Part shown: positions 1-64,000 of the stretch, piece by piece
How positions within the stretch are numbered: the first letter of the stretch is position 1
How the letters are laid out: each line of letters begins with the position of its first letter
DNA from: Terebella lapidaria
Taxonomy: Eukaryota; Annelida; Polychaeta; Terebellida; Terebellidae
Direction: 5' to 3'
NCBI GenBank assembly: GCA_949152475.1
Contig: OX424560.1
Coordinates: 16,369,106 to 16,433,105 of the forward strand
Length of the DNA: 64,000 bases
Position numbers and translations under genes: made by a program
Notes under the pieces: generated by a model
What the model saw: only the letters and a program-made list of their open reading frames with translations
The model's database searches: none
Told to the model about the DNA's origin: nothing

Positions 1-3000
1 TATATAGAAGGTTGCCTGGATATTAACGTTCACAATTTACGTGGATCCGTTGGATATCAAGATCACGCCAAGGATATCAAAATATATCTGCAAGAAATAT
101 AAATTGCACTCGCTGCATGGGAACAGGTGAAAAATGCAGTTTGCAAATAATTATGTGCTCCAAGGATAATGCTTTGGCTTGCCTTTCTTTGAAGAAGGTT
201 TTCCGTCTTTGCGCTTACAAAAGGAATACAAAACACAGCTAGAGGGAACGTGGAAAGATGCCAGCTTTCAAAATTTTTAAAGCCCTTGACGGGTAGTGGT
301 GCATTACCGATTGCTTGCTGACGTCGTCCGCGTCCGCTACAATTTAAATCGGTAAAGCGAGGCAAAAATTACCTACTTGTGAGCAAAGATTTGGAACATC
401 CAGGTACCATTTTCAACACCTACAATCCATTAGTGCACAGTGATTACAACCGTCTACATGCAGATGTACGGACAGAGTTGATATTTTTCCAACATCACAA
501 AAAATGTTTGTGAGATTCTTTGCTTGCGAAATGCAACTGAAGATCTATGTAGAAAAATTGTGATCTACTCGTATATAACGGTATAATTGCTTTAACTTGT
601 TTTAGTAGAGTAAATTGCTAAACTGAAAACACATGGTATGTACTGTATGAACATGTAAAATTTTTTCGCGCATGTCAATTCATTGGAAAAAAAGGCAACA
701 TCTCGCATTAATCTCACTGAAACCAGATGAATTTTTTCCCTGCCAACTATTTCCTTTAGAATGGATATCTTATTGATACGGGGTAGATAGGATATCTATC
801 AGAGATAGTGAGGATATTTGTTATGTTTGACAGCAGGGGTGTAGGGATATCTCACGGATAGGGATAGGGCATGTGTATAAAAGTCTACCGTTACCTGTAG
901 AGTTGAGGAAATGGGTGTGTTCACAAAACAGTTTGGTAGAAATCACCTGTCAACTGCCCGGTGCAAAGAAAACAGAGTGAACGATCAGTTCCAGATTGTG
1001 ATTTATGTGAAAAACAACATAATTACATGTAGATAAAGGTGCAATTCGGATTTATAACAAGAAGACATTAGAAAATTCTGTAATATATATAACCTAAATT
1101 TCAGCTGCGACATAATGCAAAAATCCAAATTTCATATCATTTAAACCTCTGCCAGCATATTACTTACTGCACAAGTTGCATTTCAATAATTACCAAACCA
1201 AACCCACTTTCCCTAGTTTTACCTGTATCTGTCATACTATGGACATTTGCCAACATCCCTGCAATATTTCATGTTATGATACTTGACCAGCATGATCAAC
1301 TTGGGTACACGTGTATTAGGAAGCCTATGGGCCCGAGTTACCATGGTTACATTACATTACAATGCTGGTCTATATATACTATATTCAAGCCTTTGGTTTG
1401 TATATATTCAAGCCTTTGGTTATGTACAGGTATATGTATAACATAGATCTGTAATGACACTGGCAGGAAAAGATATATTTCTCACATTTCAGTACATGTA
1501 TACTGAAACATGAGCCGCTTGCCTTTCAAAATAAGTATAAATGGGGAGGATACATGTAGTTTGATATATTTGTACAGACAAATTTAAAAGCCTTGGGGAA
1601 CGTAAAGTTTTATGTATGTGTGTCTTCACACAAGTGTATTGTATGAATTTAACTGGGGCAACATGATGTGCATATTAAATGAAGATAGATGGGTGTGCAG
1701 TGCTTTTTCCTTCACTGAATAAACACTGAAAGAAAAAGGGCAATATATTTAGAAAGTCAAAGACAGCTGTCCCTATTTCTCAGTTCAAACTACATGTAGT
1801 TTTCAGTGAAAACATATTGGAAAGAACGGAATTAATGGTAAGGGAATCATACGCTCATTTAGTTTGATCTGCTTCAAAAATACAGGGGCACCAAAAGGTA
1901 TACCTCAGAATGCAACTATAATCATTTTCAGTACTCGATACCCTGGAAAATGTCTTCTGAAAGACAGGTGTTTATAAATACCTGTAGTATATTGTATATT
2001 GTGACGATTAACTGATCAAAAGTTCACAGTGATCAATTTGTATAAATTGTCTTAATAGCACCTTGGTCAATACTTTCATTGGAGTGTAAGATAAATTTCT
2101 ATGAGAAACGAAAGCGATAAGGATCTATCTTGAAAATTCACAAATTAGAAAGTAAAATTAGTGTTAAGTGATTGGTTAGGAAGTCGGATGAAATCGAACT
2201 GTTAAAAAACTTTCAAGAAACCTAAATTGCCCTAAAGCTTGAAAAATACTGGGAAAATGTAAGCTCCAAATGAAAACACTCGAAAAGTCTTGAAATGAAA
2301 AGAAAATTACGACAGGCATAAATATGAATGCAAGGTAGCGACTAGCGAACGAAAACAAAAACACTTGAGCCAAAGTCCACAGAAGAAGGGCTCATCGTCT
2401 CTCCAGGAATTGTTGCGTATCAATGGCCGAGTTCTCCCCAATGGTAGCAGGAGTTCTTGTCTAGGTAAACAGCCGCTCTAAAATATAATGCCAGGTCCTG
2501 TTACCGAAGCGAAACGGCCTTGCAACACTGCAGAAATTGTCTGGAACGGCTGCGTTGAGTATCGTGGATAACAGATAAATACCAGATACATACGGGGATA
2601 ATGACGAGATTGTTGTGCGCATGGAGTTGCATCTGGCTGACATATCTTTGTACGTTCATTCCATCATTTGTCGCCGTTTTTTCCCCCCACAGGTTGCCTG
2701 TTTGTATATATACGCAGCCCTGCCGCAGTAGTGATATGCCCTGTAGTTCCCAGATTAACATTTACGTCCAATGAGATGTTCCAAGAACATTCACTGCGGA
2801 GAATGGTTTCTGTGAACAAGCAACTCAAGGGGTCACGAACAATTAGCCGTTTGCCAGTTGGAGTCGAAAGGCAAGACATTATGTTGAATTGGACCAATAT
2901 TGCTAGTGGATGAGCTGTGTTTATTCCGGAATATCCGAATTCCGCGAAGCCATAAAGTGCAAGCCATGGAGGAATTACCAATCAATTTGACGATGGTTAC

Positions 3001-3190
3001 CGTGGAGATGGAATGGCATCTCAAAAAGTTTTCTCATGAAGCATATTAAATTTTAAACCAGTTCTCACTGGTTTCCTCCTGGGTGGAAAAAAACATTACT
3101 TCCAAGGAAACTATGCAATAGAGACGTAAACAAACTATGCAAACTTCCGCAAGGGGAAGATTTCCGACCATTTATGATACCCGTGCAAGG
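1..3190. other. upstream flank or intron, no gene seen
   Basis: I see no exon with family similarity here on either strand. The stretch holds a duplicated 'ttcaagcctttggtt' near 1384-1421, a cluster of 'ggatatct' motifs at about 760-865 and scattered 'acatgta' motifs. If the phosphatase gene starts upstream of the window, this is intron between its FERM exons and the exon ending at 3894. If the ATG at 3295 is a true start, it is promoter and 5' flank. Confidence 0.4.
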
Positions 3191-3294
3191 GCTGAGTTTT
3201 GCCGCTCTTCCTAGTAAGTCACCCTACTAACACCAACAATGAACGTGCAGGGTTGATTTTTTACCCGCCAAGCGGACACTTCCTACATATAACA

Positions 3295-3894
3295 ATGGGT
3301 TCCACCCGACTGATAGAGGACACCGACGACGCCAAGCTTCTGAAGCAAGGTGCTAGCGACGTTTCCATCGTCCAATACAACTACGGCAAAGAGACGATCT
3401 TCGGGATTTTTGGAAAGCCTCAAGGCTCCGAGAATGACGGCCACGTGGACAAGATGGACCATGGGACTTCCAAGCGAGGTGGGACTTCGAGCTCGTTCAG
3501 TACTAGTGGGACTTCGTCTGTGAAACCTATCGGAGTACAGCAATGGCGTGAGAGGGTGTGCTTACCGGATATTGTTGTCACTAGTAGAGTGGAAAATACT
3601 AATAGTATAGACTCCCCTAGTCCAGGACTCGTCCAGTTGCAAAGCTTTGCGCGGAAGTTTGGACTGGGCAAAGGATCCCTCCAAAACGGGAATAAAATCG
3701 TTCGTAGTCATAGTAACAGTGTGTCATTGGCTGGCCTGAGGGGTAGCCAAGTCATGGCTAAACATGGTTACCGGGACAACGGTGGAGTATGCTCAGTGAC
3801 TACAACAAAGTTTGATACATCAAATGGATTTGTTCACGCTGATTTGTTTCTGATGACCAAGAAGAAGGGATTTGTTCATCGGCGAAGTTCTCTT
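3295..3894 (+). CDS. large exon upstream of the PDZ exons, serine-rich, unrecognised
   Basis: An open frame of 200 codons from the ATG ([15 protein letters not shown]) to a good donor (CTT|GTAAGT), ending in phase 0. The next coding exon of the phosphatase (15428) also starts in phase 0, so the two can be spliced in frame. The frame is open back to an in-frame TGA at 3193. There is also an acceptor-like 'gctcttcctag' just before 3214, so it could instead be an internal exon (about 3214-3894) of the FERM-PDZ linker. The product is polar and Ser/Thr/Gly-rich with no domain I recognise. Base composition is richer in G+C than the surrounding intron, which supports coding. It may be the first exon of a FERM-less isoform or a linker exon; I cannot decide which. 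Confidence 0.5.
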
Positions 3895-6800
3895 GTAAGT
3901 TCACTTGATATACAAACATGTATACTTCTCCACGTAATTTAACTTTTATTCTAGTGGCTCCAAGCTTCTGTTAACGTTGGTGTCAGTTTGCTAGTGGGTT
4001 TATACATGTCTTTACTTCCACCTTGCAGAATCAAGCAATCTTACTCGACATGCATTTGATCGTAATATCACGAAAGTTCCTATTTTCTTTGCAATGAAAA
4101 TTCCTGCTGTAACCAGCCGAGGCAGGTGGGCTCCTCCCTCACAGCTGCCAGACAACGTAATTTGTGCGGCTTGCTGTGGCTTGCTTGATGGTCAATACCT
4201 GTAGGTTCCTGTACGAGATTCGGAAACAAATATCACCTGCCTTCTTCAATGAGAGCGGGCGATCGCCCTTCCCGATTTATTGCTTTGTGGAACGCTGAGT
4301 GGCCATTCTTTATGCCGTGTTTACAACGTCCGTAATTAAATGTCGACCTACTTTGTGATGTACAGTAGCATAAAGCAACGTAAAACGCACAATAGCATAT
4401 CAGGCAAAGTAAAAGGCAGACCTGACCTGTGTTAGTGACTTGATACAAGAACAAAAATTTTTGCATGTTTCGTCCCAAAATAAATTCCTGAGTTCTCTCC
4501 CCCCCCCCCCCCACCTCACCCCCCCACCCATCACTATATTGATATTGAATATATTCATGAGAAATCAAACACCAGCAATGAGAACTATTTTTTAGTACTG
4601 TAACATCCATTTAGAAAAAAATACATGTACATGTACATTGTATTGCAAATCATCTGGTAGCCCTTCATTTATAGCAAACCGTTTCCTGTACTATGGACGA
4701 TTTAATACACATATAAATGAGTGATATATATTTATAATCATGACAATGAATTCATAGTTTTCGAGCAGGACATGAACATGATATACCTTTTTCGAGGGCC
4801 CAATATAGATTTCCCCGTTCTTCATCTAACATTAATAGCTTGAATAATGGTTATATTGTGTACTTGATTCTATGTGTCAATGACATTGCTTCAAACAACT
4901 TCCCAGGGGTGTTACGACAATCATGTGCATTACTTTTCTCGAATTTTTTTTTTTTTGCTCTATAAAAAATAGTTCCAGTCACTGAATTCCGTGTTTCACC
5001 TTTCTTGACCCATTGCCTGTCTGTGTGAACCAACTCCCAAGAAAAGACAAAAAATTCTCCAAACTCCAAAGAAAGATGATAATAATCAGGCTGCTGATAT
5101 ATTTGTGGCGGATAAAAATGTTGACAGATTCAGTAGTGATAAAGTTGTCGGTCCAGTGCCTTTCTTAAAGGCTTCTCCATGGCGTTTCGTGTCAGTTTAT
5201 CTCTATGCTCGTTTGATACAGTACTTGCTGCCCCCTCCATCTAAACATACATGTATAATACATGGGGGTTTTCAGTGCGAATACAATGAATTTGTACTTG
5301 TCTGCTCTATCATGTCTGTTGTGCTATATTCAAATGTTAAACATTTACAATAATTAAATATGAGCATGATGAGTTGGATCATAATATTTGCATCTGAATT
5401 GATCTTCGGCAGTGTTTATTTTCAATCAATCATTGGTCAAAATTTCCGATTGCGAACACATACATTCAGGTATGATTTGTCTAGTTTCGAGGTTCCAAAT
5501 TTCAGACTTGCATGTATTTTCCTTTCTGCAAAAAGATAAATCCATTTTCCTCGTGATTACAGCACATTTCTGAAATTGAGATTGCAAAATCTCAAATCAA
5601 AATTCGCAAAAATATGAAGTACAGTGGTCCCTGTAAGTAAAGCCCCTACCTTTTGCAAGGAAATTGTTGTCTTATCTTACAGGAAGTCTTATTTCACAGG
5701 TTCTGACATTTACATGTTAACTTGATCTTTGTGGAATACAAAAAAAACCTCACTGACAGGGAAGTCTTATTTCGGAGGCATCCTATCTTACAGAAACCAC
5801 TGTACACAAAATTATTATAACTTCCATTGATTAGGTGTTGCAGCCAATTAATCCAAACACTTAATAATACATGTGTGATCGTAATCGGATTTTCCAGTAA
5901 TATCCTTTTGCTTAGATTTCAAGATTTCTCCCTGCCGCAGTGAGTCACTGTGGTCTATTTCGCTAGCATCTATTGCCACATGTAATATGCATGGTAGATT
6001 TTTTTCAGGATTTACATGTAGTAGATTTGCCGCTTAGGGGAGCACGGGAATAAGAATTCGTTTGAAACGCAGTGGGAATATCGTACTTAGGCATCGCGGA
6101 TTAAAATTCGAGACTGTAGGCGGGCAGTTGTCATGACGTCAATTCCTCGGCCCAGATGCTCCGTCCACAACTCCCACTGCGGCCGAGTAGGTGAACTGTC
6201 CCTGTCCGATATGATTTCTTCCTCGCCTTGTTCCTTCTCTTTCCTTTGCTCGACCGTACGGACTTTACATATGATCATAGTCCGTTGTTCGTGATTATAT
6301 TCTGTCTGCGACATGTGGGACCAAACCACCCACGTTGCGCTCCCCAAGTCCCCAACCTACCCAGATTAATCTTTTCATTATAATAGTCATCCCACACTGC
6401 ACCATGCTATCTCTTCATCAATATTAATAGGAAAATACGTACATGGTTTCCATGCATGTGTCACCTGTTAACCTATTCATGTTCTTCCATTTGTAATATG
6501 CTACATGCTTATAATTGCTGGTGGTAAATTCAATATCATCAGGAGAAAGATAAGGTGCACATATGGACAAAAATGAACGTGGGAGGGGCAAGCACTTTGT
6601 CACATGTGCGTGAATGTGTAGTCAGTGCAATGCACGTCCAATACAGGGGGGAAAACTCGTGGGGGGGGGGGGGGGGATTTAAATTGACTGCCTATTTAAA
6701 CTAATACTATGGGGGTGGATTCCACCGTTGGTATATAGTGCCTTCCCCTTGAATTGTAATAGAGGCAGCCACTTGTAGCAGGTCCACTGTGTGTGGATGG

Positions 6801-9800
6801 CCGGCCATCGTATGTCCACGCAGCCTGCAGTGAATGAAATGCCATGGCAACATATGGCAGATAGTAGATGTAGTATAGTTGGAGTGGATATGTCCAAAGA
6901 TGAGAATCGTTTGGTATTGTGCACTCGCAGCAAAACTTCTAGGAAACGTGTCGGAATGAGCATTGAAGTTTGTGAGACCAGGTTACCACCGAAAATACTA
7001 CTGGAAATATGCTATCAACACGACTTGGACAAAGTACGATAATTAAGATAGTTTTGATATTTCTTTCGTTTTCAGTCGATGTAATCCAGATTGCGTCCAC
7101 TTTGGAAGAATGGAAAGCATAAGAGTGTATAACGGATAATAAATTCAAAATGTGGATCCATGTTTGTTTTCTGACAGATGAAATAGCCATGTTCGGAGAG
7201 AAATGTATATTATAATGTATGCGAAACCATATTATCTTATGAGTTCCTATCTGTATGGATACTGGTGACTATCATATTATCAGAACGTGGGTGTTCTGAT
7301 ATTTGATATTGTAGAATTTTAAATTGGGGTTAATCCAGTTTATTTTATCCAGTTATTAGTCCGAGAAACATACAAAACGCCGTGTCCAGTTCGTTGTTGT
7401 TTTATTGATAGTCCGACTTCGTTATTGATGGTGAAATTATAGTTAATACAGTACAAATATTGAGACACTGATCTTTTGTGTCCAGTCCCGATTGTGCCGC
7501 CAGCCGAACTGACGCTACAAAGATTTTTGGCGGCCGTTTCAGAAACAAAGAATTCGTGTGCCAGCCAATCAGATTATCGCGGGGACCAGTGAGATATGGA
7601 TCAGCCAATGATCACCTATTGTTTTAAATTCTGGAGTACTGAGTCGAACGCTTACAACAAATATGGACATGGAAATAAGTGTTACCATGGAAACATCGGG
7701 TGACTGGGGTCTGGCTGGTACTAGATAGTACCAGGCACAGCTCACACACAGAGATTAGAGTACTAGTAGTGAAATACATGCTATGGGGGGTGAGATACAA
7801 GTTGAAAACACTAGTAGATTCAAATATGTTTGTTTGACTGGCCCCGCGATATAAAACATTGATGGAATTGTTGTTTGGCACAATATAAAATTAATAAAGT
7901 ATTTTGTGACTGTTCACACATATAAATAGTGATTAAATAACATTGATAATCAATGTGTAAGTATTACATAATAAAGATACTAATAATAATTAGTATGTAA
8001 TTATCATATTACATAATAAAACAGCAATTAAAGTATGCAACTCTGATATATGCCCTCTGTTTTAAAACAAAATCTCCTGATTTTGAAGGATAGTATAATA
8101 GAAGGACCTGAACTCTTCATACTTGACTAATGCAAGACGAGAGAAATACATACACATAAAGTACAATTGGACTATACTGATATCAACATTTGTGAACTAG
8201 CAACGAACATGCTAATCCTAAGGTAATATACTACAAACTATATACTGGTACATTATGATAATACATTATGACAGTGACAATTATGTCAATGTTAGCGACT
8301 CATAGGTCAAGCTCAATAATCATGTTGGACAATGATATAGCCATATTATATATTCAGGCCTAGGTTGCATGTATACTGCATGCTTCTTTGGAGCATTGTA
8401 CATGTACAACATATATGATCAACTTACAAATGTGAGTAGTTGAAATTATACAATAGTAATTGAAAATACACAGTTCCCATGAGTATATTAATTACACACA
8501 TGACACATACATCAATATAATGCATTTAACTTAATTGTATGCTTGTGATGTATCCAAGTATAGACAAAATGGAATATACCCTAGGCTCTCTCTAAGAACA
8601 TACCCTGAACATCCATGAAATAACACAAACATGTGCAAGGGGTTGGATTTAATAATTATAACCGAAAGAGAAATTTGTTTGATCAGGCCTGAAGGTGATT
8701 TTGAATATTCTCCCAAGACACATAAATTGTATAACTCTGGGTGAGAGAGGCATAATAACAAAGAGAGTGGGTTGAGGGCGGGTGGGATTGATCATAGTGC
8801 ACTTTGTATCGCTCCCTGAGTATGTTGTCTAAGACTTGTATGTTGATAAGTTGTGATATGTGTAATGTCATGGTTGGACTGTTATTTTCAGTGGTGTATA
8901 CAATTCATGGAAGGTGGTAAGGTGAAACTTTATTTCAAATTCGATGTACATTTATTGACATGTTGCAAACATTAGCTAGAAAGCTATATACTGATATACA
9001 ATATACACATAAATCCGTTTCAAATGTTACTTTCCAGTCGTTCATGCTGGTGATGTTGAAGCAGCCTTTTTCCTGGCTTTGCCGGATTGAGTTTTGTTGA
9101 TGTGAAATTCTCGGATCTTGTCTTCTGGGACCATGTCCTCAGTCAGCCACTGTTTGAACTTATGGTTGGTCCATTTTACGTAGTACCATTTTCTACCTTT
9201 GTATTTCTGACATTTGCTGATGGACTCAACTGTTCTGTTGTTATCTAATTCTGTCTTTTCTGTTTCAGGTGTACCGGCAGATGTAGTTGGTTTCTGGCTG
9301 CTGACTGGTTGTGGCTGGTCATCCGATGATTTGTCTAGTGGATCATCTGTGGCTTCTGTGTCGTCCACTGTTGGCGTGTCATCCGTTTCGTTACTTGGGA
9401 TGGTGCGGATGGATGTCGGGATGTATGACTTAAGTCTCTGCGCATTTACTCTGGATGGGAATGTTCGGTGGCTCTCACAATCACGAAGCTCATATGTGTG
9501 GTTGTCGCCAACGTCGGTGATGTAATATGGACCTAGGTGTTTTGGCTGCAGCTTAGGATTGAGGCCGACAGTGCGTGTTGTGTTGCTGAGCCAAACACGG
9601 TCGCCGAGTTTGAATTTTGGCTCCACTGCCTTCTTGTCGTGGTATCTTTTGTTTTGTTGTTGAGCATCTTGAATATTCTTTTTGGCGAGTTCATGTGTAA
9701 CCTTGAATTCTTCGGCCAGGTCTTCTAGGTGGCGGAAGGTGTCCGGTGGTGTTGGATCCTTCGGAAGAAGCATTGTATCTATCGGCATCCGCATTTCTTC

Positions 9801-12800
9801 TCCTAAGAGTAGTTTGAAAGGGCTGAACATTGTGCTATTGATGTTAGGTGTAGCTCGCCATGCGGCCATGACTGACGGGAGTAAATCTGGCCAGTTGGTC
9901 TGGTTTTTGTTGGAGAACATTCTCAATGTTTGCGCCAGAGGTGACATCCGACGTTCCACTGTTGCATTTGTTTGTGGATGCCAACTTGTTGTCTTGAATT
10001 TGTGGATTTTGAACAGTTTACAGACTTCTGTGACGTTCTTTGATAAGAAATTGGTCCCTCTATCGCTCAAGATGGAGTACGGCGCTCCCCAGCGGCAAAT
10101 AATGTCTCTGTACAGAATTTTGGCTATTTCCTCGCCTTTTAGCGTTTTGACTGGAAAGGCCTCTGGCCATTTCGAGAATGCATCAACTACTAAAAGAATG
10201 TATTTGTAGCCATTAACTGCAGGGAGTGGTCCAAACAGGTCTATGTGGACTCGCTTGAAGATGCCATCACATGGGAGTGGTTTTAGAGGTGCTTTTCTGT
10301 GACTGTGTTTGTCGTCTTTATTTTGTTGACATTCTTGGCAAGATATGACGTATTGCTTGATATCGTTGTACATTCTGGTCCAGTAATACTTCAGACGTAT
10401 CAGGTGGTACGTGCGGTCGAATCCTTGATGACCTGCAAGAAGTGAATCATGATAACTGAGCATGATTTCATGCTTTAGATTCTGTGGGATGACGAGCTGC
10501 TTCACTATTCTGTTCGCTCGCAGACCTTTGCCACGAGGTGCGTACAGGTGATACAGAAGTTTGTCATCATCGACCACATAGTCTTGACTCTCAGCTATGA
10601 GTTTTCTTGTCTGTGCATCATCAATGTCATCTGGTAGAGTTTGTTTCTCCAAGTAGTTGATGATGGGTGTCAGTGCTGGATCGGCTCTCTGCATGTCAAC
10701 AATGTTGGGGACGTTGGAGTTCATGACTTGGGCCAAATGTTGAGCTGACTTCAGTTGAGTATATCTCATTTCAGCTTCAGTTTTCGACTCGTAGAGTGAG
10801 GGTGTTGGTTGATTTTCTGTTAACGACAGTGTGTTTATCTGCGCTGCTGCAATCCAAGTTGATGGTGCTGAGGTTGGGGCGGAGTATTCACGACGACTTA
10901 GTGCATCAGCGTTCTTGTGGAGTTTACCTTTCTTGTATACTACATTCATTCGATATTGCTGTAGAAACAGGGCCCACCGACTCAGGCGACCATTTGTCAT
11001 CTTGTTGTTCTGGATATATTGTAGCGCTGCATGATCGGTGACTGCTGTGAATGGTCTATCAGTGAGGTAGACGTGATAATGTCTAATACCTTCAATCATG
11101 GCTAGCCCCTCTAGTTCGGTTATACTCCAGCGACGTTCAGCTGGGCGCAGACCTCGTCCTCCATATTCGATCACAACTTCCTGGTTTTTCTCATTGCGCT
11201 GTCCAAGTATGTAGGATATAGCTGTACAGGAAGCGTCTGTGTATAGTATGAACTCTCTGTCGAACCTTGGAAAAGCTAAAATGGGGCTCGACATCAGCTT
11301 TTCCTTCAAGGTGTCAAATGCGTCTTTACAATGTGAGTCCCATACAAATTTGGCATTTTTCTGCAGTAGAGCATTCATTGGGCTACAGATCTTTGCGAAG
11401 TTGGCGATGAATTTCCTATAGTACTGACACAGTCCTAGGAAGCTCCGGGTTGCTGTAGGTGACTCCGGTGTTGGAAAGGTTTGTACTGCTTTCACCTTGT
11501 CAGGGTTGACTTCAACACCATTCTTGGAGAAGATGTGACCAAGAAACTTCACTCTGCTAGCCCCAAAGACACATTTTTGTGGTTTGAGGGTGAGATTGTT
11601 CTCTCTTAATTTGTTGAAGACCGCCTGGAGATGTTGGATGTGGGTCTTCACATCTTTCGAGAATAACAAAATGTCGTCGGCATATGTGAGTGCAAAAATG
11701 TAATTGAAATCACGTAAAATTTGAGACATTACTATGCCAAAACTGGCGGGTGAGTTGGACAAACCATATGGCGTACGCGTGAACTGGAACACGCCATGGT
11801 GTGTGATAAAAGCGGTTTTATGTTTGGTGGCTGGATCCAGTTTTGTTTGAAGAAAGGCTTGAGCCAAGTCCAGTGTTGAAAAGACTGTGGGCTGGCTCTT
11901 ACCTAATGCATCGATCACGTCTTCTTGCCTCGGTAAGGGGAAGTATATAGGCTTCACTAATTTGTTGAGACCTCTGTAGTCGATCACCAAGCGAAAGGAA
12001 CCGTCGGGCTTTTTAACCAGAATTACGGGTGATAACCAGTCGCTGGTACTTCTTTCTATGATGCCACACTTCATATGTTGTTCTACTTGACGCTCAATCT
12101 CTAGTTTCTGTTCAGGTGATGCTCTATAGAACCTGGACTTTACTGGTTTGCTGTCACCTGTGTCAATTTGATGTTCATAGCCTTCATAGCATCCTAGTTC
12201 TTCGAGCTTAGTGGCAAACACTTCCCGGTTTTTCCCAATCAGGTCAAGGATTAGATTTTGATCTTCTCTTGACAGGTCCTCGGAAACTTGTACCTTAAGC
12301 TCTCGAGCGGTTTGAACATGACTTTGTGTCTTCGCAGGTGTCACTGAAAATGCAGTGTTAGTATCAGACACTTTGGTCTGGTTGTTAATATCATCATGCT
12401 TACACATACTATATTCACATAGTCTGTTGAAGTATGTGGCATTGGCTGTACAACTTTGTGGTGGTAAGTATGCATCAGTGTTAACAAGGTTAACCTCTGT
12501 GTTGTTATCACATTGTGATGATTTCAGTGATGGTAGTTCAGGAATGTGTGCCAGTGATGTTTCAACATTGTCAACTGGTTTGTATGTACCTAGTATGGTA
12601 TTCTTTGGCACTATGACATCCGCTGGATATGGGTTCAAGAGCCGATAAGAACATCTGTTATTTTCAGGAGCAACAGCACATTTTGGACCGGCCAGGTTGT
12701 AGCGTTTAGTTAATGAAACTGCGGGCTCGACTAGACCAAATTCACTGGAAATTTGTTTAGTTTTGCCCCTTTTGGCTTGCACTCTGACTGGTAACAAGCA

Positions 12801-15800
12801 TTCACCACACGCTGCAATGGTGACGTCCGAGACTGTTTTGATCAGATATACTCCGTCTTGATTACGAGATGTTCTTAACTCTGTCGAAACCATACCTTCT
12901 TGTAAGATCAATTTCTTAGTACTGAAATCAATCTGGGCCTTCTGCGTATTTAAGAAGTTCTCACCAAGAATTATCTCGGGTGAATGTGACCCTGGGATAA
13001 CCAAGAAATCCTGGAACAAGTGTAAGTTACTGATGGTCAGGGGTATGTTTACCTGTCCTAACACAGTAGTGGTTTTACCACCTACGCCAGTGATGTATTT
13101 GATACTGGATTCATTAAGCTTGTTATGTTTAACTGATTTTGACAGTTTATACACTCTTTCTGACATAACACAAACTGTTGCACCAGTGTCAATTAAGGCT
13201 GAAAAACCTTTACCATTAACTGCTACATTTATATAACTACCTTTAGGTTTTACAAGAATTTCTTGTACACTTACTTCGTTAGTTATTTTATCATCAATAG
13301 AGTTCGGGTTTTTGCTGTCCCCTTGTATCTGTTGCCCGTCTTGCCGTGAGACGAGCGCGAGTTCCTATTCTTGATTGTGGGTCGGAACTCGGCTGAAACA
13401 CATGTTCGCGAAATGGTTGGTCTTTCCGCACTTGTCACATGTTGCGTTGAAAGCCGGACAGGCGCGTCGGGCGTGGCGAGATCCACACCTTCCACAAGGG
13501 TGGTGCTGTCTACGTTGTGAGTGCTCGCCGTCCTGTTTGTTCTGTGCGCGTCGTCCGCGACGGTAGGGATGTTGTCTAGTGTTGGTGGTCTGCTGTTTGG
13601 CGAGGGTTTCCTTGATGGATGCCAATTCTTTCTGCAGTTGTGCCGTGCTCATTTCTTCTGGGTTGGCAGACTTAGCGCAGGCATGGCTGACTGTTGTTGT
13701 TGTCGTCATCTGCATAGCTGTCTCGGCTATTTGAGCAATGCGTTTGACATCGCCTAGGGTCTTGGGCGCTTGCATTAGAACCTGGGCACGTATACTTGCC
13801 CTAAGTCCTTGGATGACGTACTGTAACTGATCTGATGTTTTACCCAAGTCTCTGCATCGTCGTGACACGTCGGTAATGTAGCTATCCACGTCCTCATCTT
13901 CCCTCTGCTTCCTGGAAATCAGCTCTGACAGAGCCGAGATGGTTTGGGCATCTGTCAGTTGATGTTCTCTCAAAAAGGCTGCTTTGAGTGTTGTAAAGTC
14001 GTTTCGGGTGTTTTCGGACAAACTGTCGTACCATAGGCTTGCAGCATCTAAGAGAAAAACTGGGAAGCTTTGTGCTGACTGTTGTGTGTCCCAGCCTTTG
14101 ATATTCGCATATCGTTCATACTTTGTCAACCATATCTCCGGGTTGCCTGACGATTGTCCTTTGTACAGTTCCACACTCTTTTCTAGAGCTGTACAACTCT
14201 GATTCAGGCTACTAACAGTCTTTTGGAGACTCTGTACTAGGTTTACTGCTTGACTATTGTCACTCACTAGGTTTGTTTCTGGCTGGGACTGTGATCTTTC
14301 TCTCCGTGTTCGTGCCGGCATGTTGTTGTTTCTTCAGCTGTCAAACTTTGTTGTTGTGGTGTCTGGCAGTCTGGTGACGTAGGGGCTTCCCTCGCAAAGA
14401 CGGTCGCTGATTGGTTTGCTTCGCGGGCACCTGCTGCTGACGTCACACTTTCAGTGAGGCTGCCTGGGCTGCTGCTGCTAAGCGCGGGCTGGCTGGGCAG
14501 CGGTTGAGCACCGGCTGGCTGGCTGGGATGAATTGAAGATGGTCTTTACGCGGCAATTTCTCGGAGATTATCTCCAGCTTGTTTGATTAGTCCCGGTGTC
14601 GAGGGATTCTCCACCACTGTATCAGAACGTGGGTGTTCTGATATTTGATATTGTAGAATTTTAAATTGGGGTTAATCCAGTTTATTTTATCCAGTTATTA
14701 GTCCGAGAAACATACAAAACGCCGTGTCCAGTTCGTTGTTGTTTTATTGATAGTCCGACTTCGTTATTGATGGTGAAATTATAGTTAATACAGTACAAAT
14801 ATTGAGACACTGATCTTTTGTGTCCAGTCCCGATTGTGCCGCCAGCCGAACTGACGCTACAAAGATTTTTGGCGGCCGTTTCAGAAACAAAGAATTCGTG
14901 TGCCAGCCAATCAGATTATCGCGGGGACCAGTGAGATATGGATCAGCCAATGATCACCTATTGTTTTAAATTCTGGAGTACTGAGTCGAACGCTTACAAC
15001 AAATATGGACATGGAAATAAGTGTTACCATGGAAACATCGGGTGACTGGGGTCTGGCTGGTACTAGATAGTACCAGGCACAGCTCACACACAGAGATTAG
15101 AGTACTAGTAGTGAAATACATGCTATGGGGGGTGAGATACAAGTTGAAAACACTAGTAGATTCAAATATGTTTGTTTGACTGGCCCCGCGATATAAAACA
15201 TTGATGGAATTGTTGTTTGGCACAATATAAAATTAATAAAGTATTTTGTGACTGTTCACACATATAAATAGTGATTAAATAACATTGATAATCAATGTGT
15301 AAGTATTACATAATAAAGATACTAATAATAATTAGTATGTAATTATCATATTACATAATAAAACAGCAATTAAAGTATGCAACTCTGATAATATATTTAC
15401 GATGGATATTCGTCTTGTTTTTTCCAGCCAAATGGACAGACGTACCAGGACAATCACGGGCTAGTAACAATCCGCATGAAGCCCGACTCACAGGGCCGGT
15501 TTGGCTTCAATGTCAAGGTAAAAATATAATCTGAATCATTAGTGTATAAACAGATTCTATTTCATTTCATTCAATGCGATAATAGGTTGATAGCTTCATT
15601 TACGCTGGTGTGATCGAAACTCTATTGATCTGGCTTATAAATTATAAATTTTATGTTTTAAACGAATTGCCACCGACTACTGTTCAATTACATGAAGACA
15701 ATTCCACACGCGCACACTGATAAATTCATTGATAAATTGGCTACAGATTTGCCGAAGACAGAGCAAAATGTTCAGAAATATTGGAATACATCCGCATACA

Positions 15801-18800
15801 TGTACTTGAGAAAAAAGTCTGTCTGAAATCTTAGATACTGCATGTTCAGTTAGTCTGGTTTCTAATGGTCTTGTCTTGACTCTACTGTTTCTGCTACAGT
15901 AGAGATTAACACCTGAGGAATGGCTCCATTAGTCTTTGTCTGTAGCTGTTAAGATCTCAGTCAGAACGATTGATTACCTAGGGTGTAACTCCAGCGTTTC
16001 CATGGCCAATGGCGGCAGAATTTGATACCATCTGTGAGGGACCAGGAAAAAAAAGGATTCTGTTCGTGTTTGATGGCTGAAAGGGTTAATATCTGGAAAT
16101 GATAAACTGTTTCATTATGAGAAAATATAGTCACAGGACCAGAGGTCATGTGGCATCTACATATTGTACAAAGTTTTCAAATTTTCATTTGGGACCATAT
16201 CAAGTGATTTCTGATGCAAGTGAGGATCTTCCCTCGATAACAGGCGGTCTTTGATCGATGATTCACTGCGCATACTTCTATTGAGCGACTGATTGATATT
16301 TAATAATGTTTACCTTACACCTAACAATGCACAGTCTTGTGTTCATAGCTGTTTTCGACAAACAATGGAAATGTTACATTAAATACCACCAGAACATTTT
16401 AAATATTGAAATTGCCGACTATACTTTAGCATTACGACCAGGTGTCCTGAAATAATACGAAATAATTGGCAACATAACCATTTCAATTTCCCATTTGACG
16501 GAATTATTTCTGCGTCTATGACATTGGCCTTTCAAAAGTAAATGGTAAATTTAGTTTTTCGCGGATGGTTGTAATCGTTAGGCCAATCGTTTAACGTCAT
16601 GCTGCGAAACATAATTATGACAAACGATCTGCTACCAGCTCGTGTGTGGGAATTATAAATGTGTGACATCTGCGTCCCTTTCACTATTCTGTTGAAGCCC
16701 TTCGATGACATTTTCATGTAGTGCAGTATTTCGCCCTTGCATTGACGTACGTACTTTATCAGTGAAATATTTACGCATTTTTCCGCTTGAGTAGCTCTTT
16801 GAGTGACTAAGTCTCATATGTTTTGACAAGCGTAATGAACGGCTTGTATTGTGTAGTACGATGCTATGACAAGCCGTGACTCTCGTTGGCCCTCGGGCTT
16901 TCAACGATGCCTGTTTGACTGTGGGGTACCCTTCTCCATAATGGCTAGCATGGTTACAGTTCATGTAGTTAGGGGCGAAGGAAATTCTATCATGTGATGT
17001 TCTTGTTTTTGCAATGTGTCGAACAAAACTTTTGCTAAAAGGCTGATGTGACACTGCCTCGAAAATTCCTATGGTTTAATTTATAATATGCCTGATTACC
17101 TCTCGAGTTGACGTAGAAAAAATTCTACTCAAATTATTGCCATGGATACCTTCATTGTGTGGTTGCCATGGTGACCGCATGGCTCCTTGGGCTGTATTAT
17201 ATAAAAGACAGGATACTATAGCGTATTGATAAAATATGAAATGTATATAACATGATGTTCACTCTGAATTACATGGAAATTTCAAAATAACTTTAGGAAG
17301 GTTTCACCAAATACATTGCAATACATTACCATGATTACTGTGAAATTAAAGTAATACAATAACTCAAATACACAAACCACTAGTATGCAAAGGCCCCCAT
17401 TCTCACCTATGGATGAGTGTATTCCACAAGAAAATATTCTTATTCGTTCCAGAAACAATGGATAAGTGAATATTTAAACTGATCTCTACCTTTTCAAAAA
17501 TGAATCATTCCGTACGGATTTTTCCCCGACAAAATTCCCGATGTTTACTATAGTTTCTCTATCTGCCACCAGGGCGGCACTGACCAGGGTATGCCGATTA
17601 TCGTGTCTCGTGTGGCGCCAAACACTCCAGCCGATCTCTCCATCCCGCGACTTAACGAAGGTGACCAGGTGCTCTTTATCAACGGGCGCGATGTCTCCCA
17701 ACACAAACACGAACAGGTATGTACCGGTCTGGTCACGGTAGAGGTTTGGGCTATAAAAAAGAGGTTTTGAAATGATGTATCCATGGCAAGAAATTTTGGC
17801 AATGATCATGTCTCGAAGAAATTTTTTCGGCACATGGTGAAGAAATGAACAAGCACTTTGTTCGGCGGTTTGGCCCACAAAATATGTCTTGTTGCATGTA
17901 CACAAATGCAAATCAAGAATTGAACAGTGATGTGATACTTTGGAAAAAATTATTCTGAAATCAAATGAATTGTTGTGAAGGTAACATATATTATCAAAAA
18001 TACTTGAAATGTGATGGATTTGATGGTCTGATAATATTCCTGTTTTGTCCACTACAGGTTGTGATGTTTATAAAAGCCTCCAGAGAGACTCATTCTGGGG
18101 AACTGGTGCTTATTGTGCGGCCAAATGGTGAGTTTGTTTAGTTTGTCATGTACATGACTACCGTAATTATTCAATTAATTTGAACAGCTAAAAATAATAA
18201 AATTTTGAAATGTTCGAATTATCAGATTCACGATAAAATCACCCCTCAAAACAGAAAAAAACAATAACCCAGAATCGGCGAACGGGCAGACACGAAAGTT
18301 GACAGATGCTGCCATGACCCATGATGCTTTGAACTAGGGCCCTGCACGATTAATAGGTTAACCGCATATGGTTACCATGTTTGAAATAACTTTGAATAAT
18401 CGAATGCTGAATCGCCGGCTTATTGTCATTTATAACCTAACATTGATACTTGATTTCAGTGATTTCACACGCACACTCGAGTCACTTTTGCCGGAAAACC
18501 CGAGCCGGGTGCCACTTAGAAGTCCGCGCTTTTCAGATTACTTCTGTACATAATCCCATGACGTCATTGACTATTGTTCACATAATTGACATACTAGTAA
18601 TCGCAAATACTGCCACCTGGCGAATGATATCACTAATAGTTCATTCCGTAGTGCTGACGCCTGGTGAGTTGTAAGTTTTGGCAGCTGACAAGTTGATTTC
18701 GTTCGTTGCTTCAATCGAAATTTCGATCGTAAATTTGCGTGTTCGAACTAATAGAGTCAATTTAAAAATTATTATCTTGAATAATTTTTGATGTTTGAAT

Positions 18801-21724
18801 TATTAGAGTGTTCGAACTAACTGAATAAATACGGTAGTTTGTGTTAGTCTTGAGAAAAAACTAATGGCATTGAATATAACTATTTTAGCTGAAATAACAT
18901 GTACATTTTTGTACATTTAATAGATACAACCTAATAGAACCACATAATGCACATGTTTTGATTGGATAAAAAAATAATCGTCAAAAATTTAACCATTCAG
19001 TACTGAAATTTTTGTCAAATCTACACAAATTTATTCTTCCATCTATTCATCCATTTCTTCATCTGTCCATCTCTCACTAGCGGTGTACATCGGCGACGAC
19101 ACACCAGACGAGCCAGATTTCCAGTACATCCCTGACACCCACAACATCACCACCACCCTCCCCGCGGGGGGCGATTCCCTGGCCGGGTCACTACTGCTCA
19201 TGCAAGAGGCGCTTGACAGTGGGGCCGCCATAGCACAGTTTGAGGTAACTTTGTGCGGGAGTTGTATAGTTTAATCTCCATGATATACACTTAGCGTGAT
19301 CGTTTCCTGAACGTTGTTTATTGTAGAGAATTAACAAAAATAGATGTTGGACGTAAATGGGTTGAAAATATCTTTTCTTTAAAATTATAATGTTGAAATA
19401 CAACAAAATTATTGCTGGAAACTTCATATCACAAGTAAATAGATAGATACATGTAATGTTCAATGTTGAATTCCTGTTGGTTTCATGAAATGAAACTCAA
19501 CATTTTTATACTTATTTGCAGCAAATGTACCGCAAAAAGCCCGGGCTGACATTGAACACATCCAAACTGAGCGAGAATGTGCCGAAGAACCGATACAGAG
19601 ACATATCGCCATGTACGTAACTACGGTCGACTTTAGGTTGTTCTTGATCAGTGGAAAATCAATGCCAAAGTGCAAGCCATAGGCTTAATGTTTGCCATTA
19701 CAGTGTTTAGTCGCTGCTTAGGATTAGATGTGCATGGTTGTTCGTAACAGGTTGACAAAGTAAAGTAATGTGGAATTTATTTTCCTACAGATGATGTCAC
19801 TCGAGTCAAGTTGAAACACGCAGATGGCGACTACATTAACGCAAACTATGTCAACGTGAGTCATCGCTATTGATTATTTACTACTGTTCAAGCTGTCTTC
19901 TGTCATCCTTCTGCTGAATAAATAAAATTTTGAACCTAATTTTGAAACAATGAGTTTCTCAATAACATAACCATAGTATTTTATAATACAGTGTTAATAT
20001 TTTAGAAACCTATGTTAATAACCACATATTTTAAGAGAATGGCATTAAATACCACCTGAAAAGTACCAACTGTGTGATCTGAAACCATGATGATCATGTC
20101 ACATACATGAATATCCACTTAATAAAGGCTTAAATTTCAGATGGAGATCAAAGGTTCGGGAATCGTCAACTGTTACATTGCGGCACAAGGTCCTCTACCG
20201 ACAACGAGCGGAGACTTCTGGCAGATGATCTGGGAACAACACTCGACACTGATCGTGATGCTGACGACAAATGTCGAGCGTGGACGCGTCAAGTGTCACC
20301 AGTACTGGCCGGAACTCTACGAGACGTCCAGTTACGGCCCATTGCAGCTGACTTGTCTCAAAGAGGAGAAAACTGCATCGTTCGCCTTCCGCGATTTCAC
20401 ACTAGTCAATTTAGAGGTACTTTATATGAATTTGATAAGGGTATAGATTTGAGATTTCTGTCCATATATATATGTATTGAGTACACTGCCTGTAATCAAT
20501 ATTATGACTGCTGGAGTGAAACTGAATGTTGTTTTCTTGGACAACTTGTGCGTTATCCAAAGAGTAGTAGGTAAAGTTTCGACAGAATCATATAAACAAT
20601 AGATTTTGAATGTCATTCTATTCAGTGAAAACTAGTAGTATACTCCACATGCACAATTTATTGATATTAGCCTGGAGAGATGAAAGCATACGTACTACAT
20701 GTAGTATACAGTAGTATATCTGTGTATACATTGTGTACATGATACTAATGTATCTGTAAACATCTGTCAATATGTAAATAAATAAATACAAATATTCTTT
20801 ACCCCCCACGCCCAGACGGACAAGAACGAGGAGCGTCACATCCGACAGATGCAGTACATCGCGTGGCCTGATCACGGCGTCCCAGACGATAACGGAGACT
20901 TCCTGGACTTCGTGCTCCGCGTGCGACAGAACCGAGTGGGGATGGTCGAGCCAACGGTGGTACACTGCAGGTCTGTACCATGGGTGACTTGGGAGTGATG
21001 TGTATTTATGTGTGTTTACACTCCCAATACTTTGATCTTGGAGAAGTGCTTCCTAAACTCTGAGGCATATACATTTCAACTCACACCGCAATAAACAGTC
21101 CAGTCAATGTAGGATATCGAAAATAGTAATTGCGAATATATAATAATAATAACATAATCATCCTCAAATATATAGAAAATATTCATGAATATACAAATAT
21201 TACTTGCAGTGCCGGGATTGGTCGGACAGGAGTCCTCATCACCATGGAGACAGCGATGTGTCTGATTGAAGCCAACAGTCCGGTTTACCCCCTCGACATC
21301 GTCAGGCAGATGAGGGACCAAAGAGCCATGCTTATACAGACCTCGGTTTGTTGCTTTACTTCTTGCAAAATATTGACCGTCTTCTGATGGTATTCAGTCT
21401 AGTATTATGAAACTTAATGTATTTGTAAGTTTTTCAGGTTTCAAATTGTGTATGGATTACGTTGATTAGAATGATTTCTTCCATGAACTCATATTTGATT
21501 GGCTGTTACTCGTTCTTGCAGGGACAGTACAAATTTGTGTGCGAGGCTATTCTACGGGTTTACAACGGTGAGTGATTTGCATTTATTTTCAAATAAGTGG
21601 TAGCATGGAATTCGCAGTTTTCAGCAAATATGTCCACTTGATTGTTACACATCAAATGAGTAGATGAATCTCTTGCCATCTTCCAGACAAAATAGTTCAG
21701 CCGCTGGACGATTTCCGTAGATGA
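3295..21724 (+). CDS. PTPN4: PTPN3/PTPN4-type PDZ-containing protein tyrosine phosphatase (3' part of gene)
   Basis: Cytosolic, cortical phosphotyrosine phosphatase of the FERM-PDZ-PTP family. Exons: 3295-3894 (identity uncertain), 15428-15517, 17573-17716, 18058-18127, 19081-19244, 19522-19612, 19791-19855, 20141-20416, 20816-20970, 21210-21345, 21522-21567, 21687-21724. All junctions are AG/GT and the phases add up to an open frame of 424 residues from 15428, or 624 from the ATG at 3295. Visible parts are a PDZ domain with a GFNV carboxylate-binding loop ([10 protein letters not shown]), the pTyr loop KNRYRDI, DYINANY, the WPD loop (WPDHGVP), the P-loop [10 protein letters not shown] split across two exons, and the Q-loop QYKFVCEAI. 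It ends DDFRR with no PDZ ligand. The FERM exons are not in the window, so they lie upstream or are absent from this transcript. In vertebrate PTPN4 the PDZ domain regulates the catalytic domain. The downstream neighbour is an EPB41L5-type gene in convergent orientation. Confidence 0.93.
3895..5619 (+). other. intron, no gene seen; C tract
   Basis: Intron-like AT-rich sequence between the large exon and the MITE at 5622. It contains a 14-nt C run (4499-4512) followed by further C-rich sequence. Short open frames here have no family resemblance. Confidence 0.5.
5622..5802. mobile_element. mariner/pogo-like MITE
   Basis: A 181-bp non-coding element with terminal inverted repeats CAGTGGTCCCTGTAAG and CTTACAGAAACCACTG (14 of 16 matching), flanked by TA on both sides (5620-5621 and 5803-5804). 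TA duplication and CAGTGGTCC-type ends are typical of pogo/Tigger and other Tc1/mariner MITEs. It is too short to encode a transposase. Confidence 0.75.
5805..7273 (+). other. intron, no gene seen; G tract
   Basis: AT-rich intron sequence up to the gypsy insertion. It contains a run of 16 G at 6661-6676. A charged open frame on the - strand at about 6090-6345 has no splice context or similarity that I can support. Confidence 0.4.
7278..8048 (-). repeat. 3' LTR of the gypsy element
   Basis: 771 bp, first base T of TATCAG, last base A of CTGATA. It appears identical to 14620-15390. Small open frames inside it are duplicated exactly in the other LTR and are not genes. Confidence 0.95.
8049..9041 (-). 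other. non-coding internal region of the gypsy element
   Basis: About 990 bp between the pol stop and the 3' LTR with no substantial frame. A short purine-rich stretch next to the LTR (minus-strand ACAGAGGG) is a weak polypurine-tract candidate. Confidence 0.6.
9042..13166 (-). CDS. gypsy pol polyprotein (PR-RT-RH-IN, chromodomain-like tail)
   Basis: A long open frame of 1374 codons from its first ATG. The same frame is open upstream of that ATG and carries an aspartic-protease DTGA motif (around 13190). Domains by rough residue: protease remainder 1-120; RT about 380-560 with LDLAQAF and YADD; RNase H from about 640 (LYTDAS); integrase zinc-binding HHCC about 905-945, catalytic HIDLFGP, SDRGTNF and a later E about 977-1070; C-terminal chromodomain-like module about 1308-1365 (YVKWTNHK). 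Protease and RT motifs and the domain order assign it to Ty3/gypsy. Confidence 0.95.
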   Translation of the reverse strand: MSERVYKLSKSVKHNKLNESSIKYITGVGGKTTTVLGQVNIPLTISNLHLFQDFLVIPGSHSPEIILGENFLNTQKAQIDFSTKKLILQEGMVSTELRTSRNQDGVYLIKTVSDVTIAACGECLLPVRVQAKRGKTKQISSEFGLVEPAVSLTKRYNLAGPKCAVAPENNRCSYRLLNPYPADVIVPKNTILGTYKPVDNVETSLAHIPELPSLKSSQCDNNTEVNLVNTDAYLPPQSCTANATYFNRLCEYSMCKHDDINNQTKVSDTNTAFSVTPAKTQSHVQTARELKVQVSEDLSREDQNLILDLIGKNREVFATKLEELGCYEGYEHQIDTGDSKPVKSRFYRASPEQKLEIERQVEQHMKCGIIERSTSDWLSPVILVKKPDGSFRLVIDYRGLNKLVKPIYFPLPRQEDVIDALGKSQPTVFSTLDLAQAFLQTKLDPATKHKTAFITHHGVFQFTRTPYGLSNSPASFGIVMSQILRDFNYIFALTYADDILLFSKDVKTHIQHLQAVFNKLRENNLTLKPQKCVFGASRVKFLGHIFSKNGVEVNPDKVKAVQTFPTPESPTATRSFLGLCQYYRKFIANFAKICSPMNALLQKNAKFVWDSHCKDAFDTLKEKLMSSPILAFPRFDREFILYTDASCTAISYILGQRNEKNQEVVIEYGGRGLRPAERRWSITELEGLAMIEGIRHYHVYLTDRPFTAVTDHAALQYIQNNKMTNGRLSRWALFLQQYRMNVVYKKGKLHKNADALSRREYSAPTSAPSTWIAAAQINTLSLTENQPTPSLYESKTEAEMRYTQLKSAQHLAQVMNSNVPNIVDMQRADPALTPIINYLEKQTLPDDIDDAQTRKLIAESQDYVVDDDKLLYHLYAPRGKGLRANRIVKQLVIPQNLKHEIMLSYHDSLLAGHQGFDRTYHLIRLKYYWTRMYNDIKQYVISCQECQQNKDDKHSHRKAPLKPLPCDGIFKRVHIDLFGPLPAVNGYKYILLVVDAFSKWPEAFPVKTLKGEEIAKILYRDIICRWGAPYSILSDRGTNFLSKNVTEVCKLFKIHKFKTTSWHPQTNATVERRMSPLAQTLRMFSNKNQTNWPDLLPSVMAAWRATPNINSTMFSPFKLLLGEEMRMPIDTMLLPKDPTPPDTFRHLEDLAEEFKVTHELAKKNIQDAQQQNKRYHDKKAVEPKFKLGDRVWLSNTTRTVGLNPKLQPKHLGPYYITDVGDNHTYELRDCESHRTFPSRVNAQRLKSYIPTSIRTIPSNETDDTPTVDDTEATDDPLDKSSDDQPQPVSSQKPTTSAGTPETEKTELDNNRTVESISKCQKYKGRKWYYVKWTNHKFKQWLTEDMVPEDKIREFHINKTQSGKARKKAASTSPA
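13365..14321 (-). CDS. gypsy gag protein with CCHC zinc knuckle
   Basis: An open frame of 318 codons just inside the 5' LTR. The middle is a typical retrotransposon gag/capsid-like region (residues about 50-190), followed by a basic linker. Near the C-terminus is a CX2CX4HX4C zinc knuckle ([14 protein letters not shown]), preceded by a second Cys-rich cluster. Gag and pol lie in separate frames, as is common in the family. Confidence 0.9.
   Translation of the reverse strand: MPARTRRERSQSQPETNLVSDNSQAVNLVQSLQKTVSSLNQSCTALEKSVELYKGQSSGNPEIWLTKYERYANIKGWDTQQSAQSFPVFLLDAASLWYDSLSENTRNDFTTLKAAFLREHQLTDAQTISALSELISRKQREDEDVDSYITDVSRRCRDLGKTSDQLQYVIQGLRASIRAQVLMQAPKTLGDVKRIAQIAETAMQMTTTTTVSHACAKSANPEEMSTAQLQKELASIKETLAKQQTTNTRQHPYRRGRRAQNKQDGEHSQRRQHHPCGRCGSRHARRACPAFNATCDKCGKTNHFANMCFSRVPTHNQE
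14620..15390 (-). repeat. 5' LTR of the gypsy element
   Basis: 771 bp, apparently identical to the LTR at 7278-8048. The right flank begins with the ATAT target duplication, and the next host exon starts only 37 bp further on, so the insertion lies almost on the splice acceptor of the PDZ exon. Confidence 0.95.
15428..15517 (+). CDS. PTPN4: phosphatase exon: start of PDZ domain
   Basis: Acceptor tttttttccag, donor AAG|GTAAAA, phase 0 to 0, 30 codons. It encodes [18 protein letters not shown], the first strand and carboxylate-binding loop of the PDZ domain, close to the PTPN4 sequence [18 protein letters not shown]. Confidence 0.95.
15518..17572 (+). other. phosphatase intron, no gene seen
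   Basis: A 2-kb intron inside the PDZ coding region. The only thing of note is an RFX X-box-like palindrome GGTTGCCATGGTGACC at 17161-17176. The minus-strand frames at 16653-17054 and 17486-18052 look non-coding; the latter overlaps a host exon in antisense. Confidence 0.5.
17573..17716 (+). CDS. PTPN4: phosphatase exon: body of PDZ domain
   Basis: 48 codons, phase 0 to 0, acceptor ccaccag and donor CAG|GTATGT. It encodes [20 protein letters not shown] through [13 protein letters not shown] to QHKHEQ, the core beta strands and helix 2 of the PDZ domain, including the helix-2 histidine that selects class I ligands. Confidence 0.95.
18058..18127 (+). CDS. PTPN4: phosphatase exon: end of PDZ domain
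   Basis: 70 nt, phase 0 to 1. It encodes [20 protein letters not shown], the last PDZ strand, then RPN. The family equivalent is VVLFIKAS...SGELMLLVRPN. Confidence 0.95.
18161..18834. mobile_element. non-autonomous Tc1/mariner-pogo-like element
   Basis: A 674-bp element in a phosphatase intron with inverted ends of about 28 bp (start CCGTAATTATTCAATTAATT, end AACTAACTGAATAAATACGG; roughly 80-85% complementary), flanked by TA at 18159-18160 and 18835-18836. There is no transposase frame inside. TA duplication points to Tc1/mariner/pogo. Confidence 0.7.
19081..19244 (+). CDS. PTPN4: phosphatase exon: PDZ-PTP linker
   Basis: 164 nt, acceptor ctcactag, donor GAG|GTAACT. It encodes [20 protein letters not shown], matching the PTPN4 linker [20 protein letters not shown], then the start of the first PTP helix ([19 protein letters not shown]). 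Confidence 0.93.
19522..19612 (+). CDS. PTPN4: phosphatase exon: pTyr-recognition loop
   Basis: 91 nt, phase 0 to 1. It encodes [16 protein letters not shown] then [17 protein letters not shown] is the substrate phosphotyrosine-recognition loop of classical PTPs. Confidence 0.95.
19791..19855 (+). CDS. PTPN4: phosphatase exon: DYINANY motif
   Basis: 65 nt, closing the split Tyr codon and encoding [27 protein letters not shown] is conserved motif 2 of classical PTP domains. Confidence 0.95.
20141..20416 (+). CDS. PTPN4: phosphatase exon: central PTP domain
   Basis: 92 codons, phase 0 to 0. It encodes [20 protein letters not shown], then the strand [20 protein letters not shown]. These are PTP motifs 3-6, and the PTPN3/4-specific spelling [14 protein letters not shown] is kept. 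Confidence 0.96.
20816..20970 (+). CDS. PTPN4: phosphatase exon: WPD loop
   Basis: 155 nt. It encodes [20 protein letters not shown], with the WPD general-acid Asp (residue 519 in the 624-residue numbering), and ends VVHC with the catalytic Cys at 551. The Ser codon of HCSAGIGR is split by the intron. Confidence 0.96.
21210..21345 (+). CDS. PTPN4: phosphatase exon: P-loop
   Basis: 136 nt. It encodes [20 protein letters not shown], with the P-loop Arg at 557, then [20 protein letters not shown]. The catalytic CX5R is intact. Confidence 0.96.
21522..21567 (+). CDS. PTPN4: phosphatase exon: Q-loop
   Basis: 46 nt encoding [15 protein letters not shown]. The Q-loop Gln needed for hydrolysis of the phosphoenzyme is present (QYKF, matching QYRFVCEAI in vertebrate PTPN4). 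Confidence 0.94.
21687..21724 (+). CDS. PTPN4: phosphatase terminal coding exon
   Basis: The split Asp codon then [11 protein letters not shown] and TGA (21722-21724). The C-terminal tail is short, as in PTPN3/PTPN4, and ends in basic residues. Confidence 0.9.
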
Positions 21725-23440
21725 CACAACTCCAGCCATTGACAGAGGGAGTGAAATTAATCAGTGTAACAGCCAGCCATTCCAGTCACCACATATCCCC
21801 GCCTACACTCCGTGTCTGCACGTCGATCCCAAACATCAGTGCACCCGTGAAATATCACATTTTCTGAATCCTATGGCTTTCATAACCATGTACAACGTTT
21901 TTACATTATTTTAAAATTTTTCACTTGAAAATGTAAATCAGTCTGTGTTTTTGGCCATCTCATCATTCATAGTGACAGTATTGGTTTTCAGTTGTGTGTT
22001 TTCGTGTTTCCATTTTGTGTAGAAATTCAATGTCGAGATTCAATTGTGCCACATGAAAAATGTGAGAATTTAAATACGTAATCTGCGAAAACTGATAAAA
22101 CTTGCACTTGAATTTGAGGGCTCTGCCACTTTGTACATCCAATTTTTTCATCATCGAAAAACATATCTTGCTTTCATCGGTGTAACGTGAAAAGAAACTA
22201 GTTATCAAGTAGATATTGTCATCTTAATTGTTGATACATACATTGTTGGTGTATAGTTTGAAATGTATGGTTACCTTTCACCGTTCAAACTAGGACGGTA
22301 TCGACATCTTGCCATTGAAATGTCTATTTGTAGGTAGCTGGGCATTGCATATCGTGTGAATGTGTCGACCGGATATTTATTGTGTGGATGGATGCAAGCT
22401 TCGCCGGCTGGAATTTTAACTTTTGAATGTTTGTCTTGTGAGTGCTGCCACAATTGTGATCGCCACTACTCAATATTACCAACTAACTCAACATTTATCA
22501 AACTATTATCGTCAAAATTTGCAATGACAACTTCCAAGCAGTGCAGACCTATACCAACGAATTTTTCATGTTTTTCCGTTCAATACAGTCTATGTGAAAA
22601 AATCATCAATAATGCCCAGTTTTATCTTGTATTTGACCAGCTATGTTGATATTTTTAGTTCGCCGCATAGCTCTGTTACATACTTTCAGGTCTGGTAGGT
22701 GGTATACATTCACGGAAGAGGGGTCTGTTACTGACTGATATGAGTGTGTTTGTTGTGGTCTGTGTGATCTGGAAATTGTATTGTATTGAATGGAAGAAAT
22801 ACACTTGAAATATTTATCGTCATGTGATTTTAGAGGTGTGCCCTTTAACCCACTTCGATGTTTACTGTGATGCAGAGATATACGCAAAATTTGTGAACAA
22901 TGAAAGGGGAATTTTAAGAAGAAGAAACAAAAACGATTTAATGTGTATTGTGATGGAAATATATGTCTTCATGTTTATGTGCAAAGCTTCGAAAGAAAAC
23001 TGATTTTGGGTTTTATCTTCCAAAAGGTGGAATTCGAGTTTGCACAAAAATGATGGGGGAAAAAAACTTGCCTAGTTCAGTGTGTCAGCCATTTTTGGTG
23101 CTCCCCAGTAATTATTATGTCTTCTGAAGCATTTTACGTGAAATACCAGATTCCAGATTCTACGAATAAATACCTGAATAAAATGTGTACAGAATGGGAA
23201 ATAATCCAGAAAACAGTCACTGCTATGAACGATTTGTGCTCAAAGTAACCACGAACAAGTCTAGCTTGTAACTTGTGTGGCCTGTTCGCTTGATGTAAAG
23301 TTATTGTAGCTTCAGCCAGGTTCAAAATGTGGAATTGTACAGAATTATTTTGTACATTGTCTGTACAGAACCTACAGTGGTGTATGTCTTGTACGTTGTA
23401 ATACAAGAGAATAAATAAAATATATTGATAGTACATCTCG
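21725..23440 (+). other. PTPN4: 3' UTR of the phosphatase gene
   Basis: About 1.7 kb without coding potential. It ends at two overlapping AATAAA signals (23410-23415 and 23414-23419), preceded by TGTA-rich sequence. The cleavage site would be expected about 15-30 nt further on. The extent is inferred from the signal only. Confidence 0.6.
23410..23419 (+). terminator. PTPN4: tandem AATAAA poly(A) signals for the phosphatase gene
   Basis: Overlapping AATAAATAAA about 1.69 kb after the stop codon. It is the strongest same-strand signal I noted before the opposing gene begins. Confidence 0.6.
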
Positions 23441-23727
23441 TTTCAGTTTTTGAATACGGGTAGATTGATAACAAAGTTGGAATCACAGATAATTTGCTTT
23501 ATCTAATTTTTTGATGGAGAGATCAGTTGGTGACAATTCTAGAATGTCCTCATATTTTTGTGTGTAGTGTAGATTCTCTATCGGACCATATTTGTCATCT
23601 TTAAAACTAAATTAGGGGAATACTGACAAATTATTTTTAGGGATGAGAATTCTGGACTGGGGGAAAAAAATATGGTCTTGTGCACAATGGAATCATGGAG
23701 AAAGTATGGGCAAAAATAATTGGGAGG

Positions 23728-23824
23728 TACGGAAAGCCGATGGGGACATGGGTATTGGAAATTTCGAAGTATCACACCATGGCGCGCTACTACGGAATTT
23801 CCATGTCCCCACCGGCTTTCCGTA
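23728..23824. repeat. 24-bp stem hairpin in intergenic DNA
   Basis: Left arm 23728-23751 and right arm 23801-23824 are complementary over 24 bp with one mismatch, around a 49-nt loop. The core is GGAAAGCCGNTGGGGACATG. It lies about 300 bp past the phosphatase poly(A) signal. A second inverted pair built on GGTACAAACT (about 23913-23930 and 24047-24066) surrounds the next 150 bp, so the whole of 23.69-24.11 kb may be one foldback-type MITE. Confidence 0.7.
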
Positions 23825-24421
23825 AGAAGGTTCTTATTTCAAAGTGTATTATGTGTGGAATTCCCATTGGGACCTGTGCACTGCGAGCTTTAAACTGATA
23901 CAGACATGCAACCTGCGAGGTACAAACTACGATCTGTGTACAACAAAATACAACTTGAATATTTGGAAGGCCTATATAAATTTTCAGTATTAAACCATGG
24001 TTCACTACGAAATGAGCCATTTATATGATATGTCACGTTTCTATACTAGCTCGCAGTTTGTACCTTGCCACTCGTGGTTCGTAATGGGAATTCCATGATT
24101 ATGAATTAGATGTATAGTTCAACTAAATTTCCTACCTTCTGTCTTGAAGAAAGCTTTTCGTTGAGTTCAATAGTTTCCCAACTTAGTCTTCAATAACAAA
24201 CATGAAACTCTGGATACATATATATTTATTTACATGTAAACTTAGTGAAGGCTGGTTTCACACATATAAAACACTAGCTGTGATCTGATACACAGTCAAT
24301 ATCCACATGTGGTAAAATGCTGGATAAAATTCACAATAGTCGCTAGCAAGCTCGCAGATAACGAACAAGTCCAATGCCATCGATATTCAATGCTTTTTCA
24401 AACATTACATACCAGATATGT

Positions 24422-24503
24422 ACCCCACTCATAAACTCAGGTCTGAGCGATACAATTTTTTTACGCACCCCACTCATAAACTCAGGTCTGAGCGATACAA
24501 TTT
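24422..24503. repeat. two-copy tandem repeat, 45-bp period
   Basis: The stretch 'accccactcataaactcag...gatacaattt' (about 37 bp) occurs twice in a row with an 8-bp spacer. Non-coding. Confidence 0.8.
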
Positions 24504-26155
24504 GCGCAATTTAATTTTCGTAAGGTACATGCAGAAAATTTCAGTGATGATGAAAATGTGAAAATGTACAATGATTTGAGAGTAGCTATCTAAACAAGTG
24601 AAAATAATCGAGATTTGAAAGTTCAGCAAAACAGAAATAATTCTAATAGACGATGCAACATATTTGTGGGTTTCCGTGAATTTATCAAGACCTCAGGGAA
24701 TGAAAAACAACTTTTTTTCAATAACCAATGCATACCGGTAGTCACATTTTATGATAAACAAAATTAGTTGAAATGGCACATAAATATTCGCGATGAGGAT
24801 TCCAAGTTTGTCCCATTTGAAGTAACATTCAGTGCTAAAAAATTAACATTTTTGTGAACAACTAATGGCAATTTTTTAAGCATGCATTTTAAACATCTAA
24901 AATTACATAAAATGCATTCAGGTAAGAGCAGTATTACCGCTTGCAATATAGGACTCATATTCATGGTCATTCATGTGCGTTCATGACGAAATATTTCAAG
25001 TGTTACGAAGAAGGCACAATTCACACTGTACATATATTTCTGCTATACCATTTTACCAAGTATACGTTTCATAAATTTTAATGAGGAAACAAGACTAAAT
25101 GGACGTTTTGAATAAAGGCACATCTCAATGGTCCCGTCTATACTACGGCTCGCAATTTATGTGTAAACATACAAGTATTTTCTTTTGTATTAATACATGC
25201 AGTACACTTGTGTGGAGAAAAAGTATAACAATATTGAGAACTCAACTGTTTTTTGGTATGTTGAAAATCCAGCAAATATATGCCACTGAAATAACTCAAA
25301 ACAGAACACACCATAAGACATGAGAACACTTGCAATATTTAAGTAGTTTATATAAGACATCAGTATCACTTTCGAGTGAGGCATACGTTAGAAAGTCGAG
25401 AAATTTGATGAAGTCAAAGTAACAAAATTTATTTCTACATAATTGTGTAAGCATATTTCATAAACTCAGCACTACGAACTCAAAACAATACTGGATAAAC
25501 TACATATTTCTGACAATAAAATATGAACTACGAATAGATGAGTGTAATATTATCTTACACAATAGTAAATAGCATCTGTGCATACAATTTAAATAGCATA
25601 CCTCAATGTGATGAACTCAATTGATGTTCAAACTCAGAATGTGTTTAGACTTGTTGATATGTTTATAACAACGAACTCGTCCCAAACTCTTCATTCATTG
25701 AAAAAAAAACATAAAATGACAATTTTCATCAGATATAATGATCTTTATATACACAATTCAGCTGATATACATGACACAATATATCTTGCGTATCGTTGAA
25801 ACAATATGTAAATGACACAATAAATTTGAATATTGACTTTTCTTCACATTTCTTTTTTACACAGCTGTAATTGCATTTCCAATTTCAATTTGGAGCTACA
25901 TTGGCATGCGAAAGAATTATGAAATTTTGTACCACGAAAAAACGTAAGTACAGTATCTTTGTCTTGTTTACCATGATTCTATACATATCTTACATAATGT
26001 TGTATCCTAAAAATCACTTAACTCTTTTGCAGAATAAATTAAACATATCACAACATTTTATGATCAGTGAAGTCACATCAAGTGGTATTATACACAAGCT
26101 CCATCACTTTCTTTCTTCTGAGAAAGAACCAATATATTTTAACAGCCTGGTATAA
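24504..26155. other. intergenic, no gene seen
   Basis: AT-rich sequence between the convergent genes. Open frames here (for example 25871-26155 +) are of low complexity composition and match nothing I recognise. Confidence 0.5.
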
Positions 26156-26161
26156 TTTATT
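26156..26161 (-). terminator. EPB41L5: AATAAA poly(A) signal of the EPB41L5-like gene
   Basis: TTTATT on the + strand, which is AATAAA on the - strand, about 285 nt after the stop codon at 26444-26446. It is the nearest consensus signal. Confidence 0.6.
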
Positions 26162-26443
26162 GGAAGAGCTACCAACATATACTTCCATTCTCCCTGGGTC
26201 TATCACTAATGATTATATTGTATCGTTAGCTAGTTCAACATAGTCACTGTTACAGTCTATTTGATTGGTTAAATCTACTCAATCATGGAAATCGGCCCCC
26301 TTTTTTCACCAACCATCAACGAACAAGCAAACAAGGCTAAAATGACTACAGAGAGGGACATCATATAACAAACAAATACATTCAGACAGAAACATTTAGC
26401 CGAAGCACCACCAACCAAATCTCCACCGCATCACCGAACAAAA

Positions 26444-26782
26444 TCATAGCTCCGTTGTGAGCATGACTCTTCGCTCCGTGACGCCGGGCTTCGGGGGGAC
26501 CTTCTCTTCGCCGTCTGTTCCGGAGGTCACAAGCCATGGCGATAAGTCGTTGCCACCGTTGGATTGCGTGTGTGGTTTCTGCGGTGGGGTTTTGGTGGCG
26601 GTCGACGGCTTGGCCTTGGTCGTCTTGGTAATGGTGGTATGGGCCGGGGCGGCAGGAGGAACACTTTCTGACTGGGTACGTGTGATCTTCACGACTTGAG
26701 CCGTGGCCTTGCTCGGAAGTGACTTCACGCTTGTCGTCGAAACTTTCCGCGTGACGGCTTGGTTACTCGAGAAGGAGGTCTC
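26444..26782 (-). CDS. EPB41L5: EPB41L5-like last exon with C-terminal TTEL
   Basis: 112 codons and TGA. Acceptor ttattccag, phase 0. Ser/Thr/Lys/Pro-rich, ending [12 protein letters not shown] fits the class I PDZ ligand pattern S/T-X-hydrophobic, and the same LTTEL ending is known from EPB41L5. Confidence 0.93.
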   Translation of the reverse strand, partial: ETSFSSNQAVTRKVSTTSVKSLPSKATAQVVKITRTQSESVPPAAPAHTTITKTTKAKPSTATKTPPQKPHTQSNGGNDLSPWLVTSGTDGEEKVPPKPGVTERRVMLTTEL

Positions 26783-29700
26783 CTGGAATAAGAATGTTTT
26801 TGTGTGTTAGTTTATTCAATATTGTATTTCAGAGTTCAAGGAGAAATATTGGAAAGGTACTGAAGATAGATCCAAAGTAAACAGGTATGTAATATAATGC
26901 TTTCTGATTGGCATGCATTAATCATTTTATCAAAAACTGTTTGAAAACATATTGCGTCTACAAAGCCTTTCATTTTTTAATCACACTAACAATGTACCAA
27001 AATATATCTTAAATGAAATAGTCTTACAGAATGCAGCTGGTAATCTCATGAGAAACATTCAATAATTGTATGGTTGTTTAGGAGTACTATTTGTACTATT
27101 TCAGGATATATCTCAACAATTGAACAGTTAATTTTAAGACTATATTCACATTGTTAGCAAGTAAACACATCACACATTGTAATCTACAGGATCTACAGTT
27201 ATCAGAAATGTTAAACAAAATATTGAACACATTTCACACCATATAACAAACAACACATCCTTGGATTGAAACACAGGTCGGGACTTTTTGCAAACTGCAC
27301 CTCAAAGTTGTAGCAAAAGTTCATGGTGATTCTGTGCACCATGTAAACAAACACAAACAATATAAATAAACAACATGACTAGCTTAGAGTCAAAGCATTG
27401 AAACATGTGGAACTTCAAAACATGAAATGTCTAAATAAATTTCCAAAACCCAAAAACTTGAAATAAAAGCATACTCATACCCAATACAATATACAGGTAG
27501 TCAAATACATGTGGTCATGCTGTGTTTAGGGTATAAGCCAGAAATAGACTTGGGGATGCCTCACACATTGAGGATTCCGTTTTAAGTGACGTCATTTCGC
27601 CAGATGTATGGTTGCCTAGGGAGACAACGCGAAGCGATATTGATCCACGTGCTGGTTTATTTTGCGCGTGTGGAAGTCTGGTTTTGGGAAAAGCAAAAAT
27701 TCCGATGGTATTCCCCGGGATTTGGAGTAGAGAAAGGTTTTGCTGAATATATGCTATGTCGGCAATTGCGATCTGAAAACGAGCTAAATTGACAGGGGTC
27801 CTGTTCAACGTCATTTTATGAAAAATTGGTACTATCATGCTCTATAGTGACCTAGATTTTATTGAAGTACTATGATTATACTATCACACCCTGTCAACCG
27901 TTAAGCCCTAATTTTTTTTTGTAAAGGTGAAACGCACACCCGAAGTTGCCCAATTTAACATTGATTTAAATGCAGACAATAATTGGTCATTTCAACCCTT
28001 AAGGAATCACAGAAATTTATTTTTTCATGCATCAGGATACTTGAAAAGGCATGAAATGATGAATTGTGTGACCACTGAAGATATTCAATACAAATTAAAG
28101 AATATTTCGGCATGTTTGGCTGGGCTCCAAGGGAAATGGAAAATTACATGTTAAATGCACTGACGGCAATGATTGAGAAATTGTCTTCCACACTTATTGG
28201 AAGAAATATGTAACTATGTGTACAAATTTGTGTACGAAATAAAAATTATCATTATACAGGATTTACTCGAGGCCGACTGAGAGCCCAGAAACTGTGGAAC
28301 CCCCCCCCCCCCCCCCCCCCCCCGCCACGAGGTTGCAATTGACCAAAAATGGGTCGGCCTGGCGGCGCATCCGAGACTCATAAATAGCATGCCTCGTCAC
28401 GTGGATATAGCACTGGACCTTACAGTGTGCATCTACATCATAAATATCAGTTGCTTAAAACCTAATAAGCTGGTTTTTGCAAGTTTCTGTAGTTTTTGCT
28501 ATGCTTTACAAACAATATATTGCGTTTCTTTTTTAATTAATATGTATTTTTCGTTAGAATTTGTTCAAAATAATGTTTCTCAGCTAAGGAATATTTCACC
28601 AAATTGTATACAGTGCTAATTGCAATCACATCATGTATCAATCCTGAAAATTTGAAACATATCTTAGGAAAACTCAATTGGCTGTTGAACAATAAACGTT
28701 TGATACAGTGCTTCATTGGTGATTTTCAGCACTAGGGGGTACCGGTATGAATTGTGCTGTTACATGAGAACGCAATGAGATATGAAGTAGATATTTTAGG
28801 TCCTGACTGGCCATATGTCACTCTACCTCATAGTAGAGTATCAAGTCTCTATTCACAATATCATATATATGAAGGGTATAAGCCAGAAATAGACTTGGGG
28901 ATGCCTCACACATTGAGGATTCCGTTTTAAGTGACGTCATTTCGCCAGATGTATGGTTGCCTAGGGAGACAACGCGAAGCGATATTGATCCACGTGCTGG
29001 TTTATTTTGCGCGTGTGGAAGTCTGGTTTTGGGAAAAGCAAAAATTCCGATGGTATTCCCCGGGATTTGGAGTAGAGAAAGGTTTTGCTGAATATATGCT
29101 ATGTCGGCAATTGCGATCTGAAAACGAGCTAAATTGACAGGGGTCCTGTTCAACGTCATTTTATGAAAAATTGGTACTATCATGCTCTATAGTGACCTAG
29201 ATTTTATTGAAGTACTATGATTATACTATCACACCCTGTCAACCGTTAAGCCCTAATTTTTTTTTGTAAAGGTGAAACGCACACCCGAAGTTGCCCAATT
29301 TAACATTGATTTAAATGCAGACAATAATTGGTCATTTCAACCCTTTAACATGCACAGTTTTGTCAATCTGAAATCACTGATCACACATTCCTTTGCACCG
29401 GGGAATCGTAATTTCAAGTTCATAACCGGTGATATATTAGGGGTGATCAACTGTTTCAAAACCCGATATGGACACATTATCATCTGGCAAAATTGATATA
29501 TAAAATTTTATGCTCGAACCTATTATTAAATTCTAAAAAAAAAGCTTCATTTGCTAATGTTAATTTGTTGGAAAAACGTTAATATTTTGGAAAAGATACA
29601 CACATCACTAGTAGTATGAAAATAGCCACGCATTTGGAAAATAAAACTATAGTATTATAATTCAACAAATTATTATACCTTAAAAGAGGAATGAACCTAT

Positions 29701-32700
29701 TTTTGTGGGAGAAAAAAAATAAAAAAAGTGCATTAAATTGATATCAGCCATTGTCAGTTGTTACTTTTCAGGAACTTTACTGTATTTTAAACCTGATATT
29801 GGCTTCTGATGGTATTAACCTCAGAATTGCCTTTAATAATCTGAAATCTGAATCCATAAAACCAGGACAAGCTCACTTTCAAACACATGCTGTCAGTTTT
29901 TAAAACCACAGGCTGAAAAATAATCGACAACAGTGATATCTGGGATGGTAACCATGGTTATCTAATCAGTGTAATCAGTTACCTAATCAATGTCCTAAGT
30001 TATTGTAAATTCAAATTTGTTCATACTGCAAAAGGACCACACATATTTCCAAATACACCATTATGAGCTTGGGTGATATTTGAAGGTAGGTAAAGTAGTA
30101 CGAGCATATTTAGTGCGATAAATGTTAGTTTTCTTAAGTTACATAAATTCCATCACCGGTATATCCCATTAAGTTTGTCGGTTTCCTTCAGGGTTAGTCA
30201 TGCATCATAAAATACTATTCTAGGTTTATCTATGCTGTTACTCGAGCTACGTGCGGCAGGCTACGATCATCGGTTAGAATGCCATGCAATTTTTCTTGGT
30301 ATTTTCGACAAGCAGAACCAACGTGCCAAAAGTAGAGAAATGTAGACTCACAACAGTGGTACCAGGGCTCTTCGGACTTTCGACTTCGCTGGCTACCCCA
30401 CTATCTGACCCCCCTTTAAAGGAACCAGTGGGCCCCGCAGAGGGAGGGAGGCTCCCCGAAGGAACAGCCTTGGGTGTGGGTTTCGGAACAGCGGCCTGGG
30501 TTTTAGCAGTAGCCTTGAAGCCAGGCACATTGGCAGTGGAGGTGTTAGTTGCAGGCTTGGTCTTCATGCTGGCGGGCGAAGCGGAGGGGGAAGCCAACGA
30601 TGAACGGATGTCGAAGCCCTTGAATGAGGGCCCAATTACGGGAAGGTCCTTGTTTCTCGTTGGTGTTGTGGGTGGTGGGGTGTCTTCCGAACTTACTTGG
30701 CTCAGAAGTGGTGGGTCGCCTTCAGGAGAAGCTGGAGTTGATGGTTTCTTGGATTTCTTCACCTTGGGAGCTTTCTTGGTAACGTTCTGAACTTTGGTTT
30801 CGTCAGGGGAGACGGTACCTCGAAATGGGTTGTTCGGCGAAACTTGGGTAGGTCCTGTGGCTTTCAAATCATTACGGAAGGGGTTCGTGTTGGACACTTT
30901 GGGCTGGATTGATGAGGTCCGGATCGGGACGGCGGGGGGTTCCTCGTCATCGTCATCTTCAAGATCTTCCTCCATGGCCAGGTTGTTCCGGAATGGATTA
31001 TTGACATTTTTTACCCTTGGTGCTGCTGGTTTTGCCGCCTTCGAAGTTGGTGCTTTTTCACTGCCGGCAATTTCCAAACCGTCATTTGGGAAGTCAATGA
31101 TAATCTCGTCTTTGTCCGCTGGAGTCTCCAACTTGATTGCAGCACCTGATTTCTTCGGTTTCTTTGGTTTTATTGCCTTGGCGGTAGTTGCCTGAACTGG
31201 GGAGGGGAGGGCTGGGGAGCTTGGAGATGGGCTGTTGAGGAGGGGGGTGGTGTCCGCTGTGGGGTCTTGGGTGACAACTGTCAGAGGTTTAGACTTGGGC
31301 ACCTTGGCAGTCATACTGGTTTTGGAAGTGGCGCCTGCGTTCCTTTGTTCTGACTTTTCATTCATTTTCTGGGATTGTAATATTTGAAGTTTTTATAATA
31401 TTTGGGAACGTGGGAGGGAAAGGCAGAAAAAAACAGAGAAAATTGTGTAGAATCTAGTAATATATATAATACATGTGCGTCACTGATGAATACTTTTGTC
31501 GACATCAGTGTGTGAGCCACTAGAAAGTGCAACCTGCAGATTATACTAACTGATTTCACATCTAACAGTTTAGATAATCTCTAGTGCATATCCATGAAGC
31601 AATTCAGTGCAATTTGATAGCATGTATTTGCTTCAATATTAAAACGGCAGCCTATGAAATGAACGTCTATGGAAAAATGGCCACAAAAAAACTTGTAAGC
31701 TCACAAATTTCTTGAGAGTGATATATATCGGTAATACAAGCTATCGCAAAGGAAGCGTTACTTAATTGCTCCTCATATGATGATAACCAACAACTAACTA
31801 GCTAATTAGTATATGTCCAAGCCTGGAAAAATATACATCTATGTCACTTATTAACTGTAATGTATTTATCCCAAGATATACCATGGATACACCACTTAGT
31901 AGATATTTAACAATATTGACGACACATGCATAATGGTATACTCATTAAATGTTGAGCCAATAACCAATCGGAATAACCGAAACAACAGCCATAGTCAAAG
32001 TACCATTCAGAACCATTGAAATGTCAAATATTAGTTGGGAAATTTATTTTTGATTTTCACGTAAAAATTTGGTAGCTTCCAAAACTAGTTTAGACTACAC
32101 GAACCTATATATGACATACACTAAAAAATGTATGTATAATCAGTGAACACTATTATACACATGCCAAAAATTTGAAACAATGGCGAGAACAGCGGAATTT
32201 GTAACTAACTTTGATTCAACACTAAAAAGCAAACGAATAAATTAAATCAAAACAAAACAAAATCAACATACGGTCAACAGCTATACACGGATAGAAATCA
32301 CACAAAAAGCTGGAAGCAGAGGGGAAAATTTTTTTCGTTTGGTTTTTGTTTGGAAAAAAAAATGGAAAAGAAGAAAACAACACAATATATACTTTTTTGA
32401 CGATGTTGACTGCTAAATGTTCAGTTTTTCCCCCGAATTAGACGAATGTAGCTTTACCATATATCACATTTCGAATCTGAATGCAAGTTGAACGGGAAGC
32501 AACAAAAATAAAATCATGGAATTTAAATGATTTTTTGGAGTACTCAGCGTGACAGAGAAAAAGAAGTAATATTCGAACTATTAGCTTTACCAGATCTAAC
32601 TAAACCCTTAAATTCTCCAAATTTGATTTTAAATCACACGCATCCTACATTTCAAACTAAGGTGAATATTTATATGTATATGACATTAATCCTACTTAAA

Positions 32701-35700
32701 TGTTAAACTTGAAACAATACAGTGTCAATACATTTTAAAATCTAGGTGATAAATTCTACTAGTAAGTCAATATACCCCCCAAAACTTCTATTTGATCTGA
32801 TGTTTAGATTTTGTGCAGCAGTATAGTTCCAAGATACACGTACCACAGTGGGCGGTGGGCTGACGGACTTTTTGCTCACGTACGAGCGCTCTGAACTTCC
32901 ACTCGACGTTCTCCGCGGGGCAGCACTGCAGAGAGAAAGAACGAAATTCACTGCCAATACGTCGAGTTACGAATGCCATAAGTAAGTCAAAAGATCATAA
33001 CCTTGGCGACCATTGGGGACATAGTCATTGTGAATTTGCATGAAGGTCAATGCTGCTATATAGTAACCAAGGGTATACATAACAGTATCACAGTTACCCT
33101 ATATTACTGATTATCTTGGCAACAATTTGCCTGCCCTACAGGTAAGCACATATACATGTACTACAGACCTAATATAGTAAAACTCAAAGTTGTAAGATAT
33201 AATAGCCTACATTTATTTGCATGCTATGGTATTATGTAGTATTATGTAGAGACACGAGTCAGTTTTCGCACCCATTTTGTGGAGCACCCGGCTTCAAAAG
33301 TTGAACCTTGTCCTCCGAGGACTTGCTAAAAACAGAGAATATATTCTTTTAAATCAATAAAATACATTGAATTTCTCTTGGTTTTATCCTAGGATCCATG
33401 CTTTTAATGATGTTACTGGTAAATCTACTCATGCCATGGCTTATAGTTTTTCAGGTATTATATAATCACGATGCATGAAGTTTTCAAAGTAGAACAAGCA
33501 AAATTACTATTGTCAGAGGAAAGTTACTATAGTAACTATCACCATTAAGAAAACATCAAAATTTGTCAATGTTAAATTTTTATTCAGTGGTAGGAAATGA
33601 AAATCTGGAAGTTAGTAATCAATGGTGCAAGAAACTTATCGTATTGATTTGAAAGAAGCAAAGTGTTGTAAATTCAAAAGGTCTCCCCATTCACCCATTA
33701 CTGCAGTTTACATCGAATAGTCACAAAACAGGAAGTGTTTTTTTATGGAATTAAACCACAGGAAATTATTTTAACAATGGAATTTCTATTCCATCCATTG
33801 TTATATATCAGAGGCTTTAACCCCTCAAACTTTTAAATAAATGAAAACCACCACTTATATTAACTATAATATAGAAAAGTTCCAAAAGTTAAGATTTTCA
33901 TCAAAAATGGATAAGAATCCAGCATGTTAGGTACGAAAGCAATTTGATACCTGTAATATGACAGATTATTTTTATCAAGAATAGGTCTAAGATTTGCAGG
34001 GTCGGGTTCAAAAGTATCATCTTCCTCCGAATCATAATCCTCTGCTGCAGAAGAGCTGCAAAAATCACATCAACCATTGAATACAACACGACAACCATTA
34101 ATTCAGTCACCTAGTGCATTTTCTACTATTTAAATGAATAATAACCCATACACATGTACATTATATACATTGCCAAGGTATCTTTGCAGGAGGATATTTA
34201 CTTTACAAACTTAAAATTAATATATACAAGGAAAAGAAGACTAGCAAATAATTTACTCTTGATATTTTCAAAACAAAATGGATTTGAACTAGTAAACCCA
34301 CAACCTCAAATTTACAAATTTTAGACAAGTAATGAAAAAGAAAGATCTACCAACACCAAATAGTTGACATGAATTTCAGTATGCTTCATCCTGGGTTCCT
34401 ATCCCTAATAATGATCAAATCACATTTAACCAATATTGGTTTGTGATTTGTTACAAACGGCTTTCAAATTCAGCACACGATATCTTGGTAAGGTGTGTGT
34501 TCTCCGACATAATGGACGTGAAAGATTGTCGGCTAATTTTTGCAGAAAGTTATCCTTTTGGCACCTTGATTAAAACAATTGAAGCTTGTAACTTTTTTTG
34601 TTTTAATATGTGCAGGTTCATGCTCCCGAAAGAAACAATTGTGTTTCATCTATGGATGTCACACAAATAATATGGACATGCAAAAAAATCTAAGAAATAA
34701 ACTGGCAAATACTAAACACACATGCATGGAATACATCTAGGGTCATGACGTATTAAATTCATTTTCCATTCGCGTGTGAGATCCATACTAAATCATGCCT
34801 ACTTGATTCAAACACCAATGAAATTGTTTTCAAAACATGCAAAATATAAAATTGAATAAAATACACATATAACCAACTAGAATATTCAAATGTTTCTATG
34901 GTGCAATTATAACACCAGTTCTTAAGTGACAAACTACAAGAGAATGACAATGTACATCCCATACACCACAGTGATATGTTGGCCAGGGAGTCATACAAAC
35001 AAATATGTGCACCTTTCTTCAGAGTCCTCGTCTGGAAGATCAACAACGAGCCCCTTCTCTGCAATTAGAAAAGATGACATTTGATTAAAATTGGTTAGAA
35101 CATGGAAATCATTATCCATGTATACTGTAAGTATAGGATTGTATCCATTTGAAACAAGCTATGATTATATTATTACTATATCTAATAGGGTACAAAAATA
35201 ACAAAACAATTTTCTCCATTTCTTCAATTTTGTTCATGAGCTAGCTTTTTATTTTCAATAATACTAACCCCCATAATAAACATCTCTTACAGCAGATAGT
35301 GTTCACTATAGAAGTAAATATAAACACTATGCCAATATTGAACCCCATTAATACCTTTTCTGTACTGTTCCTCAGCCTTTGCCTTGAGAATGTTACACTT
35401 CATTTGCTCCGGTGGTATGGCATTGGAACCCCCGACAAACTTCAACTGGTTGTTGATGAAGGTGTTGACGTCTTTGTGTGGCTTCTGGCCTTGGCTTGCA
35501 TTGGACGAGGAACCTGCCGTAGCGGGCCCCTCGTCTAAGCCTTTCAGTCGGGCTTGTGCAAGCTCAGATTCTTCTGTTCGAGAGGGCAGCAAGAGACAAC
35601 ATTTTTAGTACTGTGTCCGACATAATTCCTGTATGCTTTAAAAAGCTGTTTAGGAAAATATAGTTTTCAATATCTGTTGATGATGCTTGAATTTTTGCGA

Positions 35701-38700
35701 GCAAAGCAATGACGTACAGTATCTTCATCATAATCTCAATTTTTGCATTAAATTTTTGTTCAAAACAAAACAAGTGATATCTACGTTCACAGAGTACATT
35801 AACGTCGCAAATATGTTGAAGCTCAAGAAAATGTCCAAATTTTACATCCAATACCACTAGCCATGCTCAAAATCCCACCTTTAATACTTAGCCCGGTGCT
35901 ACTTGTACTATTCGTTGACTTTTTCCCAGCAGCCGGTCGGCTCGCAGGTGTGGCTTTAGTCCCAGCAGCTGGCCGAGTGCCGGCAGCTGGCCTAGTTCCA
36001 GCTGCTTGCCTACTTCCAGCTGCAGGCCGGCTCCCAGCTGTAGCGCGAGCCTTCTTTGTGCCCGCTGCAGGTCTCGCAGTCGGGACCTTCGCCTCCCCAT
36101 CCACCAGTGAAGTCTCCTGCACATCTGTACCACCTAAGATCAAGTTGTCCAGGCGTTCCAGGGCAGATGCTGGGCTCGATGCCGAAGGGGCTGGCCCTGC
36201 TGCTCCTGCGGCTGCCGCCGTCGCCTCATTGGTCGGATTCTGGCCACTTGCTGCAGCCGGGGGCGGAGTCGCCCGAGACTTGGCGTGTTTCGGAGGTGGG
36301 AGGGAGGAGGTGGACGTTCTACCCATGGAACTTGTTGAAGTGCGACTGGTGGACCCGGTGGAGGCGCGACTCGACGAAACGTCAGCAACAGTAGTCACTG
36401 GTGGTCTGTGCGAGAGAGTGAGTCAATAAAAGGTATATGTCAAGTGAGATTGTGACATGTAACGATTGCCAAGTTTAATGGAATAACTTAGGAAAGGTCT
36501 ATTAGTTCAATCAGAAACCCATAAGAGAGATCTCTCTTATGGGTTTCTGGTTCAATGAAAGCATGCCAATCACTATATTTGCTATACTATACATTCTTCA
36601 ATTTCTCGGTTCAATTTTTGCGATCAAAAAGAACACATGTGGAACAATAAACGTATGCAATTTGACGTACGTTTCGATGGCATCTGCCGCAGCTTCCCGA
36701 TCTTGCCGCAGCCTCTCTGCTGCTCTATCACGCTCCTTCTTGTCGAAGGTCGGTCTCCGAGAGTAGCGCTGACTTGGCCGGCGCTCAAATCGTACACTCT
36801 TCCGTGCTCGGTTGATGCTCGCCATTTGGAATTCTGTTCGGTTGCTGTACAAGTGGAGTGTCATGAGATAACAAGATATTTTTTGGATGTTACGTTTATG
36901 TTTATGAAAAGAAAGAAACTTTCATAACTTTATGTTGATGTCTTTAAAATGTTGACATTAGAGCTATTTGAAAATCTCACGTATACACATCAAACGTCTT
37001 AGGATCATTTTCATCACACCTGTATCGAAAACGTGAGCCCATTCGGAAGAAGGACTGTCGCCCGGTCGGCTTGTTGTGAGCTGCACGCAGTCGGAAGAAG
37101 GCGTGGTACTCGATGGCACACTTCCACAGGTGCTTGCAAGCCTTCTCGTTTTGTAGACGAAACACAAATATGTGCTCTTGTTCTCGTCCCTTGAGAACAG
37201 AAATATGTTGTCATTAGGCAGTGTCAACTTAGTTTATTGAATCAAATATCAGATAAATATTTAAAAACAAGTTGCAAATTTGTAGTACAGGTATAAGGAC
37301 ATCATTTTATACTACAACTGTATTCTACTGTACTTGAATAAATGCTACTTTCTGTTTGGTCATTTTATGTTTCAGTCCATGAAAATATAATTGGAATATA
37401 TTTGGATTTTAACCACAGAGAAATTTTCTGATGCAACAACAAATTTTGAAATGTAAGTACAGTAATATTTGGAGTATTGTATTCTGCCACTCATTGAGTA
37501 CCAAATCAGACCACAAGGGGGAGCCACTTACTGTTTCATCATCCTCGACAACGACTAGTGTTAATTTCTTTTTCTTGAAGTCCAGCTTGGCGATCTTAGG
37601 CCTACAAACAGAAATCATAATGTAATATTGATATGATGGATTATTCACTCCTTTTGCTTATTGAAGTGGGCATTCATGTCATAATGCATAATTTCCTTCT
37701 CAACTCAGATAGTTTATTGAACAGCTGAACATAACTCATTAGAGAAAGATCACATGTCGAAAATTGAATATTGACATATTGAGAATTTCTATCCCATACA
37801 TATTCAGTAAGGTGTTTACAGTTAATTCGTCTCCATTCACCTACCAGAAAAAGAGACCAATTTTCTGGATTCCTTCAAACACCAAGATTCCCGTGGGTGT
37901 AAGCCCAAGTCTATAGTCCTGGCCATCTTTACCCTGTGGGAAAACGCAAGTAGCAGATTAAAAAATTATCAATAATTATTTTTCATAAATAAACATGGTG
38001 AAAACAAAACTCTATACATTTTTTGGGTTTCTGAGAAAAGTAACTTTATTCTTATACATGTTATAGGCTTGGGGTTTAATTCTTTTTTGAGGTGTATCTG
38101 GGTTATCAATATTCGAGTAATGTTTCTATTTATATATATAAATATATTCTACAATAAAGTAACAATTTTAACTTTAATACCATTAATTTTAATTATATGG
38201 TTAAGTAAATATATCATTTTCAATTGATTATTTGTAAAAACATGGAAACAAAAATATACCATTGTTACAATATTAACCAGTCATATTCAATAATATTACA
38301 TCTCTCTGATCAAATACCACATAAATTGAGGAAATTATTAACATATTGGCTCACCTGAACGATGTGCATGTCCACACCATACATTTCCAGCCACTTGGCT
38401 TTATTCAGGTAATTTGATTCAGCCTGGGCAGGTGTCTGTCCCCTGGCGAAAAATCAATCAGTTAATATCATTGGATAATGACAATATGATGATGAAAGGG
38501 AGTTGAACAGTTAGGGAAATAAATCATTTTTGTTGTAAATGGCCCAGCATTATGACTGCAGGATTGAACTTAATTGGGGAGCGCTTGGCAACAAATCATG
38601 ATGATTTTATCAAGAGAATATCGATATTTGCTTTAAAAAGTGCAGCTAAGCAGATAATTGTTTTTAGTTTAGGACCCAACGGTCAATCGTCTCCTGTTCT

Positions 38701-41700
38701 AACCTAACAATTGTAACCATGGGAATATATTGATTCAGCCCTGGTAACGAGTCATATTCCCTGGTGGTTGACAGGTCAAGATTCCCATTGTACATCAATA
38801 TGTCTCTAGAGGCAACGGAGGCCTGTCATATAACAATCAATAATGATCGAAATGTCCTGGGCTGCGAATTAATTAGTCGGCATGGGTCATATTCTTGTGG
38901 GATAAATAGACTTCTGCCTCCCAACTCTGTCACTGATAAATGTAGTACTCCTTGAATGTTTCCACCTGTTTTGCTTTATTTTAATCATGATAATCATATA
39001 GTTTAGCTACAGAATATTAATTCAACTATGTTTAATGACATCTCGATAAATCTTTACTAGGAGTCATAAATCCACAAAGTATGACAAAAATTTTGGAACA
39101 TCTATATTCAATGGGTCCCACTATATGACAACATATAAGGAAGTTATTCATTTCACGACAATTATACATTCTCACAGATATTGTACATACGTGCAGGTTT
39201 TGAACTGTTCGTAGATGGCGAGTTCCATTTCCTCCGTCTGATTCGGGACGAAGCGGAACTCCGAGATGTACCCAGGGGTGTGGATTTCTTCCTCATAGTC
39301 ACCTAGCTCAGCTGTATGGGGTAGTGATGCAATATATTATTAGGTATTATTTTATACAGTTTTTATAATAATAGGAAGTTTTAACTTGTTTAAAACCAGT
39401 ATTTATTACATACCTACCTCTATAATAAACTCTTTGGGTAATCTTACCTTGGCATTCAAAGAAGAGGAGAGAGAAATGAATGTCACAAGAATTTTCTCAA
39501 AATTCCTGACATCCATCTCGAACTCGAAATTGAAGGAAATTACTCTCACACATCTCAGATTCCCCGCGGTGTAGATGTGACGTCACACCGGTCATATGAT
39601 TGACCTTAACCGCCATTAATTTGCCCACCTGGTTAAGGCAGGGGAGGCGGGAGGGAGAATAATCGTGTTTATTATAGAGGTAGGTATGTAATAAATACTG
39701 GTTTTAAACAAGTTAAAACTTCCTATTTATTGCCATACCACTACCTCTATAATAAACTCTTTGGGTTATATCAGAATAACCAAAGGAGGTGGGTTTAACC
39801 CTCTCCCGGGAATTTCATCACCGATGTGTGAGAGTAGGAAATATCCATTGAAAGTAGTAAATATTGTGTTTTACTTTTAAATTATAATTTTAAGTCGAAA
39901 ATACATATTTACAGGATATTTACAACTATACCATAATACACGCCTGAATTACCTTCAGATGCATGGAGACGAGCAGGGGCTCTGCAGAGGTGACTTTCCT
40001 CTTGCAGAAGAACAAAAATTTCCCTCGCCAAAGAAGAGGAGCAACTCCCCTGGGAGTCGACCTCAGGTGCATCTGTACAGAGGCGTGCTGATCTATTTAC
40101 AGGTATCTACAGCTGGACTACACGCTCCGCCGCCACCAGTCGTCCAAGCTGGAGGCCGGAGTCATCCTCCCAAGCTAACTCCCTGAGATAGAAAGAAGTG
40201 AATGTGTTATGAGATTTCCAGGTACAGGCAGACATGACATTATTCAGAGACACTTTATTTGTAAAGACAAGTGAAGCCGCGAGAGCCCTCACATCATGCG
40301 CTTTGACTCTGAAACCTGTGGATTTTTTCGCCTGTGACTTTTCATAGCAAAATCTAACACACTTCTTGATCCAAGATGAGATCGTAGCAGGACGGATATC
40401 ATTTGGAAAATCCTTAAGATAGGACACGAAAAGCAAACGCTTGCCGAGATGCAGCTCACGCGTACGATTAACGTAGATGCGGAGGGCTCGCACGGGACAA
40501 AGCTTCGCGTCTTCCTCCAGGCCCGGCCCCAGAGAAGGAGTCAGGGCGGGAATGGAAAAGCTCAATAATGGCGTACCTGCTAATTGAGTTTTGGCCAGAA
40601 AGGAGGGAATGACTCCGAGGAGAACCGAGGAGCCATCCGACTTCCACTTAACTTTGGAAAAGGACAGAGCGTGAAGCTCACTCCGTCGCTTCCCGGAAGC
40701 CAGAGCCAAAAGGAAGACCGTCTTAAACGTCAGCAACTTTAGTGAGGCCCGCTCAAGGGGTTCGAACGGATCTTTTCTTAAGACGTTGAGAACAAGCGAT
40801 AGATCCCACTCAGGAACCGGGTTCCTAGCTTTCGGTCTTTCGATCTCGAAACTATTAATCAACGCAGTCAAACCTTGATCATGACCAAAATCGATCCCAA
40901 GTTTGGGTTTTAGAGTCTTCGCGATAGCCGTACGGTAACCCGCGATCGTGGATGGAGCTCGCCCTTCATTGAACTTTTCGAGAAGAAATTCGGAAATTAG
41001 GGGAGCATCGACTCTGAAAGGACTAACCTTCCGGCGACGACACCAAGCACAGAAGGAAGTCCACTTCGATTGGTAGACTGCCAAAGAAGATTTTCGATTT
41101 GATCGGGCGATCCTAGCGGACACCTCCCTTGAAAATCCCTTCTTTCGGAAACATCGCTCGACAATATCCAGGCATGAAGCTTCAGACTTGCGGGAGCCTG
41201 ATGAAACATGCTGGAGCGAGGTTGTTTGAGGAGGTCCCACCGATCCGGAAGCTGACGAGGGAAGTCTACTATCAACTCCAGAAGGTCCGGGAACCACGAC
41301 CTCTGCGGTAGACACGGAGCAATCAGCAGGAGGCGACACTGGTGAGTCCGAAACTTGGCGATCACCTTGTCCAACAACACCGCTGGGGGGTAAGCATACG
41401 CGTACATGCCCTCCCAGGACGTCGACATCGCATCCACTGACATGGCCGTGGGATCGGGAATGGGAGACACAAACGAAGGAAGTTTGTGGTTCCACCGGGT
41501 CGCAAACAAATCGACCATCGGCGTGCCCCATAGGCCGCAGAGAGATTGGAATACCCTGGGGGCAAGACTCCACTCCATGGCCTGGACCTGGCCCCTCCGG
41601 GAGAGGCGGTCCGCCCAAACATTCATATGACCAGGGATATGCCTCGCGAAAAGCGAAATACCCCGGTCGTGACACCAGAGCAGGAGGTCGATAGGGGCCT

Positions 41701-44700
41701 GGCACAGCGACTGGGACTTCGTACCGCCCTGCTTGTTGATGTAAGCGACAACGGTGGAGTTGTCGGTGGCCACCAACACAGCCTGATTGAGGAAATGTGT
41801 TTCCCAATGCCTGAGAGCCAAGAACACAGCCTCCAGTTCCAACAGGTTTATGTGCCATTCCTGCTGAGACGAAGACCAGGTGCCCGAGACCTCGCTGTCG
41901 TCCCAGTGAGCGCCCCAGCCGTCCATACTGGCATCCGTAAATACGTGCCTGGATGGAAGCGGCCGGCGGAATGACGACCCTCGGAGCAGATTGACGGGAT
42001 CCAGCCACCATTGCAGATGGGAAACGACTTCCGGAGAGACCTGCACGAGCTGGGATCTGTCTCCCGTGACCTGGGACCATTGAGAGTGTAGATGCCGCTG
42101 AATAGGCCGCATGTGCAGGCGGCCCAACGGAACTAACTTTTCCGTGGACGCCAGCATCCCGAGAAGGGACTGCCAGCGTCTGGCCGTCTGTGGAATGCGA
42201 CGAAGGAAGCCTTCTGACAGCACGGATAATTTTGACTGACGATCCAGCGTCGGCAACACAGTCTCTGAGGTAGTCTGATAACGATACCCCAAGAAGACGA
42301 AGTCTCGACGCGGTGACAAGTCGGACTTTTTTTGGTTGATTTTGAACCCCATCCGTGAGCATAGATTTACCACAAACTGTGCTTGGACGATCAGCGTTTC
42401 GCGACAATGGTGCCGGATTAGCCAATCGTCGAGATATTGGTGGATAAAAATCCCCCGCTTGTGGGCGAGAATCTGGACTTCCCGAGCCACCATGGTGAAA
42501 ATCCACGGCGCTGTCGATAATCCGAACGGGAGCGCCCGAAACTGCCATACGCGGCCGAGATAGAGAAATCTCAGGTATTTGCGAACTGCAGGTTTCATTG
42601 GAATATGGAAATAGGCATCTTTGAGATCGATCGTTACCACCCACGAATCGCGAGGCATGACTGAACGAACTTGCTCCGGCGTTTCCATGGAAAACGTCGG
42701 CACTATTAAGAACTTGTTCAACGGAGAAAGATCTATCACTGGTCTCCAACCCCCCGACGCTTTGGGAACCACAAACAACACGCTGTAGAACCCGGGAGTG
42801 TCCCCGGGAGCAGGTTCTATCGCTTGTTTCTCGATCATCGCCGTTATCTCCTCGTGGAGAACACGGCGGCGTTCTGGATCGTTTGGAAGAGTGAAACCCC
42901 TTGGGACGGGCGATAACGGTGGCAATTTCTCGAATTTCAGGCCGAATCCTCGACGGAGCGTCGAGACGACCCAGGGGCAAGCCCCGAGCCGCTCCCACTC
43001 TTTCCAAAACAGAATTAAACGAGCTCCTACGGGCTCGTCTGAGGAAGGAATATCGACCGAAACGAGCTGACCATGCAGCTCTTCTCGACACTCGAGCAAA
43101 GGATCCGGCCCGGAATCCGAAGCTATACGTACCCGGTTTCTTTTCCCCTGCGGGCTTGGGAGCCTCTCCGCGTCCTCGGCCTCGGCCACGACCACGGTCT
43201 CCTCGGGTGCTGCCGGCAGAGGCCCCGCGAAAGGGCAACCCTGAGGCCCTGCCTCTCGCTCTACCACGGCCACGAGTCGGCTGTTGCTGAGGCTGAGACT
43301 GCTGAACTGCAGACTGGGGCTTCTTAAAGGCCGAAACCATCTGTTGTGTGAGGCGTTCCAGAGACTTCGACTGGCTCAGGAGGGCATTGGAAGTAGAGGA
43401 CTTCGCGGCCTTCTCGTCGGCCTCCTTCTTCACCTCCCGCAACTCCGCAGAACGGTCAGGGAGTAGAAGTGAAGTAGGGGCTCCGGAAGAGGGGATAACG
43501 GGGTGGAGAACTCTCATGTCTGTCATGAGCTGGTCCGGAACCTCGAACTTGAGGGATGAGAGGAAGGCGTCACGCCGCCACAACTCGGACACCCAGAGTG
43601 AGTGGGAGTCCAGGGCCACCTTGTCACCCACACCTTTGCCAATGGAGGTGACCAATGAAGCGCAGCTCAATAAGGCTTCTGCCAAATCATCCCGGTCGAC
43701 GTCAGGGTTGTCCAGGACCTGGTCACGGCACTGAAGAATGGCCCGTCTCGTAGCCATCGACAGCCAGTCCATGGCCGAATCCGTGGCCAGCCCCACTCGA
43801 AACGTGTGCTGCAGCTCCGCCAAGGCCGCCCATGGGATCTCCACGGCCTTAGGCTCCTTGAAAAAGGCGTAATGGGGGTGATGCCTCCTCAAAGCTGTAG
43901 GCTTGTCGTCCAACTCCGACGACGTATAGTAGTCGTTGACAGACGGGCGAGCAGGATACGCGCCAATCGCCGACTTGTTGGACCTGATGGTCTCGTCCAT
44001 GCGCTCCTGCATGGAGCCGCGAACTCCCTGTGACAGAGGGAACCGTAAGGCGTCCTTCGACGGCCGGGGGTGCTCTATCTCAGAAGAGATCATCGAACGA
44101 GCCACCTTCTTGACTGGGGCCGGAGCATGCTCTTCGGGCCACAAACCCGGGAGGACCCTCTTCACAAAATCCAACTTCTCCCCCCAAGAGAGAGGGTCGT
44201 CGGACTCGGGCTGGTCCGCCTCCTGGTCCGGGTCCGCCTTACGCTTTCGCGGAAGCGTGAGGCCTGACGGGCCAGGTAACGGCTGGTCAGCCGACTGAGA
44301 GACCTGTAGGGAAGGTTCCTCATCTGAAGACGGCTCTTCCCTAAGCAGAGGGGAAGACGGGGGCGGTGGCGGCTGTGGAGGCGTGAACCTCGCCAGAAAC
44401 TGCTGCCACTGGCCTAACATCTCTTCCCGAAAAGACTGAAGCTCGCCCCTAAGGCGCTGCTCTGACGTCGTGGAAGAGCTCCCCTGGACGGCTCCGACGC
44501 ACTGGAAGACCCTTGGTCCGCCAACTGGGCGAAGGACAACATACCCTGGCTAGAGGCGACGAAACCGGAGGGCAGGGCCGTAAGAGGGGAATCGTCCTTG
44601 ATATCCTCGGCGATCTGAAACACACAGGGCGAATCAGAAAAAGGAAACTCTGGAAACCGTGGAGACATGGAAACTCCAGGAACCCATGGGTTTGGACGGC

Positions 44701-47700
44701 TCATGGCCCTTGGCTCCCGGCCCCTACTGGCCACGGCTCCGGTAGCCACGGCCTGGGGTCCAGTAACCGACGGGAAATCGGGTGCCGGCGGCCGTATCAC
44801 TGGCGACACGGGCCCGGACCGAAATCCGCCCTGGCTATGGGGTTGAAACCCAGCTCCGGGGGCAGGTGCCCGACCCGGAGGGGGAAACAACACTCTCTGT
44901 CCAGAGGGATCCCGGGCGCAGGGAACCGTCGTGAGCCCGACGGAACCGGCAGACCCCGAAACCACACTCGGACACTGAAACCCAGGTCGTTCAGCCAGAG
45001 AAGCATGAGAACGAGGGGCCAGTAGAGAGGGAGCCAAAAGTGAGCCACACAAACCCGTAGGTTGTGGGGAAGTTAGGGTGCCGAGAGCCGAACGCGCGGC
45101 TCCCGGGACCCGTACCTGGCTGAAAGAAAATGACAATGATAAATCAAAACTTACAGCACAAACAGCATTGGTTAACTGCAAATCTAAACGCCGCTTGCGT
45201 TCCTCAGACGCCTTGGGACGCGGCCTGGCGCTATCAGAATCTGACGGGGAAGGGGGAGTAGGGCAACCAGCAAACCTGCGGGCCTGAATCTCCCGTAAGC
45301 CTTGAAGACAGAGTTTCCACTCGTCGATGGACCAATCCGCGCATAACTCACAGGTGGCTGAAGGACGGCAATAAACAGTGTCCCTACACTGCCAGCAGGC
45401 GTTATGAGCCTCCCACTTAGGAAGGTAGTGTTTGCAAACGATGCACTTCATATCTGAAACATATCAAACATCGAAGTACAAACGGGCGATAATGGGGGAA
45501 GGAAAGGGGCCTGGGGAGGCTTTACCATTTCCTCCCAAAAAAATCGCAAATCACTAACTCTAAGCTAGTCTAACAACGAAAGAACGATCTACTGAAGAAA
45601 AAGCTGTGCAAAGAACAGCCTAAAGACGATCGTAGACGTGAAGAAATTCGACTTTGAATGCCGAAAGCAAGACTTGCTGCACATCCAACAATGGAGGAGC
45701 AAATTAATGGCGGTTAAGGTCAATCATATGACCGGTGTGACGTCACATCTACACCGCGGGGAATCTGAGATGTGTGAGAGTAATTTCCTTCAATTTCGAG
45801 TTCGAGATGGATGTCAGGAATTTTGAGAAAATTCTTGTGACATTCATTTCTCTCTCCTCTTCTTTGAATGCCAAGGTAAGATTACCCAAAGAGTTTATTA
45901 TAGAGGTAGTGGTATGGCAATAAATATGTCCTTTTTAATATAATTTATTCTAGTAAAAGTTCATTATATATTTGGGCAGTTTATTTATAGTTACTTTTTT
46001 AAACATAATATTTATTGTACTTTGTGATATCTATAGTCAAAATAATATAGTTATTATAATATGTTATCTATATTATATTATATTACGACATTTCAAGTTA
46101 TATTAATCACTCAAACATTTTCAGACTCGGCGTAACGTAGTCTACAAACAGGGAGGTAATGAAAAGTCAAAATTTAAAAGATATATCTTGAATATTATCT
46201 CTTCAAAAAAACATATTTTATAGAGTAACTGATCAGCATTCTAATACTGAAAAGAAAATAGGGGGTCACCATGCTGGTTTCTTCGACATATTCGATCCAA
46301 AATCACCAAAATTTACTAAAATGAATTAATTTATGGTATTTTTACACATTTTTTGCCCATATTCATATCTTGCATCTTGTTTTCCAAGAGAACGGATACG
46401 GTGACCACCTACTTTCTTTTCAGTTTTAGGATGCTGATCACTTACTCTATAAAATATATCATTTTGAAGCTCTAGATTTTGTTAATACAGTCATTCATTT
46501 TGAAAAACTCTTTGACCCCCTTCCGTCACTGTTAGGAGCGGACTACCTCAAAGTAATTCACATGTCTGTACAATAACAAACCATTAATTGTGAACAAAAA
46601 TCAGCTTCAGAAAATGCTACAATCCATAAACTTTGCTATCACCGGCCGGGCATATCAACAAAAACACTTTGCCTGCAATAATTCTTACATTGTAAAGCGT
46701 ACGCCGCTAATTCAATATTCGTCTCGAAGGGGCACTCGAGCTTGCCGCTCAGTATATCTGACTTCAGCTGCAGGAAAAACTGATACCTGCAAAAAGAAAA
46801 AAGAACACATTATAAAGGCAGTGGCGCCAATGTACAAAAACTTTGCTCAGAAAAAAAAAAATTACTTTGTGAGCGTCTTGGGTAGAAGCCAGTGAGGCAT
46901 GTCAAATCCCAATGGAAAAACTTTCCACAAGATATCGGCAGAAACCCATAAGAGATACTGATATCAGTGTAATGCTATTATTTGCCTAATTTAACCATGG
47001 GCAGAAGTTGTGGAAAATAATGAGCTGTCTTGATAATGCCATTCTAGTTTTCATCCACTTGTAAATCCGGAAGTATTTTCACTATTTTTATCATGGTAAA
47101 ATAAGCAATTTTTTTTTTGGCAGAGGATTCAGACAGGAATACTTCTGCTGGTCTTCCATTTGAATAATAGCAGGGCAAGTACTGGATTTTGATTACTTTA
47201 TTGATAAAATTCATTTTATATATTTCCTAGATATTTACGCACAGAAGTACATTGGATATAATGAAGTTATGACGATCACCATGGTAACTTACCGAGTTAA
47301 CTCTTCATGGAGATTGCTGGGTTCCGACGAATAAAATTTCACCTTGAAGCGGAGTGTGTAGGGTGGGCCAACTGGAAATATACCGGTAATCAAATTGCTT
47401 CAATGAAGATCATTATTGTACATACAACCATTACATGCATACAAATCAAATGCAAGTGTAGATCTTCACCCTTGAAAACGCACATTTTGATCACTACACT
47501 TATATTCAGATTTCATAAAGTAACATGTATTTTCATATGATATTGATAATTTTGATAACTATTTTCAGATTATTTTCTCCAAAAATACCATGGTAGTGAG
47601 TTTAATGGAATTTATAATATAGGTACATTATGAGTGTTGATTGCGACTGTTTTTCCCCTTACACAGTACATAGAATACTTTTATAAATGACTCAAACTAT

Positions 47701-50700
47701 GCCAATGTGAAAAGAACATAACAGCATTTCCCAGGCACATATGTGTACAGCAATGTTCTAAGTTACATTTCTTTTGAGGCAGTAATTCATGTAAAAACTT
47801 CATGGTATTTCATACAAAGGAGATATTGTTCCTGTTGCCCCAGTGACTTCCTGTGAATGAAAGCAGTTCACTCACATCAAGTATAAACTTGACAAAACAC
47901 AGGTACAATTTAATATCTACAAGCAGGGAAAAAAAGTCTACGGGTATGAATTTTGTTGTGTGGAGTGCTCGAGTAATTTTATCAAGTGAGGTTCTGAAAA
48001 ACATCTTATAATACGTAGTGTAATGATTTTGCACGAGGAACGTTTCGTTTTCAAGTGTTTTGAGTTGAAAATCTCTTCCCGAAGCCTGGAACACAAAACC
48101 AGTTTCCTGCATAAAAGCGCCATAGTTTTGTTTCATTCACAAATGTCCTGGTTTTACGTTTTTTGCTCAAGTAAAAACTCCCATAACATGCGAGTTTTAG
48201 TAATTAATTCTCGCACAATTGCATAATGCATGCCAGGTACCATGTAATAAATATTAATAAATATGACAGGTCATCCCCAGTTAAACAACCGATTATTCAA
48301 TGTTGATATTCCGCGAGTTTAAATTCAGACAAAATCAATTTACCAATACCATTAATCAAACCCTTGATAAAAATGTCTGCGTTGCTTTCCATCCATCATT
48401 ATTAAATAATTGATAGAGTCGAAGGTGGCTTTTGAAGTGAGCAACTGTTCTCATTGGGATAACTCATGAATATGTCAAGAAAAATTCCATAAACAATTAA
48501 ATGATATACTAGTATACAGACTCAATGATTAGTGGTGAAATATCTCTTCTATAAAGTTGTTTTGTAGATAATTCACAATTTTATCATAAATATAATGTGT
48601 CTATATGTATATGATTGACTGTCATACTTATATGACAATGCAATGCATTGTTCTCTGGAGCACGCCTCAGTGAAAACTTGATCGTAATGTTTTAATTCTG
48701 AGGTTTTAAAAAGACTGTTATGTGCACACTGAACTACACTAACACCTGCAAGGAAATATCTTTTGGCATGTTTAAACAGCTGTCATTTCATACAGTAGAT
48801 CAAAATGTACCATACTTTTTTTTTTCACTTTGCGAAGGCAATTAGAGAAAAAAGATCTGATTTTTGTTTATAAGGTAAGATAGATATTTACATAGTTGCA
48901 TTATATTATCAAAAGCAGTCCATTTTTTTCAAACATATTCATCAGAATTTACAACAGATAATCAGTTATTTTATGAAAAAAAAACACATTATTCAAACAG
49001 TACCACCAAGTTCCCCAATTCAATTAAACTCGTGACTCAAAAATGCTTCTGTTTTGAAAACAAAAGTACTGGGTCATTTGAAAACCCTGCAATACTCTCT
49101 TCACGCATACTGCATGTAAATTTCACAAATACACATTACTCTGCCTTACATGTATATCATGAATATTTTCAACATGCTCAAGGAACTGTTTGACATGTGT
49201 AATCAGATGGTGCCACAACCCCCCTTTCTCCGGTGGGTGGGGGTGGGAGGGGGCCTTCTGACACCAGGGAGCTGGCAAGCATATCCAGATTGATGTGATG
49301 TGTGGTACGACTTGTGAATCTGGATCTTGGGAGCGAAATCAAGGAAATCTGGATGAGATTTATCTTCATGGGGCACGCGTGCACCACATCGCAACAACCG
49401 TCCAATCAAACTTGGCATTTCTAATAATCGTCATGCAGATTTTTCTCTCATTTTTTCAAGATGTCGACTCCCACCCTTCAAAGTATTCCTTTCGTAGGTG
49501 ATATCGGCAAAATGATTATTTCTTGCCAGTAGCTACCACCTTTCGATCTATCATGAAAAATGGTCTTAGTGCCGGCAATTAGCACCAGACGGACAGATGA
49601 TTAGCAAGGGAATGGGCACACCATACGGACTAAGGGGGGGGGGGGGGGGGTCTGAGGAAGAGGATAAAAACACTAGCAAATATCTGCTACCATATCGGCC
49701 ATGCAGAACTGGCCATTCTTTTTATCTGGCGTGTTTATAATGAATTCATCGTAAACAGTTCTGGAAACGTGCTCTGAAATCAAAAATTCTAGTTTGGTTT
49801 GGCCCTTTCTTTTATATATTTTTGAAGGAGTCTGTGGCGAAAAATCTCTCACTCGGTAACAGTCTGTAGATACAAATATCATAACTGGTGTTAGGCACTG
49901 CTTCGTATGATTATTTCATCATCACAGGCATGTATTTTTTCAATTTTTCCCATTACCCCCGGAAGCCTACAAATTGGAAAATCTTGTTTTCGACTGATGG
50001 CTGATCCCTGGATACATCTCAACACGCCTAGCTATAAGACAAACTATATGTTCCTGAAATATCCTCCATTTTCCATCACGATAAAGCTACGTGCCGTGCT
50101 GTAACTGCTTACAGGTGAGGCCGACACACCCAGTAGCTGTGAATCTACCCAATGTCTACATGGAAAATATGTTGTATCTTGTCAGAAAATAGACTTTCAC
50201 AAGTCAGCGATGGTCTTCCCTCAGTCACAAAGCGTAGTTCCCAGAAACTGTTACACCTACTAGTTGTTTTCCCGGCTAACATCCCACACACACATATATA
50301 TTATGCACTGGTATCGTATGGCCTTTGCTCTGCGGTGTGCACCTATGCAGTTGGAAACATTTCACTTGGCAATACGCTAAACTAACCAGAAACCAGTCTG
50401 CGGTTTCCAAAGAAAATCATGAAACCGCTGAGCAAAACCAGTCGCATTGTTAGTTGGAGATGGGGGAAATCTGTTTGGGAACTTAGGAAAACGCCAACAA
50501 GATAAAACATAGAGAAAGCGCTTGGAAGTATTACGGACGCGAAAAGGGGAAGCTCCTGCCCAACTAGAGACAAAAGTCCTTGCACAGTGAAAACACTAGG
50601 CAATTTTGCTCAGAAAAAAACATGTGCGGCAAAATCTAGGCCAGTACTCGGGACATTCGCCTTATGTTTTGGTTTCACAGGCAACAAAAATCTGTCGACT

Positions 50701-53700
50701 GCTTCGTTGTTTGGGAGCTAGTGTACATGTGAACAACGATTTTGATAACCGAAATTTGCATTGCAAAGTATAAAATATCAGAAACACATGCAATATGTTT
50801 TAAAGGTATTCCATCAAATCAGACATCTATATTATAGATCTGCTTGTGCCATGCCTTATGTGAAATGGTGATGCACATGTTTGCCATAGGCATGTGCGAA
50901 AAAAACACAAACAAATATGGCAACTTTGCCAGCCGGCCGGACAAGCCTCTGGCTCGTGTACACGCAGACAGAGATGTGGCTGGCATGCAGTACATTCTCC
51001 GCGGGGCAAGTGACGAGCAAATTTGGCAGTGTTCACATAATTTCCACAAAAATATAACATAAATATCTGGCTTTCTTAATAGATCAGGACAAATTCTGAT
51101 GTCAGATTTCATAGAATTAGTGTTTTACAGAAGGAAGCAAAGAAATTTTGTTATCCACGTAGGATGCTATATTTAACAAGTTATAATTGCTTATTAATTA
51201 TTAAAATTATGAATATGGCATAACTGTGATATGATGCGCCAATAATAAATCACTTGAATTTATGGGAAGTAAGCTTCTTAGCAGGAAAATTTGCTAATTA
51301 TACATTCAGATTCAATGCTAAGGTAGCTCTACATAGGTATGGCGACAAAATTTCAATATCATCATGATCTGTTTCCCACTATGGTTGCAGTTCGATAACT
51401 GACAAAAAGAACATGTAGAAAGCACTCTAAAAATATGTCCAATACATCAGTTGTACTTTATTTACTGCTGTACAGTCCATCATCCGTCGAACATTGTTAT
51501 CATGATTTCAGCAATATATTGACGTTTGATTTTATTGATTAATGTGTTCTTTATTGTCTACAGTGTGTCCAATACTGGTAGGATAGCACATTGTATAGCT
51601 ATATACATATTATGCATTTATATTCTAATTTACAAGCTCTGTATACTTTGATAGCACTTAATATCAAACAAAATATCATGGGGGAACAAAAGCCACTCTT
51701 GAATATGCACGATATAAAATCAATCATCTTTGGACATTGGACAAGTATCAGCTCAAAATTGATACTCACATCGAAACTCACGAAACACTGTAATAAATAC
51801 ATACATGTATGTATGAAGCTTTACATAACATGGGGAAAACCACTGGCAAACACATTTGTATCCTGATAAACTGAGTGATATGATATTACATGTATTCATT
51901 ATTCAAATTTGCACAATACACCGGTATTTCATATATCAGAACTTCAACACATTTACTACCGGCAGAAATACATAACGAGATCTCTCGTTATGTATTTCTG
52001 CTACCGGTAGTACTCAAGTCATAGAAAAAACACAGAAATTCCCCTGAAATCATCACTTCTGACATGTACTTTATTTATATTAACACTTATTTTAACCCTT
52101 TGCACCATAATAATCTACCTATGCTTATAACCTGCCCTTCCCCTTGCCCCTACCCCCAGACACACAGCCCATATAAACATACATTTGGCACACGTCTATA
52201 TACATCTAATACATGCATTTACTACAGTGTTTTCCAAATGCTTGCACCTGGCTGGCCAAACTGGACATCTGGACCCTGCACGGATTGACCCCAGCCAATC
52301 AAAACATGGCAGAACCTCAGGGCAGACCCCGGGTGGATCCAGATCTTATCCAGCAGAACTTTCGACTGATTATTTCCAGGAACTATTGGGGATTGAAAAT
52401 CACCACAGAATTGGGTCGGAAACTTGTTCTCACAAAACTCATACATATTTCTTAAAAGTCTATCACCAGGTAATTGGGTAGTGAGCAACGCCTAAAGATA
52501 TCTGAATTACACGCAACTAGAAAGTGCACTTGTTGTGAATTCAGACACAAAATATTCATAAATCAATTTCTTGGACTGAGTGCTCGTGAACCGAGAAACC
52601 AAACCCTTGACAGTTGCAAACATGGCTAGCCTGCAGTAATCTTTGTTGGTAAATAAACTGTCTGTCTTTGAAAGTGGTTTGGACTTTGGATGGGATGAAA
52701 CTTGTCAGATGCTCAAGATGAATGTAGCTATTCTTCTCAAAACAAAAACTCTCATGAACGATTTCTCAAAGGAGAGCTAGTTTGAACGAGGCATCAGATT
52801 TCTATATTTTTAATCTTGGTGGGTCAATTATGATTGAAAGAGCAACAGAATATGCTTGTATTTATCACAGTCTAGTATCTCAGTAAGTCGTTATTTATTT
52901 AGTATGATTGTATCTGGCTTTGTATCAAGATTTACTCCTAGCAGCAAATAGTTCGCCCAACACTGAACACATCCAATCAAAAAAAGTTGCTGGAATACAT
53001 AACAATGCACAAAAGAACACATTGAGTGCTCAAAACTATCCATTTCTTGACAAGTATACCTGGGTTTCTGCCAAGGGGCTCCCACAAACTGTACAGACAG
53101 AAAGCTTACAACAAAGCAAAGACACAGACGTACGTGTGGACGGTCTTTATACACTCGAGAAAGTACTTCAAAAATACCGACACGCTTACATTGCAGTATA
53201 TTTGTCTTTGCAAACACTGCCTGGAGGGCAGCCTGAAAGGTGTCGCGTGGAATTTATACATATGTAGAGTTTATTTGCTTACACCAATGCTCGGGTCATA
53301 TTCTGACATTTTATCTTTGACAAATATATATTATTTGCAAAGCAGTGTTCATTGTGCAGGTGTGATTGTTAGACAATTTAAATACATGTATAATTTGCAG
53401 TGAATAAATTTGAGCTTAATTAATTAAAAACTTGAGTAATTAACTTGTTATTTGATAACTAGACGCTTCCGGTCGCCTACGACCGCTTGGGTGTATCCCC
53501 CGTAGCACTATCGTTCCTCATGCCCCAAATATATTACTAATAAGTGTGAAAAACTAGAACAAGGGATAGAGAAGATTACCAGAGAAATGTAAAATCTTAA
53601 GCCACAACTGTTTTTTTTTCCCCACCAAAATTGCTAAATTAATCTTTCAAGGTTATTGAAGGGCGAATTCAAGATCACCACTGAAACCACTGCATATGAA

Positions 53701-56700
53701 TGTCCCTTTCGACATGTTCGATAACAAAAACGAAATCACAGCCAGATCATACTTTTCACCTAAATTTATATTTCAACTCAGGATTTTTGACATACTTGGT
53801 TCCAAGTTAAAAAATTAACCAAAACTGCATTTCAAGATCACGAAATTGGAGCCAGATCGAACTTTTCACCATAAGTTATATATCAACTCATAATATGTGA
53901 CAAACTTGTTCCCAAGTTGAAATTCAAAGTAAAAGTTGATCAAAACTGCATTTCAAGATGACAAAATTGGAGACAGATCGAACGTTTCGCCATAAGTTAT
54001 ATTTTAACTCATAATATGTGCCAAACTTGGTTTCAAGCTGAAATTCAAAGTAAAAGCTTTTTACTATAAGTTATATTTTGACTCATAATATGTATCAAAC
54101 TTGGTTTCAAGTTGAAATTCAGAGTAAAAGTTGACCAAAACTGCATTTCAAGATGATGAAATTCGAGCGAGATCAATGTTTTAGTAAAAATAATGTTAAC
54201 TTATCCAGTTACACCCAGATATCTCTACTGGACAAAACCTTTACCTTGTTGAGCTCAATAATAAATGTTTCTCGTCTTAACTGTTATTATTGAGGTCAAT
54301 GATAGATTTAACTAGCAAAAATAATGTTAATTTATTTGGTTACAGCCATAAAATCTCTACTGGACAGAACCTTTACCTTGTTGAGCCCAATAATAAATAT
54401 TTCTTGTCTTAACTGTTTTTATTGTGGTCAATAATAGACTTAACTAGTAATAATAAGGTTAACTTATTCGGTTACACTCATGAAATCTGTACTGGACAAA
54501 ACCTTCACCTTGTTGAGCTTAATAATAAATGTTTCTCATCTTAACTATTTTAATTGTGATCAATAATAGACTTAACTAGTAAAATTAAGGTTAACTTATT
54601 CGATAATATCGATCTGTTTTCATTAAAAACAGCAGTCCTCCATTCTGAACAAGAATCCAGTGCTATTTGTTTTCATAGTACAGGGTATGGATAGATCACA
54701 GATGTTCAAGTCGGTATTTTAACGGTCGTAATAAGTTAGCCCGTTAACTAATTAATATTTATTCGATCATTCTGAAAAACGATAGGTTCCGTGTGAGGGT
54801 CTTTTTCTCCGAGACTGTGCGATTTCATCATCATTCATTGAAAACTCCCACTCGTAGAGCGTTCACAAGCCATGTGTGGTAAACAGGCTAATTTGAGCAC
54901 AAAATGTGTCGCCAATCGGCCAATTTGGTTGCTATGGCAACCAAAATCGATTGGTGTCGGGATCTTACCATAAGATGTGTCTGTATAAAAAATTATTAGA
55001 ATCGGTTAAGATTTGCAACCAGTAGCGCGTTCACAAGAAAGTGTCTGCGGACGCGGACGCGGGCGCGGACGCGGCGCGACGATGACAAATCCATAGTATC
55101 CGCCGAACTTCGTTCGGGGGATACAAATATATATAGAGTACCTTTATTCGCTGTTGCGAAAGCTGTCTATATTACCAGTGTGTCTGTATTTCTCCACTGG
55201 TATTTTTTCCAAATATATATATATTAGTATTATGTGTCTAGAATCTACATGTTTTCAGTTTGATCAACCTGTTTTCAAACAGAAACTGTCCTAATTTTTG
55301 TGCCTCACTCACCAGAACAATTGTATGTGTCCATAATTTGAACAGAATGTTATCAACTGTGCATCAGTCAGACATGCGATATTAACTATGTAAGTCAAAA
55401 CCTTTCATGTTGTAGCAGATATTTACTTATTCAACCAATGACATATACATGTATTATGTATGAATTCAAGTCCTGGCACACTTTTGTACAGTATTGAGAG
55501 GATTGAGACATCAGAGCTCATTTCTCATAGAGTCTATAATATAATGTTTCGAAACTACAACAGAGTGATGGATTAAACTTGGTAAATTTGTACAGTTTTT
55601 TTTTTTTTGTATGTGCTTTGAAAATTAATGTTCATGTGAATCAATGGAGAACAATACTTACTCAAAACTTGTTTTCGAACTTTCTTAGTTGGGTCGAGCC
55701 AGTGCTGAAATCAGAAGTCAGGATATTTTTATCTTATCAACACTTTGATTATAGCTTCTAATCACAGTAATTATGAAGACATCTAGATGTCTTTCTATTT
55801 AAAGTTCATACATGTTGTTAGTCACAGAACACTCTACAGAGGTTTAATATCACATGCAATTTTCCAATGAATATTTGGCACAATATGCATTTTAAAGTAC
55901 CAGTCTCTCTTGGGCATTTTATGCAAAATTACAATATTCACAATTTACACAATCATAATACTTCAGAAGCAACTTACATTTACATTTGCCGAGTCTGTAA
56001 ATTGTAGTCCAAAGTAGTCAGTTTCTATCAAGTCCAGATGGTAGAAGATTTTGTCATATAACGTGGATCCATAGGCCTTTTTCTGGAATAGAAAACAACA
56101 TGATTATTTTTAAAACAAACTAATGAACAATGTATCACTAATTTATTTGCATTTTAACACCACAATGAAAAACATAAGATCATGTTCAGATTCTTCCAAA
56201 ACTTCAATTCTTCAAAAATCAAAAATCGAAAAAATCATAAAATCAAAAATGATAAATTAGATTCTTTCCAGTTTCATACATGACCCACGTAAAAAATCAA
56301 TACAGCAAATTTGACAATATTGACAATTTTTTCTTATCCTCGCTGAACTTAGACGGAGCACTTCAATTTTTCAAATCAGCCTAGTTAAGAAGTACGTTGA
56401 GATATGAGCCTATGACTAATGACTCTGGCGAAATACCCCATCTGTTACTGTTTGGTTTACAAGTATGGACCGAGTAGTCTGCCCCTTGAACACTGGTCCC
56501 TTCAATAATATTGCAATATTGTGGTTCATCCATTTTTTTTGCTACTGTACAATTTGAATACATGTAGCATGTTTTTGTCTGGTGAAATGGACTGTCTTTG
56601 TGATGTAACAAGTATTGAAATGGTTGTAACGTGTTACTAACTATGCTTGTCTGCGCCACACAAAGAACGCAAAAAGCTTTGATCTTTGTTCTCAAAGATG

Positions 56701-59700
56701 TATGTTCATGCATACAATACAATTATGTACCTGTTTTCGTCTTACGTCATATTGTGCATGGCCGTGGAAGTCAGCTTGGTGAAAAGAATATATATTTATT
56801 CTCTCCACATTCCTAACACTTCAGGTGAAAGCACACTAAACAAGATATTTAAGACTCACTAAACAAGAAATTTTAAGACACAATATTTAGAAACGACTCA
56901 TCCTACTCAAAAGACATCTTAACCTGTTGTCATACAGAACACTGCATGAAAAACCTAATGGGTATTTTTCAACTGTGCATTTATGGAGCTTAAAAACCAA
57001 TGGCATTAAAAATCAGATCAAAACCTGATATGTAAAACATTGGATTTCAATCAAATACAATGATTATTGGACTTGTATATACATTGTCAGACCCAAATGT
57101 ATCATATAGCATGTTCAGTGACAGTGATTTCCAAGTAAAGATATGTGTAAGCCCCCAGAAACCCTTTTCGTGTCATGGAATTTCTGGTATCACCATAGAT
57201 ATTACATTATTGAACTTGCGAAGTGGTCCGAGTTGGCAGCCATATTGATTTTCATATGAGCAGAGTATCTAATTTTGCCGGCATTCAAACACTGCAACTC
57301 AAAATTTTACTGAGCGAGATTTCTCACTGATACCCTAGTATCATGCTAGGGTATGAGCCTCAACTGTATTGAAGTTCAAAACATAAATAAGTAAGGTCAT
57401 CTAAGCACACGACAATTGTGTGGATGATATCGCAGCCGACTGCTCCCATAATTTACGGTATTTATTGCCGTGGTAAAGCCGTAAAGCTAATACACTGCCC
57501 TTGCCAAGTAAACACTAAATATGGCTGTTCAAAATCACTGGTATTGGCTGTCAACAACAATCTCTTCTGATGTTATTTTAGGAGATAATATCAAGAATAA
57601 TGTGGAATGGAGATATCACAGGCCCTTCTAATCATGATAATCATACATAAGAAGCATGTAATAATGCTAATATTGCCTGGTTTACAGCTAATAACATGTT
57701 ATCTGGACATGTCTGCAAGTGTAGGCTTTTCAAGTATGGTTTATTAGGGCAGTTAATGTTTTTGCAGTGATAAATTTGCACGTTTTTCCAGATAACAATC
57801 AATAACACATACCAGGTATATTATTATTAATATATACATTTTAATTCAAACACCGCACTGAAATAGTATGAAGAAAATTGTACCATGAATTTGATTTCAC
57901 TGCTACTACTTCATAAATGTGCAAAGCGGTTTATAAATCATAATGTGTAAACTAAACTATGTAAAAATGTTATACTTTTTTTATACACTTTTTTGTTCAG
58001 TTGATATCCTTGAGATTTATAACTTGTTTGCCCTCTGTGCAACAGTTACAAAATTAATGTGCTACACACATGAAATAACACAACTGTGCACCAACAATCT
58101 GGCCTGCCTAGCCAGAAAAAAATCCTACTAATAGATTACAATTAGGGCAAATGTCTTCCACAACAACATCAACAGTGTGAAGGTGGTCTATGGATGTTTT
58201 TGTTTGTTTCTCATGGCAAAATGTCAAGCACTTATAATTGATAAACATAGGATGGCTAGAAGTCAGGTTTCATTCACATTAACAGGTGAAACTGAACATA
58301 TGGTAACAGAAATTTACATGAATGTTACCATCCAAATTCAACTGACGTGCACCATCAAAAATTAATTTTTAATATCTGACTGCATGTTGATGATAATATG
58401 AATTGAAATATATACATGTGAACGCCTATATACTGGGAGTATATGTGAACAGTCAACACCAAGTTTAAAATATATACTCTACGCATATAAATTTATCACA
58501 GACATGAAACAATTTCACACAAAGAGAGGGTGGCAGCTGTATAAATTTAACAGTAACCTGGTCTCACACACACTGTGTAGAATTCAATAGCAGCATGTTC
58601 AATACATGTCCTGTTATTTGCATCACAATAAACATTGCCAACTGGAATATGTCCACCTACAAATTAAAATGTCATGAGAGTGAACTGTTGCTCTGTTGAT
58701 GATAGAATCATTATGTCTCTGGGCTTTGATTTTTTAAATGAAAGTTCAATCTATACTCATCCTATAGAAGGTATATGGAATTTGATGGCGAACTTTATCG
58801 CGTGAACAACATGTAATGCATGAAAAAAAGCAAAAAGCACTACTGCCACCACATAAAAATAAAGATTTGCGGTACCACTAGAGTTCAGCCGGTATATTGC
58901 GGGATCACATTTCAAAAGTACCACAGTGCCAAAACTCAGCTTTGATTTGTCCCACATCTGAAGTTATCTGGAAGTTATGCTGATTTAATAAACAGAATAT
59001 CAGTTGAGAATAAAACATTATGAAAATGTCTGTTCTTCGAATGAGTCATACTTCAGCATACACCATAGTAAAAGTTACTTGACAAGCATATAACATTTTT
59101 GGAACAGTCTAATTCAACCATAAATGTGTCTTATTGTCGAAAAGTAGAAAATCATACAAGACAAACTATATTTGTTATGATTATCAGCAGCATTCAATTT
59201 CAACTGCACGCCTGCTAAAAGTTAAAAAATTATTGCTGGTATACCATTGTATACCAATGATGAAATATCATGAAATTATGAATATATATGTTGGTTTACA
59301 AATAGTTACGAGCATCCATTGTCATCGTTTTCACAAATCAGCAATCGATGCCCTAAGTGTTCATAATTCTTACATTCATGTTTCTGAGATGATAATGAAT
59401 GTATTTTACTCCATTCATTGTACTGTAGTTTCATCCAAAAAAAACCCCAAACTTTCAAGAAGTATAATAATGAACCGGATTTACATGGATTTGACAGGTT
59501 TTCTTCCGATTGTGTTTCATTATTAGATAATTCAAGTGATAGGATAATTATTATGTATTCCACTACCAGTATGCACATTGTGTTTAATTTGGAGTGGATT
59601 TAGCACATGTCAATACTGCCATTTCAATAATAATCATTTCTGGTCATACTTTCTCAAGCAACTTAAAAACCAATCCCGCATTTGGGGAGTGACATTGTTA

Positions 59701-60331
59701 TTCAAGTTACCTGTCAACAATTTTAGTTCAGTTAATCACTTTAAAGTTAGATTTTCAAAAGGCAATAAATGGTTGTGGCATTTTTTTTACCACACATTGA
59801 TTGTTGCTTTCATCTGCATTTTATCACTCCGTGTTTCCGGAACTCATAATCACCATTAACTGTCTCACTAACAAAATTTGATTGCACAGGTGCAAAACAT
59901 AGATTTGACAGGTGCTCAACCCCTACTTTATGATAAGTGTTTTTGTCAAACTTCCTCGAACAACTCAAACATCAATGTACCGATCCAATATACAATAGTT
60001 TCAAGGGTCAGACAATGTTTTTATGCAATACATAAGTATTTAGGGGTTCAACTCCTGAGTACATATGTACTCATCCAATTAATTATTAATTCACAGGTGA
60101 GACATGACAAGTTGTTTACATCGCGACTTATTGTTAATCAATAAGATATGTCACACAAATGTCAAAAATATCGATGAAACTTACTGGTAAGTCGAATGAA
60201 ATATCCGTATTGTCCAGCAATATCACTTTACAAACAATTAACCCTTTCTTGGCTTTGACATCTTCGGTCCCATCTTTCCTGTGGGTCCGATTTGTCTGCC
60301 GTCGGCTCAAAAACCGAAAGAATCGGGACAT
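26444..60331 (-). CDS. EPB41L5: EPB41L5/Yurt-type FERM-domain polarity protein, complete
   Basis: Band 4.1 superfamily adaptor that, in flies and vertebrates, binds the Crumbs cytoplasmic tail through its FERM domain and limits apical membrane, and acts in junction remodelling. There are 19 coding exons: 60331-60185, 56082-55978, 55704-55662, 47371-47293, 46786-46689, 39311-39191, 38442-38355, 37933-37845, 37601-37532, 37189-36981, 36844-36671, 36405-35879, 35573-35355, 35058-35013, 34055-33951, 33325-33272, 32925-32844, 31368-30352, 26782-26444. Their lengths sum to 3612 nt with all phases matching, giving 1203 residues. FERM domain about 33-345, then a FERM-adjacent basic segment ([10 protein letters not shown]), then a long disordered tail with Pro/Ala repeats and three NPF motifs. 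It ends LTTEL, like human EPB41L5. The tail is longer than in human EPB41L5 (733 aa). The introns hold a DIRS element and several small insertions. Confidence 0.95.
26783..27524 (-). other. EPB41L5-like intron, no gene seen
   Basis: Plain AT-rich intron sequence before the repeat-bounded unit at 27529. Confidence 0.5.
27529..27998. repeat. left 470-bp terminal direct repeat
   Basis: Identical by eye to 28874-29343. Its small open frames are repeated exactly in the other copy and are not genes. Confidence 0.85.
28874..29343. repeat. right 470-bp terminal direct repeat
   Basis: Second copy of the 470-bp repeat, followed by the TTTA duplication. Confidence 0.85.
29348..30351 (-). other. EPB41L5-like intron, no gene seen
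   Basis: AT-rich. It contains an X-box-like palindrome GGTAACCATGGTTATC at 29947-29962. Confidence 0.4.
30352..31368 (-). CDS. EPB41L5: EPB41L5-like giant tail exon with three NPF motifs
   Basis: 339 codons, phase 0 to 0, residues about 753-1091. Disordered and rich in Pro, Lys, Ser and Thr. Three NPF motifs occur as [14 protein letters not shown] and NNPFRGT (residues about 876, 914 and 932; nucleotides near 30999, 30885 and 30831). The first two are separated by an acidic run [14 protein letters not shown] is the classic ligand of EH domains (Eps15, EHD, intersectin). I do not recall such a block in vertebrate EPB41L5, so it may be lineage-specific. Confidence 0.9.
31369..32843 (-). other. 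EPB41L5-like intron, no gene seen
   Basis: 1.5 kb of AT-rich sequence with T- and A-rich tracts. No exon or transposon ends that I can support. Confidence 0.5.
32844..32925 (-). CDS. EPB41L5: EPB41L5-like exon 17
   Basis: 82 nt, acceptor ctctctgcag, donor GTG|GTACGT. Encodes [20 protein letters not shown] then VSPPPTV, a basic, phosphorylatable Ser-rich segment. The frame is fixed by both neighbours. Confidence 0.8.
33272..33325 (-). CDS. EPB41L5: EPB41L5-like exon 16
   Basis: 54 nt between tttttag and GG|GTGCGA. Encodes [17 protein letters not shown] with split codons at both ends. Phase matches exons 15 and 17. Confidence 0.75.
33951..34055 (-). CDS. EPB41L5: EPB41L5-like exon 15, acidic
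   Basis: 105 nt. Encodes [19 protein letters not shown] then [16 protein letters not shown] strongly acidic patch followed by a short hydrophobic segment. Clean splice sites (tttgcag, CAG|GTATCA). Confidence 0.85.
35013..35058 (-). CDS. EPB41L5: EPB41L5-like exon 14, micro-exon
   Basis: 46 nt encoding [14 protein letters not shown]. Phase matches both neighbours (acceptor taattgcag, donor AAAG|GTGCAC). Confidence 0.8.
35355..35573 (-). CDS. EPB41L5: EPB41L5-like exon 13 with conserved CNILKAKAE
   Basis: 219 nt. Encodes [20 protein letters not shown] through [20 protein letters not shown]. The latter resembles the conserved tail segment PPDFKSNILKAQVEA of human EPB41L5, which supports orthology outside the FERM domain. 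Confidence 0.9.
35879..36405 (-). CDS. EPB41L5: EPB41L5-like exon 12 with degenerate PAAG repeats
   Basis: 527 nt, residues about 408-583. Ser/Thr-rich at first ([17 protein letters not shown]), then an Ala/Pro region, the helix [12 protein letters not shown] (like the DALLASL-type helix in the family tail), and about seven degenerate copies of R/K-PAAG-T/S ([17 protein letters not shown]). The repeat DNA is G+C-rich. Confidence 0.9.
36512..36549. mobile_element. 38-bp perfect palindrome with 7-bp target duplication
   Basis: A perfect 38-bp palindrome whose half is CAGAAACCCATAAGAGAGA, centred on AGATCT. It is flanked directly by GTTCAAT at 36505-36511 and 36550-36556. It lies between coding exons 11 and 12. 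It is all inverted repeat, with no internal sequence. A related copy with its own 7-bp duplication is at 51963-52000. Confidence 0.75.
36671..36844 (-). CDS. EPB41L5: EPB41L5-like exon 11: FERM-adjacent region
   Basis: 174 nt. Encodes [20 protein letters not shown] then [20 protein letters not shown]. It matches [20 protein letters not shown] of human EPB41L5. The FERM-adjacent segment is the known aPKC-regulated part of Yurt-type proteins. It is followed by a short charged helix. Confidence 0.95.
36981..37189 (-). CDS. EPB41L5: EPB41L5-like exon 10: FERM C-lobe
   Basis: 209 nt. Encodes [34 protein letters not shown] and RMGSRFRYR, the PH/PTB-like F3 lobe with the hallmark [17 protein letters not shown] of 4.1 proteins. 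The acceptor is tctgttctcaag. Confidence 0.96.
37532..37601 (-). CDS. EPB41L5: EPB41L5-like exon 9
   Basis: 70 nt encoding [20 protein letters not shown] then DET, a beta strand of the F3 lobe (human: [20 protein letters not shown]). Confidence 0.96.
37845..37933 (-). CDS. EPB41L5: EPB41L5-like exon 8
   Basis: 89 nt encoding [20 protein letters not shown] then GIQKIGLFF and a split Trp codon. Start of the F3 lobe; human [24 protein letters not shown]. Confidence 0.96.
38355..38442 (-). CDS. EPB41L5: EPB41L5-like exon 7
   Basis: 88 nt encoding [20 protein letters not shown] then YGVDMHIVQ, the F2-F3 junction with the family-typical [17 protein letters not shown]. Confidence 0.96.
39191..39311 (-). 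CDS. EPB41L5: EPB41L5-like exon 6
   Basis: 121 nt encoding [20 protein letters not shown] then [25 protein letters not shown]2 lobe. The DIRS insertion lies in the intron just upstream of this exon. Confidence 0.96.
39414..39624 (+). repeat. left inverted terminal repeat of the DIRS element
   Basis: 211 bp, exact inverted match by eye to 45699-45909. It carries a perfect CRE palindrome TGACGTCA (39578-39585). Confidence 0.92.
39667..39766. repeat. DIRS internal complementary region
   Basis: Its first part is the reverse complement of the left outer end (39370-39432) and its second part is the reverse complement of the right outer end (about 45884-45925). Reading through gives the joined ends of the circular intermediate. 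Confidence 0.9.
40107..44420 (-). CDS. DIRS long frame ending in a tyrosine recombinase
   Basis: An open frame of 1437 codons. The N-terminal third is gag-like, with a Pro/Ser-rich start, helical middle and Arg/Gly-rich RGRGRARGR segment. The middle runs opposite the RT in another frame. The C-terminal 340 residues or so are a tyrosine recombinase with the R-HxxR-Y set visible: Arg in [16 protein letters not shown], and Tyr in FTSFYLREL. It overlaps the upstream frame by a few bases. Confidence 0.9.
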   Translation of the reverse strand: MLGQWQQFLARFTPPQPPPPPSSPLLREEPSSDEEPSLQVSQSADQPLPGPSGLTLPRKRKADPDQEADQPESDDPLSWGEKLDFVKRVLPGLWPEEHAPAPVKKVARSMISSEIEHPRPSKDALRFPLSQGVRGSMQERMDETIRSNKSAIGAYPARPSVNDYYTSSELDDKPTALRRHHPHYAFFKEPKAVEIPWAALAELQHTFRVGLATDSAMDWLSMATRRAILQCRDQVLDNPDVDRDDLAEALLSCASLVTSIGKGVGDKVALDSHSLWVSELWRRDAFLSSLKFEVPDQLMTDMRVLHPVIPSSGAPTSLLLPDRSAELREVKKEADEKAAKSSTSNALLSQSKSLERLTQQMVSAFKKPQSAVQQSQPQQQPTRGRGRARGRASGLPFRGASAGSTRGDRGRGRGRGRGEAPKPAGEKKPGTYSFGFRAGSFARVSRRAAWSARFGRYSFLRRARRSSFNSVLERVGAARGLPLGRLDAPSRIRPEIREIATVIARPKGFHSSKRSRTPPCSPRGDNGDDRETSDRTCSRGHSRVLQRVVCGSQSVGGLETSDRSFSVEQVLNSADVFHGNAGASSFSHASRFVGGNDRSQRCLFPYSNETCSSQIPEISLSRPRMAVSGAPVRIIDSAVDFHHGGSGSPDSRPQAGDFYPPISRRLANPAPLSRNADRPSTVCGKSMLTDGVQNQPKKVRLVTASRLRLLGVSLSDYLRDCVADAGSSVKIIRAVRRLPSSHSTDGQTLAVPSRDAGVHGKVSSVGPPAHAAYSAASTLSMVPGHGRQIPARAGLSGSRFPSAMVAGSRQSAPRVVIPPAASIQARIYGCQYGRLGRSLGRQRGLGHLVFVSAGMAHKPVGTGGCVLGSQALGNTFPQSGCVGGHRQLHRCRLHQQAGRYEVPVAVPGPYRPPALVSRPGYFAFREAYPWSYECLGGPPLPEGPGPGHGVESCPQGIPISLRPMGHADGRFVCDPVEPQTSFVCVSHSRSHGHVSGCDVDVLGGHVRVCLPPSGVVGQGDRQVSDSPVSPPADCSVSTAEVVVPGPSGVDSRLPSSASGSVGPPQTTSLQHVSSGSRKSEASCLDIVERCFRKKGFSREVSARIARSNRKSSLAVYQSKWTSFCAWCRRRKVSPFRVDAPLISEFLLEKFNEGRAPSTIAGYRTAIAKTLKPKLGIDFGHDQGLTALINSFEIERPKARNPVPEWDLSLVLNVLRKDPFEPLERASLKLLTFKTVFLLALASGKRRSELHALSFSKVKWKSDGSSVLLGVIPSFLAKTQLAGTPLLSFSIPALTPSLGPGLEEDAKLCPVRALRIYVNRTRELHLGKRLLFVSYLKDFPNDIRPATISSWIKKCVRFCYEKSQAKKSTGFRVKAHDVRALAASLVFTNKVSLNNVMSACTWKSHNTFTSFYLRELAWEDDSGLQLGRLVAAERVVQL
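40997..43273 (-). CDS. DIRS reverse transcriptase and RNase H frame
   Basis: An open frame of 758 codons overlapping the recombinase frame. RT motifs [27 protein letters not shown] and the catalytic HQYLDDWL; then RNase H with [13 protein letters not shown] and [12 protein letters not shown]. The YLDD box and overlap layout are typical of DIRS. Confidence 0.93.
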   Translation of the reverse strand: MAVVEREAGPQGCPFAGPLPAAPEETVVVAEAEDAERLPSPQGKRNRVRIASDSGPDPLLECREELHGQLVSVDIPSSDEPVGARLILFWKEWERLGACPWVVSTLRRGFGLKFEKLPPLSPVPRGFTLPNDPERRRVLHEEITAMIEKQAIEPAPGDTPGFYSVLFVVPKASGGWRPVIDLSPLNKFLIVPTFSMETPEQVRSVMPRDSWVVTIDLKDAYFHIPMKPAVRKYLRFLYLGRVWQFRALPFGLSTAPWIFTMVAREVQILAHKRGIFIHQYLDDWLIRHHCRETLIVQAQFVVNLCSRMGFKINQKKSDLSPRRDFVFLGYRYQTTSETVLPTLDRQSKLSVLSEGFLRRIPQTARRWQSLLGMLASTEKLVPLGRLHMRPIQRHLHSQWSQVTGDRSQLVQVSPEVVSHLQWWLDPVNLLRGSSFRRPLPSRHVFTDASMDGWGAHWDDSEVSGTWSSSQQEWHINLLELEAVFLALRHWETHFLNQAVLVATDNSTVVAYINKQGGTKSQSLCQAPIDLLLWCHDRGISLFARHIPGHMNVWADRLSRRGQVQAMEWSLAPRVFQSLCGLWGTPMVDLFATRWNHKLPSFVSPIPDPTAMSVDAMSTSWEGMYAYAYPPAVLLDKVIAKFRTHQCRLLLIAPCLPQRSWFPDLLELIVDFPRQLPDRWDLLKQPRSSMFHQAPASLKLHAWILSSDVSERRDFQGRCPLGSPDQIENLLWQSTNRSGLPSVLGVVAGRLVLSESMLP
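44414..45451 (-). CDS. DIRS first frame, Cys-rich N-terminus, gag-like candidate
   Basis: 345 codons. Starts [20 protein letters not shown] with a cluster of CxxC motifs that could bind zinc, then long Pro/Ser/Arg-rich sequence of low complexity. I recognise no domain. Its position ahead of the RT frame suggests a gag-type role. Confidence 0.6.
   Translation of the reverse strand: MKCIVCKHYLPKWEAHNACWQCRDTVYCRPSATCELCADWSIDEWKLCLQGLREIQARRFAGCPTPPSPSDSDSARPRPKASEERKRRLDLQLTNAVCAVSFDLSLSFSFSQVRVPGAARSALGTLTSPQPTGLCGSLLAPSLLAPRSHASLAERPGFQCPSVVSGSAGSVGLTTVPCARDPSGQRVLFPPPGRAPAPGAGFQPHSQGGFRSGPVSPVIRPPAPDFPSVTGPQAVATGAVASRGREPRAMSRPNPWVPGVSMSPRFPEFPFSDSPCVFQIAEDIKDDSPLTALPSGFVASSQGMLSFAQLADQGSSSASEPSRGALPRRQSSALGASFSLFGKRC
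45699..45909 (-). repeat. right inverted terminal repeat of the DIRS element
   Basis: 211 bp, the inverse of 39414-39624, with the CRE palindrome at 45738-45745. In the element's own orientation this is its 5' end, where a promoter would sit. Confidence 0.92.
46136..46547. mobile_element. 412-bp foldback element
   Basis: Arms of about 140 bp are complementary (roughly 80%). For example, 'ttttatagagtaactgatcagcat' on the left pairs with the inverse of 'atgctgatcacttactctataaaa' on the right. The ends are GTAGTC...GACTAC. Non-coding. No clear target duplication, so the superfamily is open. Confidence 0.7.
46689..46786 (-). CDS. EPB41L5: EPB41L5-like exon 5
   Basis: 98 nt encoding [20 protein letters not shown] then [17 protein letters not shown]2 lobe (human [20 protein letters not shown]). 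Acceptor ctttttgcag, donor AAT|GTAAGA. Confidence 0.96.
46939..46960. mobile_element. decayed copy of the palindromic mini-element
   Basis: CAGAAACCCATAAGAGAT (18 nt, identical to the left arm of the 36512 copy), then A and CTG, the last three bases of the right arm. Flanked by ATATCGG and ATATCAG (6 of 7 matching). It looks like a copy that lost most of its right arm. Confidence 0.5.
47293..47371 (-). CDS. EPB41L5: EPB41L5-like exon 4
   Basis: 79 nt encoding [20 protein letters not shown] then HEELT, the F1-F2 junction (human [20 protein letters not shown]). Confidence 0.96.
47372..51955 (-). other. EPB41L5-like intron, first part
   Basis: Long AT-rich intron with no exon I can support. 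It contains a 17-nt G run (49634-49650), a G-rich stretch at 49220-49255 and a GC-rich island at about 50920-51015. Confidence 0.4.
51963..52000. mobile_element. 38-bp near-perfect palindrome with 7-bp target duplication
   Basis: Two 18-bp perfect arms (CAGAAATACATAACGAGA and its inverse) around a 2-nt centre. Flanked directly by CTACCGG at 51956-51962 and 52001-52007. Same length and ends (CAGAAA...TTTCTG) and AGATCTC core as the copy at 36512-36549. Confidence 0.75.
52008..53460 (-). other. EPB41L5-like intron, no gene seen
   Basis: Intron sequence with overlapping short frames on both strands (around 52210-52480 and 52900-53400) that match nothing I recognise and lack splice support. Confidence 0.4.
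53740..54180. repeat. tandem array, about 110-120 bp period
   Basis: Nearly four diverged copies of a unit containing 'gccagatcgaacttttc' and 'ataagttatatttcaactc'. Inside the family B element. Confidence 0.8.
54184..54615. repeat. tandem array, about 125-128 bp period
   Basis: About 3.4 copies of a unit starting 'agtaaaaataatgttaactt' and containing 'tctactggacaaaacc'. Copies start near 54184, 54312, 54436 and 54565. Confidence 0.85.
55662..55704 (-). CDS. EPB41L5: EPB41L5-like exon 3
   Basis: 43 nt encoding [19 protein letters not shown]1 lobe end (human HWLDGTKSIKKQVK). Acceptor tttcag, donor TTGA|GTAAGT. Confidence 0.95.
55978..56082 (-). CDS. EPB41L5: EPB41L5-like exon 2
   Basis: 35 codons, phase 0 to 0. 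Encodes [20 protein letters not shown] then [27 protein letters not shown] is the signature of the 4.1 F1 lobe. Confidence 0.96.
56083..60184 (-). other. EPB41L5-like first coding intron, no gene seen
   Basis: 4.1 kb, AT-rich. A short palindrome of ATACCCTAG arms lies at 57330-57354. Open frames (for example 59134-59526 +) look spurious. Confidence 0.5.
60185..60331 (-). CDS. EPB41L5: EPB41L5-like first coding exon
   Basis: 49 codons from ATG to CCA|GTAAGT. Starts [20 protein letters not shown], a basic N-terminus as in human EPB41L5 (MLSFFRRTLGRR), then [18 protein letters not shown], the first strands of the F1 ubiquitin-like lobe. Confidence 0.95.
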
Positions 60332-60850
60332 TGTTGGATAGAGTTTTAACTCAACATCACACCAAATATCTATCCGATTTGATTATGTTATCCTCATCGC
60401 GTTACGGCGGCCTGTTCTGGTAGATAATATCACATTTTTAGTTGTAATCCATGAAAGTTTTTAATGTTTTTCTCACGGCAAACTCCGCCTCTCGACTTGT
60501 TCCACTTCCAGCCAAATGACGTCACGGGCACCTGCCGTGCGTCTGAAAGCGTCCGAAAATTGCCACCGCATAACATCATACCAGAATATCACAAGATTTT
60601 CTTCGTTTTCCACCAGCATAGTAGATCAAAATTTTATGTGGACAACCAAACAAATATAATATTTTATCCGAAAACAATACTCGTCTAGCGATATATTTAT
60701 CACCGTTACGAGCAGTACTTTTCAATACATGACACATTTCACCATAATCAGGAATTCTAGTCAGATTTTCTACGCTCCAGGACATACACTATAATAAATT
60801 GAGATCCATATTAGCCTCGTTGTAATCCTGTAATGCAACGCTCAGTTCTA
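60332..60850 (-). promoter_or_regulatory. EPB41L5: probable promoter and 5' UTR of the EPB41L5-like gene
   Basis: More G+C than its surroundings, directly upstream of the start codon. It contains a perfect CRE palindrome TGACGTCA (60517-60524), 186 bp from the ATG, and a GC-box-like CTCCGCCTC nearby. No TATA box. The transcription start is not visible in the sequence. Confidence 0.45.
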
Positions 60851-61220
60851 TCCATAAACCAGAGAGATTCACACATTTACTCGAATGACTCCCCTGAGAG
60901 CATCAATCCAAAACCACAACCACAGAATGGTCGTGATTAGCAAATTTGTTAATTCCGAGGCGCTTCGATCGTAGACGTGCAATTACGAAACTGTCACTCC
61001 ATCCCTTCAATCCAAGCCCCTTCTAACCTCCAAATTATCTGATAGGGTATTTAAGCCCGGCCAGTTTTCTCTATTTTCAATATGCCCTCATCTCCCTATT
61101 TCCCATGAACTCCGACCACATGTTACCCACTCATACATTTCCAGATATTAGTTTAGATGAAGATCTACTTCACAAAATGCACCCAAGAAATAATGAAAAT
61201 TCTTGAAAATTAAAAAAAAT

Positions 61221-62222
61221 ATCCCAAGGGCTATCATAGGTTACCGGACAATTTTTGTTTTAGGCATTGCATGTGACATGACCTTGAGAATTAGGCCTAC
61301 CAATCAAAGTCATCTTTGTGAACTTCAATGTCACCAATAGGTATGCTGCATATGACGTTATATACCGGTATGTTCATAATACAAACATATAAGCTCTATC
61401 AACAAATATTTTGTCTCTAGAGGCCAATCTACTTATATCAGGTCAGGCAAGGCAAGATTTTGAGATTTGGCCTTCAAGGTCGTTCAATGTAAAGATTAAG
61501 GTCATTGAAAGATGTGCCATATATACATGACTTCTTATAAGTTTACACACATTCCTAAACCTGTATATGCAGGTGTTCAAGCCAATTGACACATTTCACG
61601 TCAGAAATTTAGCACTCAGTCATCCGAGGTCAAGTTCAAGGTCATCATTAGTTGCTCCATATACGACTTCCTATATGCTCATAATGTAAATCAAGCTCTA
61701 TCTACAAGCATTTCATCTGTAGAAGCAACTTTGGGTATTTTTTTTACCCAAAAATGGCTGTTATGACCTTTTAAGGTCATCAAAGGTCAAATTCAAGGTC
61801 ACCCCACAAGTCGCCATGTATGACTTCCTATTTTAGAGTGTCAAAATCTAAGCTCTATCTTCAAACTTTTATGAGCACAGTGGTGGCAGCTCCCACTATG
61901 GAGGAAAGAAGTGACGAAAATAAAATAAAAATATCAAAACTGATCAGCGTTTTTCGACGAAAACGTCCGCCATTGTGAAAGAAAAAATAGAAATTCAAAA
62001 AAGTAAAAATACCTCCTTCTTTTTTATGGTATCTTTAAACGTACACTCTAAAGATAAAAGTGTGAACGGACGGACGACTTTCCCTGTAAGTCATGAAAAA
62101 TTCCCCTTAAAACCTAACTTTTGGCCTAAACCATGGTTAGGGGCTATTTTCGTTTTCCTAAACGGACGCCGAGCGCAACGCGACGGCAATAGGTTATCGA
62201 ACCATAGGTCCGGTAACCTAAT
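61221..62222. mobile_element. tandem-repeat element with terminal hairpin (family A), copy 1
   Basis: Begins CCCAAGGGCT, then AGGTTACCGGAC (61238-61249). Ends with GTCCGGTAACCT (62208-62219), its exact inverse, as the outer arm of a hairpin AGGTTATCGAACC.../GGTCCGGTAACCT. The interior holds diverged units of about 140-170 bp with AGGTCA/TGACCT clusters. Non-coding. The design equals that of family B at 53.5-55.1 kb. Confidence 0.65.
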
Positions 62223-62350
62223 AAAATAAGCTATGAGAAATTTGTGATATAAGTTCAGGCAGGATTTCAGGCAGGATTTCAAATTTTGATCGACACCACC
62301 AGGCAGTACCAGTGCTTGTTTTCATGAAAGTCAACATGTCATAAAATCAG

Positions 62351-63713
62351 CCCAAGGGCTGCGAAAGGTTACCGAATAATATATATTTTAGATATTAGTA
62401 TTTTGTCCCGTGACCTTGAAAAAAAAGGTCATTAGTCAATTCAAGAACACGATAATATTCGGCATATGTCATTTCTGGTATGTCCACAATTGATTGCTAA
62501 GCTGTAAAGTCGATAAAAAGCGAGATATCAGCCATTTCGTTCTCTGACCTTGAAAATGAGGTCAAAGGTCAAATTCAAGGTCATAGCAATTTTCAGCATA
62601 TATCATTTCCTATATGTTCGTAATTGATTCCTAAGTTGTAACGTCGATAATAAACGAGATATTAGCTACTTTGTCCTGCGACCTTGAAAATGAGGTCAAA
62701 GGTCAAATTCAAGGTCATCAGAATATTCAGAATATATCATTTCCTATATGTCCACAATTGATTCCTGAGCTGTAAAGTCAATAATAAGTGAGATATTAGC
62801 CATTTTGTGCTGTGACCTTGAAAATGAGGTCAAAGGTCAAATTCAAGGTCATCAGAATATTCAGCATATATCATTTCCCTATATGTCCACAATAGATTCT
62901 TAGTCTCTTATCTCAATATTAAATGAGATATTAGACTTAATGTGTCCCATTATAAAGCATAGGAGAATTCAACATGGGAAAGTCCCATTTGGGCTGAGTT
63001 TGGGCCCAAAATGGCCCACTTCGAGCAATTCAAGGGCAACGAAATTTATATATGTCACAGGGGTACATATGTGGGTGTTATGCATCAATGAGAAAAAAAG
63101 TTACTTATAAGATTTTGAGAAAACGACCGTTAGAGTCCAAAATTGGCCATTTTTCGACGAAAACGGTCGCTCTGACCTTGAAACCGAGGTCAGAGGTCAA
63201 ATTCAAGGTCACGAGAATATTCAGCATATCTCATTTCCTATATGTCCACAATTGATTCTCAGTCTCTGATCTCAATTTGAAGTGAGATATTAGGCTTAAT
63301 GTGTCCCATTATAAAGCATAGGAGAATTTAACATGGGAAAGTCTCATTTGGGCCCAAAATGGCCCATTTCGAGCGATTCAAGGGCAACAAAATTTATATA
63401 TGTCACAGATAGGAGGAGTGTTATGCATCAATAAGAAAAAAAGTAACTGATAAGATTTTGAGAAAACGACCGTCAAAATCCAAAATTGGCCATTTTTCGA
63501 CGAAAACGGCCGCCATTTTGAAAAAAAAAATGCGAAAATAAAAAAACTAAAAAATACCTCCCTCTCGAAATATTTTTAGGCATTTTTGTGCAAAACTTCA
63601 GAAAAACCGACTGTGAACTTTAAAGATAAAATTGTTGACGGACGACAAACGCCGGACGAGGGACGCAACGCCACGGCAATAGGTTATCGGACCAAAGGTC
63701 CGGTAACCTAATA
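62351..63713. mobile_element. tandem-repeat element with terminal hairpin (family A), copy 2
   Basis: Same start CCCAAGGGCT and an AGGTTACCG motif; the end hairpin AGGTTATCGGACC / AAA / GGTCCGGTAACCT is at 63681-63709. The interior has about 140-bp tandem units carrying DR1-type nuclear-receptor sites. It also has a duplicated segment of about 370 bp (roughly 62815-63170 and 63172-63510, sharing 'cccattataaagcatagga'). Confidence 0.7.
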
Positions 63714-64000
63714 AGCGGCAGGCACCGCCTTCCTGAGCCTTGGATAAATTTAGAATGAGGAGGATGAGTTATGTGCACATTGTAATTGTACATACAGAGT
63801 CAGATGCATGCAGAAAACGTGTCACGTGTCTACTGCACAAGTCATGTCACGCAGTAATAATGCTTTCAATGGTCACCATCACTTGCATTTTGTCCAAAAT
63901 GAAATGGTCCAACGTATAATACAGCATCCTAACTTAATTTTATTCAATATGATGTGGCGATTTCGCCCAAAGATCACGGCGGGAGATTCTTTCTAAACAC
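63714..64000. other. flank, nothing seen
   Basis: Short non-repetitive stretch to the end of the window with no supported feature. Confidence 0.4.

Follow-up and report, generated by a model that had tools for sequence, protein, structure and literature searches.

Short palindromes between 7-bp repeats in the annelid Terebella lapidaria: probable excision footprints of P-superfamily-like transposons

Excision of the P element of Drosophila melanogaster leaves 3' extensions of 17 nt (PMC7776569), and its repair products, as described in the available text of PMC2895639, carry the target duplication on either side and, between its copies, up to 17 nt of each transposon end joined through microhomology or filler. 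The P transposase also uses binding sites internal to the element (PMC7776569). Galileo, a Drosophila transposon of the same superfamily, duplicates 7 bp of its target, with the consensus GTAGTAC; the word "footprint" is absent from the main text of the Galileo paper (PMC2775673). In D. mojavensis, 27 bp composed of 12 bp of one end of BuT5 and 15 bp of the other have been likened to a transposon footprint (PMC3355041).

I consider here a stretch of 64,000 nucleotides from contig OX424560.1 of Terebella lapidaria (the window), together with the genome to which it belongs. MITEs are short, mobile sequences with inverted-repeat ends and target duplications, and they form families of one defined sequence. 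The palindromes of this genome are likewise short, inverted-repeat-ended and accompanied by target duplications, but they have variable centres and a ceiling on length that would mark a cut site. I judge it very probable (about 0.91) that they were left by the excision of cut-and-paste transposons resembling the P superfamily and are not mobile elements of 38 bp, the parent transposons being probably of P-element type.

The likeness to Drosophila P lies in the duplication followed by terminal bases up to a fixed limit, in joins by microhomology or filler, in the CA..TG ends (PMC2895639, PMC7776569), and in the P-transposase domains found here in a second group of elements, with CAAAGAG ends. 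The fly, in contrast, has 17-nt tails and 8-bp duplications where this genome has a 19- or 20-nt limit and 7-bp duplications, and the fly products are experimental ones from a marked element, whereas those here lie at many natural sites. The BuT5 remnant too is short and composed of both element ends, but it is a single case, and the 9-bp sequences bounding it were read as exchanged target duplications (PMC3355041, in the text available). A literature search brought up no description that I recognised of genome-wide natural P-type footprints or of palindromes like these.

Palindromes in the window and across the genome

The first palindrome, at 36512..36549, is made of 19 + 19 nt of CAGAAACCC ends with no filler, and the whole of 36505-36556 reads GTTCAAT, CAGAAACCCATAAGAGAGATCTCTCTTATGGGTTTCTG, GTTCAAT, with the two copies of the duplication at 36505..36511 and 36550..36556. 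The second, at 51963..52000, is made of 18 + 20 nt of CAGAAATACATAACGAG ends; 51956-52007 reads CTACCGG, CAGAAATACATAACGAGATCTCTCGTTATGTATTTCTG, CTACCGG (copies at 51956..51962 and 52001..52007). Both duplications rest on the sequence itself and on the flank scoring given below. On the forward strand at 46939..46960 lies what appears to be a trimmed footprint, in which 17 nt of one end are followed by TA and by the CTG of the other; here 46932-46967 reads ATATCGG, CAGAAACCCATAAGAGATACTG, ATATCAG, so that the right copy of the duplication (46961..46967) has one mismatch to the left (46932..46938). The preliminary description had reported all three with their repeats, and had concluded that one arm can be lost, which is borne out by three other loci (L099, L107, L112), where scars that likewise keep one arm lie between exact 7-bp repeats. 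A single CCATAAG at 54968..54974 (forward strand) is an unoccupied target site. The sequence around it is paralogous to a repeat that elsewhere, in the copies read, carries a 35-bp footprint between 7-bp repeats, mostly CTATAAG and altered in some copies.

That these are real insertions, as first proposed, and not chance palindromes is supported at two scales. Within the window, CAGAAA-N20..40-TTTCTG has two matches, a number reached by 0 of 100 shuffles, and exact 7-bp repeats flank a CA..TG inverted-repeat-ended stretch of 16-51 bp twice, as against 0 in each of five shuffles; repeats of 6, 8 or 9 bp flank such a stretch nowhere, and repeats of 5 bp do so twice. Across the genome, the search suggested at the outset, for CAGAAA-N26-TTTCTG, gave 292 matches on the forward strand compared with 40 for the reversed pattern, and the arm-to-arm pattern CAGAAAYMCATAA-N0..30-TTATGKRTTTCTG gave 691 compared with 0 (forward strand, 761.6-Mb genome).

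Flanks were scored for 55 copies, among which the 7-bp repeat is exact in 32 and within one mismatch in 45, the means with shuffled partners being 0.7 and 2.0. Outside this scoring stand L002 (a chance match), L004, L095 and L096, which misfit the strict arm pattern, and likewise a second, degenerate palindrome in L012. Some copies have been amplified within larger repeats, one of which holds L005, L006, L062, L069 and L113 (the last from a hand-chosen set), and flanks match also between L007 and L065 and between L084 and L085. When each amplified repeat is represented by a single copy (L006, L062, L069, L065 and L085 left out), a direct repeat within one mismatch is present at 42 of 50 sites and missing from 8. 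Across these 50 sampled sites the palindromes run from 27 to 49 bp and are thus not rigidly of 38 bp. Their target consensus has T at position 2 (29/31) and A at position 6 (27/31), a preference to which the GTAGTAC of Galileo is close (PMC2775673, available text).

Longer elements and the scars of P transposons

The preliminary description had proposed looking for a larger element with the same ends, and such elements exist. L055 (1735 bp, ATACAGT at both flanks) and L056 (2455 bp, ATGATAT at both flanks) have ends that match the palindromes, of the form CAGAAA[C/T][C/A]CATAA..GAGAGAGAA. Their terminal repeats, with flanking bases removed, measure 38 nt in L055 and 22 nt in L056, in contrast to the long, internally repetitive ones described for Galileo, and they extend beyond nt 19-20, where the palindrome arms stop. 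Exact intact ends number 98 genome-wide, many in convergent pairs, and further elements of up to 7.66 kb are known as paired ends only, among them four of 7.6-7.66 kb at C1:41855103-41862759, C9:9124497-9132111, C14:17657458-17665113 and C17:13294925-13302581. The window itself contains no match to any of the four long elements read, and nothing related to the two P transposases described below.

L055 and L056 hold no ORF of transposase length. By-eye comparison found none of PF21787, PF21788 or PF05485, among the matches listed (at most 150 of 378-624 candidates being scored per scan), in the paired-end CAGAAA elements, including those of 7.65 kb, and so a transposase driving the group was found neither in the ORFs of the two copies nor among these domain matches. 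A palindrome nested in L056, considered as a comparison of empty and occupied states, proved uninformative, being apparently common to relatives of L056, and a possible autonomous partner at C5:19519746 was set aside, since the L056-like end nearby seems to be part of a shorter copy. No locus was seen in both the full-element and the footprint state.

Two transposons with CAAAGAG ends and 7-bp duplications, L048 and L053, encode ORFs of 730 and 751 aa with the P-transposase domains PF21787, PF21788, PF21789 and PF12017, so that the RNase H and GTP-binding domains of a P transposase lie inside the element. (Seven P-transposase loci were read over 8 kb, and five of them gave no convincing pair of ends.) If P elements of this genome leave footprints, CAAAGAG scars are predicted, and the count was 11 against 0; among the seven whose flanks were read, the 7-bp repeat is exact in six and has one mismatch in the other. 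The scars were predicted for elements that carry a transposase and then found, and the footprint reading thereby gains independent support. By a count made by eye, target sites of CAAAGAG elements and scars have the same T in 9/9 and the same A in 7/9. The CAGAAA elements agree with the genome's P elements in both length and preference of the target duplication, and were presumably moved by a P-superfamily transposase as well.

All six informative scars of the L053 type join a left end to a right end, none joining left to left or right to right. This bears on an early suggestion that the palindromes are self-priming hairpin strands that became inserted, one point in favour of which is that a perfect palindrome is, at 4 of 50 sites, one of the two sequences met most often. 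One folded-back strand cannot yield the left and the right end of one element, so the CAAAGAG scars, with two different arms, contradict it. The unequal trimming of arms and the sharing of the palindrome ends by long elements also tell against the hairpin, which I find scarcely credible.

Retained lengths and junctions

The 50 sites provide 100 arms, sampled by a pattern that left room for longer ones. In the main subfamily, CCC, 16 of 44 arms end at exactly 19 nt and none is longer; in the ACG subfamily 5 of 18 end at 20 nt, again with none longer; and in the AAG subfamily 5 of 16 end at 20 nt and one at 22. The other 22 arms, the majority of which belong to the GACC subfamily, are all of 19 nt or less. 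For the three subfamilies with known ends the ceiling on retention therefore stands at 19 or 20 nt, the exceptions to such a limit being the 22-nt arm, three genome-wide matches to CCC-subfamily arms of at least 21 nt, all keeping 21, and 4 of the 11 CAAAGAG scars, which match an end to 20 nt, not 19, with a last base that could derive from either side.

Long elements might instead have been emptied without excision, by aborted gap repair or some other deletion, which would also produce duplications and left-to-right joins, and a 475-bp end pair on C9 shows that shortened elements occur. Breakpoints should then be spread through the element; the arms instead cluster at the 19- or 20-nt mark and go no further, with the three CCC-subfamily matches keeping 21, and I regard internal deletion as extremely unlikely.

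The junctions are as varied as the arms are bounded. The 50 sites carry 42 distinct sequences with variable centres, and 20 CCC-subfamily sites carry 13, counts to which later point changes contribute. The commonest are the perfect 38-mer, whose junction as at 36512..36549 recurs identically at 4 of the 50 sites with its own 7-bp repeat at each, and one 36-mer, also at 4. Such recurring identical junctions count against the footprint reading, for a tiny mobile unit would give them too, just as it would account for the exact duplications and the unoccupied paralogous site. A palindrome that was itself inserted, mobilised in trans by a transposase making 7-bp duplications (in effect an ultra-short MITE, as first proposed), should be one sequence multiplied, yet the diversity of sequences would require many separately born mobile units. 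The one-armed copies with exact repeats miss most of one terminus, the arms end at 19 or 20 nt where the long elements run further, and a 38-mer has no room for the internal binding sites that Drosophila P uses (PMC7776569). The idea is very unlikely, and the unequal trimming and variable centres favour leftovers of excision: the palindromes lie between target duplications as long as those of the longer elements, are built from the two ends of such elements, and keep terminal bases up to a fixed limit.

Excision, repair and their record

On the footprint reading, an element of kilobase size (1.7 kb in L055, 2.5 kb in L056) would insert and duplicate 7 bp. On leaving, its transposase would cut one strand at the tip of the element and the other some 19-20 nt inside, so that each broken chromosome end would keep a 3' tail of 19-20 nt of transposon sequence. 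A single-stranded 3' overhang at CAGAAA sites is suggested both by analogy with Drosophila P and by the ceiling on retention. The cell may then trim, anneal or fill the two tails and join them, so that between the two copies of the duplication stand up to 19-20 nt from each end, one stretch inverted relative to the other; the scar would be a near-perfect palindrome because both tails are the same sequence, inverted. In the subfamilies with a 20-nt ceiling the extra base lies outside the GAGAGAG block, and in three subfamilies the ceiling precedes the same GAA, so the inner cut may be set relative to that block rather than counted from the tip.

I would give even odds to a wider proposition, that several hundred independent repairs of near-identical germline breaks are archived naturally in this genome, with unrestored excisions far outnumbering surviving elements and the P-like cut falling at 19/20 nt, not 17. 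The 691 arm-to-arm scars may be set against the 98 exact intact ends, though the two search patterns are unequal in strictness. Scars of this kind were studied in Drosophila at one engineered site (PMC2895639, available text). With hundreds at natural sites, germline end joining could become readable in a species without genetics, the scars giving the position of the cut, the trimming of ends, the use of microhomology and the filler. For the annotation of repeats they counsel caution, since a short palindrome between clean target duplications may be a scar and not a miniature element. The scars also document the past activity of transposons since gone, and the genome that holds them would be a fossil record of DNA-break repair.

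Palindromes in the window and across the genome

On re-reading, the two 38-bp CAGAAA...TTTCTG palindromes of the window (36512-36549 and 51963-52000) and the one-armed copy at 46939-46960 all proved to be as the preliminary description had them, and the 7-bp repeats flanking them exceed chance in shuffle tests. That description proposed a genome search for further copies of the form CAGAAA-N26-TTTCTG, to be tested for flanking 7-bp repeats. The 761.6-Mb genome (438 contigs; the window is G000:C6:16369106-16433105) contains 292 matches to this pattern, as compared to 40 for its reverse, and a stricter arm pattern with a variable centre gives 691 matches against 0 reversed. Flanks were read at 57 loci (L001-L017, L057-L096) and in the window; the copies that fit the strict arm pattern number 55, including two from the window. 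Of these, 32 have an exact 7-bp repeat and 45 have one with at most one mismatch, while shuffled partners average 0.7 and 2.0, respectively; other lengths from 4 to 11 bp are each exact in at most one copy. With one copy kept per group of matching flanks, the figures are 31/50 and 42/50. The palindromes at these 50 sites range from 27 to 49 bp and comprise 42 distinct sequences, some of the differences being later point changes.

I also judged by eye the flanks of 20 further loci, hand-picked among arms without an intact second arm. The 7-bp repeat is exact at seven (L098, L099, L102, L103, L105, L107, L112), has one mismatch at four (L100, L101, L111, L116) and two at L106, and is not clear at five (L097, L104, L108, L110, L114); the remaining three are L109 and L115, each an intact long-element end, and L113, a copy of an amplified repeat. 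L107 and L112 retain 19 nt of one end, the other being cut to TTCTG, and in L099 the second end is reduced to CTG, resembling the one-armed copy in the window.

Long elements and the length of retained arms

Larger elements with the same ends, for which the preliminary description proposed a search, do exist, and two were read: L055 (1735 bp, ATACAGT each side) and L056 (2455 bp, ATGATAT each side). With flanking bases removed, the inverted repeats align over 38 nt in L055 (97%) and 22 nt in L056 (100%), extending beyond the turning point of the palindromes. Genome-wide there are 98 exact intact ends up to GAGAGAGAA, the GACC subfamily lying outside this count, and many of them form convergent pairs spaced by about 0.5, 1.7-2.7, 3.2, 5 or 7.5-7.7 kb. 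Four pairs of near-equal spacing (7615-7657 bp), at C1:41855103-41862759, C9:9124497-9132111, C14:17657458-17665113 and C17:13294925-13302581, are likely long CAGAAA elements, known from paired ends alone. P-domain profile searches (best 150 candidates each) found no transposase of the CAGAAA group.

The retained arm, taken as the longest stretch identical to an element end, reaches a limit. Of 44 arms of the CCC subfamily, 16 are 19 nt long and none is longer; ACG arms reach 20 nt in 5/18, none longer; AAG arms reach 20 nt in 5/16, with one at 22. The remaining 22 arms, mostly of GACC, whose element ends are not known, are at most 19 nt. A direct search of the genome for CCC copies in which one side has 21 nt or more found three, and AG-repeat slippage could account for the added bases. 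If the palindromes had arisen by deletion without a cut site, no such edge at 19/20 nt would be expected, and the edge disfavours that source.

According to excerpts of the Drosophila literature, the cuts made by P transposase lie 17 nt in from either end of the element and leave 17-nt 3' extensions (PMC7776569). Once repaired, such a break is reported to consist of two copies of the 8-bp duplication enclosing at most 17 nt from each of the two ends, joined through microhomology or filler (PMC2895639). The structure here is the same, except that the duplication is 7 bp rather than 8 and the limit 19/20 nt rather than 17. Some long centres (L060, L066, by eye) include copies of arm sequence, resembling the templated insertions reported where polymerase theta repairs breaks left by P elements (PMC2895639). 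As excerpted, Galileo, of the P superfamily, also has 7-bp duplications, and the target preference here is close to its consensus GTAGTAC (PMC2775673); zebrafish Pdre2 has 8-bp duplications (PMC10983969).

Probable scars of CAAAGAG-ended P elements

If P-like excision makes palindromes, then other P ends should leave palindromes of their own. The P-transposase domain PF21787 has at least 150 genome matches (best 150 of 496 candidates scored). Seven such loci were read at 8 kb for element ends, and two hold complete elements with CAAAGAG ends and 7-bp duplications, L048 (GTGTTAG) and L053 (GTTCAAC), whose ORFs each match four P-transposase families; the other five show no complete element with a 7-bp duplication. 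The predicted CAAAGAG scar occurs at 11 places, against 0 for the control, and the seven with flanks read have the 7-bp repeat exact (six) or with one mismatch (one). The left and right ends of L053 diverge after nt 13. Six of eight L053-type scars join a left-specific to a right-specific arm and two are not clearly informative; left-left or right-right joins are absent from the eight. Left arms are at most 19 nt, the right end is matched to 20 nt at one recurring junction (three places), and one of three L048-type scars has a 20-nt match, the last base of these 20-nt matches being attributable to either side.

On balance, I consider it highly probable (roughly nine chances in ten) that the palindromes are excision footprints. 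Identical junctions recur at different sites, which is compatible with preferred repair products and would likewise suit a small mobile unit. No locus was found in both full-element and footprint states.

Probable footprints and other repeats

Positions 39414-45935 of the window are a DIRS-like tyrosine-recombinase retroelement, with identical 211-nt inverted repeats (39414-39624/45699-45909), additional complementary copies of 55-61 nt, large minus-strand ORFs (40107-44420 and 44414-45451), a weak Phage_integrase match (E 0.13) and a 4-kb block at 55% GC, against 34-44% elsewhere. Besides a gag-like ORF, an LTR-type retroelement (9042-14321, minus strand) has a 1374-aa ORF in which reverse transcriptase, RNase H, H2C2 and integrase domains were recognised. 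The window has no match to L055, L056, L048, L053 or relatives of the L048 and L053 transposases. L056 itself holds, at 1323-1364, a nested footprint of another CAGAAA subfamily (ATGTGAA each side), apparently common to its relatives.

An abundant repeat family (best 40 of 1656 candidates scored; L005, L006, L062, L069 and L113 are members) bears a 35-bp footprint between 7-bp repeats. Positions 54853-55090 of the window are a diverged copy with a single CCATAAG and no insert, and the 7 bp were therefore duplicated by insertion, though this unoccupied paralogue alone does not separate a scar from a tiny element. In this family a P-type footprint lies frozen inside an amplified repeat, and scars can therefore hitch-hike on other repeats.
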